Shown here one piece after another: positions 1 through 64,000 of a DNA stretch of 64,000 nt; positions within the stretch are counted from its first letter, which is position 1; each line of letters starts with the position of its first letter. A program made the translations under genes and the position numbers. The notes beneath the pieces are model-generated. The model was not told where the DNA came from, made no database searches, and saw only the letters and a list, made by a program, of their open reading frames with translations. The DNA comes from Blastobasis lacticolella (lineage: Eukaryota > Arthropoda > Insecta > Lepidoptera > Blastobasidae), in assembly GCA_905147135.1 (NCBI GenBank), contig LR990039.1, positions 34,779,708 to 34,843,707 on the forward strand. Reading direction: 5' to 3'.

Positions 1-957
1 GGTGACACAAGACGCGATGAATAGAAATGTTAAGTTAAATGCGAGAGCAAACGGCTCTACGAAACCGTAGGAACGCGCACCATGGCCAGGATGGACCGCT
101 ACTATGATGATGATGACGATATCTTAATAAATGATGCAGCCGATAATACAACGCGCACAAGTCGACGATAGAAAGCCCCGGGAATGGCCTAGGTATATTC
201 TGCAACGACCATCCTCCACCTGGACGGCGACGGTCGTCTTTAGCCGCATGACTATCAGCATTCTCACTCAGCTCGAAATTCCTGGCGCAATGTTCAGCAA
301 CTCGGAAAACAGTATCTCGTGTATAATGTGTGCGGAGTAGGAAGCGGCCGCAGCCCTGGCCCGCCTTATAGGGCGGCGCGCGCGCACGTCGCGGCGAGAT
401 CAATCTGCGTCCACATTAATGCCCATATGCGGAGACTGCGCGGCAAAAATAACCGTCGGCACGCAGCAATAATTGATAGATTGCCCAGTCTAGATTTCAT
501 TCGCTTCGTTAGGCAAAGTTGCATTCGCGGCTATTTATAGAGCGGCTGCTGCTGCTGCGGATATACGCTTCGTTAAAGAGATGAAATGAAGAAATCGAAT
601 CGGTTTATTTATGTTACATTTCACTTTAGCTATGTTACGACAAAGGCCCACCGCTGTGTTCAGCCTAAAGAGACATTTGAGTTGACACTCGGCCGAGTGG
701 CATGCAATTTCTATGCAACATGTTGCTCTATCTCTATCGTCGACAAAACTAGTGAGAAAAAACCCAGTAGTTCTTTTAGCAGAACTGGAAAAACCCCAGT
801 GCCCATTCTATCACCCTCACCCCTTAACTGGTTTGACTATAGGGAGTTTTGATTTAGGCAGGCCTATGAAACAAACATTGCCAACGACAGGCGACTGTTA
901 TGTTTACGTTTGAAGATTTCCTATAACCACTGTTACGGTGGATACGCGACTCGACCG
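1..957. other. Non-coding stretch, no gene recognised
   Basis: I see no conserved protein or RNA here. A short ATG-repeat tract near 100-118 looks like the tail of an old retroposon. Short open frames lack codon bias or recognisable motifs. Confidence 0.5.
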
Positions 958-1200
958 AGTAGGTAACGAGTACATGGTAGCCTTGGCGTGAAGGATATCG
1001 CAGATGAGATCGAGGGGGCTCGCCTGCGCCGGTTTGGGCACGTGCTGCGTTTGCCCCAGGGATACCGAAGAGGTCGGAAGAGGCCCCGTGGGCGACCCAA
1101 CAAGCGATGGATTGAGATTGCTGAGTCGGATTCGAAAGCCGTAGGAAAGCAAACCATGGCAGAGGCCGGGATAAGCGCTGGGATGATGATGATGATGGCT
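958..1200 (+). mobile_element. 3' end of an RTE-like non-LTR retrotransposon
   Basis: The + strand encodes a peptide with RLRRFGHVLRLP, then a basic RGRPNKRW stretch, then a run of ATG codons from a GATGATGATG tail. RLxxFGHVxR followed by RGRPxxRW is typical of the C-terminal end of RTE/R4-type reverse transcriptase ORFs in insects, and the (GATG)n tail fits a 3' terminus. The 5' part is missing, so this is a truncated copy with no function expected. Confidence 0.7.
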
Positions 1201-1221
1201 ATGATATGCTATAACCACTAC

Positions 1222-1375
1222 TTAGGAGAGATGTTTCCTAGAGAAAAAGGTACCTATGCAGTTCTTCAATCCTTAGAAGGATTTTACGGGGTGCATTACG
1301 CGAGTGCAAACGTCCATTTGTCTACGGTCACTGCTGCGGGCGTCGGTAATCAAGCAGGCCGTACGTTGTTACCTT
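1222..1375 (-). repeat. Decayed interspersed repeat shared with 19155-19300, 27885-27965 and 51535-51725
   Basis: Short shared words link these loci: an 'ggatttttacggggt' type stretch, 'gcaaacgtccat', 'ggtcactgct' and 'gccacctTAGTGGta'. I take them as old copies of one retroposon 3' region. Orientation is tentative. Confidence 0.4.
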
Positions 1376-3590
1376 AGTGGCAATGTCTAATATTTATACG
1401 TATTAGTGGTACATTAAATACGGTTGACCCACCTTTGTGTAAGGTCACGCGATTGGACTAGTAATAATAAAGTAGGGGCGGGCTGCGCGGGCGCGGCCGG
1501 TGTCGCAAGGCGCAGGCGCGGGTCGCGGGTCGCCGCTTTCACCCGCGCCGCCCGCAAAAGGAGAAAATAGATTTCGCAAAACAATAGCTTTTGCAACCTC
1601 TCCATAGTTCGCTTTATTTTCGCCAAAACAGTATTAATTGCTAGAGAAACGGATGTTGAATGTGTTCCAACATCACATTGTTCAGTTCGCGATGGCGGTA
1701 GTAAAAATAAATTGATAAGTGGACTCGTAATGTTTGTATTACATTAAGTGTCTCGGTTATATAGAAACAGTGATGATCCTTGAAATAATGAGGTCGGATC
1801 GGAACTCTGATCAGCTTCCTGAAAATACATATAAAATAGATATCAAAAATCCCCCCGACACAAATCGATAAGATAGTAATGCATTAGCGTCGAATCTATC
1901 GTTGCAAGAGTCTACACAATAATATGGAATTTAAAAATTCTATCTATCTGCTTTCTCTAAATTCATTTATTATGGTTTCAGTTTGAGTGTATACGACGAC
2001 ATATCATTCTTTCTGTTTATGGTGTGTGTAGGTAATATCGCGACTAGATTACAATCTTACAGCTAACAGAAACGTTTGACAATAAAGGATTACAAAGTGA
2101 ACTTTTTGACGTCGTTATTCGTGCTATTTACTAAATAGGATGTCCACTGCACTACACCTCATAGAGCGTGATATGGTGATGGCGGGGGGAGGGGAGCGGG
2201 AGGGGTGCGCGCGCGCCGGTCGCCGTGTTCGGCGCGTGACGCACGTCGCTCCCGCAGGCTCTGGGCCCGCCGCTTATGGGGCACCATGGCCTATAGTTGG
2301 CTACAACGACCCATTGTTTCCACGGCTCCGGTTTAGTCGGCGACACTCGTACACACACACTGACTTAACTGCCTATTAGTCGACTGAAATAAAAGTGGCA
2401 CACTCTTTTGTAATTTTTTGCAAAAACCTTTTAAGCCTATCCTTTCGTAGATCGTTTTCGGAGGGGGTACCATTTTCAAATAGGAACTTAAACGTCCATC
2501 TCTTAAGTAGCATCAAAAGTAGTTGAATTGAATTGTACCTGAATTTAAGCAATGACGATATTGTCAACGTCAACGACGGCAGCGATGACTTACCTCCTAT
2601 AAAAACGTTTAACGCAATTGCGGCCAATCTGACGCACACGTGTTCCACGCGACGCCCTGCGCATACCGATTATGCGTCTATATTTGGCCGGTAATCTCCA
2701 TATGCGCATGGAAACCTCCAGGAGGAAATGTTGAACGAAAAAAAACAAGAATGTCGCGAAAGGTTGAGGCAGAGCGCACGATAATTTTTTCGCCAATGCC
2801 GACGGCCGCCAGGTGCGTAAGGGCGGCGCGACCTGCCCAAATCGGGGGGACCTTGCGCGGAGGCCGCGCGGCGCGCCGCTAGGGCCGCCCGGCCGCCTGC
2901 GCAGCCGCGCGCAGGGATGCCCGGTAACGCTTTCGAATTGGACACGACGTCGGATATTGAAACTAAGGTCTGGAAGAGATCGTAAAAGCTTTGAGGAAGG
3001 ATGCCTTTATTCGCAATTAAGCTGTTTCGTTTAAGGTTCTTTCTGAAAAAATAATACCGTCAGAGGGTCCTAAACTGTTCAACCAGTCTCAGGGTCCACA
3101 GCGGAAGAGCTTGGTCAACCTCGCTTTGCCAACAGTATTAGGAGACACACGTAACGTGTGGCGAGTTCTTTCTTTTTACGTGAGCAATATAGTATTATTC
3201 GGTCCTTACCTTTGCAATTGGCGTTTTCTTCGCACATTTAATCAAATATTTTTAATTGTACACAAATATCGAAATTAATACTTGATTTCGAAAATGGAGT
3301 TTTTTGTTACCTAACTTAGATGATAGAACCAGAGGCACTATTTTTTAATCACTCGCGTCGTTTCGAACGGCTTTAAATTTTAATTTTCGGAATGAAAAAT
3401 TCTATATTTTGATGCATGATGCTATTTTTATACCATACTCTTTCGGTATTGCCAAAGAAATCATGCCAAAAATAAAAAGAAAAACCGGTCGACGATTTTT
3501 TTAAAGCGAGCGATTCAAAAATAGAGACCCTGGTCATTCTGATCGTTTTATTAAATGACACCTCAACTCTTACATGTTAAGGAAAAAGTT
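1376..3590. other. Non-coding stretch with three GC-rich patches
   Basis: No gene recognised. GC- and CpG-rich patches occur at about 1475-1555, 2185-2290 and 2815-2925 in AT-rich DNA. They could be promoter or 5' UTR pieces of a nearby gene, for example unseen upstream formin exons, but no coding motif or splice pair supports this. Confidence 0.4.
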
Positions 3591-3599
3591 ATGACAATA

Positions 3600-4030
3600 G
3601 TAATACAGTCATATTTACCAAGAAAAACACATGCCAGCGGCCAAATCTGATTTTAGGTCAAACTAATTGGTCCTTGGCCAAACTAGTACATTCTAAGCGC
3701 GTTATGATAAACGAGTTTGTCCTACAGTTTAGCATACTAACTAACTTCAAAACAAATTACTTAGCCTAGTGCGAAATTATTTTAAGTCTGCCAAACCGTC
3801 TTTCAAGCCCAACCAATTTAACCTAGGCCAAACTAGTTTATCTAAGAACATTAGGGTAAACTAGATTATCTTAGGACAAATTAGTTTGGCCTAAAGAGGT
3901 TAGGACAAACTCAAATTACCCTTTCAAACTTCATTCTCGTAAGATAAATTATTTAGGCCTTTTAACTTTAGAAAATACTAGAGTTTGGCCTATGCCAAAT
4001 GTGTCCAAGTTTGGTCTCGTGTCGTTTGGT
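3600..4030. repeat. Degenerate short tandem repeat (GGCCAAACTAGTTT-like)
   Basis: Variants of 'ggccaaactagtt', 'aggacaaactagtt' and 'taggtcaaactaatt' recur about every 17-40 bases, often joined by 'ttatcttagg'. Copies have diverged strongly, so this is an old low-copy array. No coding potential is seen. Confidence 0.6.
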
Positions 4031-4804
4031 CTCCACCAAGAGCTGCGACTGGGATTCCGTGAAATTGATTCTTAATGAGAGTGTGTTATTGACGATATTA
4101 GCGACGCGTCTGCTTTTAAATTACCAACTACGGTAATATAAATACAAGTCGGCTTCAAATCACATCGGCCATTTGCTTGGTATTCTCCAACGACTGACCC
4201 GATTGGTCTGCGTCCATCGAGCGGGACTCATCAGCGTTCACAGTTACACGATATATGGCGTTTACGTAATTAAGGCCCACTAATGACAAGTGGGTTCAAG
4301 ACTGGACCTCTGGCTTTCTCCTCCCTTACCCCTACAATTTCTACTAATTTGACTCTTCACAAGGGCTAGTTAGGCGACAGATTTACTCAGGACAAAGCGG
4401 TGACCTTACAAGGGGCATGCTGCTGGCCTGTACAATACATCAGTTACTGTTGTAGTGCTGTATACGTTTGGGAACCACTCGTAGATTGAGTAAATAATCA
4501 AAGTACCGTAAAAATCTTTATCTACACAGATATAAGATTATGATAAACAGCCACTCATGTTTTAATACCCCCTTTTATATGACAGTTGCATAAACTACTA
4601 TTAGTGCTGGTATTTCAATAATCGCGATTCGGAACCATCGATATATTTTCCATTTCGTCCACTTTCTCTACGCGTTGACTACACTAGACTGGGAGTTGGA
4701 CTGGCCACCCAGTCCCAGATCAGTCGCAGATTGCCCACTGTGCTTACCGGGCTCGAACTCGCAAACGGTTCGCAATTCATATAATATTTTAATTTAGAAT
4801 CCTT
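4031..4804. other. Non-coding stretch, nothing recognised
   Basis: AT-rich DNA without a convincing ORF, RNA gene or repeat border. Confidence 0.4.
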
Positions 4805-5178
4805 GATTTGCGAACCCTTCTTATAAAATGTCTCGGTTGTGCTCTCGCGCATGAGGGCCCTGGGTCCGCCGTGACCATGATCCAGGATTAGGCAGGTCAG
4901 GTAATTACAGTGGAGCGACTGCCATCTGACCTCCATGACCCTGCTACCAGGGGAGCCTGACCAGATTGGATCATGGTTACACATCCAGTCGCCTGGTTTT
5001 ATCACGATATTTTCCCTCACCGTAAGAGCATCGGTTAGTGTTCCACTAATGTACATAACTGAGCAAACAGTCATTGGTACATGACCGAAGCGAGATACGA
5101 ACCCGGGACCTCTGGCTTACGAGTCGGATACTCTATCCGCTCGGCCACCGACTCTCTCGATTTGCGAACCCTTCTTAT
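4805..5178 (-). mobile_element. tRNA-derived SINE with 20-bp target-site duplication
   Basis: On the - strand the element starts with a tRNA-like head (B-box GGTTCGTATC near 5100) and runs to a body shared with the + strand SINE at 6348-6717. It is flanked by a perfect direct repeat GATTTGCGAACCCTTCTTAT at 4805-4824 and 5159-5178. The element itself is 4825-5158. The clean duplication marks target-primed insertion by a LINE partner. Confidence 0.88.
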
Positions 5179-5631
5179 TTATTGTTATTCTATAATTCTG
5201 ATATTTATACGTGGATTTATATGACACACCCCAGCCCAAACCGCCCAGTGTCGTCAAACAAGGAAAACAACAGGGCGCCCTGCCGGGTACCTGTCTGCTC
5301 TTGGCACTATTTTCTTCTTATAACCGTGTAATCAAAATACGCAGTGGTATTAAGGTGATGGTCAATCAGTGGTATTTAATCTTATCTCTCAATGTTTTTA
5401 TTTTAATTTGGTTAAATATTTCCGGAGAACCTACGTTAACTGTTAAAGGGTAAATTAAATTGGTTTTTTAAAGTGTAGGTACCAACTTTCGTTCTAGACA
5501 AGAATATTTTAGTAAATATTGTATTGTTATCAGCAGTAGACGAAACTTATTTTCGGATTGAACTGATCACGTGTAGGTACAACATTCGACTATCCCGCCG
5601 GATCCTGTTACTTTTCCGCGATACATTGATA
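5179..5631. other. Non-coding stretch, nothing recognised
   Basis: AT-rich; two overlapping small frames at 5074-5453 show no family motif. Confidence 0.4.
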
Positions 5632-5761
5632 CTTAGTACTAGGGGTCGCAAACCGGGATCCCGGATACCGAAAATACCGGGATCCCGGTATTGTCCTCAT
5701 GTTAATACCGAAAATCCCGGTTTTAAAAAGACATATCGGTATTGCGACCCCTACTTAGTAC
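5632..5761. mobile_element. hAT-type MITE with 12-bp TIRs and 8-bp duplication
   Basis: A 114-bp element (5640-5753) starts TAGGGGTCGCAA and ends with the exact reverse complement. It is flanked by CTTAGTAC at 5632-5639 and 5754-5761. An 8-bp target duplication with a (C/T)AGGGGTCG terminus is the signature of hAT transposons. The interior is a set of CCGGGATCCCGG palindromes and 'ataccgaaaat' repeats with no coding sequence, so it is non-autonomous. Confidence 0.88.
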
Positions 5762-6333
5762 CCTTTGAATTATACTCTGAAAGCATCTAGCTGCTTAAGT
5801 TAAAGGATTTTCAAAATCGGTAGTTTCGGTTGTCGCGTTCAGATACTATGAGATAGACAAACAGACGGGGCTGGGGATGTTGTTTTATAATATAATATCG
5901 ATTATTAGCACGGTAATCTGTTGGTGGTTTGTTTGTCGGTGGCGTGTCGCGTGGTTGACCAAGGTATTCTGCTCCGTGACGGTGTTCTTTTTTTATCTAT
6001 TCACACGGTATCATTTAGCTAAATTCTTCTAAAGGCAGAGGAGTTAGTCATGAATCATCGGGCTCATGATCATCATCATCGTAGCCAGCGGCCAATCCCG
6101 GGTATTACCAGCGTCGACTCTCCATACTCTTCCTCTTCGGCCTGTCTTCAGCTCGGATTTTTCGGATCGTAAGCGATGTCAATTCACCGCTTCTTAAGTC
6201 AGTTCTCGGCGGACTATTGAGCAATATTTAAGAGCAAGAACCACGTAATAAAGGTACTTTTGAAGATCTTGCTAGTAAACGTCGTTAATGAGTTGTTGTG
6301 TTTGGACTGTGTAATTAATATTACGTGTTGTAA
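5762..6333. other. Non-coding stretch with an old reverse-strand retroposon tail
   Basis: A CATCATCATC tract at about 6069-6081 followed by 'gtagccagcggccaatcccgggtattacc' type sequence looks like the 3' tail of a - strand (GATG)n retroposon. Nothing else is recognised. Confidence 0.4.
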
Positions 6334-6731
6334 TAGAAATCATTGAATGGAGAGAGCCTCGATGGCCAAGCGGTTAGGGTAACCGAGTCGTAAGCGGAAG
6401 TACTGGGTTCGAATCCCGCTGCGGCCATGTACCAATGACTCTTCTCTGAGCTATGTACATTAGTGGAACACTAATTGATGTTCTTACGGTGAGGCAAAAC
6501 ATCGTGATGAAACCTGCCTATTCAGGCGACTGAATGTGTAACCATGATCCAATCTGGTCAGGCTCTCCTGGTAGCAGGGTCACGGAGGTCAGATGGCAGT
6601 CGCTCCACTGTAATTACCTGATCTGTCAAATCCTGGGTCATGGTCAAGGCGGACCCCGGGCCCTCGTGCACGAGAGCACGACCGGGACATTAACGCCAAG
6701 ATGATGATGATGATGATTAGAAATCATTGAA
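6334..6731 (+). mobile_element. tRNA-derived SINE with GATG tail and 14-bp target duplication
   Basis: The head carries a Pol III A-box-like TGGCCAAGCGGTTAG and a B-box GGTTCGAATCC, giving a tRNA-like fold. The body matches the 4825-5158 copy in reverse, and the end is CGCCAAGATGATGATGATGA. TAGAAATCATTGAA occurs at 6334-6347 and 6718-6731, so the element is 6348-6717 (370 bp). It is probably full length. Confidence 0.9.
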
Positions 6732-7854
6732 CATAATATAATAAAAAGACGTATAAATACTTTATTTAGCAAAATAACAACCACAAATCTCTATCTCATC
6801 ATTCGCGTCGACCGACGTCGATTCTTAATCAAAATAAACAAAAAACTCGCTAATATCAATTCGATAGTCATTATGCACTGCCCGGCTGTATTGTATTGGT
6901 TTTTTCGCACCATTCATTGCAGTTAATCGGCTTAGCTGTTGCGACACCGCAGCGCGGCGCGGCTTAATAGCGGCCTTGGCCGTAGCCGCCTGCGCGCGCG
7001 CCGCCGAGCCGCCCGGCCCCATCAAACTGACATTTGCAGAGCCAATAGTCGACAGATCGGCTTAGTGTTGTGTGTTTAAGCTCCGGTAGCATATACGGAA
7101 TTAGGTCTATGATGCTATGTTATTAAGTTTTGATAGCACGTGCGGCCTCGGCTTCGGACGCTACGTGCTAGGCTTAAACATAGCTTAGATGCATATAGCT
7201 TGGCAAAAAAGAGCTAGCCGAAAATGAGGGCGCTATTATTCATATCATACGTATATAGATTTAAAAAAAGCAGTTGTTCCATCTGTCAAGCAAGTCCACT
7301 CCCTTTTGCCAAGCACTCACACCTGCTTCTAATAACGGAACGGTCTTTCCCGAAGCCGTTTCAGTTTACTTGTTCAATGCAATCATTCCCATCTTTCGAC
7401 ACTAACGTTTGTAATCATAACCATATCTCCAATTCCAGCGAATTATTGAATGTCTTATGCCGTTACTGGAACCAAATAAACATTGGTAGGTAGCGATGCA
7501 GTTAGTCAGAATTTTAGACAATAGCCTAGGTATATGTATGCCCTGTCTGTCGCTTGTTTGATAAACACGTCGTTAGTAGGCTGTCGACGGGTCGTTCTTG
7601 GAAACTTCGTTGGCAATTCGAGTTGCATTCACAGGTATAAGTTGCAGCTGAAAAGATTGACCATCGTCAGGTCTCTCATTATCGTTATAACCGGTCGTCA
7701 AAAACTGTTTAAAATAATCTGTTAATATTATACAAGGATTGTAATACTTTCTGTCTCAAATGTAAATTTAAATTTCTAACGTGGGATAGCGTGAAAGAAG
7801 AAAATATCTTTTGAAAATACATTTTGAAAGTTTGGTCACGTGTTGCGTATGCCC
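6732..7854. other. Non-coding stretch, nothing recognised
   Basis: A GC-rich patch at about 6950-7020 stands out in AT-rich DNA. No gene, splice-paired exon or repeat border was identified. Confidence 0.4.
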
Positions 7855-8035
7855 CAATCATCATCACAGCCCGTAACAGTCCACTGCAGGACTTAGGGCC
7901 TCCCCCACGAAAGGGGAGCTTATTGCCATAATCTCCACGCCTGGCAGGCGGGTTGGAGATCGCAGTGTTTAAATATAAAAAATACTGGCAGAGGCCGGGA
8001 CTGACCGCACGGATGATGATGATGATCTTTTGAAG
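7855..8035 (-). repeat. (GATG)n-tailed interspersed repeat, partial
   Basis: Reverse-strand copy of the family seen at 9775-9975, 26651-26862, 30175-30430, 39530-39780 and 62945-63190. The shared core includes CTGCAGGACTTAGG, CGAAAGGGGAGCTT and TTGGAGATCGCAGTGTT. Its far end joins a second, forward GATGATGATG tail with a preceding GGCAGAGGCCGGGA that resembles 1158-1195, so two retroposon tails are fused. Confidence 0.65.
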
Positions 8036-9774
8036 ATACTTCATTATTTATAGCTATTAGCAACTGCTGGCGCAGCACACCATTACTCGGAAAGTCTTTA
8101 CTATTTGTCTAATGAACTCTCTAAAATGGTTTTGCCATGCGCAATCTTCATACTTAGTTCTATCCTTTATCTCCAATTTCACAGCATGAAGATTTTGGCG
8201 CTCACAATTTGGCTGGACAGGCGTCCAATGTCGAAACGAGTCCTGTCGCGCTGCGCCCGCGCCGCCGATAAACACGCGCGTGGGCCGCCGTGGCGCAACA
8301 GAGACTTAACCTGTTATCTATGCCTGATAACAGGTTAACCGCTAACCTAAACCTAATTCCACGAACATTGACGCTGCGGATCGCGGTATGTGTCGCTGGA
8401 CCAAATTGTTGAGGCGCGCCGGCGTACTCTTGATTTTTCTTTGAGCTTATTCCGGAATGGATTCCAATAGAAATGGAAACTGACCTTTAAACTCAGAACT
8501 TCTTCAAGGCGTGCTCCATTTTCAACAATCGCGTCAGTTCGTCACCAAAGCTAATATGCTCTCCAAACTATTATCTACTCGTTTAAACTGGACATCTTAA
8601 AGGACAGATTGAACAGACTGACTACAGGCTATAGTACATACATATTATATTTGCTGGCCTACAGGCGCATCGTCCCTTACCCCACATACACACAAGATGG
8701 CGGTCAAGGCTGGCTTGAAAACATAAACAAACAAAAGAAGTCGCCACGACACGACCAGTGGCATCTGTCAATGCGCAGCCGCCGATGGTATCGGCCGTCG
8801 AGAGGGCGCCCACCTTGACTTTATTCCCCGTCAAATGCTGACCATTGTGTGGGGGCGACTTCGAGCCGGCTATCGCCGTAATCTCCTAAATGTAGTTCAA
8901 TGCATCGACTCACTCATGATCATGACTGGGGAATAAATGTCTCGTCGATCACAACTGGTCGCATAGCCGGCGGGTTTCGAAGCTCACTTTTGGCGTCTTG
9001 CTTCTGATAAGATACCTATATAGTGGTACAGTGTTTATGAATGTTCTGAGAAGCTGTTTAAGCTTGTGTCGTATCCTTCGGCATTCTTAGAAATATACTA
9101 CTTGCAATACCTACGTATTAAAATACTGTTGTTCGGTCGCCAGCCATTTGCGTACGTGCGAATTGTGGAATTATCTTCTTCCTTATGTGTTTCCGTTTTA
9201 TAAAGGTTCTAAGAAGCTCCGCATCCGCTCTGCATAGGTTTTAAAAGGCTTGCGCAATTGTGTAATTTCGCCAATCTTATCGTTCTTCAGCCACAATCTC
9301 ACAAGACTTAAAAGGGCGGTTGCGCGCTGAGCAGCATTGAACAGTTGGCAAAGGTCGCTAAGCCCTGCACATACTGCGCTCGCACGCGCGCGCCACCCCT
9401 CCGACGACGCCGGAGCGTGGCTATTGCGGGTGTTAGTACCTACCTAACTATGCAATACTCTTCTTAGTTTATAGTTGGGCGACGACTAAATATTTATGTT
9501 GTGTTCGAACATAGCTAATCCCAGACCTTTGCAACAGCCGGCAGGGTCACTACCAACTTAGCTTTATGACTGGTAAATCAATATTCAATACTCAATATTT
9601 CATTGCTTCATAATAATAGCATAACAAAGTGATAATTTACATATCGTGAAACTTTAACTGCTTTGTCGACCTCAGAAGGACAGTTCAACAAGTGATCAGG
9701 TGGTGCTGCAGCTGTTTCTTCTGCTGTGTGCCGTTATTTATTACTGAAATAAATAATTGTTAGCCGTGTGGTGA
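8036..9774. other. Non-coding stretch; contains a short perfect hairpin
   Basis: A perfect inverted repeat TTAACCTGTTATC with a 7-nt loop lies at 8306-8338. No transposon border or RNA family could be assigned. The rest shows no supported gene. Confidence 0.4.
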
Positions 9775-9975
9775 CCGGCGGAGTAGAATAGCGTGAACCC
9801 CTTACACTCGTGGGTGTCGTACGAGGCAACGAATGTTTTCGACAAAAGATCTAGAGTCTCCGTAGGCTATAGGTATATTTATAACACTGCTATCTCCCAC
9901 CCACCTGCCAAGCGTAGAGTTCCCCTTTCGTGGGAGTGGCCCTAAGTCCTGCAGTGGACTGTTATGGGCTGTAAT
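9775..9975 (+). repeat. (GATG)n-family interspersed repeat, forward copy
   Basis: Starts around GGCGGAGTAGAATAGC, followed by a CCCCTTACACTCGTGGGTGT block, AAAGATCTAGAGTC and CCTGCAGTGGACTGTTATGG. Same family as 39530-39780 in the same orientation; some internal sequence is lost and the tail is missing. Confidence 0.65.
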
Positions 9976-10912
9976 GTCAATAATTGTTATTTATTTATTA
10001 AGATCCTGTTTCAGCACCTACTGATCAGTTCCCTATAGTTACCTAACAAATACTTGTTTACTTACTCGAAAGATGCGGCATCACAGATATCTGTAAAATA
10101 AGTGAAATAAGATATTTGGAACTTATCAGGTTGTGGTTATACTAATATGTCAGTGAGCCGAAATACTAATCTATCGTGATATGGTTAACAATTGATTACC
10201 GGTACGGCGGCAAAATACATAGCGAGGAAGGCAAATGTAAAACAAGCAAAGCCTATCCAAGCATAAACAAACTAAACAACGATAAACTTGTTGTGATGTT
10301 TACATATTATAATTAGTCCATTATCCGTATAGAAGCTTCCATTGATCAACCGTTGCGTTGTTTAAAAAACTAAGCGTATTGACGGAACCATAGTTAGGGT
10401 ACTAATTGCATGGTATATAATGAGGTGTCTTCAGTGTTCGCGGTCACTCCGGACGGCGGTCGCTCGTAAATCTTACATTAATTAAAATAATTAAAAACTG
10501 GCCCCGGCCGCGGTGCCTGCGCAGCTTCCTTGTCGCCGAAAATAGCCGAGCGCCGCCGAGCAGCTACGAGCCGGACACCTCTCAATTCGTCATAGATGTG
10601 GTCTGCTGTCTGTGTGATATATATTGGCCAATAATCGACGTAATTGTAAAATTGTTTGGCGGTTCTAGTTTTTTATTGCTCCTGGTGGGTTGATATCTAC
10701 TCGTTACGGTGTCCAAAGGTTTTGAACTACCTACCGTAGTCGCGTAAAGTTTATTACAGCTATTAAATAAATATTTAAAAGCAAGCAACCATGAATTGTC
10801 GTTAGGGACAGAGCATGACAGCATGCTAACACATTATTAATATTCGAACGATGTTACTGAGCTTCGCCCGACTTATGCGCAATATATTATACATTTGACT
10901 GAATTCAGTTGT
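9976..10912. other. Non-coding stretch, nothing recognised
   Basis: AT-rich with a GC patch near 10500-10570. No supported exon or repeat border. Confidence 0.4.
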
Positions 10913-11101
10913 CTAAATTCAGAAGCAAAAATCGTGAGAGCAAGTCAAAGTGGAATGAATTGCTCGTAAAATAAGGTCCATTTTTGTGTTACTAACATTA
11001 CATACATAACGTCGCTCCCCTTTTCAAACGGCGTGATACAAAAATGTACCTTATTTCATTCCACTTTGATTTGCTCTCACGTTTTTGCTTTTAAATTTAG
11101 C
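10913..11101. mobile_element. Fold-back MITE-like palindrome (~65-bp arms)
   Basis: The left arm from CTAAATTCAGAAGCAAAAAT and the right arm ending AAAAACGTGAGAGC in reverse complement pair over about 63 bases, including GTGAGAGCAA and TCAAAGTGGAATGA. The unpaired centre is about 60 bases. There is no ORF. This is the architecture of a short non-autonomous DNA transposon; I could not fix a target duplication. Confidence 0.75.
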
Positions 11102-11849
11102 GAGTTTTTGCTGTTAAGAGTATTATGAGAGGTAGGGCATAGCGGGATATCCCATGAAATGGAGCCGCCCGACTGGGGAAGTACCTTACAGAATACCGCA
11201 ACCAAACAATACTATTTTCAATATACTATAGTATTGTGTTTCTGCCGGTAATTAAGGTCTTTGGTGCCAAAGCATCGAGTCTCGCGGTTTTGAAAGCTAA
11301 TTTAACTATCCGTCTGCGATATACACATAATTATATCTGGATTTAATATGCGTTTCATCTTTCTTCGAAATCGCTTTTGCATGTGCTTTTTCTCTTTAGA
11401 TTAGTTTGATGGAGGCTAAGAGCCCCGCTGCGTCGCTGCTACGCTTTCGTCGCTGGTACCCAGTACCGGTAACACGATCCCAGTTGCCCAGTTTCCAAAC
11501 TCAGTGTGGGACGTTACGGCTCCTCGTAAGGTCGACGGTCAGCCGAGCTTTATCGCTCATAAAAAGGCGCCATTAGAATCGACGTTCTAGTCCTAGACAG
11601 CAAATGGAATATTTATGAAGTGGGCCACTTAACTTCGGTCGGACACTCGGACACCTTAGCTTGTAATCTTGTATCACTGCTTAGCTTCATAAATTGAGAT
11701 AGCGTAGAGTGCGCGCTGTATAAGACGCTGTTGTACCGGTGATCTTCAGAATGCGGTCCGTATATAGGTATACGAAGCCTAGAGGAATTGTTAATTAGTT
11801 ATACTATATATTTTATATTGACATAATTTTTTTTATTTACATCATTCGT
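11102..11849. other. Non-coding stretch, nothing recognised
   Basis: No supported feature. Confidence 0.35.
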
Positions 11850-12130
11850 TAAATATAGTTTTTTTATGTCATACGATAGGCAAACAGGCGAGCGGGCCAC
11901 CTGATGGAAAGTGGTCACCACTGCCTATAGACATAAGCAACACCGAGAGTAACGTCAATGCGTTGCCCACCTCTATAACGCGTTACTCTGGCAGCAAAAA
12001 GGCAAATGTCCCTCCACTGCCAAAGCCACGGTTCCCCATATTCCCACCCCATGGAGCACTGGAAACCTGGTTTTAAGAGTTTCATGGTTATTACTAATAC
12101 GAGATATAATTCGTTAACTTGTTTCAAAAC
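11850..12130. repeat. Old lepidopteran interspersed repeat
   Basis: Contains CACCTGATGGAAAGTGGTCA, CACTGCCTATAGACATAAGC and CAATGCGTTGCCCA in order, a word set very common in moth and butterfly retroposon remnants. Related pieces occur at 26325-26400, 31215-31280 and 27900-27965. Confidence 0.55.
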
Positions 12131-12157
12131 CTGTCTGTAATAGATAGTTATTTAATT

Positions 12158-12205
12158 ATTTTGAATAATCTAAACGTATTATATTACGTTTAGATTATTC
12201 AAAAT
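12158..12205. repeat. Perfect 21-bp hairpin
   Basis: Arms ATTTTGAATAATCTAAACGTA and its exact reverse complement are separated by six bases. No stem-loop RNA family is suggested; it may be a palindromic insertion or a recombination product. Confidence 0.7.
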
Positions 12206-13708
12206 AAATGAATGTATTTTGACACGGCCTAGAGCGACCTAGAGTAGGATGAATCTTCCTTTTTCATCGAGGGATTACCTAGCAATATTTGTAAAGAGAT
12301 CTATGTATAATCATGTCTCAACCTTGGACGAAAATAAAAAGTATCTCGATAGTTTGGTCTAACGTCTTAACCATGATAATGATGTGATAAATACTCGTAC
12401 CTATTCATCCTCTTCGAACAAAGTTTTATTTTTCTAACAACATTTTATGATTTGTATTAGCTATAGTTTGATGGGGCTTAAAACCTCAATTTTGAAAGTT
12501 TTATTAATAGAGATGTGATCACTGATCAATCTTGAATATATATAAACATTGTAATCGTTAATAGGCGTTCCCATCGCGGGTTGCGCAGCCGTTTAGCAAG
12601 CCACTGTCTCGGCGCCGGAATCCGTTCCACGAACTAATCGCTAACGGTCAAACGTTTCCCACGTGGAGAACGGTCGTGATTGTTATGACATCTGTCAATT
12701 GAACAATTCCCACAACGAAATGTCATCAAATATCGGTCCTCTCATTTGCGAGTAGCTGGGAAAACGGTGGCGAATTTAAACAAATAAATGGAACAAGACA
12801 GATAGGCGCCCACACTTGAAAGTATTTCCATTTGAAAGACAGTCACACTTTTTCATCTAATCTACATATATTCAAAACGTATTAGTTGTTTTGATTTGAC
12901 AAGGTTTTGCCTTGCTTTAGGTATATGCGCGTTGTTTTGTACGTTTCTGAGATAGTGTGAGTCAGTGTCGCCAAATGTTGAGTGAGACATAGCAAGCAAC
13001 GTTGCGTGTGAGAAGTATATATTTTAGCAAAATTGGTCCCCCGATTCCATATGTGCCTACCAAGATCGCCTACTCAACAAAAACGGAAGCTGTTGGCGAA
13101 ATTTAGCTAGCGGTGAACGTGTGATCGTTGTGGAAATGTGTGCTCTCGTCTCGCTAATGGTTTCCGGGCTCTTACTTTCTTTCGAGTTGCTGTGACGGAG
13201 TGGCGGGCACACGGTGCGACTGGGCGCTCTTCGAGTTCCGGTATTCGGGATAATCCTTCTGACACCGCTGGGTAGTTACCTATCGAATTGTAGTAATACG
13301 TCTCCTGTGAAATTGGGTTCTTTGAAAAAAGAAACAAATATGTTATTGAAAAGTGGAAAAATTTATAGCCGTTGATTTTTATTGAAAAGTTTGAGGTCGA
13401 AACAATGGTTAAAGATTTGCTTTTCATGCAAGCTAGCAAAATATAAAGCCGACAATGGAATAAAAAGGGCTCTATAAACATGGTGCGTACGCAAATGATG
13501 CATCGAGCATATTCTAGGAAAACATTGATTGCTTCGAAGTACTGAACCGATTACAAAAATCCTTTCATCATTTCACTAGGGAAAAGCTACATTCTTCCCG
13601 AGTGACATAACTTTGTATTCCGAAAATACAGGATACCCCGGGATAGTCGTATCGTTAGCTGATAAAACTTGACGAGGCCGAAGATTGAGCCGTTTGTTCT
13701 CTCCTCAG
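12206..13708. other. Non-coding stretch upstream of the first recognised formin exon
   Basis: No coding exon of the formin N-terminus could be recognised. It ends in the polypyrimidine tract and CAG that form the acceptor of the exon at 13709, so it is best read as the 3' part of a long intron. Confidence 0.5.
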
Positions 13709-16700
13709 TGGCGCGATGGAGAGCCGCGTGGGGCTGGACTACATAGTGGAGCACGCGGAGTACGCGGGGAAGCTCGCCGCCGCGCTCGCCTCGCCCGCGG
13801 CGCCCGTCAAGAAGCAGGTAAGGGGAGCGAGCCAGACTAAAGGACATAAAGAGTAACAGACGCTCCGATTCGGCTGGACCCGACCAACCATCATTTGCAG
13901 TCTAAACTAAACCTTGCGATGTACAAAATAATGTAGCTTTTCGATTAATTTGGATTAACGACGCGGACGAGCCGACCTTGGTCGGACGGACGCATGTGCC
14001 CCCCGCACCCAAAAGCGACTTTATTTTATACTGCGTAAGGATTAGTATGAACTGCACAACTGACGGTTGGTCGGCTCCAGCCAAACCGGAACGTCTGTTA
14101 CTAATTTAAATCTAGCTTACTGCAGGCATTGACGAATATCATCTAAAGAGAAACATCGTTTGGAAACCTGCACATTCAGGCGACTGAATGTAACCATGAT
14201 CCAATCTGGTCGGGTTTACTTATTTACAGGGTCACGGAGTTCACACGATAGTCAAATCAATATAGTCTCTGCCTACCCCTATGGTGTGCGGCCATGAGAA
14301 AATATGTGTGTATGTTGGTAGGTACTACTTTCTACACTTGTACAATGAAGTCCCACTGAAAACATGTTGATAATGTTGATCTCTAACAGCGTACCGTTGC
14401 CAACTCTTGACGATGTTTTTGACATTGATGCCATTGTTTGCAGGTGTTCGAGCTGCTGTCCGCGCTGTGTGTGTACAATGCTGACGGGTACGCGCGCGCA
14501 GTCGACACCCTCGACCGCTACAAGGTGCGTGGTGGGCAGGATACTCGGGGTTCAAATTGATGTTTCCTATATGGGAGGTCGTGGGGCGAAGTAGTGATTG
14601 CGCTCTCCTTGTTTGGGCACCAATAATGTGTTCTTTCCAACGTTTCGGCCTAAGGCAATGAATATTCGTTAAAGGTCTCAAGTACGTAGGTACTTAAAGC
14701 ATGTCACTAGATCGTTTTTTGCAAGTCAAAATACTACCAGTTGCATTCAATAGCTAAACATGGCTATGCTCGGGCCTGTGTTCAGCATGGAACGCCCTGC
14801 AGCGGTTACGATGGTTAACAAATAGGAACCTAACCCAGCTAATTGGTTGTTCATTGCACCCTTTCAGGTTTGAAGGCTCCATAGTTCGCACCCTGTAATT
14901 TAATTTCGCCGCTGTTAATTAACCGGTCGAGCTGTCCGAACACTTGCTGCCACGATTGGTGGTTAGCGGTGCAAGCAGGGAAACCTCTCATTTATTGTAA
15001 TTGCAATGAACATGATTATAGAGTTTGCCGTTTGATATGTGGCAGGCGCTTGCTCGGGGGCGCCGATACGTCAAATTATAAATTGTGAATACTGGATAAC
15101 GCGTATTAAATACATAACGCGCCTGTGGCTGTAATTTCACCTCCACTCAGTGGTTGGGTATTTATTTAATTACTTAGAGTAGATAAGTTTAGAATACTAG
15201 TCTACGTTTAGACGTGCGTTTGATTAATAAAACGGTGATTGATCGTAGACTTTCATAACCGTAGGCGTTATCGTTGATGACTGTTGCAATTTTCCGACAC
15301 ATTTAAATGATACATCAACCTGTCAAAAACCAATATAAAAGGAGCTACTATTGCTATGCGCGTCCATAGAGATTCTAGCGCATCTTATACTGGTTTTGAT
15401 GTAGGCTGATGTGATGCCTTCATGGAATGTCCCTTCTGCGCAGAGCCTGAAAGGCGAGCGGTACCGGCTGAGCGTGGTGGTGGAGGAACTGAAGGGCGCC
15501 GCCACCACCGACTACCAGACCGCGCTGGTGGCCTTCATCAACTGCCTCATCATCTCGGCGCCGCGGCTGCCCGACCGCATTCGGGTGCGGAACGAGTTCA
15601 TTGGTAAGTGTCAAACCCGACAACGCACCATCAGGGCCTCGCGTCCGCTACTGTACTAGAATCGATTAAATTGTAATTGGATCGCAGTAGCGGCTCAACA
15701 ACAGTTTTAATCGTAGCAGAATACCAAAAATATATCAAACTGCCATTGAGCTACAATTACGATCCAATTAAAATTTGATTGCGTGATTGAGGCCTTAGTG
15801 AAACGCTTGCTCGTTCGCCTCTTTCTGTTATAAAAAAGTGTTGACAATGGCGACAGATCGTGCGACTGCGTCACTGTGGTCACTCCTCTTTTTCCCGTAC
15901 AATCTTAGTATATCTACCGGCAAACATTGATACTTTGTCATAACAATGACTAAGCACCCGGTGTCTGAATTTTGTTGCATAAAAACCTGAATTACGAGAT
16001 GTCTTTCAGGGATGATGACCGAAAATCAGTTTTTTATTTACCCTTACAAGGAGAAGTTCGAGAGATATGTATCACTATTATTATAAAGAAAAGTCAGACA
16101 CGAGTAAGTCAAGACTACGTACGTAATCGACATTATGAAAAGGTTGATAAATGTGGAAGAAGCAAGAAATATTTGTCATAGCGTAGCAAGTGAAACAATC
16201 TGGTCTCTGCTCAATGTTCCCAACTACACTGTAATTACAAGTAGATCTGCTGTATTTTTAGGATATCTACTGTAAAGACACTGTAATTGTTGATAATTCT
16301 TATTGTAAAACATTACTAGATAAGACAACAAAACAGCAGAGTTGCAGCCTCTAGGCTACCGTCAAGGTCGATCGCTACGATGCCTTTCGGTCTGACATTG
16401 GAAGGGTATTGACTTGACTCGCTAGATTCAGAGGTAGCTCACAACATAAATTGAAACACGACTCTCTTACATTAATCGAGAGAAATTAAATGTGTAAGCC
16501 AGAAACTTTTTGCTACCAGTCAGTTATTTGTTCCAACCATAACAAATATTATATCTTGAATTGGCCGTTGTGGTGATAAATATTTTTTTTGTGCTAGTGC
16601 CACTTTTGCTAGACTACATAATTCAATTTGATTACAGGACTCGGATTGCTGCCGGCACTCAGCAACTTGAGGTAAGAAGCTTTTAAGATATCTCTGATAA

Positions 16701-19611
16701 CGAAACGTGTGATTGAATTCCGCGTCATGGGTACCTACGTAACCCCATAAGAATGAGTTTGTCACCGCAGGCACCGAACTAGCTTAGCGCGAACCGAGAC
16801 TGGCTTATACCAAATCGGGGTGAGGATTTGGCGAGCTCGAGGCCAGGTGACTAAAGCGCGGAGCCCCGCGTGGGCGCTCGCCAGCTCGACACTATAAATT
16901 TCGTCGAACGCAAAAAGCATCGCGACGAATTAATTCGTCCTTTTATCCGGAGCGTGTAAGAACAAAAAAGTTGACGGACGCGCAAAAAATCAATCGCCAA
17001 GCGACGGTTGCGATTCAAAATACAATCGCTCGCGCGGTGTCACTGCGTCTGCTAGCTGCTTGCGCCTGCGCATCCACAGAGCCATTGTTTCCTCGTCGAT
17101 GATTAGCCGTTTAACTTTTTGCTGATACTTGCATTACGCCGCAATTTGCTTCGCGATTTGTGCCTCGGGCTATTAAGTTAGTCATTCCCGGAGACTAATC
17201 AACCTGCGACTGTGAGTCAGCGCGTACCCGCACACGCGTGACTGATGCCAATCTCAATATGAAACAAGACACCGAATTATGCCAGTTTATATCAATCATG
17301 GTTTTGACTCTGCGAGGTGATGATATTGATTGACATCGCCGCTGAAGTGGCTGTAATACGCGTTTTGATTGAATAGTTAAAGGTGACATGGCACTAAATG
17401 CGCGTAAATACCGGGTCGACATTGGTGGAGGAGCCCCTCGCACAAGCAAGGTATCTCGCGGTATCTATCTATCGTCTACCTGCTGAGCCCGCGGCCGCGG
17501 CCCGCGCAAACGCAGCAAAACAAGTAAAACGCGCGTGCGTGGGCGGGAGTCGAGGGCACGCCAAATATGGCGACAGCACCCGCGGTGAACAGTCCCATAG
17601 TAATACTAAACCACGGTTTCGTGAGTCCATAATAATAATACGATTTCGTTTTCCGCTCGACTTGGCCCGCGGAGATAAATAAAATGATCTCGACCTCAGG
17701 TAATACGATCGCGCGCCGTAATCGCGCCAGATTATCGACGAATTGACATTGACTCGTTGTTAGAACGGATCGCTACAGTGACACGGCAATGAATTATTTT
17801 AAAGCGGTGTACGTTACTGCGGATAGTGAACAGGCTCCCACGTAACATAACAGACCTCTTATTGGCTTGTTTGTCATCGATGACGTCGAAATGGCGCAAC
17901 GGATTTGTAATGAAATGAGGCAGTTTGAATCCTATGTGTATCACACTATTGGCACCTTGTAAAAACTAACGAGTAAAATGTAGCCTTACATGCGGTTGTC
18001 AGAGCTGCTAGTGAAGTTCTATTCAATTTATCTTATCTTTATGAAGTCGTGTCGGGCCCTAGAGACTAGCGGGGCTGTTTTGTATGTGACACGAGTATCT
18101 ACGTTATGCCACTTGATACTACGGTTGTCAAGACTAATACTTTTCGAGAAACATGTTACTGTAATGTGAGAAATTCGAAGTTACCCACTTATATATTAGA
18201 AAATTTGCTCGCTGGATTGGAAATTGTACCTGAAACTCGCCAGACATCATGTGCTGACATGGCAGCCTAAGACCAAATTCACTTCATCACGATTTAAACC
18301 ATAAACCGCTTCCGAACTAAAAGAACCATACTATTCAGATTCGCAGTAGGTATACTTCTGTCGTTGGATGTCGAAAAGATAAGCGTAAGCTAACCTTAAG
18401 CACCATCCCAAGAACATATGCAGCAGTTGATTATACGTTATAGTGATGTTACAGTTCAGTACATTCATTCGTTATCTGGGTGTAAACATGAGTAAAGCAT
18501 CCGTTCGATATTCTTTATCTCTCTATACGCTTACTAGTTACTAGATAGGTACTACCGCACCGGCACAAAGCTCTAAACATATTTTTGGCCTGACGGTAGG
18601 GGGGGGGGACCGTTTCTTGTCAGCTAAAATACGTAAAGCTTTGCGTAAAGCGTAAAAGCGTGAAGCCCACTTACGTAAGCATTGTTAAATTTTTTACAAA
18701 ATCTGTTACATTATTGTTATTTCTAGTCTATGATAATATGTTGCCAACGCAAACACTATTCAAGCCCCGCTGTCCCCTACGTCATAACCAAATCCCCTAT
18801 GGCAAAGTCAAGGCGCCTCCATCCCCTACATTGATTACCCTAGAGATCGCCAGGCCCCTACACCCGTTGACCATATTACCCGTTGGCCCGGCAGACACGA
18901 GGCCGCCAACCACCCGGACCTCGGCGTGCAGCTGGACGTGTTCGAGGAGCAGCGCGAGAGCGACGAGGCGCGCGGCCCCGGCGGAATCAACCTCAACTCG
19001 CACCTCGACGTGTTCTACGCCATACTGAAACAGGTGAGGCGACAGCTCTCGGGTCTCGCTTCGTTGCGCTCGGACGCCGGTTGAGATGGCTGTGGGAAAC
19101 CTACACAAGTCAAAACTTTGTAAGGAAGTGGGAGCCACGCACACAAGTTATGGATTAAGTTCCCTGGAAAGATTTCCTTGGAGAGTACAACATGGTGTTC
19201 TTCAAGAAAGGGGTGAAAAGGGGTGGGCAGCGCGAGGGTGTATGCAAACGTCCATAGACTGCTTACCGTCAGGCTGGTCGTAAACTTGTTTGCCACCTCA
19301 GTGGTACAAGAACATGCTAGATTATCCCACGGGCATGGATTTCCATAAAATCATCAGACAACTCCTTCCGTTGGGAGCTGCTAACAAACAATTTTCTTTC
19401 GTCGTTACCCGATGTCGTGCATCGTTGTCAGGTGGCGGACACACCGCAAGAGGTGCCCTTCCTGAGCATCCTGCAGCACCTGCTGCGGGTGGACCCCAAG
19501 GAGGCGGCCAGCGACATCGTCTGGGACACCGCCGAGACGCTCGTGCACCGCGCCACGCTGCTCGAGACGCGCGAGGATGCCGCCCGGTTGCTGAGGGCCC
19601 CCAGCGTGCAG
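13709..19611 (+). CDS. form3: Formin exons 1-6: FH3/armadillo-like inhibitory domain
   Basis: Six exons (109, 81, 160, 34, 139 and 180 nt) encode about residues 1-234 of the visible protein. Landmarks are GLDYIVEHAEYAGKL, VFELLSALCVYNADGY, LVAFINCLIISAPRLPDR, VRNEFIGLGLLPALSNL, LGVQLDVFEEQRESDEA and VPFLSILQHLLR. In diaphanous-related formins this region binds the C-terminal DAD and holds the protein inactive. Exon 4 (16638-16671) is a 34-nt micro-exon. The GTPase-binding part that normally precedes GLDYIV is missing, so at least one upstream exon lies outside the window or is unrecognised. Confidence 0.9.
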
Positions 19612-22600
19612 GTACCATGATGCGAAGAGACGTTCTAGTCACATCACACACGAACATTGACACTTATACAGGGTGTTACATAATATATGTATGAGGCCGT
19701 GAACCGGATGGAGTGCTAAATGTATGAAAACTATAGGTACAAAAATTCCACGTACGACAGAAATAATTAAATAAAATAAATAAATAAATTTATTTATTCA
19801 AATAAAATTAATCTAAAATTACAAGTTACTTAAAAATTACAACATACCTACTTATAGTAAATGGGTACAAATAAAATAAAGGCTACATATTTGCAACTCT
19901 TGCACAAATAATAATAGGTACTTAATTCTAGTTATTGATAGTTTGGACACCTAAACTAAGTAAATGATTTACTTGTATCTTAGGCATCCAGGTTAGTAGG
20001 TCTTAATATATAGGTTAATTCTTACATGTATTTTGTGTAACAATAAAGTGGTTAAATTGTATGAATAGGGTACAGTAGGATGAGTTTAAAGTACTAAAAC
20101 TTACGTACTATGTTTATAGTTAACCAACAACTCCCAGAATCTTCTCTGTCTCCTCGTAGGACTTACCTTTTAACCAATTCATGATAGTTAATTTGCAATT
20201 AAATTTATTCATAAGGTGGATACTTAGGTTGCGATTTAATTTGTTATAAGGATAAGTGCCAAAGAAACAGAAAAACCTGTGGGAGTGCTGTGTGCGGAAT
20301 AATTCATAGTTGCACACCATGTCCGCACGTCTATGACTGGTTTCGGGATTGAAGGGCACTAGGGAGTGTTTTTTTATAACCGTTTGCAAAATGAATAATT
20401 GACGAACTGAAAGAACGTCACATTCATGTAGCAATTGGGTCGTCGGATAGCGGAAGGGTCGGAAGGTACTAACTTTTAAGATAGCTCTCTGTGCTCTTTC
20501 CAAGTCAATAATAGTTGTTTTATGTGTGCCACCCCATGTTGTAATGCAGTATAGAAGTAAAGACTGGCACAGCGCAAGGTAAACGAATCTTCGTAAAGCC
20601 TCATTGGCAGCATGTCTAAGGTTTTTGAAGACGTATATTAGTTTACGCATTCTTGTAGTAAGGGCTTCAATATGCAACTTAAAATTTAAATGTTGGTCAA
20701 TAATTACGCCTAGATATGTCATTGACTTGGTAGAGCTAATTTTAGGACAGGAGCAAGCACTATTTTGTTTGAGCGGGTCGGTCGTTAGACAGGAATGAGC
20801 AACAATATTATACATGTTTACTGGAGGCTGGGTAGAGGAATTATAAGAGAAAGTCATGTACTTGGTCTTGTCGGTATTTAGTGTAAGTGCATTATTCTTG
20901 AGCCATCGGGATACTGAGTAGAAACCCTCTTGCGCTTGTCTGAAAACTTCGGTCCAACTATTGTCGCTAAAAAGTAGGGCAGTATCGTCAGCGTATGTAA
21001 TTATTCTACCATTAGTAAGAGGGAGTGAGCATAATTCGTTAACATAAATTAGGAACAATATCGGACCCATGATACTTCCTTGGGGAATACCGTATTCGGT
21101 GGGGAGTTCCTCGCTAATTATATTGTCAATAGAAACACGTTGAGTTCTATCAGTGAGATTGTCTTTTATCAGGCGATGGGGAAGCCCTCGTATTCCCTGG
21201 ATTTGAAGTTTGTCGAGAAGAATAGGGATTGTTACCGTGTCAAAAGCTTTGGCAAGGTCTAAAAAGATAGCTAAACACTTTTTTTGGGAGTCGAGTTGCC
21301 TCACAAGGTAATCAGTGAGATTGTCGACCGCGTCGTTAGTAGAACATCCTGATCGAAATCCATATTGCGACGATGCTAGTAGTTGATTACATTCCAAGTA
21401 TTGTACGAGTCTCTTGTAATTGTACCTATCGTTTTAATATGTTTAGTACTCCATCCAGTTCACGGCTTTATACATATATTATGTAACACTCTGTATAACG
21501 AATGACATTAATTATGAATTTTTGTTTCAATTTTGACATGTTTTTATATCAATTGTGTATTTTATATGTATAACAATTGTGTATCAATTTTGACATGATA
21601 CAATGATTACCAATAATTAAAAGTTGAACTTGAACTTTTCTGTTTAGAGAATTACCGTAGTCGCAAGTCCACGAATAACTAGGGCAAGTTGGGACTTTTT
21701 TGTAGAATTTTTTCGTGCTTCGTGCTTTTCAGAGTAGGAGTTTTAGCCTTTTAAATTTATTATCTCCCTTCGTCTCCAGGCCAAGATGGGCTGCACCTGC
21801 CAGCACCGCGACTCGGTGGTGGCCGGCCGCAAGCAGAGCCTGCAGCGCGCGCTGTCGCCGCCGCCGCCGCCCCCGCCGCCGGCCAGTGAGTTGAAACCAC
21901 AGAAACCTTTGGCATAAGTGTTACTTTCAGCTTTGCCACAGTCATTAATACGACTGACGGATCCTGTAAACTAAGCGTAGTCAGAAACACTGGAGAAAAC
22001 TTGCTAGAGAAACGCTATCGTAGTTCCTTTAGTAAACGCGCTAGATGTAAACTTCTTTAGGTGCAAAAGTTTTTGGAATGTCGAATAAAAAATTTCGCAA
22101 TTCAAGTACTCTTTGTTCGAGAACCCTTGATGGAGCCACACGCCTTGGCACAACCCTGACACAATCATAATCACACCACACTTCCCGCTTTCATTCTTTG
22201 AGTGTAGTCGTTCAGCGCGGCAACGAGCTCGCCACTCCTTTAATGCGGCTCCTAATACCGCTGGGGAAGCGGGGTTGACTAAGATTGAAACTTCGCTGGC
22301 GATCCTGACTCTCAGCCCGTGTCGGTGTATTGCTCTTCAAGCTTTAGCTGCTAAATTACACTTATACATGCTAATTTCAAGTACACGTGCATGCTTATGT
22401 CAAACTCCATTGTGAAAAAAGTATTCAGCATGCTAATAAAATAAACATACCGAAAACTAGCACGTGTATAACTAGTGTCATGTAAGAAGAGACTTGGCGG
22501 GTCACACCTGCGCGAAATCCCCTCCACTGCCATTTGACAAGTCTCTTCTTTCATAATATATAGAACTGGGGCTTTACTGTTGAATGCTCCCCCTTAGTGG

Positions 22601-25600
22601 CGACCTGAGTGGTTCAATGGTCAACATGGTCTGCCACACAAGAGGTCCCGGGTTCGATTCCCGGCCGGGCAGAAATTGAAATGTTGAATTTTAATTTCTG
22701 TTACGGGTCTGGGTGTTCTATGTATAATAAGTATCTATTTATAAAAAAAAAAAGGATGTAAGTAGTATATCAGTTATCTAGCGCCCATAGTACAAGCTTT
22801 GCTTAGTTTGGGGCTAGATGGCGCTGTGTGAATTTGTCCACGAATATTTATTTATTAATTATTTAGTGAGCGCCCCCCCGCCCCCTCCCGGGCGCACCCC
22901 CCCGCCGCCGCCGCCGGTGCCGCCGGTGCCGCCGCCGCCGGGCGCCGCGGCCCCCGCGCCTCCCGCGCCGCCCGCGCCCGCCCCCGACGTCAAGCTGCCC
23001 CAGCAGGAGACGCCCATACCGAAGACCAAGATGAAGACCATCAACTGGAACAAGATACCTAATAACAAAGTGAGCCACACATATTTATTTGTTTATTTAT
23101 TTGTTCATATTACACAGTTTTACAGCAGTTAAATATGCCAATGCCAATGACGAAACTGCATTTTAAAATTTTGATATGTAGCCACTAAGCAGCAGCAGCA
23201 GATGACAAACAAAAAGAACAATAAAAACATAGAACATAGATATCATAGAACATAGAACATAGTTATTTGTTGGGACGGCTGAATGTACAGTTTTTCTCAG
23301 GATGTTTTCCCTGACCTTTAGTTTCAACTCAGCGACATCGACATCCTACGTAAGCTAGCTTAATGTTCCCTTTATTTTCCCATTAATATCATATTGAATG
23401 TGTTTCTAGGTAATAGGGCGCAACAACATTTGGTCTCTAGTGGCGTCCAGCCACAAGCACTCCCCGAAGGCAGAGATGGACTGGAGCGAGATCGAGGGGC
23501 TGTTTTGTCAGCAGGTTCGTGCCGTTTATATTTACTTTTAAAAGTTTTCATTTTTACGAATGTGACATTACACTTCAGTTCACTTCAATGGATTTGTGCC
23601 AGTTTGGAGTACAACGTTAGTAGATAAAAAAATACTTACGTTGCAGTGTGTCAAAGTAATACTTAAGTGCAATCACATTGATGTAGTGTTATACTGACGT
23701 GTGTCGGTCGCAGGTGGCGCCCCCCGGGTCGGCGGGCTCGTCGCCGCGGCTGGGGCGCAGCGCGGCGGGCGAGGGCGGCGGCGGCGGCGGCGGCGGGGGC
23801 GGCGGGGGCGAGCGGCGCGCGCGCAAGGACAACGCCGAGATCACGCTGCTCGACGGGAAGCGCAGCCTCAACGTCAACATATTCCTCAAGCAGTTCCGCA
23901 GGTGAGCTGCAGCTTAGCTCCGATCGTACGACGCCATTTTGAGTTTAAACCAATCGCAACGAGACAGCTTTGGCTCTGGCGATTGATCCTCACTCGATTG
24001 CATCGAGATCGCGGCGTACTATTGTACTTGCCTTTTTTGTGTAGTAAATGATTTGATTTGAAAAATATTTTTTCATATTTGTTTTCAAAGTTACACAAAC
24101 GGGAAACAACCTACTCAGTCACACAAATTATTCAATAATTAGTGGTCCCCTACTCTTTCTTGCTTTCTTGCTCGTAAACCTTCCTCTTGAATCACTCTAT
24201 CTAATGTTGAAATATCATCTTAGCGTTGTGTCCCGGTTGTACTCTCGAGAACGAGCACCCAGCGTCCACCTTGACCATGATCCCAGATTTGGGCGATCAG
24301 GTAATTAAAGTGGAGCGAATACCATCTGACCTCCGTGACCTTGCTACCAGGGGAACCTGACCAGATTGGATCATGGTTACACATCCAGTGTGGCCGGAGC
24401 GGGATTCGAACCTGGGACCTTTGGCTTACGAGTCATGTACTCAAATCTCTTGGCCACCGACGATCCGCCTTAAATTTTTTTTAAATCAGTCAACATACTC
24501 TAGTGACCATGAGGTCACCCTATCTATTATTCAAACCCGTATTAAAATCACCAACGTATCCCCTCCCGCAGCTCGAACGAGGACACAATCACCTTCCTCT
24601 TGCATCACTGTATCTATTGTCGAAACCCGTATTAAACCACCAACGTATCCCCTCCCCCCCCCAGCTCTAACGCTGTATATGTTGTCAAAACCCGTATTAA
24701 AACCACCAACGTATACCCTCCCCCCAGCTCGAACGAGGACATAATCACCTTCCTCTTGCATCACTCTATCTATTGTCGAAACCTGTATTAAAACCTACGT
24801 ATCCACCTCCCCCCACCTCGAACGAGGACATAACACCTTCCTCTTGCATCACTGTATCTATTGTCGAAACCCGTATTAAAACCACCAACGTATCCACCTC
24901 CCCCCAGCTCGCACGAGGACATAGTCAACTTCCTCTTGCATCACTGTATCTGTTGTCGAAACCCGTATTAAACCACCAACGTATCCCCTCCCCCCCAGCT
25001 CTAACGAGGACATAATCACCTTGCCCTTGCATCACTGTATCTATTGCCGAAACCCGTATTAAAACCACCAACGTATCCTCTCCCCCCAGCTCGAACGAGG
25101 ACATAATCCAGCTGATAAGCGAGGGCCTGCACGAGGAGGTGGGCGCGGAGAAGCTGCGCGGGCTGCTGAAGACGCTGCCGGAGGTGGACGAGGCGGAGAT
25201 GCTGCGCGCGTTCGCCGGGGACGTGGGCAAGCTGGGCCGCGCCGAGCGGTTCCTGCTCAACCTCATACAGCTGCCCAAGTGAGTGCTGCACCTCGTATAG
25301 CTGCTCAAGTGAGTGCTGCGGTTCATACAGCTGCCCAAGTGAGTGCTGAACCTCGTATAGCTGCTCAAGTGAGTGCTGCGGTTCATACAGCTGCCCAAGT
25401 GAGTGCTGCACCTCGTATAGCTGCCCAAGTGAGTGCTGCGGTTCATACAGCTGCCCAAGTGAGTGCTGAACCTCGTATAGCTGCCCAAGTGAGTGCTGCG
25501 GTTCATACAGCTGCCCAAGTAAGTGCTGAACCTCATATAGATGCCAAAGTGAGTGCTGCGGTTCATACAGCTGCCCAAGTGAGTGCTGCATCTCATACAG

Positions 25601-28600
25601 CTGCCGAGAGAGTGGGGGTGGGGCTCCTGCTGCGGGTGATACGGCTGCCCAAGTGAGTGGGGGTCCAATTGGCGCCAGGACAATGAAGGCGCTGCTCCGC
25701 CGAGCAAAAGTTGTAAATTTCTATGTTGTCAACATGTATTCGGCATTATTTTTCCTTGGAGAGATGCTTCAAAACCTGGTCTCCACCAAACAACAGTTGA
25801 CAACTCATGTTGATGACAAAAAGTGCCAACTTATTTCAGTGGAGCGGCGCGCGGCGCCTTAACGCGAGTTTGAAATTCCACTAGATAGCAACAACGATTT
25901 CCGGTGAGAGATTTTCTCCATATCAACCCTATAGAAGGACCAGGGTGAGAGTAGGTAACCTGTATATTTTTTCGTAATTAAGTAATATTCTTTCGTGTAC
26001 TCCACGATTTTTATGAATATTAAATAAATATTAATAATTGAACAGATGAGTTACTATGACCGGAACTCCTACAATAGGTAGCAATGTACTATCGAACCAA
26101 CTGAATCGCGACCCACTGTGGGATCTTTACATAGTAACATATTGAAATGACCGTATTGCTTGGCAAGGCAAATCACTTGTCTTGATGACTTTGTTAAAAA
26201 GGTCTACAGTGGGTCACGGATTCAGTTGGTCGATTGTACTATGTAAGAATACCGGCGGAATAATATGTATATATTTATTTTATTTTATAGTATGGCATGG
26301 CACCCAAAACATAAGCTTTGCTTTGGCGGGCAACGCATTGGTGACTCCCCTGGTGTTGCTGATGTCCATAGGCGGCGGTGACCACTTTCCAACACTTTCA
26401 TAAAAATAAAAAAAACTATGTGGCTAGATGGCGCTGTCTTAATTGTCCAAGCATCTTATTTACTTATATGATTATTTGTGGTATCCCCCCAGCTACAAGC
26501 TGCGCATCGAATGCATGCTACTGAAGGAGGAGTGGGGCGCGACCGCGGGCTACCTCGAGAGCGCCATCAACGCCATCCTGGTCGCCGGGGACGACCTCAT
26601 CAACTCCAGGGCCATACAGGTCAGTGAGGCGCCACACCACTAGCCTAACTCATCCAGTCCACTGCAGGACTTAGGGCCACTCCCGCGAAAGGGGAGCTTG
26701 TTGCCATAATCTCCGCGCTTGACAGGCGGATTGGAGATCGCAGTGTTGTAAATGTAACAATGGAAAACGCTGCTGCCCATTTTCCAGACTACGGAGACTC
26801 TAGATCTTTTGCCTCGAAAACATTAGTCGCCTTGTACGACACCCGCGAGTGGAAGGGGTAATTATTATTTTATTTTATTTGGAACACCAACAGCTATCAA
26901 ACAACATGATATTAATATTCTTACGAAACAGAAAGCCAATTACATATCTCCGCTCGATTGCTAATAATTCTTTAATTTCAGTAATTTAATTTGTTCCGTT
27001 TTTTATTCCGTATGATCATATCATGGGTTCAGTTGCTAACGAAGTTCCATTGCTATAAATCTAAACTATTAAATCGATCATACGCAAAAGTAACGATTTC
27101 AATAATTGAAACCAGCCAATTGTTGGCAACACAGTTACGTTAGCCTACAGTAAAGCTGTACTATTGGTAAAATGAAGCTGTATTTATGTCTCTCGTTCAG
27201 ATATAAGTTGATGTGTGTGCATGGAGTACCAAACGAATGCTTTTCTATTCCATTCTAAATAAATCCCCTGTGAACGGTCGCGATCGCCAGGAGGTGTTGT
27301 ACCTGACGCTGATCGCGGGCAACTTCCTGAACGCGGGCGGGTACGCGGGCGGCGCGGCCGGCGTCAAGCTGTCCTCGCTGCAGAAGCTGTCCGACATCCG
27401 CGCCAACAAGCCGGGGGTCACCATGGTGCACTACGTCGCTATGGTACGCCGGGAGTGTTCACTTGCAATTGCAGTGGTGGACTAAAAATCGACTTGTCTG
27501 AGTTTGCTTGTATCGCATTTTTTGAAGAAAAAGTTGTGGACTGAATTTAGGATATTTAGGCGCTGTCCTATTTAGCAATAGTCGTACGACGGACGGCGCC
27601 CGACCAATAAGAGACCTCAAAACCGTGCGACCGTTGCCAATTAGGATAACGCCATATACTGTCCTTTTTTTTTAACAAATTATCGTTCGCCGTTCTTATT
27701 GGTTACAAGCCGGCGTTCACATCAACCACCAATCAATCCACGCCGTAAAAGCTGATTTAGCGTACTTAATTTGAATGAACCAACGAGAAACTCGTATTCA
27801 GCCTCAATACTTTATAGTTAAAAAAATTGAGTATAGAACATTATAATTAAATTTGCTAGCTTTTTTGTTTTTTTTTACTACCAAGGTGGGTAACAAGCTT
27901 ACAGCTTGCCTGATGGTAAGCAGTCACCGCAGCCTATGGACGTTTGCAACACCAGGGGCATCACCACCCACTTTTATTATTGATTGAGTTATTTTTCCAA
28001 AAGTCGGGCAAAACAAAAGTTTTGGTCCACCACTGTCATTCTCGAGGCTATCAGTATTTGCCACCTATATGCTACAACCGTGTGCCCCCACCGCAGCAAG
28101 CGGAGCGCAAGAACAAGGAGCTGGTGCACTTCGCGGACGAGACGCGAGCGCTCGAGGAGGCGGCCAAGGCGAGCGTGGAGCAGCTGCGCAACGAGATCCA
28201 GGGCTTGGACGCGCGCATCCGGCGGCTGCAGCGCGAGCTGGCCGCGCCCGCCACGCGGCAGGACCTCAAGGCGCAGATGGGGGACTTCCTGCAGGTACGC
28301 CGCACTGGGGACCTGGAGACTGGTTTATTTTACGGGGGATAAATAATTATAGGTCATTATAATTTAAATTTTTTTTATTTTATTTTACGGTGGATAAATA
28401 ATTATGGAAAAAAAATTTTTTTTTGTTATTTATTTCAGACAATGTCCATACACTTAGGTCCATAATAGGTACCTAATATATGAATAATAATGTCGTAATG
28501 TAAAATAAATGTCAAATAAAAAATAATAAAAAATTATATAATTTATTTCAGACATTGTCCATACACTTAGGTCAATAATAGGTAATATATGTATAATAAT

Positions 28601-31600
28601 GTGGTAATGTAAAATAAATGTCAAATTAAAAATGATCATAAAATAATTAAAAATACATAATGTCGAGTGAACTAAAAATTTAATCATTAGATAGAATAAA
28701 ATTGAAATGGAAATAAAAATAAATTTTAACATATATTATTATCAAAAATCATCTTGGCGTTAATGTCCCGGTTATGCTCTCGCGCACGAGGGCCCGGGGT
28801 CCGCCTTGACCATGATCCATGATCCATTTACCATAAATTATTATTGATTTGTAATCAATAATAGTAAATAAATTCATTCAATTTTATAGACAAAAATGCT
28901 TAACCACGTTATTTATGCTAGTCGTATTTTTGTCACCAGTATTGCGTAAAACATAATACGTCTTACTTATGTTTTTTTCAAATCTTAAATAAGTATTTAA
29001 GATTGACTAAAAAGTATATGTCGCTCCGCAGGCTAGACTACTAGACTGGCTGCTAAGCAAAGGAATCTCCTTGACATTATTTTTAATTAGAGACAATTAA
29101 GTCTATTTTTATTTAATAAGGAACTTGATCTTTTTAAAAAATAAAAATTGATTGAATTTTCAATCCATCGTGAAAACACCTTTACTAACTATTTTCTTAA
29201 CGCGAATGGCGTATAATGGCGGCGGAATGTTAGTCCCTTTCTAACCCCACGTTCAGAATAGCCATTGTCACTCATTCGTTTTACTCTAACCGTCGTTTCA
29301 CTATAATTGGTTGACGCATTCCGACCGGTTTCACTGTAACCGTCGTGTTACTTTCCGCGTCCGTCAGGTGGCGCAGCAGGAGGTGTCGGCGCTGGACAAG
29401 GACATGGACGAGGTGGAGAGCCTCCGGCGGCAGCTCGCCGAGTTCTTCTGCGAGGACCCCGTGTCCTTCAAGCTGGAGGAGTGCTTCAAGGTAACGACCA
29501 TCGTATAATGAAGTACCTACCTACTTAAGCTGGATCCACACGACACCAACTTGTGCTTGCACAGCGCGTTTGTACAAACGAAGTTTGCGCAAACGGATCG
29601 TGTAGACGTCAAATTTTAAATTAGAAAATTTTACGTTAACTTTTAAACTAGAAAATTTGAAGTCCGGCTTTACATTATATCTACGGTTTACCGTTAAGAT
29701 TAGTTTTCTTAAAAAATAACAGATGGCGCGATGAAAATTATCGATAGATATTGAAGTTTCCTATCGATTCCGATAAGTTTTGTGAGTGGCCGCAAAATCT
29801 TTATTTTTTAAAATGGCAGAATGTGTGTGGTGATTTTCTCTGTAGTAAATGTTCAATGATCTTTGAGAATCGTGGCATCCCATCGATATATTTCACCGTG
29901 ACTTGGCGGTTATGTGCCCGGTGTCTCGCCGGAGTAAGCCCTCGTGCGCGCTGATCGGTCTGCATGCGTCGCCCCTCTACCTGGATGAGCTCGCTTCACT
30001 TTCCCTTTGCTTTCTATTAGATTTTTGACGTTTGAAAAGGATTGATTAACATAATCCCAATTCAATCGGAAATGCGCTCGAAGATGCCGCGGCGCCAAGC
30101 ATTTTAAAATGTTTATAGATTTTATTTAACGTTACCTATGTAGGTAAGAGTTAAAAAGCGTTTATAAAAACCTCATCATCATCATAGCCCGTAACAGTCC
30201 ACTGCAGAACTTGGGCCTCTCCCACGAAAGGGGGGGTTATTGTCATAATCTCCACGCTCGGCAGGCGGGTTGGAGATCGCAGTGTTTAAATATAACAATG
30301 GATAATGCTGCTGCCCATTTTCCAGCCTACGGAGACTCTTGATCTTTTACCTCGAAAACATTAGTCGCTTCGTACGACACCCACGAGTGTAAGGGGTTGG
30401 TGCTATTCTACTCTGCCGGACGCAACACGGCCAAAAACCAATGTAAAAACTTAATTAAAAAAAAAAACTTTATTTAAATTTAATTATTTATTTTAGTATG
30501 ACCTAAGGTCTAAATCGATTTTTTAATATTAATTGACATTATAATTTTATTGACATTTGAATAATTATTGACACTATCTACTGTTGACTATTGAATAGGT
30601 AAAAATAAATTTTATAATAATGTTTTTGTAATACTTAAAATAAATAATTTTAAAACATTTGTTAATAATGATCTATTTGATTAATGACAAAATCTATATG
30701 CCGATGGCAGGTCGCAGAGGCTCCATTCTACCTAAACTGTACCCACTAACTGTATAACCTGTATACCACAAATGAATAAATGATTACAATTATGATTGTG
30801 ACCTATAATTTCCACTTGCGTGTGCGCAGATATTCGCGTCGTTCTGCGCCAAGTTCCGCGCGGCGGTGGGCGACAACGAGCGGCGGCGAGCGCTCGAGGA
30901 GCAGGCGGCCGCGCGCCGCCGCGCCCGGGAACACCACCACGGGAAGGCCAGGGCCGGTATGTGCACACGGGATCCCGATGTTATGCATTACTGTATGCAT
31001 AAGTTGTTTAAATTGATAGCGCCTTAGCTTTTTTATGAAATTTTATTTTATTAGGAAAACTTACAGCCTAATTAAGTTACATTAAATTGGTGGATAAATG
31101 GGTAACACACAACCTTTTAGAAGTTTTCACCAGTAGGTATGAAAATACAGTGGCATTGTTTCAAAACGTAAATACAAATTCTAGCCGTAAACGATTCAGT
31201 AAACGTGAACGAAAGTGGTCACCGCCGCCTATGGATATCAGCAATACAAGGAGCGCTACCAATGCGTTGCCAGCCTCGACGAGACCTCTAACATACCTCT
31301 TGAACGATCCCATGTCAAAAGGAAACATGTGGCTGGGAGCTCATGCCACATCCGAATGGTACGAGCGAGAAACGTTCTTTCGAACCTTGGCGTGGACGCC
31401 AACAAACACAACGAATAAACAAACTACTAAATAAAAAATAACTGGTCCAACGTTGAGCTTTATTGCAGTAACGTGTGTGGGTTAATGACAAAAAATGCAA
31501 AGAAGCCTCCAACCCGGTTACCCGGGTGCATAACAGTTCATTGAATTGAGCGATGTAGCCTTTGTTTCATCCGGATATCGTGTCATGATTTCTAAAAACA

Positions 31601-34600
31601 AACTAACGACGTCTTGCACCGAATTCTTAAACGTATTTTCGCTGATACTTAAACAAACTTCATAAAAAAAAACGCTTTACGTAATTTTTGCGATGAGCAG
31701 TTTTCCAGTAGGTATTGTCAATTGGTTTCAAAAAGCATCAATAGATGGCGCTCCTACAATCTTGGTAATTTTTTAACAAAAGGTTCAACGAAAATATTTT
31801 AATACAAACCTTTCATATTATCTGGGATTTGTATTGCGTCCATTCTTGATCCTAGTATCCATAAAACGAATTGACTCAGTCAAATTGATGTTTGTTTTGT
31901 TTGTAATAATTTAATACAACCTCTAAAATGGTTAAAAACTATTGATAAATACAATATTATCCAAGACAACGTACCCGGTGTATAAATCCTCTTTGCTAAG
32001 AACATATTTCAAGCGATTATCATTTACCAAAATAGTCGGGGCGCCATCTAGGGAGTGGTTAGGAATGCTTTTAGATAACTATTATTGAAACTTAGGAAAA
32101 CTGCTCATTGTTTAAAAATTTGGTGCAAGCTGAGTTAACCTATTTCTTATCTTATCCTATTGGTTCCACAACCCATTTTCGTTGCTCACACTCTACGATG
32201 TTTGCCTCTGTCGGCGGTCCAGCCGGCAGCGTGGGCAGCACCCCCGCGTCGGAGTGCGAGTCGCTGATGGAGTCGCTGCTGCTGGACATCCGGCACGGGC
32301 TCGGCCGCCGCTCGCTGCGGCGCGCGCACGACCCCTCGCCCTCGCCAGGTAACTATGGGCTCTGGGTGCGCCGGCGTAGGGTCCAAGTTCGCTTGCACGG
32401 GATAAGGCGACGAGGGCGATGTTTCTTTAAAAATTTATTCTGTCAATTCCACTTGATTTTAATTATATCAATGTCTGATTACCATTAGACAGGCAACCTT
32501 ATATGCCACGGTGGTAACATAGAATATACTTTTTTTTTTCAGTACAATAGAAGTAGGAAATTATGCCAAAACTGATAAACCATTTTCTGGCGTAAATGTA
32601 TAGAACAATGGGCGCTTACGCGAATCAATATTCCAAAAGGGGGCGCCACTTGTTCCTGAGGTCCTGTCTTTTTTATGGTACTCAGTCAAAATACGTCGTG
32701 CTATACTTGCTTAGAAGTTAAAGTTAAGTTAAGTTGGGTTCAAAGTTGAAAGTTGAATTGAAGATATTGGCTAACATCAAGACCCATCACCATGGGACAT
32801 CAGCTCTCATAGTAAATGCAATGAAATTCCACGGCGTCAGAACGCGTGTATGGCGTGTAATGATATGGTCTCACGCGTCACATCATCACAAGCATCACTC
32901 GGACCACAGACATTTGCATAGACATAGACAAATCCGCATACACGTGTCGCATCACTCGCGTCACATGGCACCACGTGGCGTAGGTCTAGTGTGGCTCTAA
33001 TGTAAGGTCGTGTATCATGCCATGACATCCCTGTAACCGCTCCGTTGTGTCGGCAGACGTGACCCCGACAGGCAGCCTGCGGCGGCGCGGGCGCGCGTCT
33101 CCCGGGGAGCCGGGCGAGGAGGGGCTGCTGGAGTTCCTGCGGCACGCCTCGCCCGCCGCCAACGACCTGCGCGAGCGCAGCGCCTGGGGCAGCCTCGGTA
33201 CGCCACCACCGATCATTATTTTTTATCAGCTCTACTAAACTAGACACAAATTGACCTCTTTTCCAATTCTCTTGGTGGCTACAAAAAGTTTATTTATGAT
33301 TTTTTTATAGTTCAAGTTGCTTTGTTTGACATTGTTTAATTTTTAGTTTATACTAAATTCCTTTTTCTTTATTTATTTTGTTTTAAATGAAACTGAACGA
33401 GAATGTTGGGTCACCAATATGGGACTCGTATTAGAATAACTTTATGTAACAATATGTGTATGGACCACTGCATCACTATGCTGATATTTACGATAGTTTT
33501 CAGCTGTAACATCTGGTATTGGTGTTAACAGTGGAAGTGTTAAAAAATACGTAATCCGAATCTCAACCCCCCTCTCCACCCTCAGACCGTTCGTGGTCGC
33601 GCCGCGGGGCGTCGCGTGCACGTCTCGAGATCCCGGAGCGCGAGCGTGCGCCGCCCTCCCCCGCGCCGCCCTCCCCCTCCCCCGCACCCTCCCCCTCCCC
33701 CGCGCCCTCCCCTGCCCCTGCGCCGCACCCGCAGCCGACGCACGTGCACCCCGCTCACGTGCCGGCCGAAGCGCCAAAGCCCAAGTAAGTGTTGGCAGGG
33801 AGTTTGTAATGACTAAAGTGCTTACTTACTCCATATGGTTCATTCAAATTTATATGACGATGACAGGCCATGGGTTCTTTTTGGACACATCCGTCTGATT
33901 TCGTCAATTCGTGTTTTTTTTTTCACGATTTGGCGAGAGAAACCACGAGATGGCGCCACTGAGACGTGAGGTCTGCTGTCAAATTAAAACAATGTTATTG
34001 GCACAAATGATTTTTTCAACTTACAGCAGATGATTCTCTCATATAACACCTTACAGTTTCGTATAATGAATTAGAAGTGACCCGTGTATGTGTCCTGGCA
34101 GGGAGTGGCGCCAGAAGATCGAGTCGTGGCTGCGCGCCAACAGCGCGGAGGAGGCGCGCGACGCCGAGCTGCGCGAGCGGGCGCGCCGCCTGCAGGCCAA
34201 CCGCCGCTCCTTGGAGAACGACTCCGGTCAGTACGCACCCCCGCCCGCCGGCAGCGCGGAGCGGCCGCGCCGCCTGCAGGCCAACCGCCGCTCCTTGGAG
34301 AACGACTCCGGTCAGTACGCACCCCCGCCCGCCGGCAGCGCGGAGCGGCCGCGCCGCCTGCAGGCCAACCGCCGCTCCTTGGAGAACGACTCCGGTCAGT
34401 ACGCACCCCCGCCCGCCGGCAGCGCGGAGCGGCCGCGCCGCCTGCAGGCCAACCGCCGCTCCTTGGAGAACGACTCCGGTCAGTACGCACCCCCGCCCGC
34501 CGGCAGCGCGGAGCGGCCGCGCCGCCTGCAGGCCAACCGCCGCTCCTTGGAGAACGACTCCGGTCAGTACGCACCCCCGCCCGCCGGCAGCGCGGAGCGG

Positions 34601-37600
34601 CCGCGCCGCCTGCAGGCCAACCGCCGCTCCTTGGAGAACGACTCCGGTCAGTACGCACCCCCGCCCGCCGGCAGCGCGGAGCGGCCGCGCCGCCTGCAGG
34701 CCAACCGCCGCTCCTTGGAGAACGACTCCGGTCAGTACGCACCCCCGCCCGCCGGCAGCGCGGAGCGGCCGCGCCGCCTGCAGGCCAACCGCCGCTCCTT
34801 GGAGAACGACTCCGGTCAGTACGCACCCCCGCCCGCCGGCAGCGCGGAGCGGCCGCGCCGCCTGCAGGCCAACCGCCGCTCCTTGGAGAACGACTCCGGT
34901 CAGTACGCACCCCCGCCCGCCGGCAGCGCGGAGCGGCCGCGCCGCCTGCAGGCCAACCGCCGCTCCTTGGAGAACGACTCCGGTCAGTACGCACCCCCGC
35001 CCGCCGGCAGCGCGGAGCGGCCGCGCCGCCTGCAGGCCAACCGCCGCTCCTTGGAGAACGACTCCGGTCAGTACGCACCCCCGCCCGCCGGCAGCGCGGA
35101 GCGGCCGCGCCGCCTGCAGGCCAACCGCCGCTCCTTGGAGAACGACTCCGGTCAGTACGCACCCCCGCCCGCCGGCAGCGCGGAGCGGCCGCGCCGCCTG
35201 CAGGCCAACCGCCGCTCCTTGGAGAACGACTCCGGTCAGTACGCACCCCCGCCCGCCGGCAGCGCGGAGCGGCCGCGCCGCCTGCAGGCCAACCGCCGCT
35301 CCTTGGAGAACGACTCCGGTCAGTACGCACCCCCGCCCGCCGGCAGCGCGGAGCGGCCGCGCCGCCTGCAGGCCAACCGCCGCTCCTTGGAGAACGACTC
35401 CGGTCAGTACGCACCCCCGCCCGCCGGCAGCGCGGAGCGGCCGCGCCGCCTGCAGGCCAACCGCCGCTCCTTGGAGAACGACTCCGGTCAGTACGCACCC
35501 CCGCCCGCCGGCAGCGCGGAGCGGCCGCGCCGCCTGCAGGCCAACCGCCGCTCCTTGGAGAACGACTCCGGTCAGTACGCACCCCCGCCCGCCGGCAGCG
35601 CGGAGCGGCCGCGCCGCCTGCAGGCCAACCGCCGCTCCTTGGAGAACGACTCCGGTCAGTACGCACCCCCGCCCGCCGGCAGCGCGGAGCGGCCGCGCCG
35701 CCTGCAGGCCAACCGCCGCTCCTTGGAGAACGACTCCGGTCAGTACGCACCCCCGCCCGCCGGCAGCGCGGAGCGGCCGCGCCGCCTGCAGGCCAACCGC
35801 CGCTCCTTGGAGAACGACTCCGGTCAGTACGCACCCCCGCCCGCCGGCAGCGCGGAGCGGCCGCGCCGCCTGCAGGCCAACCGCCGCTCCTTGGAGAACG
35901 ACTCCGGTCAGTACGCACCCCCGCCCGCCGGCAGCGCGGAGCGGCCGCGCCGCCTGCAGGCCAACCGCCGCTCCTTGGAGAACGACTCCGGTCAGTACGC
36001 ACCCCCGCCCGCCGGCAGCGCGGAGCGGCCGCGCCGCCTGCAGGCCAACCGCCGCTCCTTGGAGAACGACTCCGGTCCATACACGCGGAACCTGGAATGA
36101 GCTCAACCAGAGGGGCTGTTAGCTATCTGTCTTATCGGGCTCTTTTATCAGGTGGTAGTAGGACTTAAATAGAGGTATTGGTTAAAAAACAGATTCGTCA
36201 TTTTATAGCAGTTATCAGTCAGTAGTCATTAGGATAAATTATTTATTTATTTTATTTGCCAACGGGAACAGATTCCTTAACAAGGTCACTAAATGATGTT
36301 GTACGATATTTTTGTTTTCCTGTGGATAAGCGACATTTTTTTTTAACCAAGCGACAGAGTTCGTTTGTTGTAACCGCATGCGTGTCTGTTGCAGAGAGCG
36401 AGCGCAGCACGACGCTGGACACGCTGGCGGAGACCCGCGGCGAGTGGCGGCCAGCGGTGCTGCCCGACAGCGACGTCGTGCGAGCGCTCGAGACCGTCGA
36501 GGGTGAGCATCCGCGACGCCGGCTTGCGTTGCTACGACTACTACGAGGCGGTATGCTTATATCTTTTTTTATTGCATTCCAGACGTGCAACCCCAGACGA
36601 AAGACAATCGGGTCCCGTGGAGAAACAGCGAGGAGAACGAGGAGATGCGGCGGCTGCGGCGGCAGCGCTCGCGGCCGCAGGTGGAGATCGCGCCCGCGCT
36701 GCACTCCATCTGCGAGGAGGAGCGCCGGCGGCAGCCCGGCCCCGCCCCGGCCCCGGCCCCCGGCCCGGCCCCGGCGGCCCCCGCGGCCCCCGCGCGCGCC
36801 GACATCGACGCCGACAACGTGGAGACCCCGCCCGCGGCGCGCCGCCAGTTGCAACCGCCGCCGGAGCGCGAGCCCTGCCGCCGGCTGCAGGCCTCGCTGG
36901 CCACCGCCGACCGCGCCACCGCCGACATGCGCGACCTCTGCCAGGAGATCCTCGGCGACGGCCAGTTCGACCGGTTCTCGGCTGCGCGACGCACGCGCCG
37001 CTACAAGCGAGCCGCCGACGCCGCCGCCGACCTCCCCGCGCCCGCCGCGCCCGCCGAGCTGCTCGCCGACACGCAGCTGGTGCGGCCCACGCAGCTCGCC
37101 GTCACCGCCTCCTACCCCCTCCCCGCGCCGCAGCCCGCGCGGGCCGAGCCCCCGCCCGCGCCCTCCCCCTCCGTCGCCCCCGCCCCCGCCCCCGCGCCCG
37201 CCCCCACCAGCGCCGGCGACGACCGCAAGGACGAGAAGGAGAACCGGCTGAAGCGGTGGCAGGACAGACTCAAAAACCAAAGCACGGACCGAACACCGAC
37301 CAAAGACAGCAAGGCGCACCCCTACTCGCGGATGCGGCGGCAGACCTCGATCAACCAGGAGGACGTGCAGAAGGCGATCCGCGAGCTCAAGTCCCCGACG
37401 GAGACGCCGGCGGCGGTGTGGTCGCGCGGCGGCCGGCGGCCCGCGGCGGCCCCGGCGGCCCCGGCCCCGGCCCCGGCGCGGCCCGCCGAGCGCGCCGGCT
37501 CCCCGCGCATCCCCAAGGCCCGGAGCGAGCACGAGCTCAACGACGAAGGCTTCGAGGAGACGCAGAGCCTCAACTCGGAGAGCGCCTCGCAGGGCGCGTC

Positions 37601-38111
37601 CTCCGGCTGCCCCGCGGAGTGCGACTCGCCTCCGCCAAAGCCCGCCCGGCCGCCGGAGCCGCGCCGGCCCGCGCCGCGCGACAGGCCGGCGGCGCCCTCG
37701 CGGCCCTCCGCCCCCGCCACGCCCGGCGTGCGGCGAGCGGGGTCGGCGCGGGGGGCCGCCGCGGGGGCGGGGGCGCTGCGCGTGGAGCGGTCGGCGTCGC
37801 GCGCGTCGCTGCGCAGCTCCCGCAGCTCGCTGAACAGCGCGGCGTCGGTGGCGACGGTGCGGCGCGCGCCGGCGCAGCCCCGGCCAGTGCCGCGGCCGTC
37901 GCCGTCGCCGGCGCCCCCGGCGGCGCGGGGCTCGCTGCGCGCGCCCGCCAGCCGGTCGTCGTCGAGCGGCAGCTCGGTGGGCGCGGCGCGGCCCCCGCAG
38001 CGGCCCGCGCAGCGCACCTCGGGCTTCATGCGCCCCACGCAGGCCTCCAAGGGCCGCGGCGCCTCCGCCGCGCCGCCCGCGCCCGCGCCCGCGCGCGCCG
38101 CCGTCAAGTAG
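13709..38111 (+). CDS. form3: INF2/Form3-type formin, 22 exons, 5' incomplete
   Basis: Formins nucleate and elongate unbranched actin filaments; INF2 also severs and depolymerises them. Exons with consistent phases: 13709-13817, 14444-14524, 15444-15603, 16638-16671, 18895-19033, 19432-19611, 21780-21885, 22867-23069, 23410-23514, 23714-23901, 25090-25278, 26493-26619, 27291-27443, 28097-28294, 29368-29490, 30830-30956, 32223-32348, 33057-33197, 33586-33784, 34102-34226 (or later), 36395-36502 and 36583-38111. All borders are GT-AG and the joined frame is open (1482 aa with the shortest exon 20). Order is FH3, FH1, FH2, WH2/DAD, basic Pro/Ala/Arg tail. FH3 wording such as GLDYIVEHAEYAGKL and FH2 wording such as YKLRIECMLL fit INF2/Form3 better than Dia, DAAM or FHOD. 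The first exon opens mid-domain with a split codon, so its ATG at 13716 is probably internal. Splice models are inferred, not transcript-based. Confidence 0.92.
14158..14240 (+). mobile_element. SINE fragment in a formin intron
   Basis: GGAAACCTGCACATTCAGGC and CTGAATGTAACCATGATCCA match the body of the 6348-6717 SINE. Both ends are missing. Confidence 0.55.
15668..15778. mobile_element. MITE copy A (related to 39222-39303)
   Basis: The ends AAATTGTAATTGGATCGCAG and the reverse complement of CTACAATTACGATCCAATTA form ~30-bp imperfect inverted repeats. Internal 'gtagcagaataccaaaaa' matches copy B in reverse. It lies in the intron after formin exon 3. Confidence 0.65.
19665..21497. mobile_element. 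TA-flanked inverted-repeat DNA transposon hosting a LINE
   Basis: CAGGGTGTTACATAATATAT at 19669 onwards pairs with the reverse complement ending at 21493 over about 75 bp, with only scattered mismatches. TA lies just outside each end, as for Tc1/mariner-type elements. Between the arms is a - strand LINE (RT at 20120-21397), so the LINE appears to have inserted into an older MITE-like element. The whole lies in the formin intron after exon 6. Confidence 0.78.
20120..21397 (-). mobile_element. Non-LTR retrotransposon reverse transcriptase, 5'-truncated
   Basis: A 425-aa frame encodes QYGFRSGCSTNDAVDNL, FLDLAKAFDTV, YGIPQGSIMGPILFLIYVNE, then catalytic YADD in IITYADDTALLF, then thumb and C-terminal regions ending at TAG near 20120. 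This order is RT of a Jockey/CR1-like LINE. Endonuclease and ORF1 are absent. The sequence continues in frame upstream to about 21440 (KRLVQYLECNQLL). The open frame without stops suggests a fairly recent copy. An AAATA-rich tail lies at 19765-19805. Confidence 0.88.
21780..23069 (+). CDS. form3: Formin exons 7-8: FH1 proline-rich region and FH2 start
   Basis: Exon 7 (21780-21885) runs from AKMGCTCQHRDSVVAG to an eight-proline run. Exon 8 (22867-23069) continues with APPPPPGRTPPPPPP and ends in the FH2 entry KTKMKTINWNKIPNNK. FH1 prolines recruit profilin-actin. The junction joins A to TG, giving a methionine. Exon 8's acceptor lies at the end of a SINE tail and lacks a normal pyrimidine tract. 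Exon 8 ends AAA|GTGAGC. Confidence 0.9.
22600..22862 (+). mobile_element. tRNA-derived SINE inserted at the FH1-exon splice acceptor
   Basis: The head GCGACCTGAGTGG with B-box GGTTCGATTCC, the middle GGTGTTCTATGTATAATAAG, and the end GGGGCTAGATGG followed by a TTTATTTATTAATT tail are the order seen in a common lepidopteran SINE. TTAGTG flanks it at 22594-22599 and 22863-22868. The upstream copy follows a CTCCCCC tract, as a normal acceptor would; the downstream copy is the one next to the FH1 exon. The 5' head is tRNA-like but its acceptor stem does not pair, so it is not a tRNA gene. Confidence 0.8.
23410..30956 (+). CDS. form3: Formin exons 9-16: FH2 domain
   Basis: Eight exons complete the actin-binding FH2 dimer domain (about residues 318-745). 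Landmarks in order are NNIWSLVASS, MDWSEIEGLFCQQ, a poly-glycine insert, ITLLDGKRSLNVNIFLKQFR, EDIIQLISEGL, ERFLLNLIQLPNYKLRIECM, EVLYLTLIAGNFLNAGGYAG, KLSSLQKLSDIRANKP, MVHYVAM, then a helical charged stretch and FFCEDPVSFKLEECFK. KSLNVNIFLKQF-like and GNFLNxG motifs are FH2 hallmarks. Phases match throughout: 23901 ends phase 2, 25278 phase 2, and 30956 phase 1. The exon 25090-25278 lies between two splice-site repeat arrays. Confidence 0.93.
24222..24468 (-). mobile_element. tRNA-derived SINE copy in a formin intron
   Basis: Reverse-strand copy of the 6348-6717 SINE: it begins TTAGCGTTGTGTCCCGG, passes CTGACCTCCGTGACC and GATTGGATCATGGTTACACA, and ends with the tRNA-like head (GGATTCGAACC and CTTGGCCACCGACG on the + strand). 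It lies just upstream of the acceptor repeat array. Confidence 0.8.
24505..25109 (+). repeat. ~91-bp tandem array repeating a splice acceptor and exon start (7 copies)
   Basis: Each unit carries TATTAAAACCACCAACGTAT, a C-rich tract, AG, then CTCGAACGAGGACATAATC, which is the first 19 bases of the real exon at 25090. The AG (or its remnant) ends at 24571, 24664, 24727, 24816 (mutated to AC), 24907, 24998 and 25089. Steps are 93, 63, 89, 91, 91 and 91 bases. Using any upstream AG would read into an in-frame TAA within the unit (at CCCGTATTAA), so they act as decoys rather than useful sites. Confidence 0.9.
25262..25660 (+). repeat. 30-bp tandem array repeating a splice donor (12 intact copies)
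   Basis: The exon end CATACAGCTGCCCAA|GTGAGT and following bases repeat every 30 bp from 25262 to about 25590: 11 donor-bearing units, a degraded one, then a twelfth donor near 25650. Adjacent units alternate in a 60-bp higher-order pattern (CATACAG/GTATAG). Only the first donor (exon end 25278) keeps the FH2 frame. Reading through it meets TGA at once, because the donor reads AAG TGA in frame. Confidence 0.92.
26280..26480. repeat. Old retroposon remnants before formin exon 12
   Basis: 26325-26400 contains reverse-strand words of the 11850-12130 family. 26423-26475 carries GGCTAGATGGCGCTGT and TTGTCCAAGCATCTTATTTA, matching the end of the SINE at 22600-22862. It stops about 20 bases before the acceptor of the exon at 26493. 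Confidence 0.55.
26651..26862 (-). repeat. (GATG)-family interspersed repeat, reverse copy
   Basis: Starts CAGTCCACTGCAGGACTTAG and ends near GACACCCGCGAGTGG; a close relative of 30175-30430. It lies in the intron after exon 12. Confidence 0.7.
27885..27965. repeat. Decayed interspersed repeat in a formin intron
   Basis: Carries CCTGATGGTAAGCAGTCACC, GCAGCCTATGGACGTTTGCA and CACCAGGGGCATCACC, the reverse of the words at 51610-51710. It lies about 130 bases upstream of exon 14. Confidence 0.55.
28427..28634 (+). repeat. Two-copy tandem duplication (~113 bp) in a formin intron
   Basis: TTTATTTCAGACAATGTCCA...CTTAGGTCC at 28429 recurs as TTTATTTCAGACATTGTCCA...CTTAGGTCA at 28543, and both continue into AATGTAAAATAAATGTCAAA. 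Both copies contain an acceptor-like TTTATTTCAG. A SINE remnant follows at 28750-28822. Confidence 0.75.
28748..28822 (-). mobile_element. SINE fragment
   Basis: ATCTTGGCGTTAATGTCCCG and GCCCGGGGTCCGCCTTGACC match the reverse strand of the 6348-6717 SINE. The head is lost. Confidence 0.65.
30175..30430 (-). repeat. (GATG)-family interspersed repeat, nearly full reverse copy
   Basis: Begins CATCATCATCATAGCCCGTA (reverse of the GATG tail) and ends GGTGCTATTCTACTCTGCCG. It is one of the longest copies in the window and useful as a family reference. Confidence 0.75.
30513..30685 (+). repeat. Repeat copy shared with 46908-47100
   Basis: GATTTTTTAATATTAATTGA, CACTATCTACTGTTGAC, TTGAATAGGTAAA and AATGTTTTTGTAATACTTAA occur in the same order at both loci, and words like these also occur near 50150-50260. 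It is probably a retrotransposon 3' UTR. Confidence 0.65.
32223..32348 (+). CDS. form3: Formin exon 17: WH2/DAD-like autoinhibitory motif
   Basis: The exon encodes ECESLMESLLLDIRHGLGRR followed by a basic SLRR stretch, at about residues 755-782. The pattern (acidic, amphipathic L-L-x-x-I-R-x-G, then basic) matches the C-terminal WH2/DAD of INF2, which binds actin monomers and the FH3 region. The acceptor is GGTCCAG|CC and the donor CCAG|GTAACT; phases 1 to 1 fit the neighbours. Confidence 0.82.
33057..33784 (+). CDS. form3: Formin exons 18-19: post-DAD linker
   Basis: Exon 18 (33057-33197) encodes DVTPTGSLRRRGRASPGEP then GLLEFLRHASPAANDLRERS. Exon 19 (33586-33784) begins DRSWSRRGASRARLEIPERE and continues into a Pro/Ser/Ala low-complexity run ending EAPKPK. 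No domain is recognised. Phases fit on both sides (1 in, 2 out). Confidence 0.85.
34102..36100 (+). CDS. form3: Formin exon 20 with 84-bp VNTR carrying its donor
   Basis: The exon starts after TGTCCTGGCAG with EWRQKIESWLRANSAEEARD. It can end at GACTCCG|GTCAGT (34226) or at the same donor in 21 later copies (every 84 bases to 35990); the last copy has GTCCAT instead (36074). Because 84 is a multiple of three and the unit has no stop, each extra copy would add RRLQANRRSLENDSG plus QYAPPPAGSAERP. If no donor is used the frame stops at TGA 36098-36100, giving a formin without the last ~545 residues. Every donor joins exon 21 in the same phase. Confidence 0.8.
34184..36076 (+). repeat. 84-bp tandem repeat, 23 copies
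   Basis: CGCCGCCTGCAGGCCAACCG recurs every 84 bp from 34184 to 36032: 22 full periods plus a last partial copy. By eye the copies are identical except at the two ends. Each unit contains exon sequence, the GTCAGT donor, the first intron bases and a GCGGCCGC site. The join GGCAGCGCGGAG resembles the exon's own AACAGCGCGGAG, suggesting the unit arose by slippage within this exon. Confidence 0.95.
36395..36502 (+). CDS. form3: Formin exon 21
   Basis: It begins ESERSTTLDTLAETRGEW and ends VVRALETVE, with donor GAGG|GTGAGC. The 80-nt intron after it is the shortest in the gene. Confidence 0.85.
36583..38111 (+). CDS. form3: Formin terminal exon (508 aa), low-complexity basic tail
   Basis: The exon opens after TTGCATTCCAG with DVQPQTKDNRVPW and ends at TAG 38109-38111. 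It is very GC-rich and dominated by Pro, Ala, Arg and Ser. More ordered islands are EEMRRLRRQRSRPQVEIAPA, ADMRDLCQEILGDGQFDRF, DEKENRLKRWQDRLKNQ, and RRQTSINQEDVQKAIREL with a basophilic-kinase-like RRQTS. The end GFMRPTQASKGRG may be a short conserved motif. Large open frames on both strands here are composition artefacts; this frame is the one that splices. Confidence 0.85.
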
Positions 38112-38840
38112 CGCCCGGACGCCTCATAGCGATGTTCGACGCGTACCGGATGAGTGCCTTATACTGTAAACGGCCAGCTCTAGAGTTTTAATTCGAAGTA
38201 TAAGTAGTGAGTAGCACATAAACAAATATTATTGGAACCTTCAGATGCAGCGCGGACGCGGAATCTCATCGACGAATCTGAAGTTTTCAATGACTGATTG
38301 TTCGATTATGACGCTTCTGCTCTTTTGAGATCTGTATTAATTATTTTATTTATCGTTACGAGATAATCATGTTCGATATAGATACGTAGTAACATTAAAT
38401 CCCCGTACATACGTAAATTGTATACGTACGTTATTTAAATACTTGAGAACAATCTTTACCTATTTTTTATGAATGTGCCACGAGTCAGTACGGGTATTTT
38501 TATTACTTTGAAATACGATGGATGTATGTCGGCGGCGGCGGCCCGCTGCGGCCCGCTGCGGCCCGGGCCTGGCCGGGCCGGGCCGGGGCCCCGGCGCCGC
38601 CGCGGAAGCTCCGCCGGGAAACGCGGCGAGCCCTTCGATCCCCGGCGGACCTTCACACATCAAAGCGATGCGATAATGAATTAACTGGTAATTAACTGGT
38701 GTTTTATAACTGGTAGTATTTTATGAACAAAGACATAGTTTATGATCTGATTTTATACTTAGTTTTATTGTTATGTAGACGTTCGATGAGATGTAATGTC
38801 ACAAACCACTTTCGGCGACGCTCTGGGTGCATGTTATACA

Positions 38841-38846
38841 AATAAA
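38841..38846 (+). promoter_or_regulatory. Candidate formin poly(A) signal AATAAA
   Basis: A canonical AATAAA lies 730 bases after the stop; a weaker ATTAAA lies near 38394. Either could end the transcript. Confidence 0.45.
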
Positions 38847-39221
38847 ACGTAAGGATTTTAACACAATTTTTATTGTATGTGTTTAATGTAATACTAAACG
38901 AAATACAATAAATGTGCGCAGTGGGGCGACGCCCTCCGCTGCTGATCAACTACCAATTCCTTGTTGTTTTTTTTTACTCCATTACATTACTTACTCCGAT
39001 GTCTTGTCGCACATTTTGTTTTTTACTCCACTTACTTTAAAACTCTTAGTTTCTCTAATTTAATAAATCAATTCATTACGATTTACACATTAACATTACA
39101 ATCACCTTAAAACTTATTTATAAACGACTAAATATGACGTAACGAATGTCGGTGAAAAAGGTAGCGTATTTTCCTAGGTTTCCAATTTAATTATTATTCT
39201 AATGAACTATTAATATTGAAT

Positions 39222-39303
39222 TGTAATTGGATCGCAATAACAGCTCAATGGCAGGTGGACGCGTTTTTGGTATTCTGCTACAATTAGAACTGCCATTGAG
39301 CCT
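39222..39303. mobile_element. MITE copy B (related to 15668-15778)
   Basis: Shares TTGTAATTGGATCGCA, GCTCAATGGCAG, TTGGTATTCTGCTACAATTA and CTGCCATTGAGC with copy A. GCTCAATGGCAG and CTGCCATTGAGC form an internal inverted repeat. Confidence 0.65.
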
Positions 39304-39529
39304 TAGTAAATTAGACTTGAGGCCCAGGATTTTTAAACAGGTTAGGGTAAGGTGATGGCTAAAAGAAACCCAGAAATTTCATATATGCCGTTATTATATT
39401 CATAATATGTACAACAAAAATATAATTTACTGCAAAATCGATGTGGTATACTAGATATTTTGTTTATAAATTATACAATCTCCATACAAAAAATCAATTG
39501 CTCTTCATTAATCTCGCCATATGGCCATG

Positions 39530-39780
39530 GTGTGGTGTCCGGCGGAGTAGAATAGCACCAACCCCTTACGCTCATGGGTGTCGTACAAGGTGACTAATGA
39601 TTTCAAGGCAAAAGATCAAAGTCTTCGTAGTCTGGAAAATGGGCAGCAGCATTTTCCATTGTTATATTAAACACTGCGATCTCCAACCCGCCTGCCAAGC
39701 GTGGAGATTATGGCAATAACCTTCCCTTTCGTGGGAGAGGCTCTAAGTTCTGCAGTGGATTGTTACGGGCTGTGATGATG
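39530..39780 (+). repeat. (GATG)-family interspersed repeat, long forward copy
   Basis: Runs from GGTGTCCGGCGGAGTAGAAT to GTTACGGGCTGTGATGATG. It is the forward counterpart of the 30175-30430 copy. Confidence 0.75.
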
Positions 39781-40140
39781 AATCTCGCCATAACTCGAAA
39801 ACATTTGGGCTTATTTGAATAATTCTTCTTTTGTTTTGTTGGTTATAATACAGGAGTGCTTTGTACGAAAGTAAAAAACAAGGGTAGATAGGGGTAAAGT
39901 AGACTACTACTTTGCCCCTACATACCCTTTTTTCTTTGAGTTTAAACGATCCCAATATCATAGCGAACAAAACAAAAAAATATTATTCAAATTGGTCCAA
40001 CCGTTTTCGAGTTATAGCGAGACTAACGCACTGCAATTGACTTTTATATATAGGATATATGGAATAGAATAAAAATGTTATTATATGGTATCAGAGGCTA
40101 ATTTTTTAAAAACATAATGAGTTTACTATAGTGAACCCAT

Positions 40141-40146
40141 TTTATT
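40141..40146 (-). promoter_or_regulatory. Candidate kinase poly(A) signal
   Basis: TTTATT on the + strand is AATAAA on the - strand, 133 bases past the kinase stop codon. Confidence 0.4.
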
Positions 40147-40278
40147 CAATTCGTTGCTGGCGATTCTGGGTTTTTTGTCTATGACTTTTTACAGATTGTG
40201 CGTACGCTATAAAAAATATTAAAATTCACTCTTAAACGCCGCGTACACCTGTAGTGTTTCGCCGACCAGCAACGCGTC

Positions 40279-43200
40279 TCATAAGATCTCCTGGTCGACG
40301 AGCTCCTTCACTAAGGCGGCCATCTTGCGGCGGCAGGCTGCGTTGTGCGTGCGCACCGGCGGCTCGCTCCGCTCCGCGCTCCTCGCGCCCGCCGCCTCGC
40401 TCTCCTGCGGGGACTGACACGCAATGTGATGGTTTCAACTTCTGACATAGTATAAAATGAACTCGCTTCCCACGTTGGTCTGTCTATAAGCGCTGACTCG
40501 TAAACCACGCAACGAATTTTGATCGCTTAAGGGACAGGGGGGAGCTTAACGGGGTAGCGAGGCACAACGGGGCAGCCCACAAAACAAGCAACTACGCACA
40601 CAAGACAAGTGTTGTTGTCGCTAATAGTCGACCATTTTGCAACACTCTGAAGTGCCCGCCGGCTAGACTGCACGTGTTTTTTTTATGGCAAAAAACTTGA
40701 CGCCATTTCATCCAATTTTACGTGATTACGGCAACGCATGTTAAAAGGGAAGTCTTTAGATTCCTACTAATGTTTTTCAATAGCGCATTTCTAAAGATCG
40801 ATCTAGTTTTTTTGTTCATTACTAAAACTAACTTAGACAAGGGGGCATAATGGGGACGTGGCTACGGGGCATGATATGGGGTATTGCAACCTCTACAAAA
40901 ATAAGTTTGAATAACGAGAACAACTATGGAAGAAGAAAGCTCACTCTTACTTAGAATATATATTTGAGGATACTTTATACCTGTATTGCAGTGATATGTG
41001 AAATCTTAGGTATTTCAAGTCTGCGAAGGGTTGGGTTACCTGATTGCCTGCCAGCAGTGTGAACGTTAGTCTCATACAGTCTGTATGTTGGCAATGAAAG
41101 TACAGAAGAAATCTATTTCTAAACACTCCCGCATTGGGTACGCCAATCCTGGGGCAGCATGGGAATTTCATAAGGTTTGCGTAAAATAAAATAAAAAAAT
41201 ATTATTTGAATATTTACTACACCAAACTGTATGCCAAATGATAATATATTAAGTAACCAAAGGGTTGTGATTAGTGTTAATTATTTATTAATTATTTTTA
41301 TACACTTTTACTGGTAATTTTCGTTAAGGTCCCATTATGCCCTCCTCTCCCCTATATCCATTCTTAGATCCCCTATATCCCCTATATTCACCATACCGAA
41401 ATTCATAAAAGTCAAAATCAGTTTATCCGCGAAAGCGTAACAGACAGACAGACAGAGATATTTTCACATTTATAATATTAACAAGGATTGAAGCCGACGG
41501 CAAGTGTGGTAGAGTTTAATCAGGAGTGACGCCGGTGATTTTTCCCGTTCGCCGGGATCTACCTAATAAAAGGGCTGGGGCTGGAGGAGTGCATGCGGGA
41601 CGCGGGTTCCATTAATCACTTGAGGTCCACTGAGAAAGGGGGAAGGCGATATGTGGGGAGTATATTACTACAAGGTGCATGTCGTTGCGTAACCTTGTCT
41701 TATGCTACGCAGTGACAAGCGAACAGACAGCATACATGTAGGTTGCCACAAAAATGTGAACCGCAGGTGCGTTATCATTTTTAGGACTAAGGTGAAATGC
41801 CTCATCCTTCAAACCGGCACATAACAATGCAAGCACTGCTGCTTGGCGGCAGAAATAGAAAATGCTTTGACGTATTTTACTAACGTAGGTATTTTTTTTA
41901 TCAATATATATCTAATAATCTCACGTGATTAATAGCAGATCCATTTCTTACCTTGGCTTGATAGAGGTTCGGCGCCTCCGTGCTGTCGCAGGTGGTGATT
42001 GGGAACATGTCCAGCGCGACGCCGAGCGCGAACCGGCCCATCCGCCGGAACTCATCCTGCACCCTGGCGACACATTGGGAGATCGTCAGTAGAAAAAAAA
42101 AGAGTTCATAAATAATTAAAGAGGTAGTAGGACTCCGTCAAGTATGAGGAGTCCACATGGGTGATAACCACCACCTCGTCTATTTCTGCCGCCAAGCAAC
42201 AATGCTTGCATAATTCTGGTTTGAAGGAGAAGTTAGCCAGCGCAATTAAAGGCATCAGGCATTTCATCTTAGTCCTCACAGAGGCAACGCACCAGCGGTT
42301 CTGCATTTTTTTAGCCTGCCACCTAAATGCATGAATCGTGGATGTTATGGGCGACAGATACCTCTTACCATTAGGTAGGCTGCCTGCTTGTTTGTCATTG
42401 CGCAAAAATAATTGAAGTAGTAAGTGTTAGGACCACGAGTCTGCAATGAAACAAGTAAGGAACCGACCGCAATATTTTCCTGTATGTAGATTGTCAATAG
42501 TTATGTAAATGATGTAGCTACTACCTAGTTTGGCACAGAACCACTGTATTGTCTAAAGATTCCGGTGGCACTTAGATGAAGGGGTGAACATAACATATTT
42601 CCTATCTACACGTATTGCGGAAGTGCACTTTGTAACCACGGTGAGTAAGATATAGAAAACAAATCAGGCTCACGACTCGAATAGGGCATCTCGGTGAAGG
42701 CTGGTGTTGAAGACTGAGTCCTCATTGGTGATCTGAAGCAGCCGTTCATGCAGCTCGTCCACATAGTATTCCAGCAGCGAGGGAAGGTGCTCCGCTCGCT
42801 GCTCTTGATCCAAGCATACATACGCCACGTAAACCAGGTCCAATGCTGGAGATGAATATCTTGCCAGCTGGAAATCCACTATACACATCTGAAAGTCCAA
42901 AACCAACTGTATTAACTCCAATCTCAGCCAATCAATCTGCTTTGAAATTAGTTTCTCTAATAATTTAGCTCATTTAGGTAAGTACCTCGGCAATTTCGCC
43001 GTCTACATTTCTGAACAGCATATTGTTCGTCCAGAAATCGCCGTGGCATATCACAGCCAGCGGCTCCTTCGGAACCACCTGCTCCACCATCATTTGGAAA
43101 AAGGTGTCTGGGCTGCAGAATTTCCGGAACTTCTCCATATACAAGTCTTTGTCCTCATCCCCTTGGAGTTCTTCTTCAACCATGTCGAGGGCGTTGTGCA

Positions 43201-44393
43201 TTGCTTCTTTGTAGTAAGTTTTATAGTACTCTTCGTTTTCGGTCACGAAGAAAACTGTAGAGGAAAAAGAAAAGTTAAATTTACCTTTACACTCGCGAAG
43301 TAAGTAATAGACACGCACTCACGAGTGAAAATTCGGGGCAGTTTACAATGCGCACTACAATATTCCAAAGTGAATGGGAAAACCATCCTGGCTGCTCGGG
43401 AAGACTCAGGTTCAACTCTGGAGTTAAGTCACAGAATACTCACTACTAAACATACTAAGTTTCATATGATGACCATATTGTAATCGTAGGACTTACCCTC
43501 TGAAAGCCCATCCTGGACGTTCAAAAGCTCGTAAAATGTTTCCGGGTCTTCGCATTTCATGGCCATCGACAGGGCGTGGAACTGGGCCAACTGTTTGAGC
43601 ACGTAGTAGCCCTGCTCGATGGCCAGCCCCTGCCTGCGGTCCGGCATGGCGAACCCGAATGGCTTCAAGTCCTTCAGGATCACCAGGTCATTCTGCGCCA
43701 GATAGCACTTGGGCACAGCTTTAAACGGGAATTTCACTTTCTCCCATTGAGACTGGAACCTGTTGAACGCTGGCCAAATCTTGTTGTAGAAGGCGACTTC
43801 GTTGCAGAACAATTCATCGCTCTTAAAGGCCTCCCTGCGCAGGATGCTCTCTGGCAGGCACTTGTAGATTATGGAGCCTTCCCAGGGCACCGTAGTGTCC
43901 TGCGAACTGTCCTCGTTGGGGACCTGCTTCACGCCTTTCAGCGTTACTCGGTACACCATTGAAGTGTAGTTGTCCCCCCGGTTAGTACCTGGCACGCCCT
44001 AAAATTTTTTCATAATGTTTAAAACATAGCTAGGGGTCAAATTTTCATTAGAAACGATAGCACAGCATCAGATTCGCATCGCGTATTTATCAACTGTCTA
44101 ATATTTCAGGAGTTAAACGATTTAGAAGACTCGCACTCACATGATTTCCTATAGTAACTTAAACTTAAACATTCGCGTTGGCAATACTACTAATTATCAG
44201 GAATAAATATTGCAGACTTGCACTCATTTACGACGTATAATTATAGGTAAACTATTACAAAATATAGTCAATAAATTGCTGCAGACCCGGCAGTTAATCA
44301 GACCAACTATCTTACCTCGAACTTGAGTATGGTGACATCCGGATAGTCGGCCCAGAGGAGGTCCCGGAGGAACTGCAGCGTGATCTCGGTCAT
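40279..44393 (-). CDS. CHK/EcKinase-like family small-molecule kinase (436 aa, 6 exons)
   Basis: Exons on the - strand: 44393-44316, 43998-43497, 43254-42986, 42888-42674, 42063-41952, and 40413-40279 with TGA at 40281-40279. All borders are GT-AG and phases sum to 437 codons. The protein begins MTEITLQFLRDLLWADYPD. It has a nucleotide loop GTNRGDNYTSMVYRV (~30-43), a hinge-like LVILKDLKPFGF, the catalytic HGDFWTNNMLF (H264, D266, N271) and the Mg-binding-like IVDFQLARYSSPALDL (D288), and ends VKELVDQEIL. These are the marks of the insect CHK/EcKinase family, whose best-known member phosphorylates ecdysteroids at C22; others are linked to detoxification. Substrate here is unknown. Length is normal for the family and nothing is missing. 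Confidence 0.93.
41770..42420. repeat. Old retroposon pieces in and beside kinase introns
   Basis: CTTCAAACCGGCACATAACA with CAAGCACTGCTGCTTGGCGG (41815-41855), and CTATTTCTGCCGCCAAGCAA with GGCAACGCACCAGC (42180-42300), are words of a common lepidopteran retroposon in opposite orientations. They lie on either side of exon 5 and do not disrupt it. Confidence 0.5.
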
Positions 44394-44854
44394 GGCGTGT
44401 GCGGCGGAGGCGGCGCGGCTTGCGAGTGACGCCGTCCGCGCCGCCGTGCGACCCCGGCCGCTGTCGATTGAAGCCATTGGGAGCGAGGGCCCTCCGCCCT
44501 CTTAAGCGATGATTATTATTGTGTGCGGATATGTGACAGACGATGAATAAAATGTGAAGCGATTTTATCTAGGTCAAAGAGCGCCTAGCTACATGCCTAT
44601 TAAAAAACAGGCCATTCAAGAAACAAACTGATCTGTTATTACCATAATTATCTGCCCAGGACAGTCTATAGTCTATTTTCCTGAAAGTATTCAGTCAAAC
44701 AATTTGTACAAGCTCTTAGGTAGACCTTCTCACCGAGGACGTGCAGCGACCAGATGGCGCACGCACAGGTGCATGTACAGCGGACGTGTGCAAATGTGTA
44801 ACTAGGTACCATGGAGAAATGAAAAGACAACCTGTTGTCGCGGACGCTACGTCC
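44394..44854. other. Kinase 5' flank
   Basis: A CpG-rich stretch just upstream of the start codon (44394-44510) is a likely 5' UTR and promoter. I could not fix a TATA box or start site. The rest is unremarkable. Confidence 0.4.
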
Positions 44855-45185
44855 TGGCTACGCGGGTGTACCGAGACCTACGAGGACGCTACAGCGGGGC
44901 TACACGGGGACTACAAGGGGCTACGCGGACGCACCGTGTTTGCTATGCGGACACTTCGTGCTGGGTACGTAGAGCCAGCGGTGTGGCTACGCGGAGGCTA
45001 CGTGGATACTGCGTAGGTTACGGGGTGGCTACATGGATACTGCAGTGTGGCTATGCTCACGCCCAAGGGTGGTTATACGGATACTGCGGTGTGGCTATGC
45101 AGATGCTAAGTGGTGACTACGCGGACACTGCTGTGTGGCTACGCGGAGACTACGCCCATAGTACGTGGGGGCTACGCCGACCTTA
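44855..45185. repeat. Degenerate minisatellite of GGCTACGCGGA units
   Basis: GGCTACGCGGA, GACTACGCGGACACTG, GGTTATACGGATACTGCGGT and similar words recur about every 12-45 bases with CGGATACTGC and GTGTGGCTA linkers. It is open in more than one frame because it lacks stops, but no known protein repeat is suggested. Confidence 0.7.
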
Positions 45186-46689
45186 CAGCCTTACCCATCG
45201 GAAGCTAATATTCAGCGCTGGGAATCTTGGGAATCAATAAAGTTAAATATTTTCTTTGTTTGTTGGTTTGAACGGGATAATCTCCGAAAGAATTTAACTG
45301 ATCTGATTCCGAAAATTCTTTCACTTATAGCAAGCTAACACTTTTCCTGGCTCTATTAATGAAATTAAACCCATGGCCCCGTACCCACGAACCCTTAGTC
45401 TGCATGCCCTATAAATAAATTATTTCCCCTATTATGTACTCCTACGAGTATGTTCACATTATTTACGGTAGACTGGTAGACTTTAGCTTTAAGTCCGCCA
45501 ATGTAGCTTTAGTGCATGAAGTTTAAATAAATAAATTAATTAATTTCTATAAAATTAGCTTATATTTTTTATATAGCTGTCATTGATTATACAAGAGGGG
45601 TCGACACTACGTTTGTTCGTGCACGTTTGAATGGGATGTACCTAGAAAAGCATGTTGGACTTGAACTTTAAAGGTTTTGCCATTGATATTCCACATAGCA
45701 GGTGGATAGGTTTTAATACGCGGATAAACAGTCGTATCAGGGACAGCAGAACCTTTGCCATTAAGTTTTACAGGACTAATCTGGGATTTTATTCCCCAAT
45801 TCCCCGTATTTGTCGAGAGTATAATATTTTGTGTGGGGTGGCGGATGTAGACCTTTTCCACAACAAAAGCACAACCTTTAAAACCATCTTATTCAGGCGT
45901 ATTTCTGATGGGCTCTGATCTTGTAGGCGTAAATTTAAGTACCTACTACTATTTAAAAATGTATTGTTCACTTTCTTAAATCGTTTATTTACTTTGTTAA
46001 TCAGTCACATAATTTGTTAACTTTGGTTTTTATTTCTTTGCATTTGAACAATGTTAAAACTTTAAAAAATATAATTTCCTTTTTGCACTCTGTACAGTAA
46101 CATGATGTCCAGTTGTGATAACAATTAATTGTAAACGCATGCAGTGTTTACCTATCATTGGTTTTATACTTAAAACTAGATAAATGCTGTTACTTTACAT
46201 ACTATAAGATTTTAAGTAGTGTATAAACTGTTGGTGAACCTAATAAATAAATAAATAAATAAATAATACTTTCGTGGTTATACAGGATACTTTCATCACA
46301 TATATTCTCGGCTGTCCACTCGTGACCATGACGAGATAAAAATAATAGCAACTGTAGCGTAGAAGACGTCCTAGGAAGATAGGGAAACACACTCTCAGGC
46401 AACGTGTTCCATTCCTGAGCCGTCCAGGTTGAACCGAAGCGGTTCGCAGCGTTCGCTGGAGGGAGATCCTCGTCAAGGAAAAGCGTCCGCCAGGATCGCG
46501 ATTCCCGATAACTGATCCTCGTGCCGAGATCGGCAGATGCAAACCGCGCGCGCGTCACGTGGAATATTAATGTTTTCTATTGTGTTATTTTTGACATTAA
46601 TCTCAGATAACAGTGTTAACAAACAATGGAGAACTGTTCGATACAATCTGAGTCTATAGAGGCTTTCCAATATAATAACACATGTAACA

Positions 46690-46860
46690 GCGCCGGTGGC
46701 CTATTGGTTAGCGGGTCAGCGATGTACGGATTCGATCCCCAGTGCCAATATACCAATTATTTTTTCAGAGTTATGTACATTAATTGAACACTAACCGTGT
46801 AACACTTACTTGACAACTTTAATATTTTCATGTCAATTAAACCGTTGGTCTTCCTAATAA
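46690..46860 (+). mobile_element. SINE-like tRNA-derived head, decayed
   Basis: GGTGGCCTATTGGTTAGCGG and GGATTCGATCCCC mimic Pol III A and B boxes. AGAGTTATGTACATTA and GAACACTAACCGTGTAA then match the body of the 6348-6717 SINE. Confidence 0.6.
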
Positions 46861-46907
46861 ATAAATAAAATAAATAATATAAATAAAATAAAATAAATAT
46901 GACTTAA

Positions 46908-47100
46908 TTGATTTTTTAATATTAATTGACATTATATATTTATTGACATTTGAACTATTATTAACACTATCTACTGTTGACATTGTTAATTATTAATAAC
47001 ATTGAATAGGTAAACATCAAATTTTATAATGATGTTTTTGTAATACTTAAAATGAATAATTTTAAAATATTTGTAAATACTTATCAGTTTGATTACAGAC
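46908..47100 (+). repeat. Repeat copy shared with 30513-30685
   Basis: Same ordered words as the intronic copy: GATTTTTTAATATTAATTGA, CTATCTACTGTTGACATTG and GATGTTTTTGTAATACTTAA. Confidence 0.65.
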
Positions 47101-47336
47101 ATTATTTAAATTCGAAAATTCATTAATGTATCTAAAAAGAGACAGTCTAAAATTTTCCTGACCACCAGTTATAATGGATAAAGCTTATAAGACGTAATGT
47201 CCTCTCGTAATTATTTAAATTATTTAGCTAGCCAATTTTTTAATTTTAATGTTTAAAATATTACTAATTTGCTATGAAACGAACGCATTCTTGGCATGAA
47301 ATTATGAACACACCCGAAAAAAGCTATGGATGCACA

Positions 47337-48714
47337 AACTTATCTGACCCGGTGGCCAAAACTGGAACCAAGTGTCGCCATTTTGAAATGTCATGTCAAT
47401 GCCATTAACAGCGACGCTGTCACTGGGTCGGATTAAGTTTGTGGCACTGCATAGACAGACAGGTAAAAAATTCCTAGGTTTGGACATTGACAATGACAGG
47501 CATGTCAATGTCTTTGTCATACACTGCCACTAATGATGAGTGAAACTCCATACTCCGTTAGGAAGACCTGGCCTGTGGTTGTGATTTCTATGGTGATGAT
47601 AGGCTGCGAGCGTAATAATATGTATAATGATGCTATTCCTACTAAGATTGCGCTGGTACAGTCCTTATTGCTGCCTATTTTGGACTACGCTGACACTTGC
47701 TTCATAGATCTCACCGAGGAGCAACTTAATAAATTGGAGCGTTTGCAAAACTACTGTATTAAATTTATCTTCGGTCTTCGCAAGTTTGATCATGTGTCGG
47801 AGTTTCGTGCTCGGCTACAGTGGCTTCCCATTCGCCAGCGACGTATTTTTCATACGCTTTCTTTCTTATATCGAGTTCTGTTCGATCGCTGTTCACCGCA
47901 ATACTTAAAAGAGCGTTTCCAGTACGATTCCGACATACAGAGTAGATCTCTGCGCTCTTCCCGAGATCGGACGTTGGTAATGCCCCATCATGTGACAAGC
48001 TTCTATGATAATTCCTTTACCGTACAGTCGGTGCGCTTGTGGAATGCTCTTCCCCGTGAGGTGAGAAGTTCGGATTCGCCGAGTATATTCAAAAGAAGAT
48101 TGAAGGGTCATCTCCTTTCTACCCTGAACACATGATTTCATCGTCTGTGTCTTGTATAGCGGTTTTGGATTCTAATTAGTATTGTATTTGTTTAGTTTAA
48201 TATATTTGTATTTGTTTTTTTTTTTTTGGTTCTTTGTATAGTATATTTATTGCATTTCTTCACTGTATGGTGATTGTAACTTCTGTAATGAATCTCAAAT
48301 GTACATTGCCTACTAGTTTATTGCTTTCCGACCTCCACTATATCCATGTAAATGGTTGTCTGGAAGAGATCGCTATTGGCGATAAGACCGCCCTTGTACT
48401 TGTCATAATCTTGCAGAATCTGTGTTAATATACTGTTAATGTACAATAAAGTGTTAAATAAATAATAAATAAATAAATGATGCTGGGGAATTCTAGTTAT
48501 TATTTTAGCCATTATATGTATCAAAAGGTGTGTGTCACGCATTGTACGCATTTTTGCCGTTGTGCCCCTTAAAAGGAGTTTTCTTACAGAGCCATAAACT
48601 TGTCAGACCATGTGACAGCGTCGCTGTTGTTGGCATTGGCATGACATTTCAAAATGACGAGACTTAATTCCAGTTTTAGCAATTGTGTCAGATAAGTTTT
48701 TTATTATGTAGTAA
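47337..48714. mobile_element. Inverted-repeat element (~110-bp arms) hosting a LINE
   Basis: AAACTTATCTGACCC...CATTTTGAAATGTCATGTCA...AACAGCGACGCTGTCAC at 47337-47445 pairs with the reverse complement of about 48590-48714. Arms differ by scattered substitutions. The interior holds a separate LINE insertion with its own target duplication. No transposase is seen, so it is a non-autonomous fold-back or MITE-like element. Exact ends are uncertain. Confidence 0.72.
47626..48484 (+). mobile_element. 5'-truncated LINE with 9-bp target duplication
   Basis: AATGATGCT occurs at 47626-47634 and 48476-48484, bounding an 841-bp insert. The insert begins inside an RT C-terminal region (IPTKIALVQSLLLPILDYAD, LERLQNYCIKFIFGLR, ARLQWLPIRQRRIFH, LWNALPREVR) and stops at TGA near 48133. 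Its 3' UTR ends in an AATAA-type tail. The type is CR1/Jockey-like. Confidence 0.85.
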
Positions 48715-49559
48715 AAACCAAGGTTAAGCAATGCTAGTAATGCAAGGGAGCTGGATGGGTGACCCTTTCGTATTTGAGGGTAGTCAAACGTTAGCACCGC
48801 AACGAGTTGGAAACGTTATGTGTGCCCCCTAATACCGTTGGCGAAGCGAGGTCGACCGAGGTGTTGTACATACCATGATTCTAAGGAAATCTAGTTCTTG
48901 TGCTAGTTCATTTTGGGCACATCCGTCGGCTATTTTATGTAACATCAAAAGGTATGTCACGCGGCACGCCGCATTACCAGTGTATTCTCAAAGCAAACGC
49001 ATTACACGCATTATTGAACATAATGCCGTCTCCTCTTGAAAGGAGTTTCTTCTTTCCTCATTGATTTCTCTTCGTTATGACGAAAAAAACTTCTTATTCC
49101 GGGCGTAAAAGGAGTTTCTTCTTTCATCGTTTACTCTACGACTTGTTTCAGTGTTGCATGAGTGTCGCGTAAGTGTTGCAGTTCTACACGTACGATGGAT
49201 AGTAAAAAAGAATCTAAGATATCAGAACGTTGACAGATGTTCAAGTCCGTACTTAGACGTCATCTACTCGCGATTAATAAAGTACATATTGTAACTTCAG
49301 TGCTAAAATATTTGGCCTATGTGGCATCCGCTGGCCTGTGTAGCCATACCTATTATAGCCACCTCCCATCACAGATCAGCTCGATGGTACTATAACATTA
49401 CATTTTCACCGAACTTACACAGGTAAGTAAGCTTAGCTAAATTTCAGCTCGATCGAATGTCAAGGAGTGGTTCTATGTAGGTGATTCGGCTTACAAGATT
49501 TGACGTAAGAAAATAAAAGCTTATAAAAACAAGGTAACCTAACCAGCCTATATTAGGTA
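48715..49559. other. Non-coding stretch with small repeats
   Basis: Two copies of AAAGGAGTTTCTTCTTTC lie near 49035 and 49107. 'ctaataccgttggcgaagc' near 48830 resembles 22252-22270. No gene is supported. Confidence 0.4.
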
Positions 49560-50640
49560 CAAGGTACAACGTTGCTTGGTCACAAGGGCGGCCCCTGGTG
49601 TGGGATGCGACCTGTGTAGACACCTTGGCCCCATCCCACATAAGGGCTACCTCGGCTAACGCTGGCGCAGCTGCATCAACGGCGGAAGACCTTAAGCGGC
49701 GCAAATATGGTTCCCTAGGTCAGGGGTATTTATTTGCGCCGTTTGGGGTTGAAACTCTAGGACCATGGGGCCCTAGTGCTAAAAAGATTTTTCAAGAGGT
49801 ATCTACCCGGTTAATAGAGGCAACCGGAGATCGTCGTGCTGGCGCGTACCTCGGACAACGTATTAGTTTGGCTATTCAGGCCTGTATATATTTCAGGCCT
49901 GTCTCAGTATTACCGGTATTTAGTAAAATATTTGAAAAAATTATTTTAAAGCAGCTTCTAGTACACTTCAAAGTAAATAAATTATTCCACGCTAAACAAT
50001 TCGGATTTACTAGGGGGCGATCCACCATTGATGCGGGTATCGAATTAGTCAAACACAACAATTGTGTAAAAGACTATATTAATGACAAAAATCCATGGCT
50101 ATAAAATAAATCATAATTATTTATTATTATTATTAGTTTTCGACATTGTTTATATTATTATGTATATTAATATGATGAAGATAAATTCTGACATTATTTA
50201 TTACAAATATTATTTTTATATTGACATTATTATTGTGTGATTATGAATTATTGTTATGATAATTATTATCATTTTTTAATTTTATTGACATGGATTATTA
50301 TTATATTTAAATTTGTATGTAGAAATTAGTATTTAAGATCTTCATTTAAGTGTTTTTACTGTTATGTTGTGACGTTCATAAGTGTTTCGTCGAAACCTAA
50401 TTTGAATAAATGATTTTTGAATTGATTTGAATTTGAATTCAACGGGGTAACGCCGCCAGCATTCTGGGAACGCTTCCGCTTGGCAGCGATCTAGAATCAG
50501 TTATTTATATGTAATTTTTTCTTTTTGTGTAAAATTTTTATTTAGTTCGGTAGTTTTAAGTTTGTACATATTGTAATGTAACTATGTATATAATAATAAT
50601 AATAAATGTAATATAATTGAAATTGAAATTAAATTGAAAT
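49560..50640 (+). mobile_element. LINE 3' fragment split by a younger LINE insertion
   Basis: The outer element encodes PLVWDATCVDTLAPSHIRAT, then GVETLGPWG and YLGQRISLAIQ up to 49878. It resumes after the insert as GNAASILGTLPLGSDLES and ends at TAA near 50510, followed by an ATAATAATAA-rich 3' UTR. VETLGPWG...ISLAIQRGNA is a familiar C-terminal stretch of a widespread LINE-encoded protein, though I do not name the clade. Confidence 0.75.
49874..50441 (+). mobile_element. 5'-truncated LINE inserted in another LINE, ATTCA duplication
   Basis: The insert 49879-50436 starts in RT motif FRPVSVLPVFSKIFEKIILK and includes FHAKQFGFTRGRSTIDAGIE. An in-frame stop follows near 50104, then a long AT-rich 3' UTR ending AAATGATTTTTGAATTGATT. 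ATTCA flanks it (49874-49878 and 50437-50441). Ignoring the insert, the host frame reads straight through AIQ-RGNAA. The single long frame crossing the left border is a chance fusion. Confidence 0.8.
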
Positions 50641-50907
50641 TGAAGGTACAACTACGTACTAGAACAATGCCATTGACGTTGTATACCTATAACCAAGTGG
50701 ATAGATAGGTAGTATGCAGGCGCTGCTGATTACCGAGGGAACTCGGTTGCACAACAGAGGGGCGGCGGCGGCGGCGGCGCGGACCCCAGCGCGTCTTATT
50801 ATCCAATCAGCGACGCCGGCGCGTCAGTGCCAATATCCGCCAAGAGTATAATCATCTGTTTAAAGTCGATGACCTGACGAGTTTGCTTACTAATAATGGT
50901 AATCATT

Positions 50908-50985
50908 TTGGCGTTGATGTCCCAGTTATGCTCTCGCGGACGAGAGCCCGGGGCTCACTTTGACCATCATCCAGGATTTGGCAGA
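50908..50985 (-). mobile_element. SINE fragment
   Basis: TTTTGGCGTTGATGTCCCAG and GCTCTCGCGGACGAGAGCCC match the reverse strand of the 6348-6717 SINE. Confidence 0.6.
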
Positions 50986-51206
50986 TTTTCTCAGAACAAT
51001 TCTCTAATTTCAGTGATTGAAATTGTTACTTTTGCAATTACGTATGATTGATTTAAAAGTTTCAGTGTGTTGCAATGGAACTTTATTAGCAACTGAACCC
51101 ATGGAACTGCTTGTTCGAGGTGAGTGCTACATGCTTGTCCGTCTTAAGATTTACTATCATTGTATTACCATGTATCATGCAAACAAACAAATAAATAAAT
51201 AAAAGA

Positions 51207-51297
51207 GTAACTGGTACGTGGCAGTGACAGTGGGATTGGAACCCGGTACCTCTCGCTTACGAGTCGAATACCCTAACCATTCGGCCACCAACGCTCC
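51207..51297 (-). mobile_element. SINE tRNA-like head fragment
   Basis: GTGGGATTGGAACCCGGTAC, CTTACGAGTCGAATACCC and ATTCGGCCACCAACGCT match the reverse-strand head seen at 5090-5155. It is probably one SINE with 50908-50985, with loss of the middle. Confidence 0.6.
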
Positions 51298-51534
51298 TAC
51301 ATAGGCTACAGTTTGCTTACTAATGAAAGCAAATGGCAACGGTAACGCTGTGGTAATCGTTTACATAACTTGTGTTTGTTCTGAAGAACTGTTTGACATG
51401 ATGCCTACAGCTACATTCTACTCGCTCGCACCGCTCGCCACCGACAGGGAGTTCATCCTCACACCTAGGAGCCAAATTGGTCACGATCTGTGCGGTTCCA
51501 AAGGAACTATCTCCCACGCACACTAAGATTGTTA

Positions 51535-51725
51535 AATGAACTACCTGGAGAGGCTTTCCCTGGAGAGTACAACATGGAGTTCTTCAAGAAAGGGGTTAAT
51601 AGATTTTTACGGGGTCCGCAACGCGTGGGTGATGCCCCTGTTATTGCAAACGGCCATAGGCTGCGGTGACTGCTTACCATCATGCAGGGCGTAAGCTTGT
51701 TTGCCACCTTAGTGGTATAAAAAAA
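51535..51725. repeat. Decayed interspersed repeat
   Basis: Contains TTCCCTGGAGAGTACAACAT, TTCAAGAAAGGGGT, GATTTTTACGGGGT and GCTTGTTTGCCACCTTAGTG. The same order is found at 19155-19300 in a formin intron. Confidence 0.6.
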
Positions 51726-52334
51726 ACAGTGGTTAGTACGCTTTTTAACGCTCCGTTCTGAACCCATCGGGATCAGGAGAAAAGTAGCAAGGACTTCCTG
51801 AACGGACTCCTCGAAGAGATAATTAATCTATTAAAAACAGCTGTCACCCTCTATCCTCAAATACTTACAAGTAGGTAGGTATGGGTACTTAACACAAGGT
51901 TTGTTTGAAACTAACACTGAAGTTTTAACCTACCTATTAAAGCGAACAATACAATGTTTTCGTCCGTTAATACTTTTAAGGCTAGTCGAGCTTAAGGGTT
52001 AGGGGCGTCCAGCGTCCTGCTGCGAGCTGCACGCCTGCGGTTGACGTACCTAGCAGCACGCGAGGAGCGTGGTGCATTCAACGTACGCCCGAGTCGTTTC
52101 TGCAACGGCGATTTAGGCGCGCCTGAGTTGTAGGTACCTTCTAATACCAGCGATGTCGACCAAGGCCACGACCATGAGACAGGTTGAACAGACGAATCCC
52201 TCGTATTTATTTGGTGTTGGCAAAAACTGGAACCTAGTGCGACGTCGAAAACGGATGGTAGTCATGGATAGTCCTCAACTACGCACACTATTGCCACACC
52301 CGACGGGGGTTGCAAAGGGCTTGCTCCGGTGGGG

Positions 52335-53040
52335 AATAGACTGATACAGATTTCACCAGACAGTGGTCGGATGTACCCAACGGTGTAGGAACCAATACTG
52401 AGTGTCTGTCCGGATCAGTCGTTAACAGAAGGTCTTAGCAATTTGCGGTATGAGAGTCGACATCAGGTACCCTCTTGGCGCAGCTTACCAGTTGGGTAAG
52501 ATCTAGCGACAGAGCTAGTTTACGCGCCTCTCTCCCAGCATGATTAGTCACCTGGTATGGGAAAAGCTAATCTTGGTGGTGGGCATTGAAATCCCCCAGG
52601 ACAACTAACTACGCTTCGGAGTAATGTTCCCTCGCTTCATCTGCCACTTCAATGAGATGGCCACAAAAACGAGTTGTCTCCTGATCCCCGCTGTGCGAGC
52701 GATAAACGCAGGCATACAGGATTTGCACATGACATGTATCCACCAAAAGCCACAAAATAGAGAAATCAGACACCTCAAAGCTCCTGAGACGCTGAGTACA
52801 GATATCATCGCGAGATATCGAGACAGACTCCGGCACGAGGTACGAACCTGTTCTCGAGATTATACCCTGGGTAGCTGTGGTACGCCGCGTCAGCCGGACA
52901 TCTGATTTGCGTCTCAGTGAGAAACAGCAGCTACGGTTTTTCAGTCTCAAGGTGATGGTGGACTGCATCGAGATTGGAGTGCAGGCCTCGAATGTTCGTG
53001 AGGTGTACTTTAAGTGGGAGGGCGTGCAGCCGCTGTGTAT
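52335..53040 (-). mobile_element. LINE endonuclease-domain fossil
   Basis: On the - strand I read LWLLVDTCHVQILYACVYRS, then CGHLIEVADEARE, a stop, LVVLGDFNAHHQD, a stop, and AGREARKLALSLDLTQLV; it ends near TSDHCLVKSV. GDFNAHH and SDH are the apurinic-type endonuclease motifs of Jockey/CR1-like LINEs. Several stops and shifts make it dead. Confidence 0.8.
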
Positions 53041-54168
53041 CGTTTCTCCTTTGTTTTTTGTGCTTCATATTTTGAGTGAAAAGGATGGGTTAGGAGGACG
53101 GAAGTTGGACGAGGTGGCGCTCCGCCGACCAGCTAACATGCTCACCATTGCCGCACGGGAAAGTGCCTGACGCGGAGACGCCCGAACCTCCCCAGATACC
53201 TGGTCCTCGCATCCGATCGCCAACCGGCCAGGTATTTACCGCCAAGATGATGATGATGACTTAAGACTCTCAACTTATATACTTTGTGGTGAACCGTCTT
53301 AGACCTCTGTGAACCACTGTAGTATTCCTATATGCAAGCTAAGCTTGCAAACTGTACTTTATATTTGAGTCCGTAGTTTTGATTTAGATTATGTCACCTT
53401 TGTTCTTTAAATAATACTGATCTATCTAACCAATTAAACGTGTAAAAAATCGCCACCTCTCAGGTTATGACACTATAATTCCCTATCAAGTCAATACTTG
53501 AAAATAATTCGTCTCAAAAACTGTCACAATACATGATGTGACATTTTTTTGCAGAAATTCATGATAATATTAGAAAATAACTCAACACAATAGAGTTATA
53601 ACACAGGTTATGACACATTTTTTACGTCCGCTGAACAGGTTAGTACACTAACCTGCGACGTGACACTGTTGTAGCCGACGATACGCGCCAAACGGCTTAG
53701 TGCAAAAATGACACTTACGACATATTTCGGCAACGAACTGCGCTATCAAAATGAATTTTATTTAGCAGGTAGAGTTCGTGATTGCCAATCGTTTGATATA
53801 CTTGACTCATTTTTGTCATAAGCTGTGTTATGACAGTTTTTATCTGGGTGCGCGATATGTCGAGTCGACACGGTCATGGTCTGTCATCACCATACAAACT
53901 GCCGTTGGGCCCGTCCTCCTTACGGTGTAAAAAGTTTCAGAATAAAATAGAATAGAAAAAAAAAATTATTGTTGGACACTGACAATAATTTATTATTAAG
54001 TACAGTGTTGTCCATTTCGGACGTAAAATATTCTAGATAATAGTATACTACCAATTATAAATGAGCTCAGACTAAAACAGATAAGTAGCTGCCATTTTAA
54101 CACTTTTAAAATTAAGTAAAAGTTTTTAACATAATACTAATCTAAATCTAAAACAAAGCCTAAAATTT
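53041..54168. other. Non-coding stretch, nothing recognised beyond a GATG tail
   Basis: CCGCCAAGATGATGATGATG near 53240 matches the SINE/LINE tail type seen at 6695. The words GGTTATGACAC or its variants recur near 53464, 53604 and 53829. No gene is supported. Confidence 0.4.
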
Positions 54169-55323
54169 TTAGAAATTAACAAAATATGTATCATTTCTAT
54201 AAATATAGAATTCAGATAGACTGTAGAGTGACTTTTTTAACAGCCAATCTTTAAGCGTAAATTTAAATTTGATACCATCCAATTTTTTTATTTCATAAGG
54301 TAAATTATTAAATATTTTAATACCACTCATGTATGTGCTTTTAAGGAATAAATTATTATTGGTTTGGGGTATAGCTATATTATGTTCATAGATCTTTGTG
54401 GTTTGACTTAACAAAGAGACTTATTTCTAGGATATAAATACCAATTACATATTAATAAAATAATATACTCACGTAAATTATTTTCTTCAAATTTGTTACG
54501 CAATGTTTCCATTAGGCTCATTTGAAATATATTCCTTAGATATCTTTTATGAGCTAAAAAATTTATTGAACATTATCAGAGTTGCCCCAGAAAATTATGC
54601 GGTAACTTAGATGAGGATAAACGCACAGATCACCCCCAATTTTTGGGGGTGATCTGTAGGATAAACGTAACCAATGGTTAATGCCTATTATGGTTACTAA
54701 CCATAATAGGCATTTATAGCAATTGATTCAGATGTTATTACCGAAAGTATTGAGAGAGCATTACAGAACTGGAAATTTGTTAGTAAGATTATTTATATGT
54801 GGCTTCCAGTTTAAATGGGTACCAATAGTTATACCCAAAAATTTGGTTTCGTTTATATCTCTTCAATGACTTGCCCAGAGTTAATGACTTTAAGTTCTTA
54901 AGGTGATTTTTTGTTTTTAAACTGCACAACTTTGGTTTTATCCAGGTTTACTGTAAGATTAATACAATGAAGTCAGTTTTTAACTTTGTCTAGTGTCTTA
55001 TTTATTTCATTTCAAAGGTCTATTTCGGGGTTGGGGGGTATAAAGATTGTAGCATAATCTGCTAACATGATACATGTATTATCGACGAGAGTAGGTAATT
55101 CATTTACGTAAATTAGAAATAAAAGGGGACCGCTACCTTGGGGAACTCCTTGACTGACTTTTACACTTTTTGAATAAACTAGTTCTATAGTTTTTATCTT
55201 TTTATTATAGGATGCTATTGCTGTGTTTTGTTCCCTGTTTGACAAATACGAGTTAAGTAATCGATACACATTGCCTCTTATACCTATGTGGTCGATGTCG
55301 TGCGTGACGTTCAAGGCTGACAA
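54169..55323 (-). mobile_element. Reverse-strand LINE reverse-transcriptase fossil
   Basis: The 5' side (55323-55012) encodes GIRGNVYRLLNSYLSNREQ, VSQGVPQGSGPLLFLIYVNE and a mutated catalytic box LADYATIFI in place of YADD. The 3' side (54414-54169) encodes SGIKIFNNLPYEIKKLDG...FKFTLKDWLL, a typical C-terminal end. The middle is scrambled and contains the palindromes at 54625-54714. It is inactive. Confidence 0.8.
54614..54714. repeat. Two neighbouring near-perfect palindromes
   Basis: The first is 54625-54657, arms ACAGATCACCCCCAA with a 3-base loop, flanked by direct repeats AGGATAAACG at 54614-54623 and 54658-54667. The second is 54680-54714, arms AATGCCTATTATGGTTA with a single-base centre. 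A smaller TAACCAATGGTTA palindrome lies between them. Confidence 0.85.
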
Positions 55324-55334
55324 ACGGCTTTTGC

Positions 55335-55362
55335 AATTTAATTTAATTTAATTTAATTTGTA
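55335..55362. repeat. AATTT microsatellite
   Basis: Four to five AATTT units lie at the border between the reverse and forward LINEs. Confidence 0.7.
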
Positions 55363-55435
55363 ATTACATATTATTTCGTTTATTGTCTGCGCTTTGTGAT
55401 AAACTAACATACTTAAGTAATCTCAAATATTTATA

Positions 55436-56486
55436 ATGGATGATGACGACGAGAGCAATGTTTTTATACCACTCTTTCGGACAAGGAGGGCTGGAATGGT
55501 GCATGTTCAGGTAGAGGGGCTTGATACGAGCCATGCGGTGAGGGAGGAGAAAGGGCTGAAGAGATTGAGAGAAGAATCCGGGGGTAGCGCAGATAATGAC
55601 AATGCAGAGCAAGAGTTTATAAAGGTAGCCAGAAAAGCGAAGCGAAGCATAAAAAGTAGGACCAATGTGGAACCACTCCATGGTAGTGGGGATGGCAGTG
55701 GAGTAGATCTGAACCGATTCCTTGTGTCATTGTCGCCTCAGAAGGCTTTGCCCAGGCAGTTTGGTTTAGCCAAATTGTTGAAGGCGCAGGGTGTGGAGGG
55801 CATTTTAAAGGTTCAGTATAAGAGTGAAGGACCTGGAATTCAATTGTCAATTGGCCAATGAGACTAGTATTTCGTTTGGAATTATTAGACAAGTAGACCT
55901 GGAGTTGGAGGAGAAAGACTTATTTAAGATACTTGAGAGCGAAATTGAAGTCCTGGATATTAGACGCCTTAAAAGGCAGGTGAATGGAGAGTGGCTCGAC
56001 AGTGAGACGATCCGAGTGTCATTTAAAGGTCCACGCCTACCCCCGTATGTTTATGGGTACGGGTGTCGCTTCAGAGTGGAACCATTTACTTTTCCAGTTA
56101 CGCAATGTTCTGGGTGCTGGAAATTTGGGCATTTAAGACGGTCATGCCCTAAAGTTATATGTCCAAAGTGCGGAGACAAACATGAGAATTGCGAGATACC
56201 CAACAATGAATATAAAGGCGTTAACTGCGGCGGGGCCCATATGGCGGGTCCCACTTTTAAGAAGGAGAAAGCGATTAGAAACATAATGTCGTTGGACAAC
56301 TTTACCTACAGGAAGGCTATTTCTACCTTCCTTATTAAAACCAAGTCACCTCATGTGGAGGCTGTGGAAAAGGTGGAATGCGATCCTGCAGAAAAGAAGT
56401 GTGTACAGCAGTCTTATAGAGATGCGCTAGTGGGAACGATGAATGGAAAGGATGAGGAGGTGCTGAGTCAAACCGATACGGAGTAG
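55436..56486 (+). pseudogene. LINE ORF1 with CCHC zinc knuckles
   Basis: The frame starts MDDDDESNVFIPLFRTRR and shifts near 55825-55860 (both frames overlap there). It then contains a gag-like stretch and CSGCWKFGHLRRSC (C-x2-C-x4-H-x4-C), followed by CPKCGDKHENC and NCGGAHMAG. These knuckles bind retrotransposon RNA. A TAG at 56484 cuts off a lysine-rich tail that is still readable in frame to about 56660. Confidence 0.85.
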
Positions 56487-56814
56487 GGTATTATCGAGCT
56501 TGGCGATGGTGGCGCTTTGAAAAAGAAGGAGAAGAAGAAGAGAAGACGTGACAAGCAAGTTTTAGAAGATGTTGTAATTAAGTCCTCGGAAGTCGTGACA
56601 GAGGTAGTAGAAGAAAAATCCGGCACACCTCGTGTATTGTCTCTGATTAAGTTGTTACTTTAAAAGATAAAAGACATTTGCTTTAGTAGGGGTTCTTTAG
56701 AGGTTAAGATAAGTATGATGTTTGAGTTAATAATTGAAGAAGGTAGGAAATTTATAATGGGTTTATTAGGGAAAAGTAACTTTTTTCTAGTTTGTTGAAA
56801 ATATTGTTTAATTA

Positions 56815-57630
56815 TGGATGTTAAATTTACGCAGTTGATTATATTGCAGTGGAACTCGCAAAGTTTAAGATACAAATTGCGTAAATTCGAGTCTTAGCTA
56901 TGCCAAGAAAAATGTCACATTGCTTTGGTTTCGGAAACTTGGTTAAATTCTGATATTAGTTTTTCCATTAATAATTATAATATTTATCGCCGGGATAGAT
57001 CGGATTCACATGGTGGGGTCGCTGCAATTGTCCATAGGTCTTTGAAGGTGCAAGAGTGTTACATCGGCAACATTAATCCGGGTATAGAGGTCCTTTGTCT
57101 CAAATTGCTTAACTGCTCGAAAGTCGAATAGGTATATTGTATCAATTTATTGTGCTCAATGGGTACAATCTTGTCAATCTGATTGGGACGGACTTCTTTC
57201 AGCTTTTAAAGCTAAGTGCTTAATTGTTGGGGATTTTAATGCTCACCATAGGATTTGGTCTAGCAAAAATGATTCAAGGGGAAGGCAATTATATGAATCA
57301 TTGATTGAATCTAATTTCAGTTCAATTAATAAGGATATTGCTACTAGGGTTGCATTAGTAGATGGACAGCTGCAAAGTACTTCGCCTGACATCACTTTTG
57401 CATCTAATGATATTGCGGTTAGCTGTGACTGGAATGTTATGAATGAGACTTTAGGTAGTGATCATAGTTTTATTAAGATTAAGATAAATTATTATGATAA
57501 ATTTCGTTTTTCCAATCGTCGGAATCTCAAAGGGGCTGATTGGAATGGTTACAGAAATGATTTAGAGGTAGCTTTGTTAATTTATCCAGATCTTGATACA
57601 GTGCAAGCTACTTATAATTTTTTTGGTTGA
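56815..57630 (+). pseudogene. LINE ORF2 endonuclease domain, broken
   Basis: Readable pieces are LQWNSQSLRYKLRKFES, LVSETWLNSD, YRRDRSDSHGGVAAIVH, LIVGDFNAHHRIWSSKNDSR, SPDITFASND and LGSDHSFIKI. These are the standard apurinic-endonuclease motifs. Stops near 56896 and 57129 and at least one shift separate the pieces. Confidence 0.82.
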
Positions 57631-57891
57631 GGAAATTAATACGGCGGCTGATAAAAATATCCCTATTATTAAGGTGCCTGATAGTCCAACGTCAAAGTTT
57701 AATCCCAAACCCTACTGGTCTCCATATCTTTCCAGATTAGTAGCTTTGAGTAGGCTAGCTCTATAACAATTTAGAAAGAACTCTACGCCCGATAACTTAA
57801 AGTTATTGGAAGATAGGGTTAAGGAGGCTAAAGAAAGTATAAAGAAAGCTTCTATCATTAGCTGGCGTGGGCGTTTTAATAATATAGATGA

Positions 57892-60800
57892 GTGTACATC
57901 GTCTGCGATCCACGATCCACTAGGAGTTGTGTTCCTTTGGAGAAGAAAGAGGCGCTTTTACGCAGTTTAGCTCCAGATTATTGTATTCCAGTTGTCCCAA
58001 TAATGAGTTTAGTGAACTCGCATTTAGAATGTAATTTTTCATTACAGGAATTGAATAATTGTCTGAAAAAGAAGGACACAGCTCCAGGGATGGATAGTTT
58101 GACTTATTCAATGATTTATCATCTTTCTGAGGTTGAAAAAAAATGTTATTGGAGTTATTTAATAAAATCTTTGTGAGTGGGATTGTTCCTGAACAATGGA
58201 GAGACATATTGATAGTTCCAATTCCAAAATCCTGTGGAAACGCACCAGAGTCTTGGTTAAAGTTGAGACCTATTTCATTAATATCTTGCTTATGTAAAAT
58301 TTTTCATCTGATGATAGGAAAGCGCCTACAGTGGTATGTTGAGAGTAATTCAATCCTTCCAAGTTGTGCTAGTGGCTTTAGACAGGGACAGAGTGCTCAT
58401 GATTGTTTAGCTAAATTAGTATCTGAAATATAAATCGGCTTTAGTGAGAGTACGCCAACGGTAGCTTGTTTTTTGGACGTAGAGAACGCGTATAATAATA
58501 TTACGGTTGATGCTTTGATTAAAGTTCTGGATGAAATTGGTGTAGGTAAGAAAATGTGTATATATATAATACAATATATTTGGAATTTCTTGATAGATCG
58601 TAGGCTTAAAATTAAGGATGATGTAGATGAGAATGTGTTTATAGTTAGGCATGCTTTCAGAGGATTGGCGCAAGGTGATCCCCTATCCCCTCTTTTATTT
58701 AATTTGGTGACATATAAGATAGGCAAAATTGTCAGGGAGGTTGATTTGGGACAATATGCAGATGATTTTGTTTCGTTTGTTAGGAATAAAGATATAAATT
58801 GCAGTAGATATAAAGGGTGTCCAGCGGGAATTTTTTGATTTCAATATTAAATAAAAAATTCTAGATTAAGTTTAGAATATTTATTATATTTTTTAAATGT
58901 AACATGTGTCTGCGGATTTCACTTCTTAAAAGGAATGTCTTCCAAGTGACGTCCATTTCTCGCAATACACTCTTGTAAGCGAACCCTCATATTGGCAAGT
59001 ACGCGAGAACAAAGCTCTGGGGGAATGGCAGCGATTTCACGACGGATATTTTCTTGTAGGGCAGTTATGGTACGATGATTATTGCAGTACACTTTAGAGT
59101 TGAGGTAACCCCACAAGAAAAAATCGCATGGCGTCAAATCCGGCGATTGAGGTGGCCAGGGTATGTCTCCGTACTTGCTTATTAATTTTCTAGGGAAAAT
59201 TTCCCTTAACCTCAACATTGACACCCTGGCAGTGTGTGGAGTTGCCCTATCTTGTTGAAAATGAGTTCTGTTGTTGCATCCGCGAAACACTTGCAATTGC
59301 GGTACCAAAAACTCATAAATCATACGGCAGTATACCGAAGAAGTAACAGTTTTTCTCTGATTGAAAAAATATGGACCGATTATTCCATGAGCTGAAATCG
59401 GGCACCATACCGCCGTTTTAGGGCAGTGTAAACTCTTTTGATGTCGTTCCCTTGGACTGTCGGGGCTTCAGTAACGCATGTTTTGTTTATTCACATAGCC
59501 TCCGATGTGGAAATGAGCTTTATCACTAAACAATATGTTGCCACGTGTTCTGGGGGTCCGAAAACGTTCCAACATCGTTAGGCGTACGTTTCTCTTAAAA
59601 CATAATCGCTGTCATTTAGTTTTTGGACGATTTGCATTTTATATGGATGCAGTATTTTTTTTTTTCAAAATTTCATGCACAGTCGACTTCTTAATGCCTG
59701 TAGAGGCCACAATCTTTCTCACTGATTTCTTTGGATTTCTAACGATTTCTTGTCGCACCTGTGCCACACGTTCTGGCGTTGCTGCTGACGTAGACGGTCC
59801 TGTTGGCAGCCTATTAACCGTTGTGCCATCTTGTCGGAATCTTTGCACCAACGACCATATAAGCTGCGTGCTCGGACCATCGTTTAATCGCCGAATATCA
59901 AAGTGGGAACAGAAAGCACGACGCGCTCGAATCAACGATTCCCCACACTTTAAATATTGCTCTACCGCAAACGCGCGGTGCGCTCCCGCCGTATGACTCA
60001 TGATTTCTAACAAATCCGCAAAGACGACGCAACGAACGCTACCCCTCCCGCGCACCTATCCCCTCTAATAAACGAGTAACGATGATTTAAACTTGAAAAA
60101 TTCCCGCTGGATACCCTTTAGTATTCAAAATGCATTGCATATTGTTCAGTCACTGTTATCCGAAATAGGTTTAAGTGTCAGTATTTCTAAGACTAAGTAT
60201 TGTATTTTTAGCAGGGGTTATAAGAGACAAAGGGTAAATTTAAGGCTGAATGATTAACTAATTCAATATGAGGATGGTTTCAAATATTTGGGGTTAACAT
60301 TGGACAGAGGTCTTCGTTGGGGAAAACACATTGATGAAATAGTAGATAAATGTCACAGGTATTTAAATGTGCTAAAAGTGTTGGCTGGGTCGGGATGGGG
60401 CTTGCATCTAAAGCATTTACGCCGTATTTATATAGCAATTATTAGGAGTAGGATGGATTATAGCTGCTATTTTTATGATAATGCTGCGCACACTCATCTA
60501 CGTAAATTAGAGTTGATTCAAAATCAGGCGCTTAGAATCATTGGTGGTTTTATTAAGAGTATACCAATTCATACTATGGAGAGCGAACTTTGTATTATTC
60601 CACTGCACATTAGGAGGGAGTTTTTGGCTTATAAGTTATGTTTAAAAAGTCGTACTCAGGAAAATAATAGGGTAATTGAGAAACTAGGTGAACTCAGTGT
60701 TCTCTGTGAACGTTCCTATTGGCGCAATAAGAAATTACCATTGTTAGTATCAGCTTTTAACAAGACCGAAGAAGATGAGGTGGAAGGATCGGCCATCTCA

Positions 60801-60917
60801 AAAATGTTTTCTATGAAAACATGGGCTTCTAATATAGATCTAAGTGATATAGTTGTATTGTCCTTAGATTCTGTACAAAAACAAAGTGGATATAAGCGAT
60901 CTTCAGTCTATATTTGA
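57892..60917 (+). pseudogene. LINE ORF2 reverse transcriptase, split by a transposon
   Basis: RT pieces: LEWSNxL-like region to 58176, a shift near 58140, then VPEQWRDILIVPIPK, LRPISLISCLCKIF and SGFRQGQSAHDCL. A TAA follows at 58432, then in frame CFLDVENAYNNI, RGLAQGDPLSPLLFN and catalytic QYADDFVSFV. The frame is cut at TA 58811 by the mariner element and resumes at 60119. After removal of one TA and the insert the frame continues without a shift into GLSVSISKTKYC, YLGLTLDRGLRWGKHI and later RT thumb sequence. Another stop lies near 60255. Confidence 0.82.
58811..60120 (-). mobile_element. Tc1/mariner-type transposon (DD41D spacing), complete ends, dead transposase
   Basis: Terminal inverted repeats of 23 bp (AAGGGTGTCCAGCGGGAATT..., one mismatch) lie at 58813-58835 and 60096-60118, each flanked by TA, the exact Tc1/mariner target. 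Length is 1306 bp. The - strand encodes a helix-turn-helix start MSHTAGAHRAFAVEQYLKCG, a degraded LFSDKAHFH box, then FQQDRATPHTARVSM and PQSPDLTPCDFFLWGY. From the D of QQD to the D of CDFF I count 41 residues between, the DD41D pattern. Stops and at least one shift lie in the middle. Confidence 0.9.
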
Positions 60918-63800
60918 CTCACCGAGAAAAGTTTATTTAAAAAAAAGTTTAAAACGGCTTCAAAATCGCAATAGACTTGTTTGTACAAAACTTAAAAATT
61001 TACAAAAGCAAAATGCACGGCTAAAGAAAAAAAATTAGTCTTTGTCAATTATAATCAAAGAATTTAAAGCCAAGAAATACATCTCTGAAGAAATGGAAAA
61101 GACTATTGAACAAAATGCTGAAGTAGCAGAGTTGTATAGGCTCCAATTCTTAAAAAACAAGAAACACAATTGTAAAACACGAATGTTGTATCCTCCAGCT
61201 TTACGGAAATTTGCTATGGCATTAAATTTTTATTCACCAGCAGCGTATAAATATGTCAGAAGGAAATTTTGTTGTCTACCGCATCCAAGAACTTTGGCGA
61301 AATGGTATACCTACCGAATTACTACATCGAAACTGAAACAACTGGTTAAATCGCGACAAAAAAATGAGCTGTTTCGCCCATTTTAGCGGAATTATTTTTT
61401 AATATTGTATGAAACAACTTATTTTTTTCCCGATAACAGAGGAGGTGCCTTAGTAAAAATGATTTGTTGTCACTAGCACATGATACCCCTTGGTATCAAG
61501 AACTAATTTAAAGTCAACCTATACCTGTAATAGACCAGTACCGTACAATAGTAGGATCAGTAAGATTTGCGTTGTATGAGGTAAGTATAGCATAAAATTG
61601 CTTAAGATAAATACATTTGTTTTAGGTTTTGAAGGTGAACCCGGATTTGCGAAGGAAGCATTCCAAGCTATAAAATTAAAACGGGACAGTATGTCGAAGA
61701 ACATAGAATGTGCTCTTATTTTTGACGAGATGAATGTCCGACAAGCTGAATTATGGAGAGGCAAACGAAATATAGGGCATGTAGATATGGGAATCGTAAA
61801 TATGGATAAAGACCAAAAAGCCACTAAAGTCTTTGTATTCATGCTTGTTTGCCTTTCTAATAATATTCTTCTGAATGGTTCGAGCAGCGAGGTAATGGCA
61901 AGATCAATCTCCATATGTTTGGAAAAATATGATGCCGTAGGTGTTAATGTTGAAGCATCCACTTTTGACGGTTGCCCAACAAACATCAAAGCTGTATATC
62001 TTTTAGGGTGTAATATAGGCAAAGCAGGAGAATTAAAAACAACTTTCCCTCATCCTGTTACGAAGGAGGATGTCGTTATATTTATGAACGCATGCCACAT
62101 GCTTATATTAGGCCGAAATGTTTTTGAAAGTAAGAAACTAATTTTTAATGATCGGGATCAAAGAATTGAGTGGAAATATTTGGCGCGCTTGGTAAAACTA
62201 CAAAAAGATAAAAAACTCAATTTTGCTAATAAGCTTACACCCAGACACATACACTTTAGAAACAAAATTATGAAAGTGAAATTAGCAACACAGTTGTTTA
62301 GTCAAAGTGTGGCTAATGCAATAGAGTTGTGTGAAAACGTACTCAACAAGTTTTATGGATAGTACAGCTACAGTCGAATTTATTACATTAATGAATGACG
62401 TTTTTGATGTTTTAAATTCTCGACAATACAATCAATACGGTTTGAAGCGGTCTATATCAGACATAAATAAAATTAAAATATTTGAATTTATTTTAAAAGC
62501 CATTGATTATATCAAAGGGCTAAAAATATTTACCAAAGTAAAACGAACGATCAGAAAAAAATAGACAGTCCAGGATAATTTTACTGATTAATAAAAAAAA
62601 AAATTTTTGACACAAACAGTAAAACCGGGTTTGTGGGGCTAATTGTGTGCCTACAGAGTTTGATAATTCTTTATAGTAAACTCATAGACACACACTGCCG
62701 ACTAAAATACATTTCAACGAACCGGTTATCTCAAGACCACTTGGAGCTAGTTTTTAGTCGTCTTCGCAAACATGGAGGGTACAATGATAACCCCAATGTA
62801 GTCTAGCTTAAGGGAGCATATAGGAGAGCCCTAAATCATTTATCACTGAAGTCGTCATTTACTGGAAACTGCATGCCATTAGATAACTTTCCCATTTTAA
62901 CAGTGTCTTCTTCGATCAAAATCATAAACTCAAAACTCCGGTAAACTCCGGTAAAGTAGAATAGCACCAACCCCTTACTTGTGGGTGTTGTACAAGGCGA
63001 CAAATGTTTCCGAGGCAAAAGATCTAGTCTCCATAGGCTGGAAAATGGGCAGCAGCGTTTACCATTGATAAATTTATAACACTGCGATCTCCAAATGCCA
63101 AGCGTGGAGATTATGGCAACAGCCTGCCCTTTCGTGAGAGAGGCCCTAGTTCTGCAGTGGACTATTATGAGCTGTGGTTCATGACGATGACACAGGGGAC
63201 GAATTATCTGTCATATGATATCAGTGAATCTGAAATTGACATAATAAAAAGTAATAATTGTCATCACCTATCGCGAACCATAGACTCTACATCGACGGTA
63301 AACGTTTACCACTATTTACCATACGACATAGAGGTGATTGTTGGGTATATTGCTGGGTGGGTAGCTAAATCATTAGTGAAAAAAATTTGTTGTGAAATGT
63401 GTATCAACAGCATGCTTAGTAGCGAAAAATTGCCCTTTCACAAACTGTTCCAATTAAAAACATGGGTGGACTATGTTTCCCTTCAATGGATGTATTTGAG
63501 GTGTGTGCTGTAACTGAAAAAAATATTAGAAATTTTAAAATATAACATTTTCTAGAAAACACTGACTATAAACATTTGGCTATCAAGATTTTGAAAAGTT
63601 TCATAGCCTGCGATACATTTTCTGTATTAGAAATGCATTGCTATGATCAACCTGCAACATTCAATCATAGGCTACATTTAATTAGAGCCATAATTGAAAA
63701 ATATATTGACGTGAGAATGCATCACGAGTCAAAAATGGAAAACACCTAAAAAATAACGAAACGACAGAAATATAAAAAGCTAGTTCTATTTGAGGGTCAA
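60880..63800 (+). pseudogene. P-element/THAP9-like transposase remnant
   Basis: Readable in order: SIFDSPRKVYLKKSLKRLQ, a charged coiled region, RKFAMALNFYSPAAYKYVRR, then after a gap GFEGEPGFAKEAF, ALIFDEMNVRQ, ASTFDGCPTN, FPHPVTKEDVVIFMNACHM, KLTPRHIHFRNKIMKVKLA, SQSVANAIELC, LSQDHLELVFSRLRKHGGYN and GYIAGWVAKSLVKKICC; the C-terminal part reads to about 63800. This order is that of P-element/THAP9 transposases. The THAP DNA-binding domain is absent. Stops, a frameshift near 62340 and a repeat insertion (62945-63190) disrupt it. FMNACHM has N where relatives usually have D. Confidence 0.85.
62945..63190 (+). repeat. (GATG)-family repeat inserted in the P-like remnant
   Basis: Runs from GTAAAGTAGAATAGCACC to ATTATGAGCTGTGGTTCATG. 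P-like coding can be read on both sides: ILTVSSSIKIINSKL before it and DELS/YDISESEIDIIKS after it. It is therefore younger than the P-like element. Confidence 0.75.
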
Positions 63801-63801
63801 T

Positions 63802-63975
63802 AATTCTTCTAGTGTAGGACGCCCCCCGGCCAGATGGAGTGACGATTTGCGAAAGGCTGCGGGTAGATGCTGGATGCGGCAAGCTGAGGACAGGGTGCAT
63901 TGGCGCTCATTGGGGGAGGCCTATGTCCAGCAGTGGACTAGTATAGGCTGATGATGATGATGATGAATTCTTCTA
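63802..63975 (+). mobile_element. 5'-truncated RTE retrotransposon tail with 10-bp duplication
   Basis: AATTCTTCTA flanks it at 63802-63811 and 63966-63975. The insert encodes GRPPARWSDDLRKAAGRCWM and DRVHWRSLGEAYVQQWTSIG, the classic RTE-type C-terminus, then a GATGATGATG tail. It lies at the C-terminal end of the P-like remnant. Confidence 0.88.
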
Positions 63976-64000
63976 ACTGTTTATTGTTATTGAAATGTGT

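Follow-up and report, generated by a model that had tools for sequence, protein, structure and literature searches.

Minisatellites across three splice junctions of a moth inverted-formin gene, including a probable mirage-type array of 22 identical 84-bp units at exon 16

The closest known system to the locus described here is that of the mirage minisatellites of amphioxus, which are described for Adh3, the globins BflGb6 and BflGb9, troponin C and PGBD5. Repeats across splice junctions were named in amphioxus (via PMC3087553), and the regular splicing of the genes concerned is reportedly undisturbed by them (PMC3902484). The model of Rogers, as cited in PMC3087553, proposes that introns are gained by tandem duplication of AG/GT segments. 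Outside cephalochordates, no clear report of junction-straddling repeats was found in the open-licence literature, which was covered mostly by listings. The nearest case is that of the earthworm metallothionein genes, in which exon duplications are absent from the transcript and introns hold repeats of minisatellite length; in contrast to the moth array, the passages describing them mention no repeat straddling a splice junction (PMC12783039).

Here, we analysed a window of 64,000 nucleotides from the moth Blastobasis lacticolella (contig LR990039.1), in which all features described below lie on the + strand. It contains an inverted-formin gene (18891–38111, stop codon 38109–38111), of which 18 exons were modelled within the window and further exons lie upstream. 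With the first donor of the 84-bp array at exon 16, the 18-exon model gives a single clean frame of 1355 amino acids containing an FH2 domain (PF02181, E 1.5e-78). The modelled protein has 605 homologs; the best among the matches listed are formins of Lepidoptera, many under the name inverted formin-2, and inverted formin-2 is also the best PDB match. A match to Drf_FH3 scores 26 bits, below the cut-off of 27, and covers part of the domain, in a model that starts 3' of the upstream exons. Its homology to FH2 formins and inverted formin-2 places the gene among the insect inverted formins of form3/INF2 type. It shares with such formins the FH2 domain, a conserved tail exon and perhaps, by the partial sub-threshold match, FH3, while it differs from them in carrying arrays at three splice junctions and an unusually G+C-rich coding sequence.

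The 84-bp array (34162–36077) comprises 22.8 copies with a 99% match according to TRF. Self-identity at a lag of 84 extends over 1812 consecutive bases (34182–35993), so that the perfect repeat spans 34182–36077, and GACTCCGGTCAGT occurs 22 times at a spacing of always exactly 84 bp. The array thus holds 22 registered units without one letter of difference, each presenting the same GTCAGT donor in the same phase (34227–35996), with possible exon ends at 34226 + 84k for k = 0 to 21, the last being 35990. A 23rd copy of the exon part, starting at 36068, is degenerate (36068–36100): GTCCAT stands at the donor position and is followed by an in-frame TGA at 36098–36100. At the other edge, a diagnostic base 45 nt 5' of the exon end (34181) is G upstream of donor 1 and C in later copies. 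The array accordingly consists of a homogenised core of 22 units with divergent edges, namely the last copy and the exon's own copy. An earlier sequence-only reading had described 23 copies of a stop-free unit of 3n length with a donor of constant sequence and phase in 22 of them, and these features were all borne out (84 = 3 × 28 nt, open in the frame of the exon).

Exon 16 of the 18 modelled exons (34102–34226; EWRQKIESW...RRSLENDS) measures 125 nt in a single-ORF model and ends in CTCCG/GTCAGT in phase 1. This length is in keeping with the 105–203 nt of the remaining 15 internal exons, whereas use of the last donor would give 1889 nt. The next exon (36395–36502; SERSTTLDTLAETRGEW...) is in frame with each of the 22 donors according to the gene model. 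The frame of exon 16 stays open through the array and, as had been proposed for the case that no donor is used, runs on to the TGA at 36098–36100. The proposed range of 0 to 22 additional blocks has to be corrected, since 22 GTCAGT donors give 0 to 21 blocks (at most 588 amino acids). In a small matrix, the GTCAGT donors score 8.1–8.2, which ranks ninth among the 17 donors of the formin gene, while GTCCAT in the degenerate copy scores 2.7.

Two further arrays flank exon 7 (25090–25278), which encodes part of the FH2 domain and has its acceptor multiplied upstream and its donor multiplied downstream. Sister array 1 (24520–25108), with a unit of about 91 bp, combines the 3' end of the intron (such as CCTCCCCCCAG) with the first 19 nt of exon 7; TRF covers 24673–25108, and the earlier copies were recognised by eye and in a separate analysis. 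It holds six acceptors with an intact CAG, corresponding to exon starts at 24572, 24665, 24728, 24908, 24999 and the exon's own 25090. Sister array 2 (25260–25605) has a 30-bp unit within a 60-bp higher order and joins the last 17–20 nt of exon 7 to GTGAGTGCTG. It contains twelve AAGTRAGTG sites (GTGAGT/GTAAGT), exon 7's own included; eleven of them are spaced 30 bp apart between 25277 and 25577, and the twelfth lies at 25651, past the TRF end. An in-frame stop follows each of the five upstream acceptors of array 1, and an in-frame TGA (25280–25282) overlaps the first donor of array 2. In the gene model, only the exon-proximal sites avoid stop codons, which suggests that a working protein needs the exon-proximal choice on each side of exon 7. 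In contrast to the 84-bp array with its identical units, both sister arrays hold diverged copies.

A comparison of all junctions showed close copies in the next intron, over a range of 900 nt, at 3 of 34 (identity 0.96–1.0 in a 24-nt test), while the best identity at the other 31 was 0.58; the junctions were taken as gene-model boundaries, not from RNA. Four comparable arrays were found in 200 kb sampled at 20 places of the genome, against three in the 19.2-kb formin gene, and arrays in this gene exceed chance. Random placement of 91-, 30- and 84-bp units in the gene leads all three to straddle junctions with p ~4e-4, or 1.3e-3 when the unit of the second array is taken as 60 bp, the 4e-4 estimate having been framed after the arrays were seen.

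Tandem repeats that stop where an exon of the formin gene ends are present in protein predictions for four further moths (Plutella P0001, Ostrinia P0004, Anticarsia P0002 and Scirpophaga P0121), in two of the four at the exon 16 junction; these exon ends were projected from the gene model of the window, and the orthologs were compared as proteins only. The exon 16 junction is read through in the predictions for Ostrinia nubilalis (34-aa block) and Scirpophaga incertulas (43-aa block, 7 copies), where three further copies apparently lie in another frame, while the Anticarsia protein reads through a different junction (37-aa block, about 9 copies). Exon 16 itself is conserved in lepidopteran orthologs, with weaker conservation in beetles and flies. 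Among 37 proteins compared, two lack the exon, and it is single-copy in 34 of the 35 that carry it. The sequence-only reading had included neither the sister arrays nor the repeats in other moths.

The formin arrays resemble the amphioxus mirages, as described, in being tandem repeats that span the border of exon and intron, on the donor or the acceptor side, in presenting splice signals in many copies, and in having a homogeneous core with divergent edges. Both boundary types known for mirages are also represented here, with acceptors before 25090 and donors after 25278 and 34226. In contrast, the BflGb6 mirage is reported to have 3 or 6 units of 81–100% identity, while the moth array has 22 letter-identical copies. 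Further differences from the mirages as reported are the insect host, the three junctions in one gene, the in-frame open unit and the repeats in orthologs. Some amphioxus mirages are described as backed by RT-PCR and haplotype data, whereas the moth array is known from the DNA sequence of one haplotype. With the duplications of the Rogers model, as cited, the moth array shares tandem duplication with splice signals, here a donor and an acceptor-like site per unit; in contrast to intron gain of this type, the intron adjoins the array, and there is no sign of a new intron having arisen from the repeat.

Combined, we favour, with a probability of roughly 0.7, the interpretation that the 84-bp array is a mirage-type minisatellite, in which mainly the first donor is predicted to be used and the array is mostly removed as intron. 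A tandem duplication across the exon 16 junction would have placed an extra donor in the intron, and since the exon-proximal donor would still yield the old mRNA, this duplication would be near neutral. Slippage or unequal exchange could then expand and homogenise the array. Duplications wholly within exons would alter the protein and be purged, which may explain why arrays with exon sequence straddle junctions. The divergence of the edge copies from the core, as described for mirages, is in line with this interpretation, as are the single frame and ordinary exon length given by the first donor, the stops that follow non-proximal choices at exon 7, the close copies at three junctions and the repeats in other moths. 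The 3n length and open frame, unlike those of the sister arrays, the reading through copies in three predicted moth proteins, the acceptor-like CTGCAG in each unit and the G+C-rich post-donor bases stand against it. As mirages are described for amphioxus only in the literature covered, first-donor use is here carried over by analogy. Minor use of donors 2–22 would insert 28-aa blocks in frame, and variation in copy number among alleles is expected.

The strongest alternative is that distal donors are often used, so that the formin tail would consist of modular 28-aa blocks (GQYAPPPAGSAERPRRLQANRRSLENDS) whose number is set by allele and splicing. Coding VNTRs of the mucin type are homogeneous minisatellites of 3n length with an open frame, and the moth array is like them in all three respects; it differs from them in that its unit is part exon and part post-donor sequence, with translation depending on donor choice. 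The constant phase and open frame fit such a tail, as do the two mutually compensating indels, which leave the exon's frame intact along some 65 nt of the unit, and the crossing of exon 16 junctions in the Ostrinia nubilalis and Scirpophaga incertulas predictions and of another junction in Anticarsia. However, at 77% G+C five of the six frames of the unit lack stops. The openness of the unit is weak evidence because of these five open frames and because one in three periods would be divisible by three by chance, and it was dismissed as a sign of coding. The in-frame cases among predicted proteins reflect ascertainment, the three Scirpophaga copies in another frame argue against a translated array, and the exon, at 1889 nt, would be nine times as long as any other internal exon (at most 203 nt). 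Identical donors, here 22 of them, would hardly be told apart by a gene predictor, a caveat on the moth read-through models. Extensive use of distal donors is considered unlikely. Of the protein-level proposal in the sequence-only reading, the formin tail exon, the donor in each unit, the constant phase and the in-frame downstream exon hold, whereas the gain of blocks does not follow, exon-proximal choice being the simplest reading.

A role of the array as decoy or buffer is more improbable still; in this case U1 snRNP would bind to the surplus donors and thereby adjust splicing or expression, and use of a distal donor would result in decay or in a short form ending at TGA 36098. The 22 mid-range donors and the acceptor-like CTGCAG in each unit, scored with crude matrices, would suit such a role, and each non-proximal choice tested in sister arrays 1 and 2 leads to a stop. 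Against it, copy number shows no sign of selection and two of the three arrays hold diverged copies. RNA structure masking the donors was also rejected, since folds of the unit, a 150-nt near-dimer and the exon do not surpass those of dinucleotide shuffles (z 0.62, −0.07 and −0.31). The score of CTGCAG (10.6–11.1) exceeds that of all 17 modelled acceptors (at most 9.2), which makes splicing within the array possible. Despite this score, a micro-exon model in which each donor is joined to the CTGCAG one unit further on is not favoured, as its 53-nt introns and 31-nt exons break the frame; no branch point for it was evident in the array. An assembly artefact hiding one or few true units, suggested by the perfect identity of all 22, is hardly credible given 577 Mb assembled in 45 contigs, sister-array copies whose divergence is not a product of assembly error, and the analogous arrays implied by other moths' predicted proteins.

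Beyond the favoured mirage-type origin, a broader and decidedly speculative proposal is that form3 of Lepidoptera is a hotspot of junctions growing into minisatellites, affecting one tail-exon donor in at least three lineages, and that some of these arrays have become a copy-number-variable coding module of in-frame tail blocks. A formin with three junction arrays, together with relatives carrying different arrays at the same junction, provides a natural test of splicing, in particular of the choice that the spliceosome makes when a transcript offers up to 22 identical donors. These arrays bear on the growth of introns and exon ends and on why certain exon ends are prone to it. Errors may also be present in gene models that span arrays of this kind, such as the formins predicted for Anticarsia and Scirpophaga.

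Regarding the origin of the unit, a gapped alignment divides it into about 65 nt of the exon 16 end and about 19 nt 3' of the donor, which supersedes a division into 45 nt of exon and 39 nt of intron. The exon part aligns with the exon over 66 columns, in which there are 2 mismatches and a compensating pair of one-base gaps. An ungapped match to an exon stretch further upstream was discarded, as 34 of 2000 shuffles did as well. When 221 array bases were searched against the 577-Mb assembly, at least 11 overlapping matches were returned at E <= 0.001, all within the array; with no second genomic match at this threshold, a dispersed element was rejected as the source. Of the 19 post-donor bases, 14 are G or C by hand count, while 15 other introns in the gene average 55% G+C over their initial 20 nt, suggesting that the post-donor part of the unit may not be the original start of the intron.

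Joining 18 predicted exons at their splice signals gave a single open reading frame, 1355 aa in length and ending at 38111, with upstream exons outside the model. Pfam identified an FH2 domain in the product (E 1.5e-78), with Drf_FH3 below threshold, and the closest solved structures are those of inverted formin-2. The search found 605 homologs; among the best 37 of the 120 listed, 33 are named as Lepidoptera and the other four are placed among them in the tree. Combined, these features identify the gene as a form3/INF2-type inverted formin, very probably from a moth or butterfly. The coding exons in 18891–38111 have a GC3 of 0.948 compared with an intron G+C of 0.393, falling steeply at the junctions, and G, A, R and P together make up 0.439 of the protein compared with at most 0.322 in 37 orthologs. 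In three longer pieces of the minus-strand neighbour gene, GC3 is 0.59–0.76.

The main array spans the donor of the tail exon at 34102–34226. The stretch 34182–36077 is identical to itself at a lag of 84 with zero mismatches, and all 22 registered 84-bp units are identical, each holding GACTCCG directly followed by GTCAGT, which confirms the sequence-only reading that the same donor recurs in each of 22 copies. TRF reported 22.8 copies over 34162–36077, and a 23rd copy of the exon part continues with GTCCAT. As had been proposed, the frame runs without splicing to an in-frame TGA (36098–36100) after this last copy. In a gapped alignment of 66 columns, the last 65 nt of the exon align with 65 nt of the unit with 2 mismatches and 2 one-base gaps that compensate, and the frame of the exon is maintained in the unit; the remainder of the unit corresponds to about 19 nt 3′ of the donor. 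Base 34181, 45 nt upstream of the junction, is G in the first-donor copy and C in the other copies. The period equals 3 × 28 nt with no stops in the exon's frame, in line with the near-identical, stop-free units described earlier. This openness carries little weight, since stops are missing from five of the unit's six frames. A 221-base query of the 577-Mb assembly (E ≤ 0.001), in which match counts are lower bounds, found no match beyond the array itself.

Two further arrays, both on the plus strand and partly diverged between copies, flank the exon at 25090–25278. Array 1, before the exon (24520–25108), consists of ~91-bp units closing with the exon's first 19 nt and offers six acceptors including the exon's own, while array 2, after the exon (25260–25605), consists of 30-bp units with twelve AAGTRAGTG sites including the exon's own; of the twelve, eleven are spaced 30 bp apart. 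When 24-nt junction copies were sought in 900 nt of adjoining intron, the three array junctions gave values of 0.96 to 1.0, and the other 31 of the 34 modelled junctions gave at most 0.58. All five upstream acceptors of array 1 lead to in-frame stops, and reading past the first donor of array 2 meets TGA 25280–25282, which overlaps that donor, so that only the exon-proximal signals can yield the protein at this exon.

Twenty 10-kb stretches elsewhere in the genome served as the baseline for such arrays (period ≥ 20, ≥ 2.5 copies, TRF score ≥ 100). These contained four arrays, the top score of 368 belonging to one clipped by the stretch end; the 64-kb window also contains four, three of which lie inside the 19.2-kb gene with scores of 602, 691 and 3802. 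In chance tests designed post hoc, with the arrays already known, 0.38 arrays were expected in the gene at the sampled rate, with a probability of three or more of 0.007 (0.06 at the upper 95% rate), and random placement in the gene would let all three units straddle junctions with a probability of 4e-4 (1.3e-3 if the array 2 unit is 60-bp).

These arrays match a known phenomenon, the amphioxus 'mirage' minisatellites. These repeats extend across exon-intron boundaries at either exon end, carry splice signals in many of their copies and are unstable in length, and regular splicing is reported from RT-PCR to be undisturbed by them (PMC3087553, PMC3902484). A search of mainly open-licence literature found no clear example beyond the cephalochordates. 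The closest further lead is earthworm metallothionein, with exon duplications missing from the transcript (PMC12783039). With the first donor the tail exon measures 125 nt, and with the last 1889 nt, the other 15 internal exons measuring 105–203 nt. Because of the mirage analogy and this better fit of 125 nt, the first donor is predicted to be mostly used and the main array removed with the intron. Junction-straddling duplications would survive since the old mRNA would still be produced. Alternatively, if the array is read through, the protein could gain between 28 and 588 aa with the frame preserved; the 22 GTCAGT donors allow at most 21 added blocks of 28 residues, not the 22 proposed earlier. 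Splice sites were scored with crude matrices built from few sites. With the matrix derived from the gene's own donors, which themselves reach 4.3 to 11.2, the GTCAGT donor scores 8.2, against 2.7 for GTCCAT in the final copy. An acceptor-like CTGCAG in every unit scores 10.6–11.1, exceeding all 17 modelled acceptors.

Orthologs were compared as predicted proteins of cluster representatives, with exon ends taken from the window's model; repeat counts are lower bounds because arrays modelled as intron are invisible in proteins. Across 37 proteins, the tail exon is absent from two, single in 34 and duplicated in Ostrinia nubilalis P0004, where a 34-aa tandem copy reads ERREAELRERARRLQAHRRSLENDS then GNNTTLYQQ; Ostrinia furnacalis P0012 lacks this copy. 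Scirpophaga incertulas P0121 carries a 43-aa block seven times at the tail-exon junction, LQAHRRSLEHDS then GQSPPPPGHSSSTSLSACLRPGQEEQRDAEL, followed by three copies resembling the same DNA read in a different frame. There seems to be a frame shift within this array, and because the copies read so in two frames, we infer that the donor is likewise GTCAGT. Since the extra residues differ among the species of the window, O. nubilalis and S. incertulas, the tail-junction repeats appear to have arisen separately. At a different junction, a 37-aa block occurs in about nine copies in Anticarsia gemmatalis P0002; the block closes with an exon end and continues VRTN, the reading expected of a GTACGC-type donor. 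P0121 and P0002 are probably gene models that run through junction arrays. Plutella P0001 and Ostrinia P0004 contain the exon end APSVQ several times with varied linkers, some of which may equally reflect duplicated exons joined by splicing; Plutella P0033 shows no such repeat. At the scan threshold, 16 of the 181 proteins have internal repeats: four moths (P0001, P0002, P0004 and P0121), eleven non-lepidopteran insects sharing one common tail repeat, and one beetle carrying others.

Some other features of the window, on the minus strand, were named by eye. A 437-aa reverse-transcriptase-like (LINE-type) open reading frame (20120–21433) lies in the intron between 19432–19611 and 21780–21885, and a multi-exon gene at about 40280–44400 resembles the insect EcKinase/CHK-kinase family. 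At 55421–61386 and 58919–60055 there are retroelement fragments, with frames resembling zinc-knuckle, endonuclease and reverse-transcriptase domains, together with the remnant of a mariner-like transposase. Besides these, a small 44-bp array at 45023–45141 (2.7 copies, 78% match) lies upstream of the minus-strand gene and coincides with no known junction.
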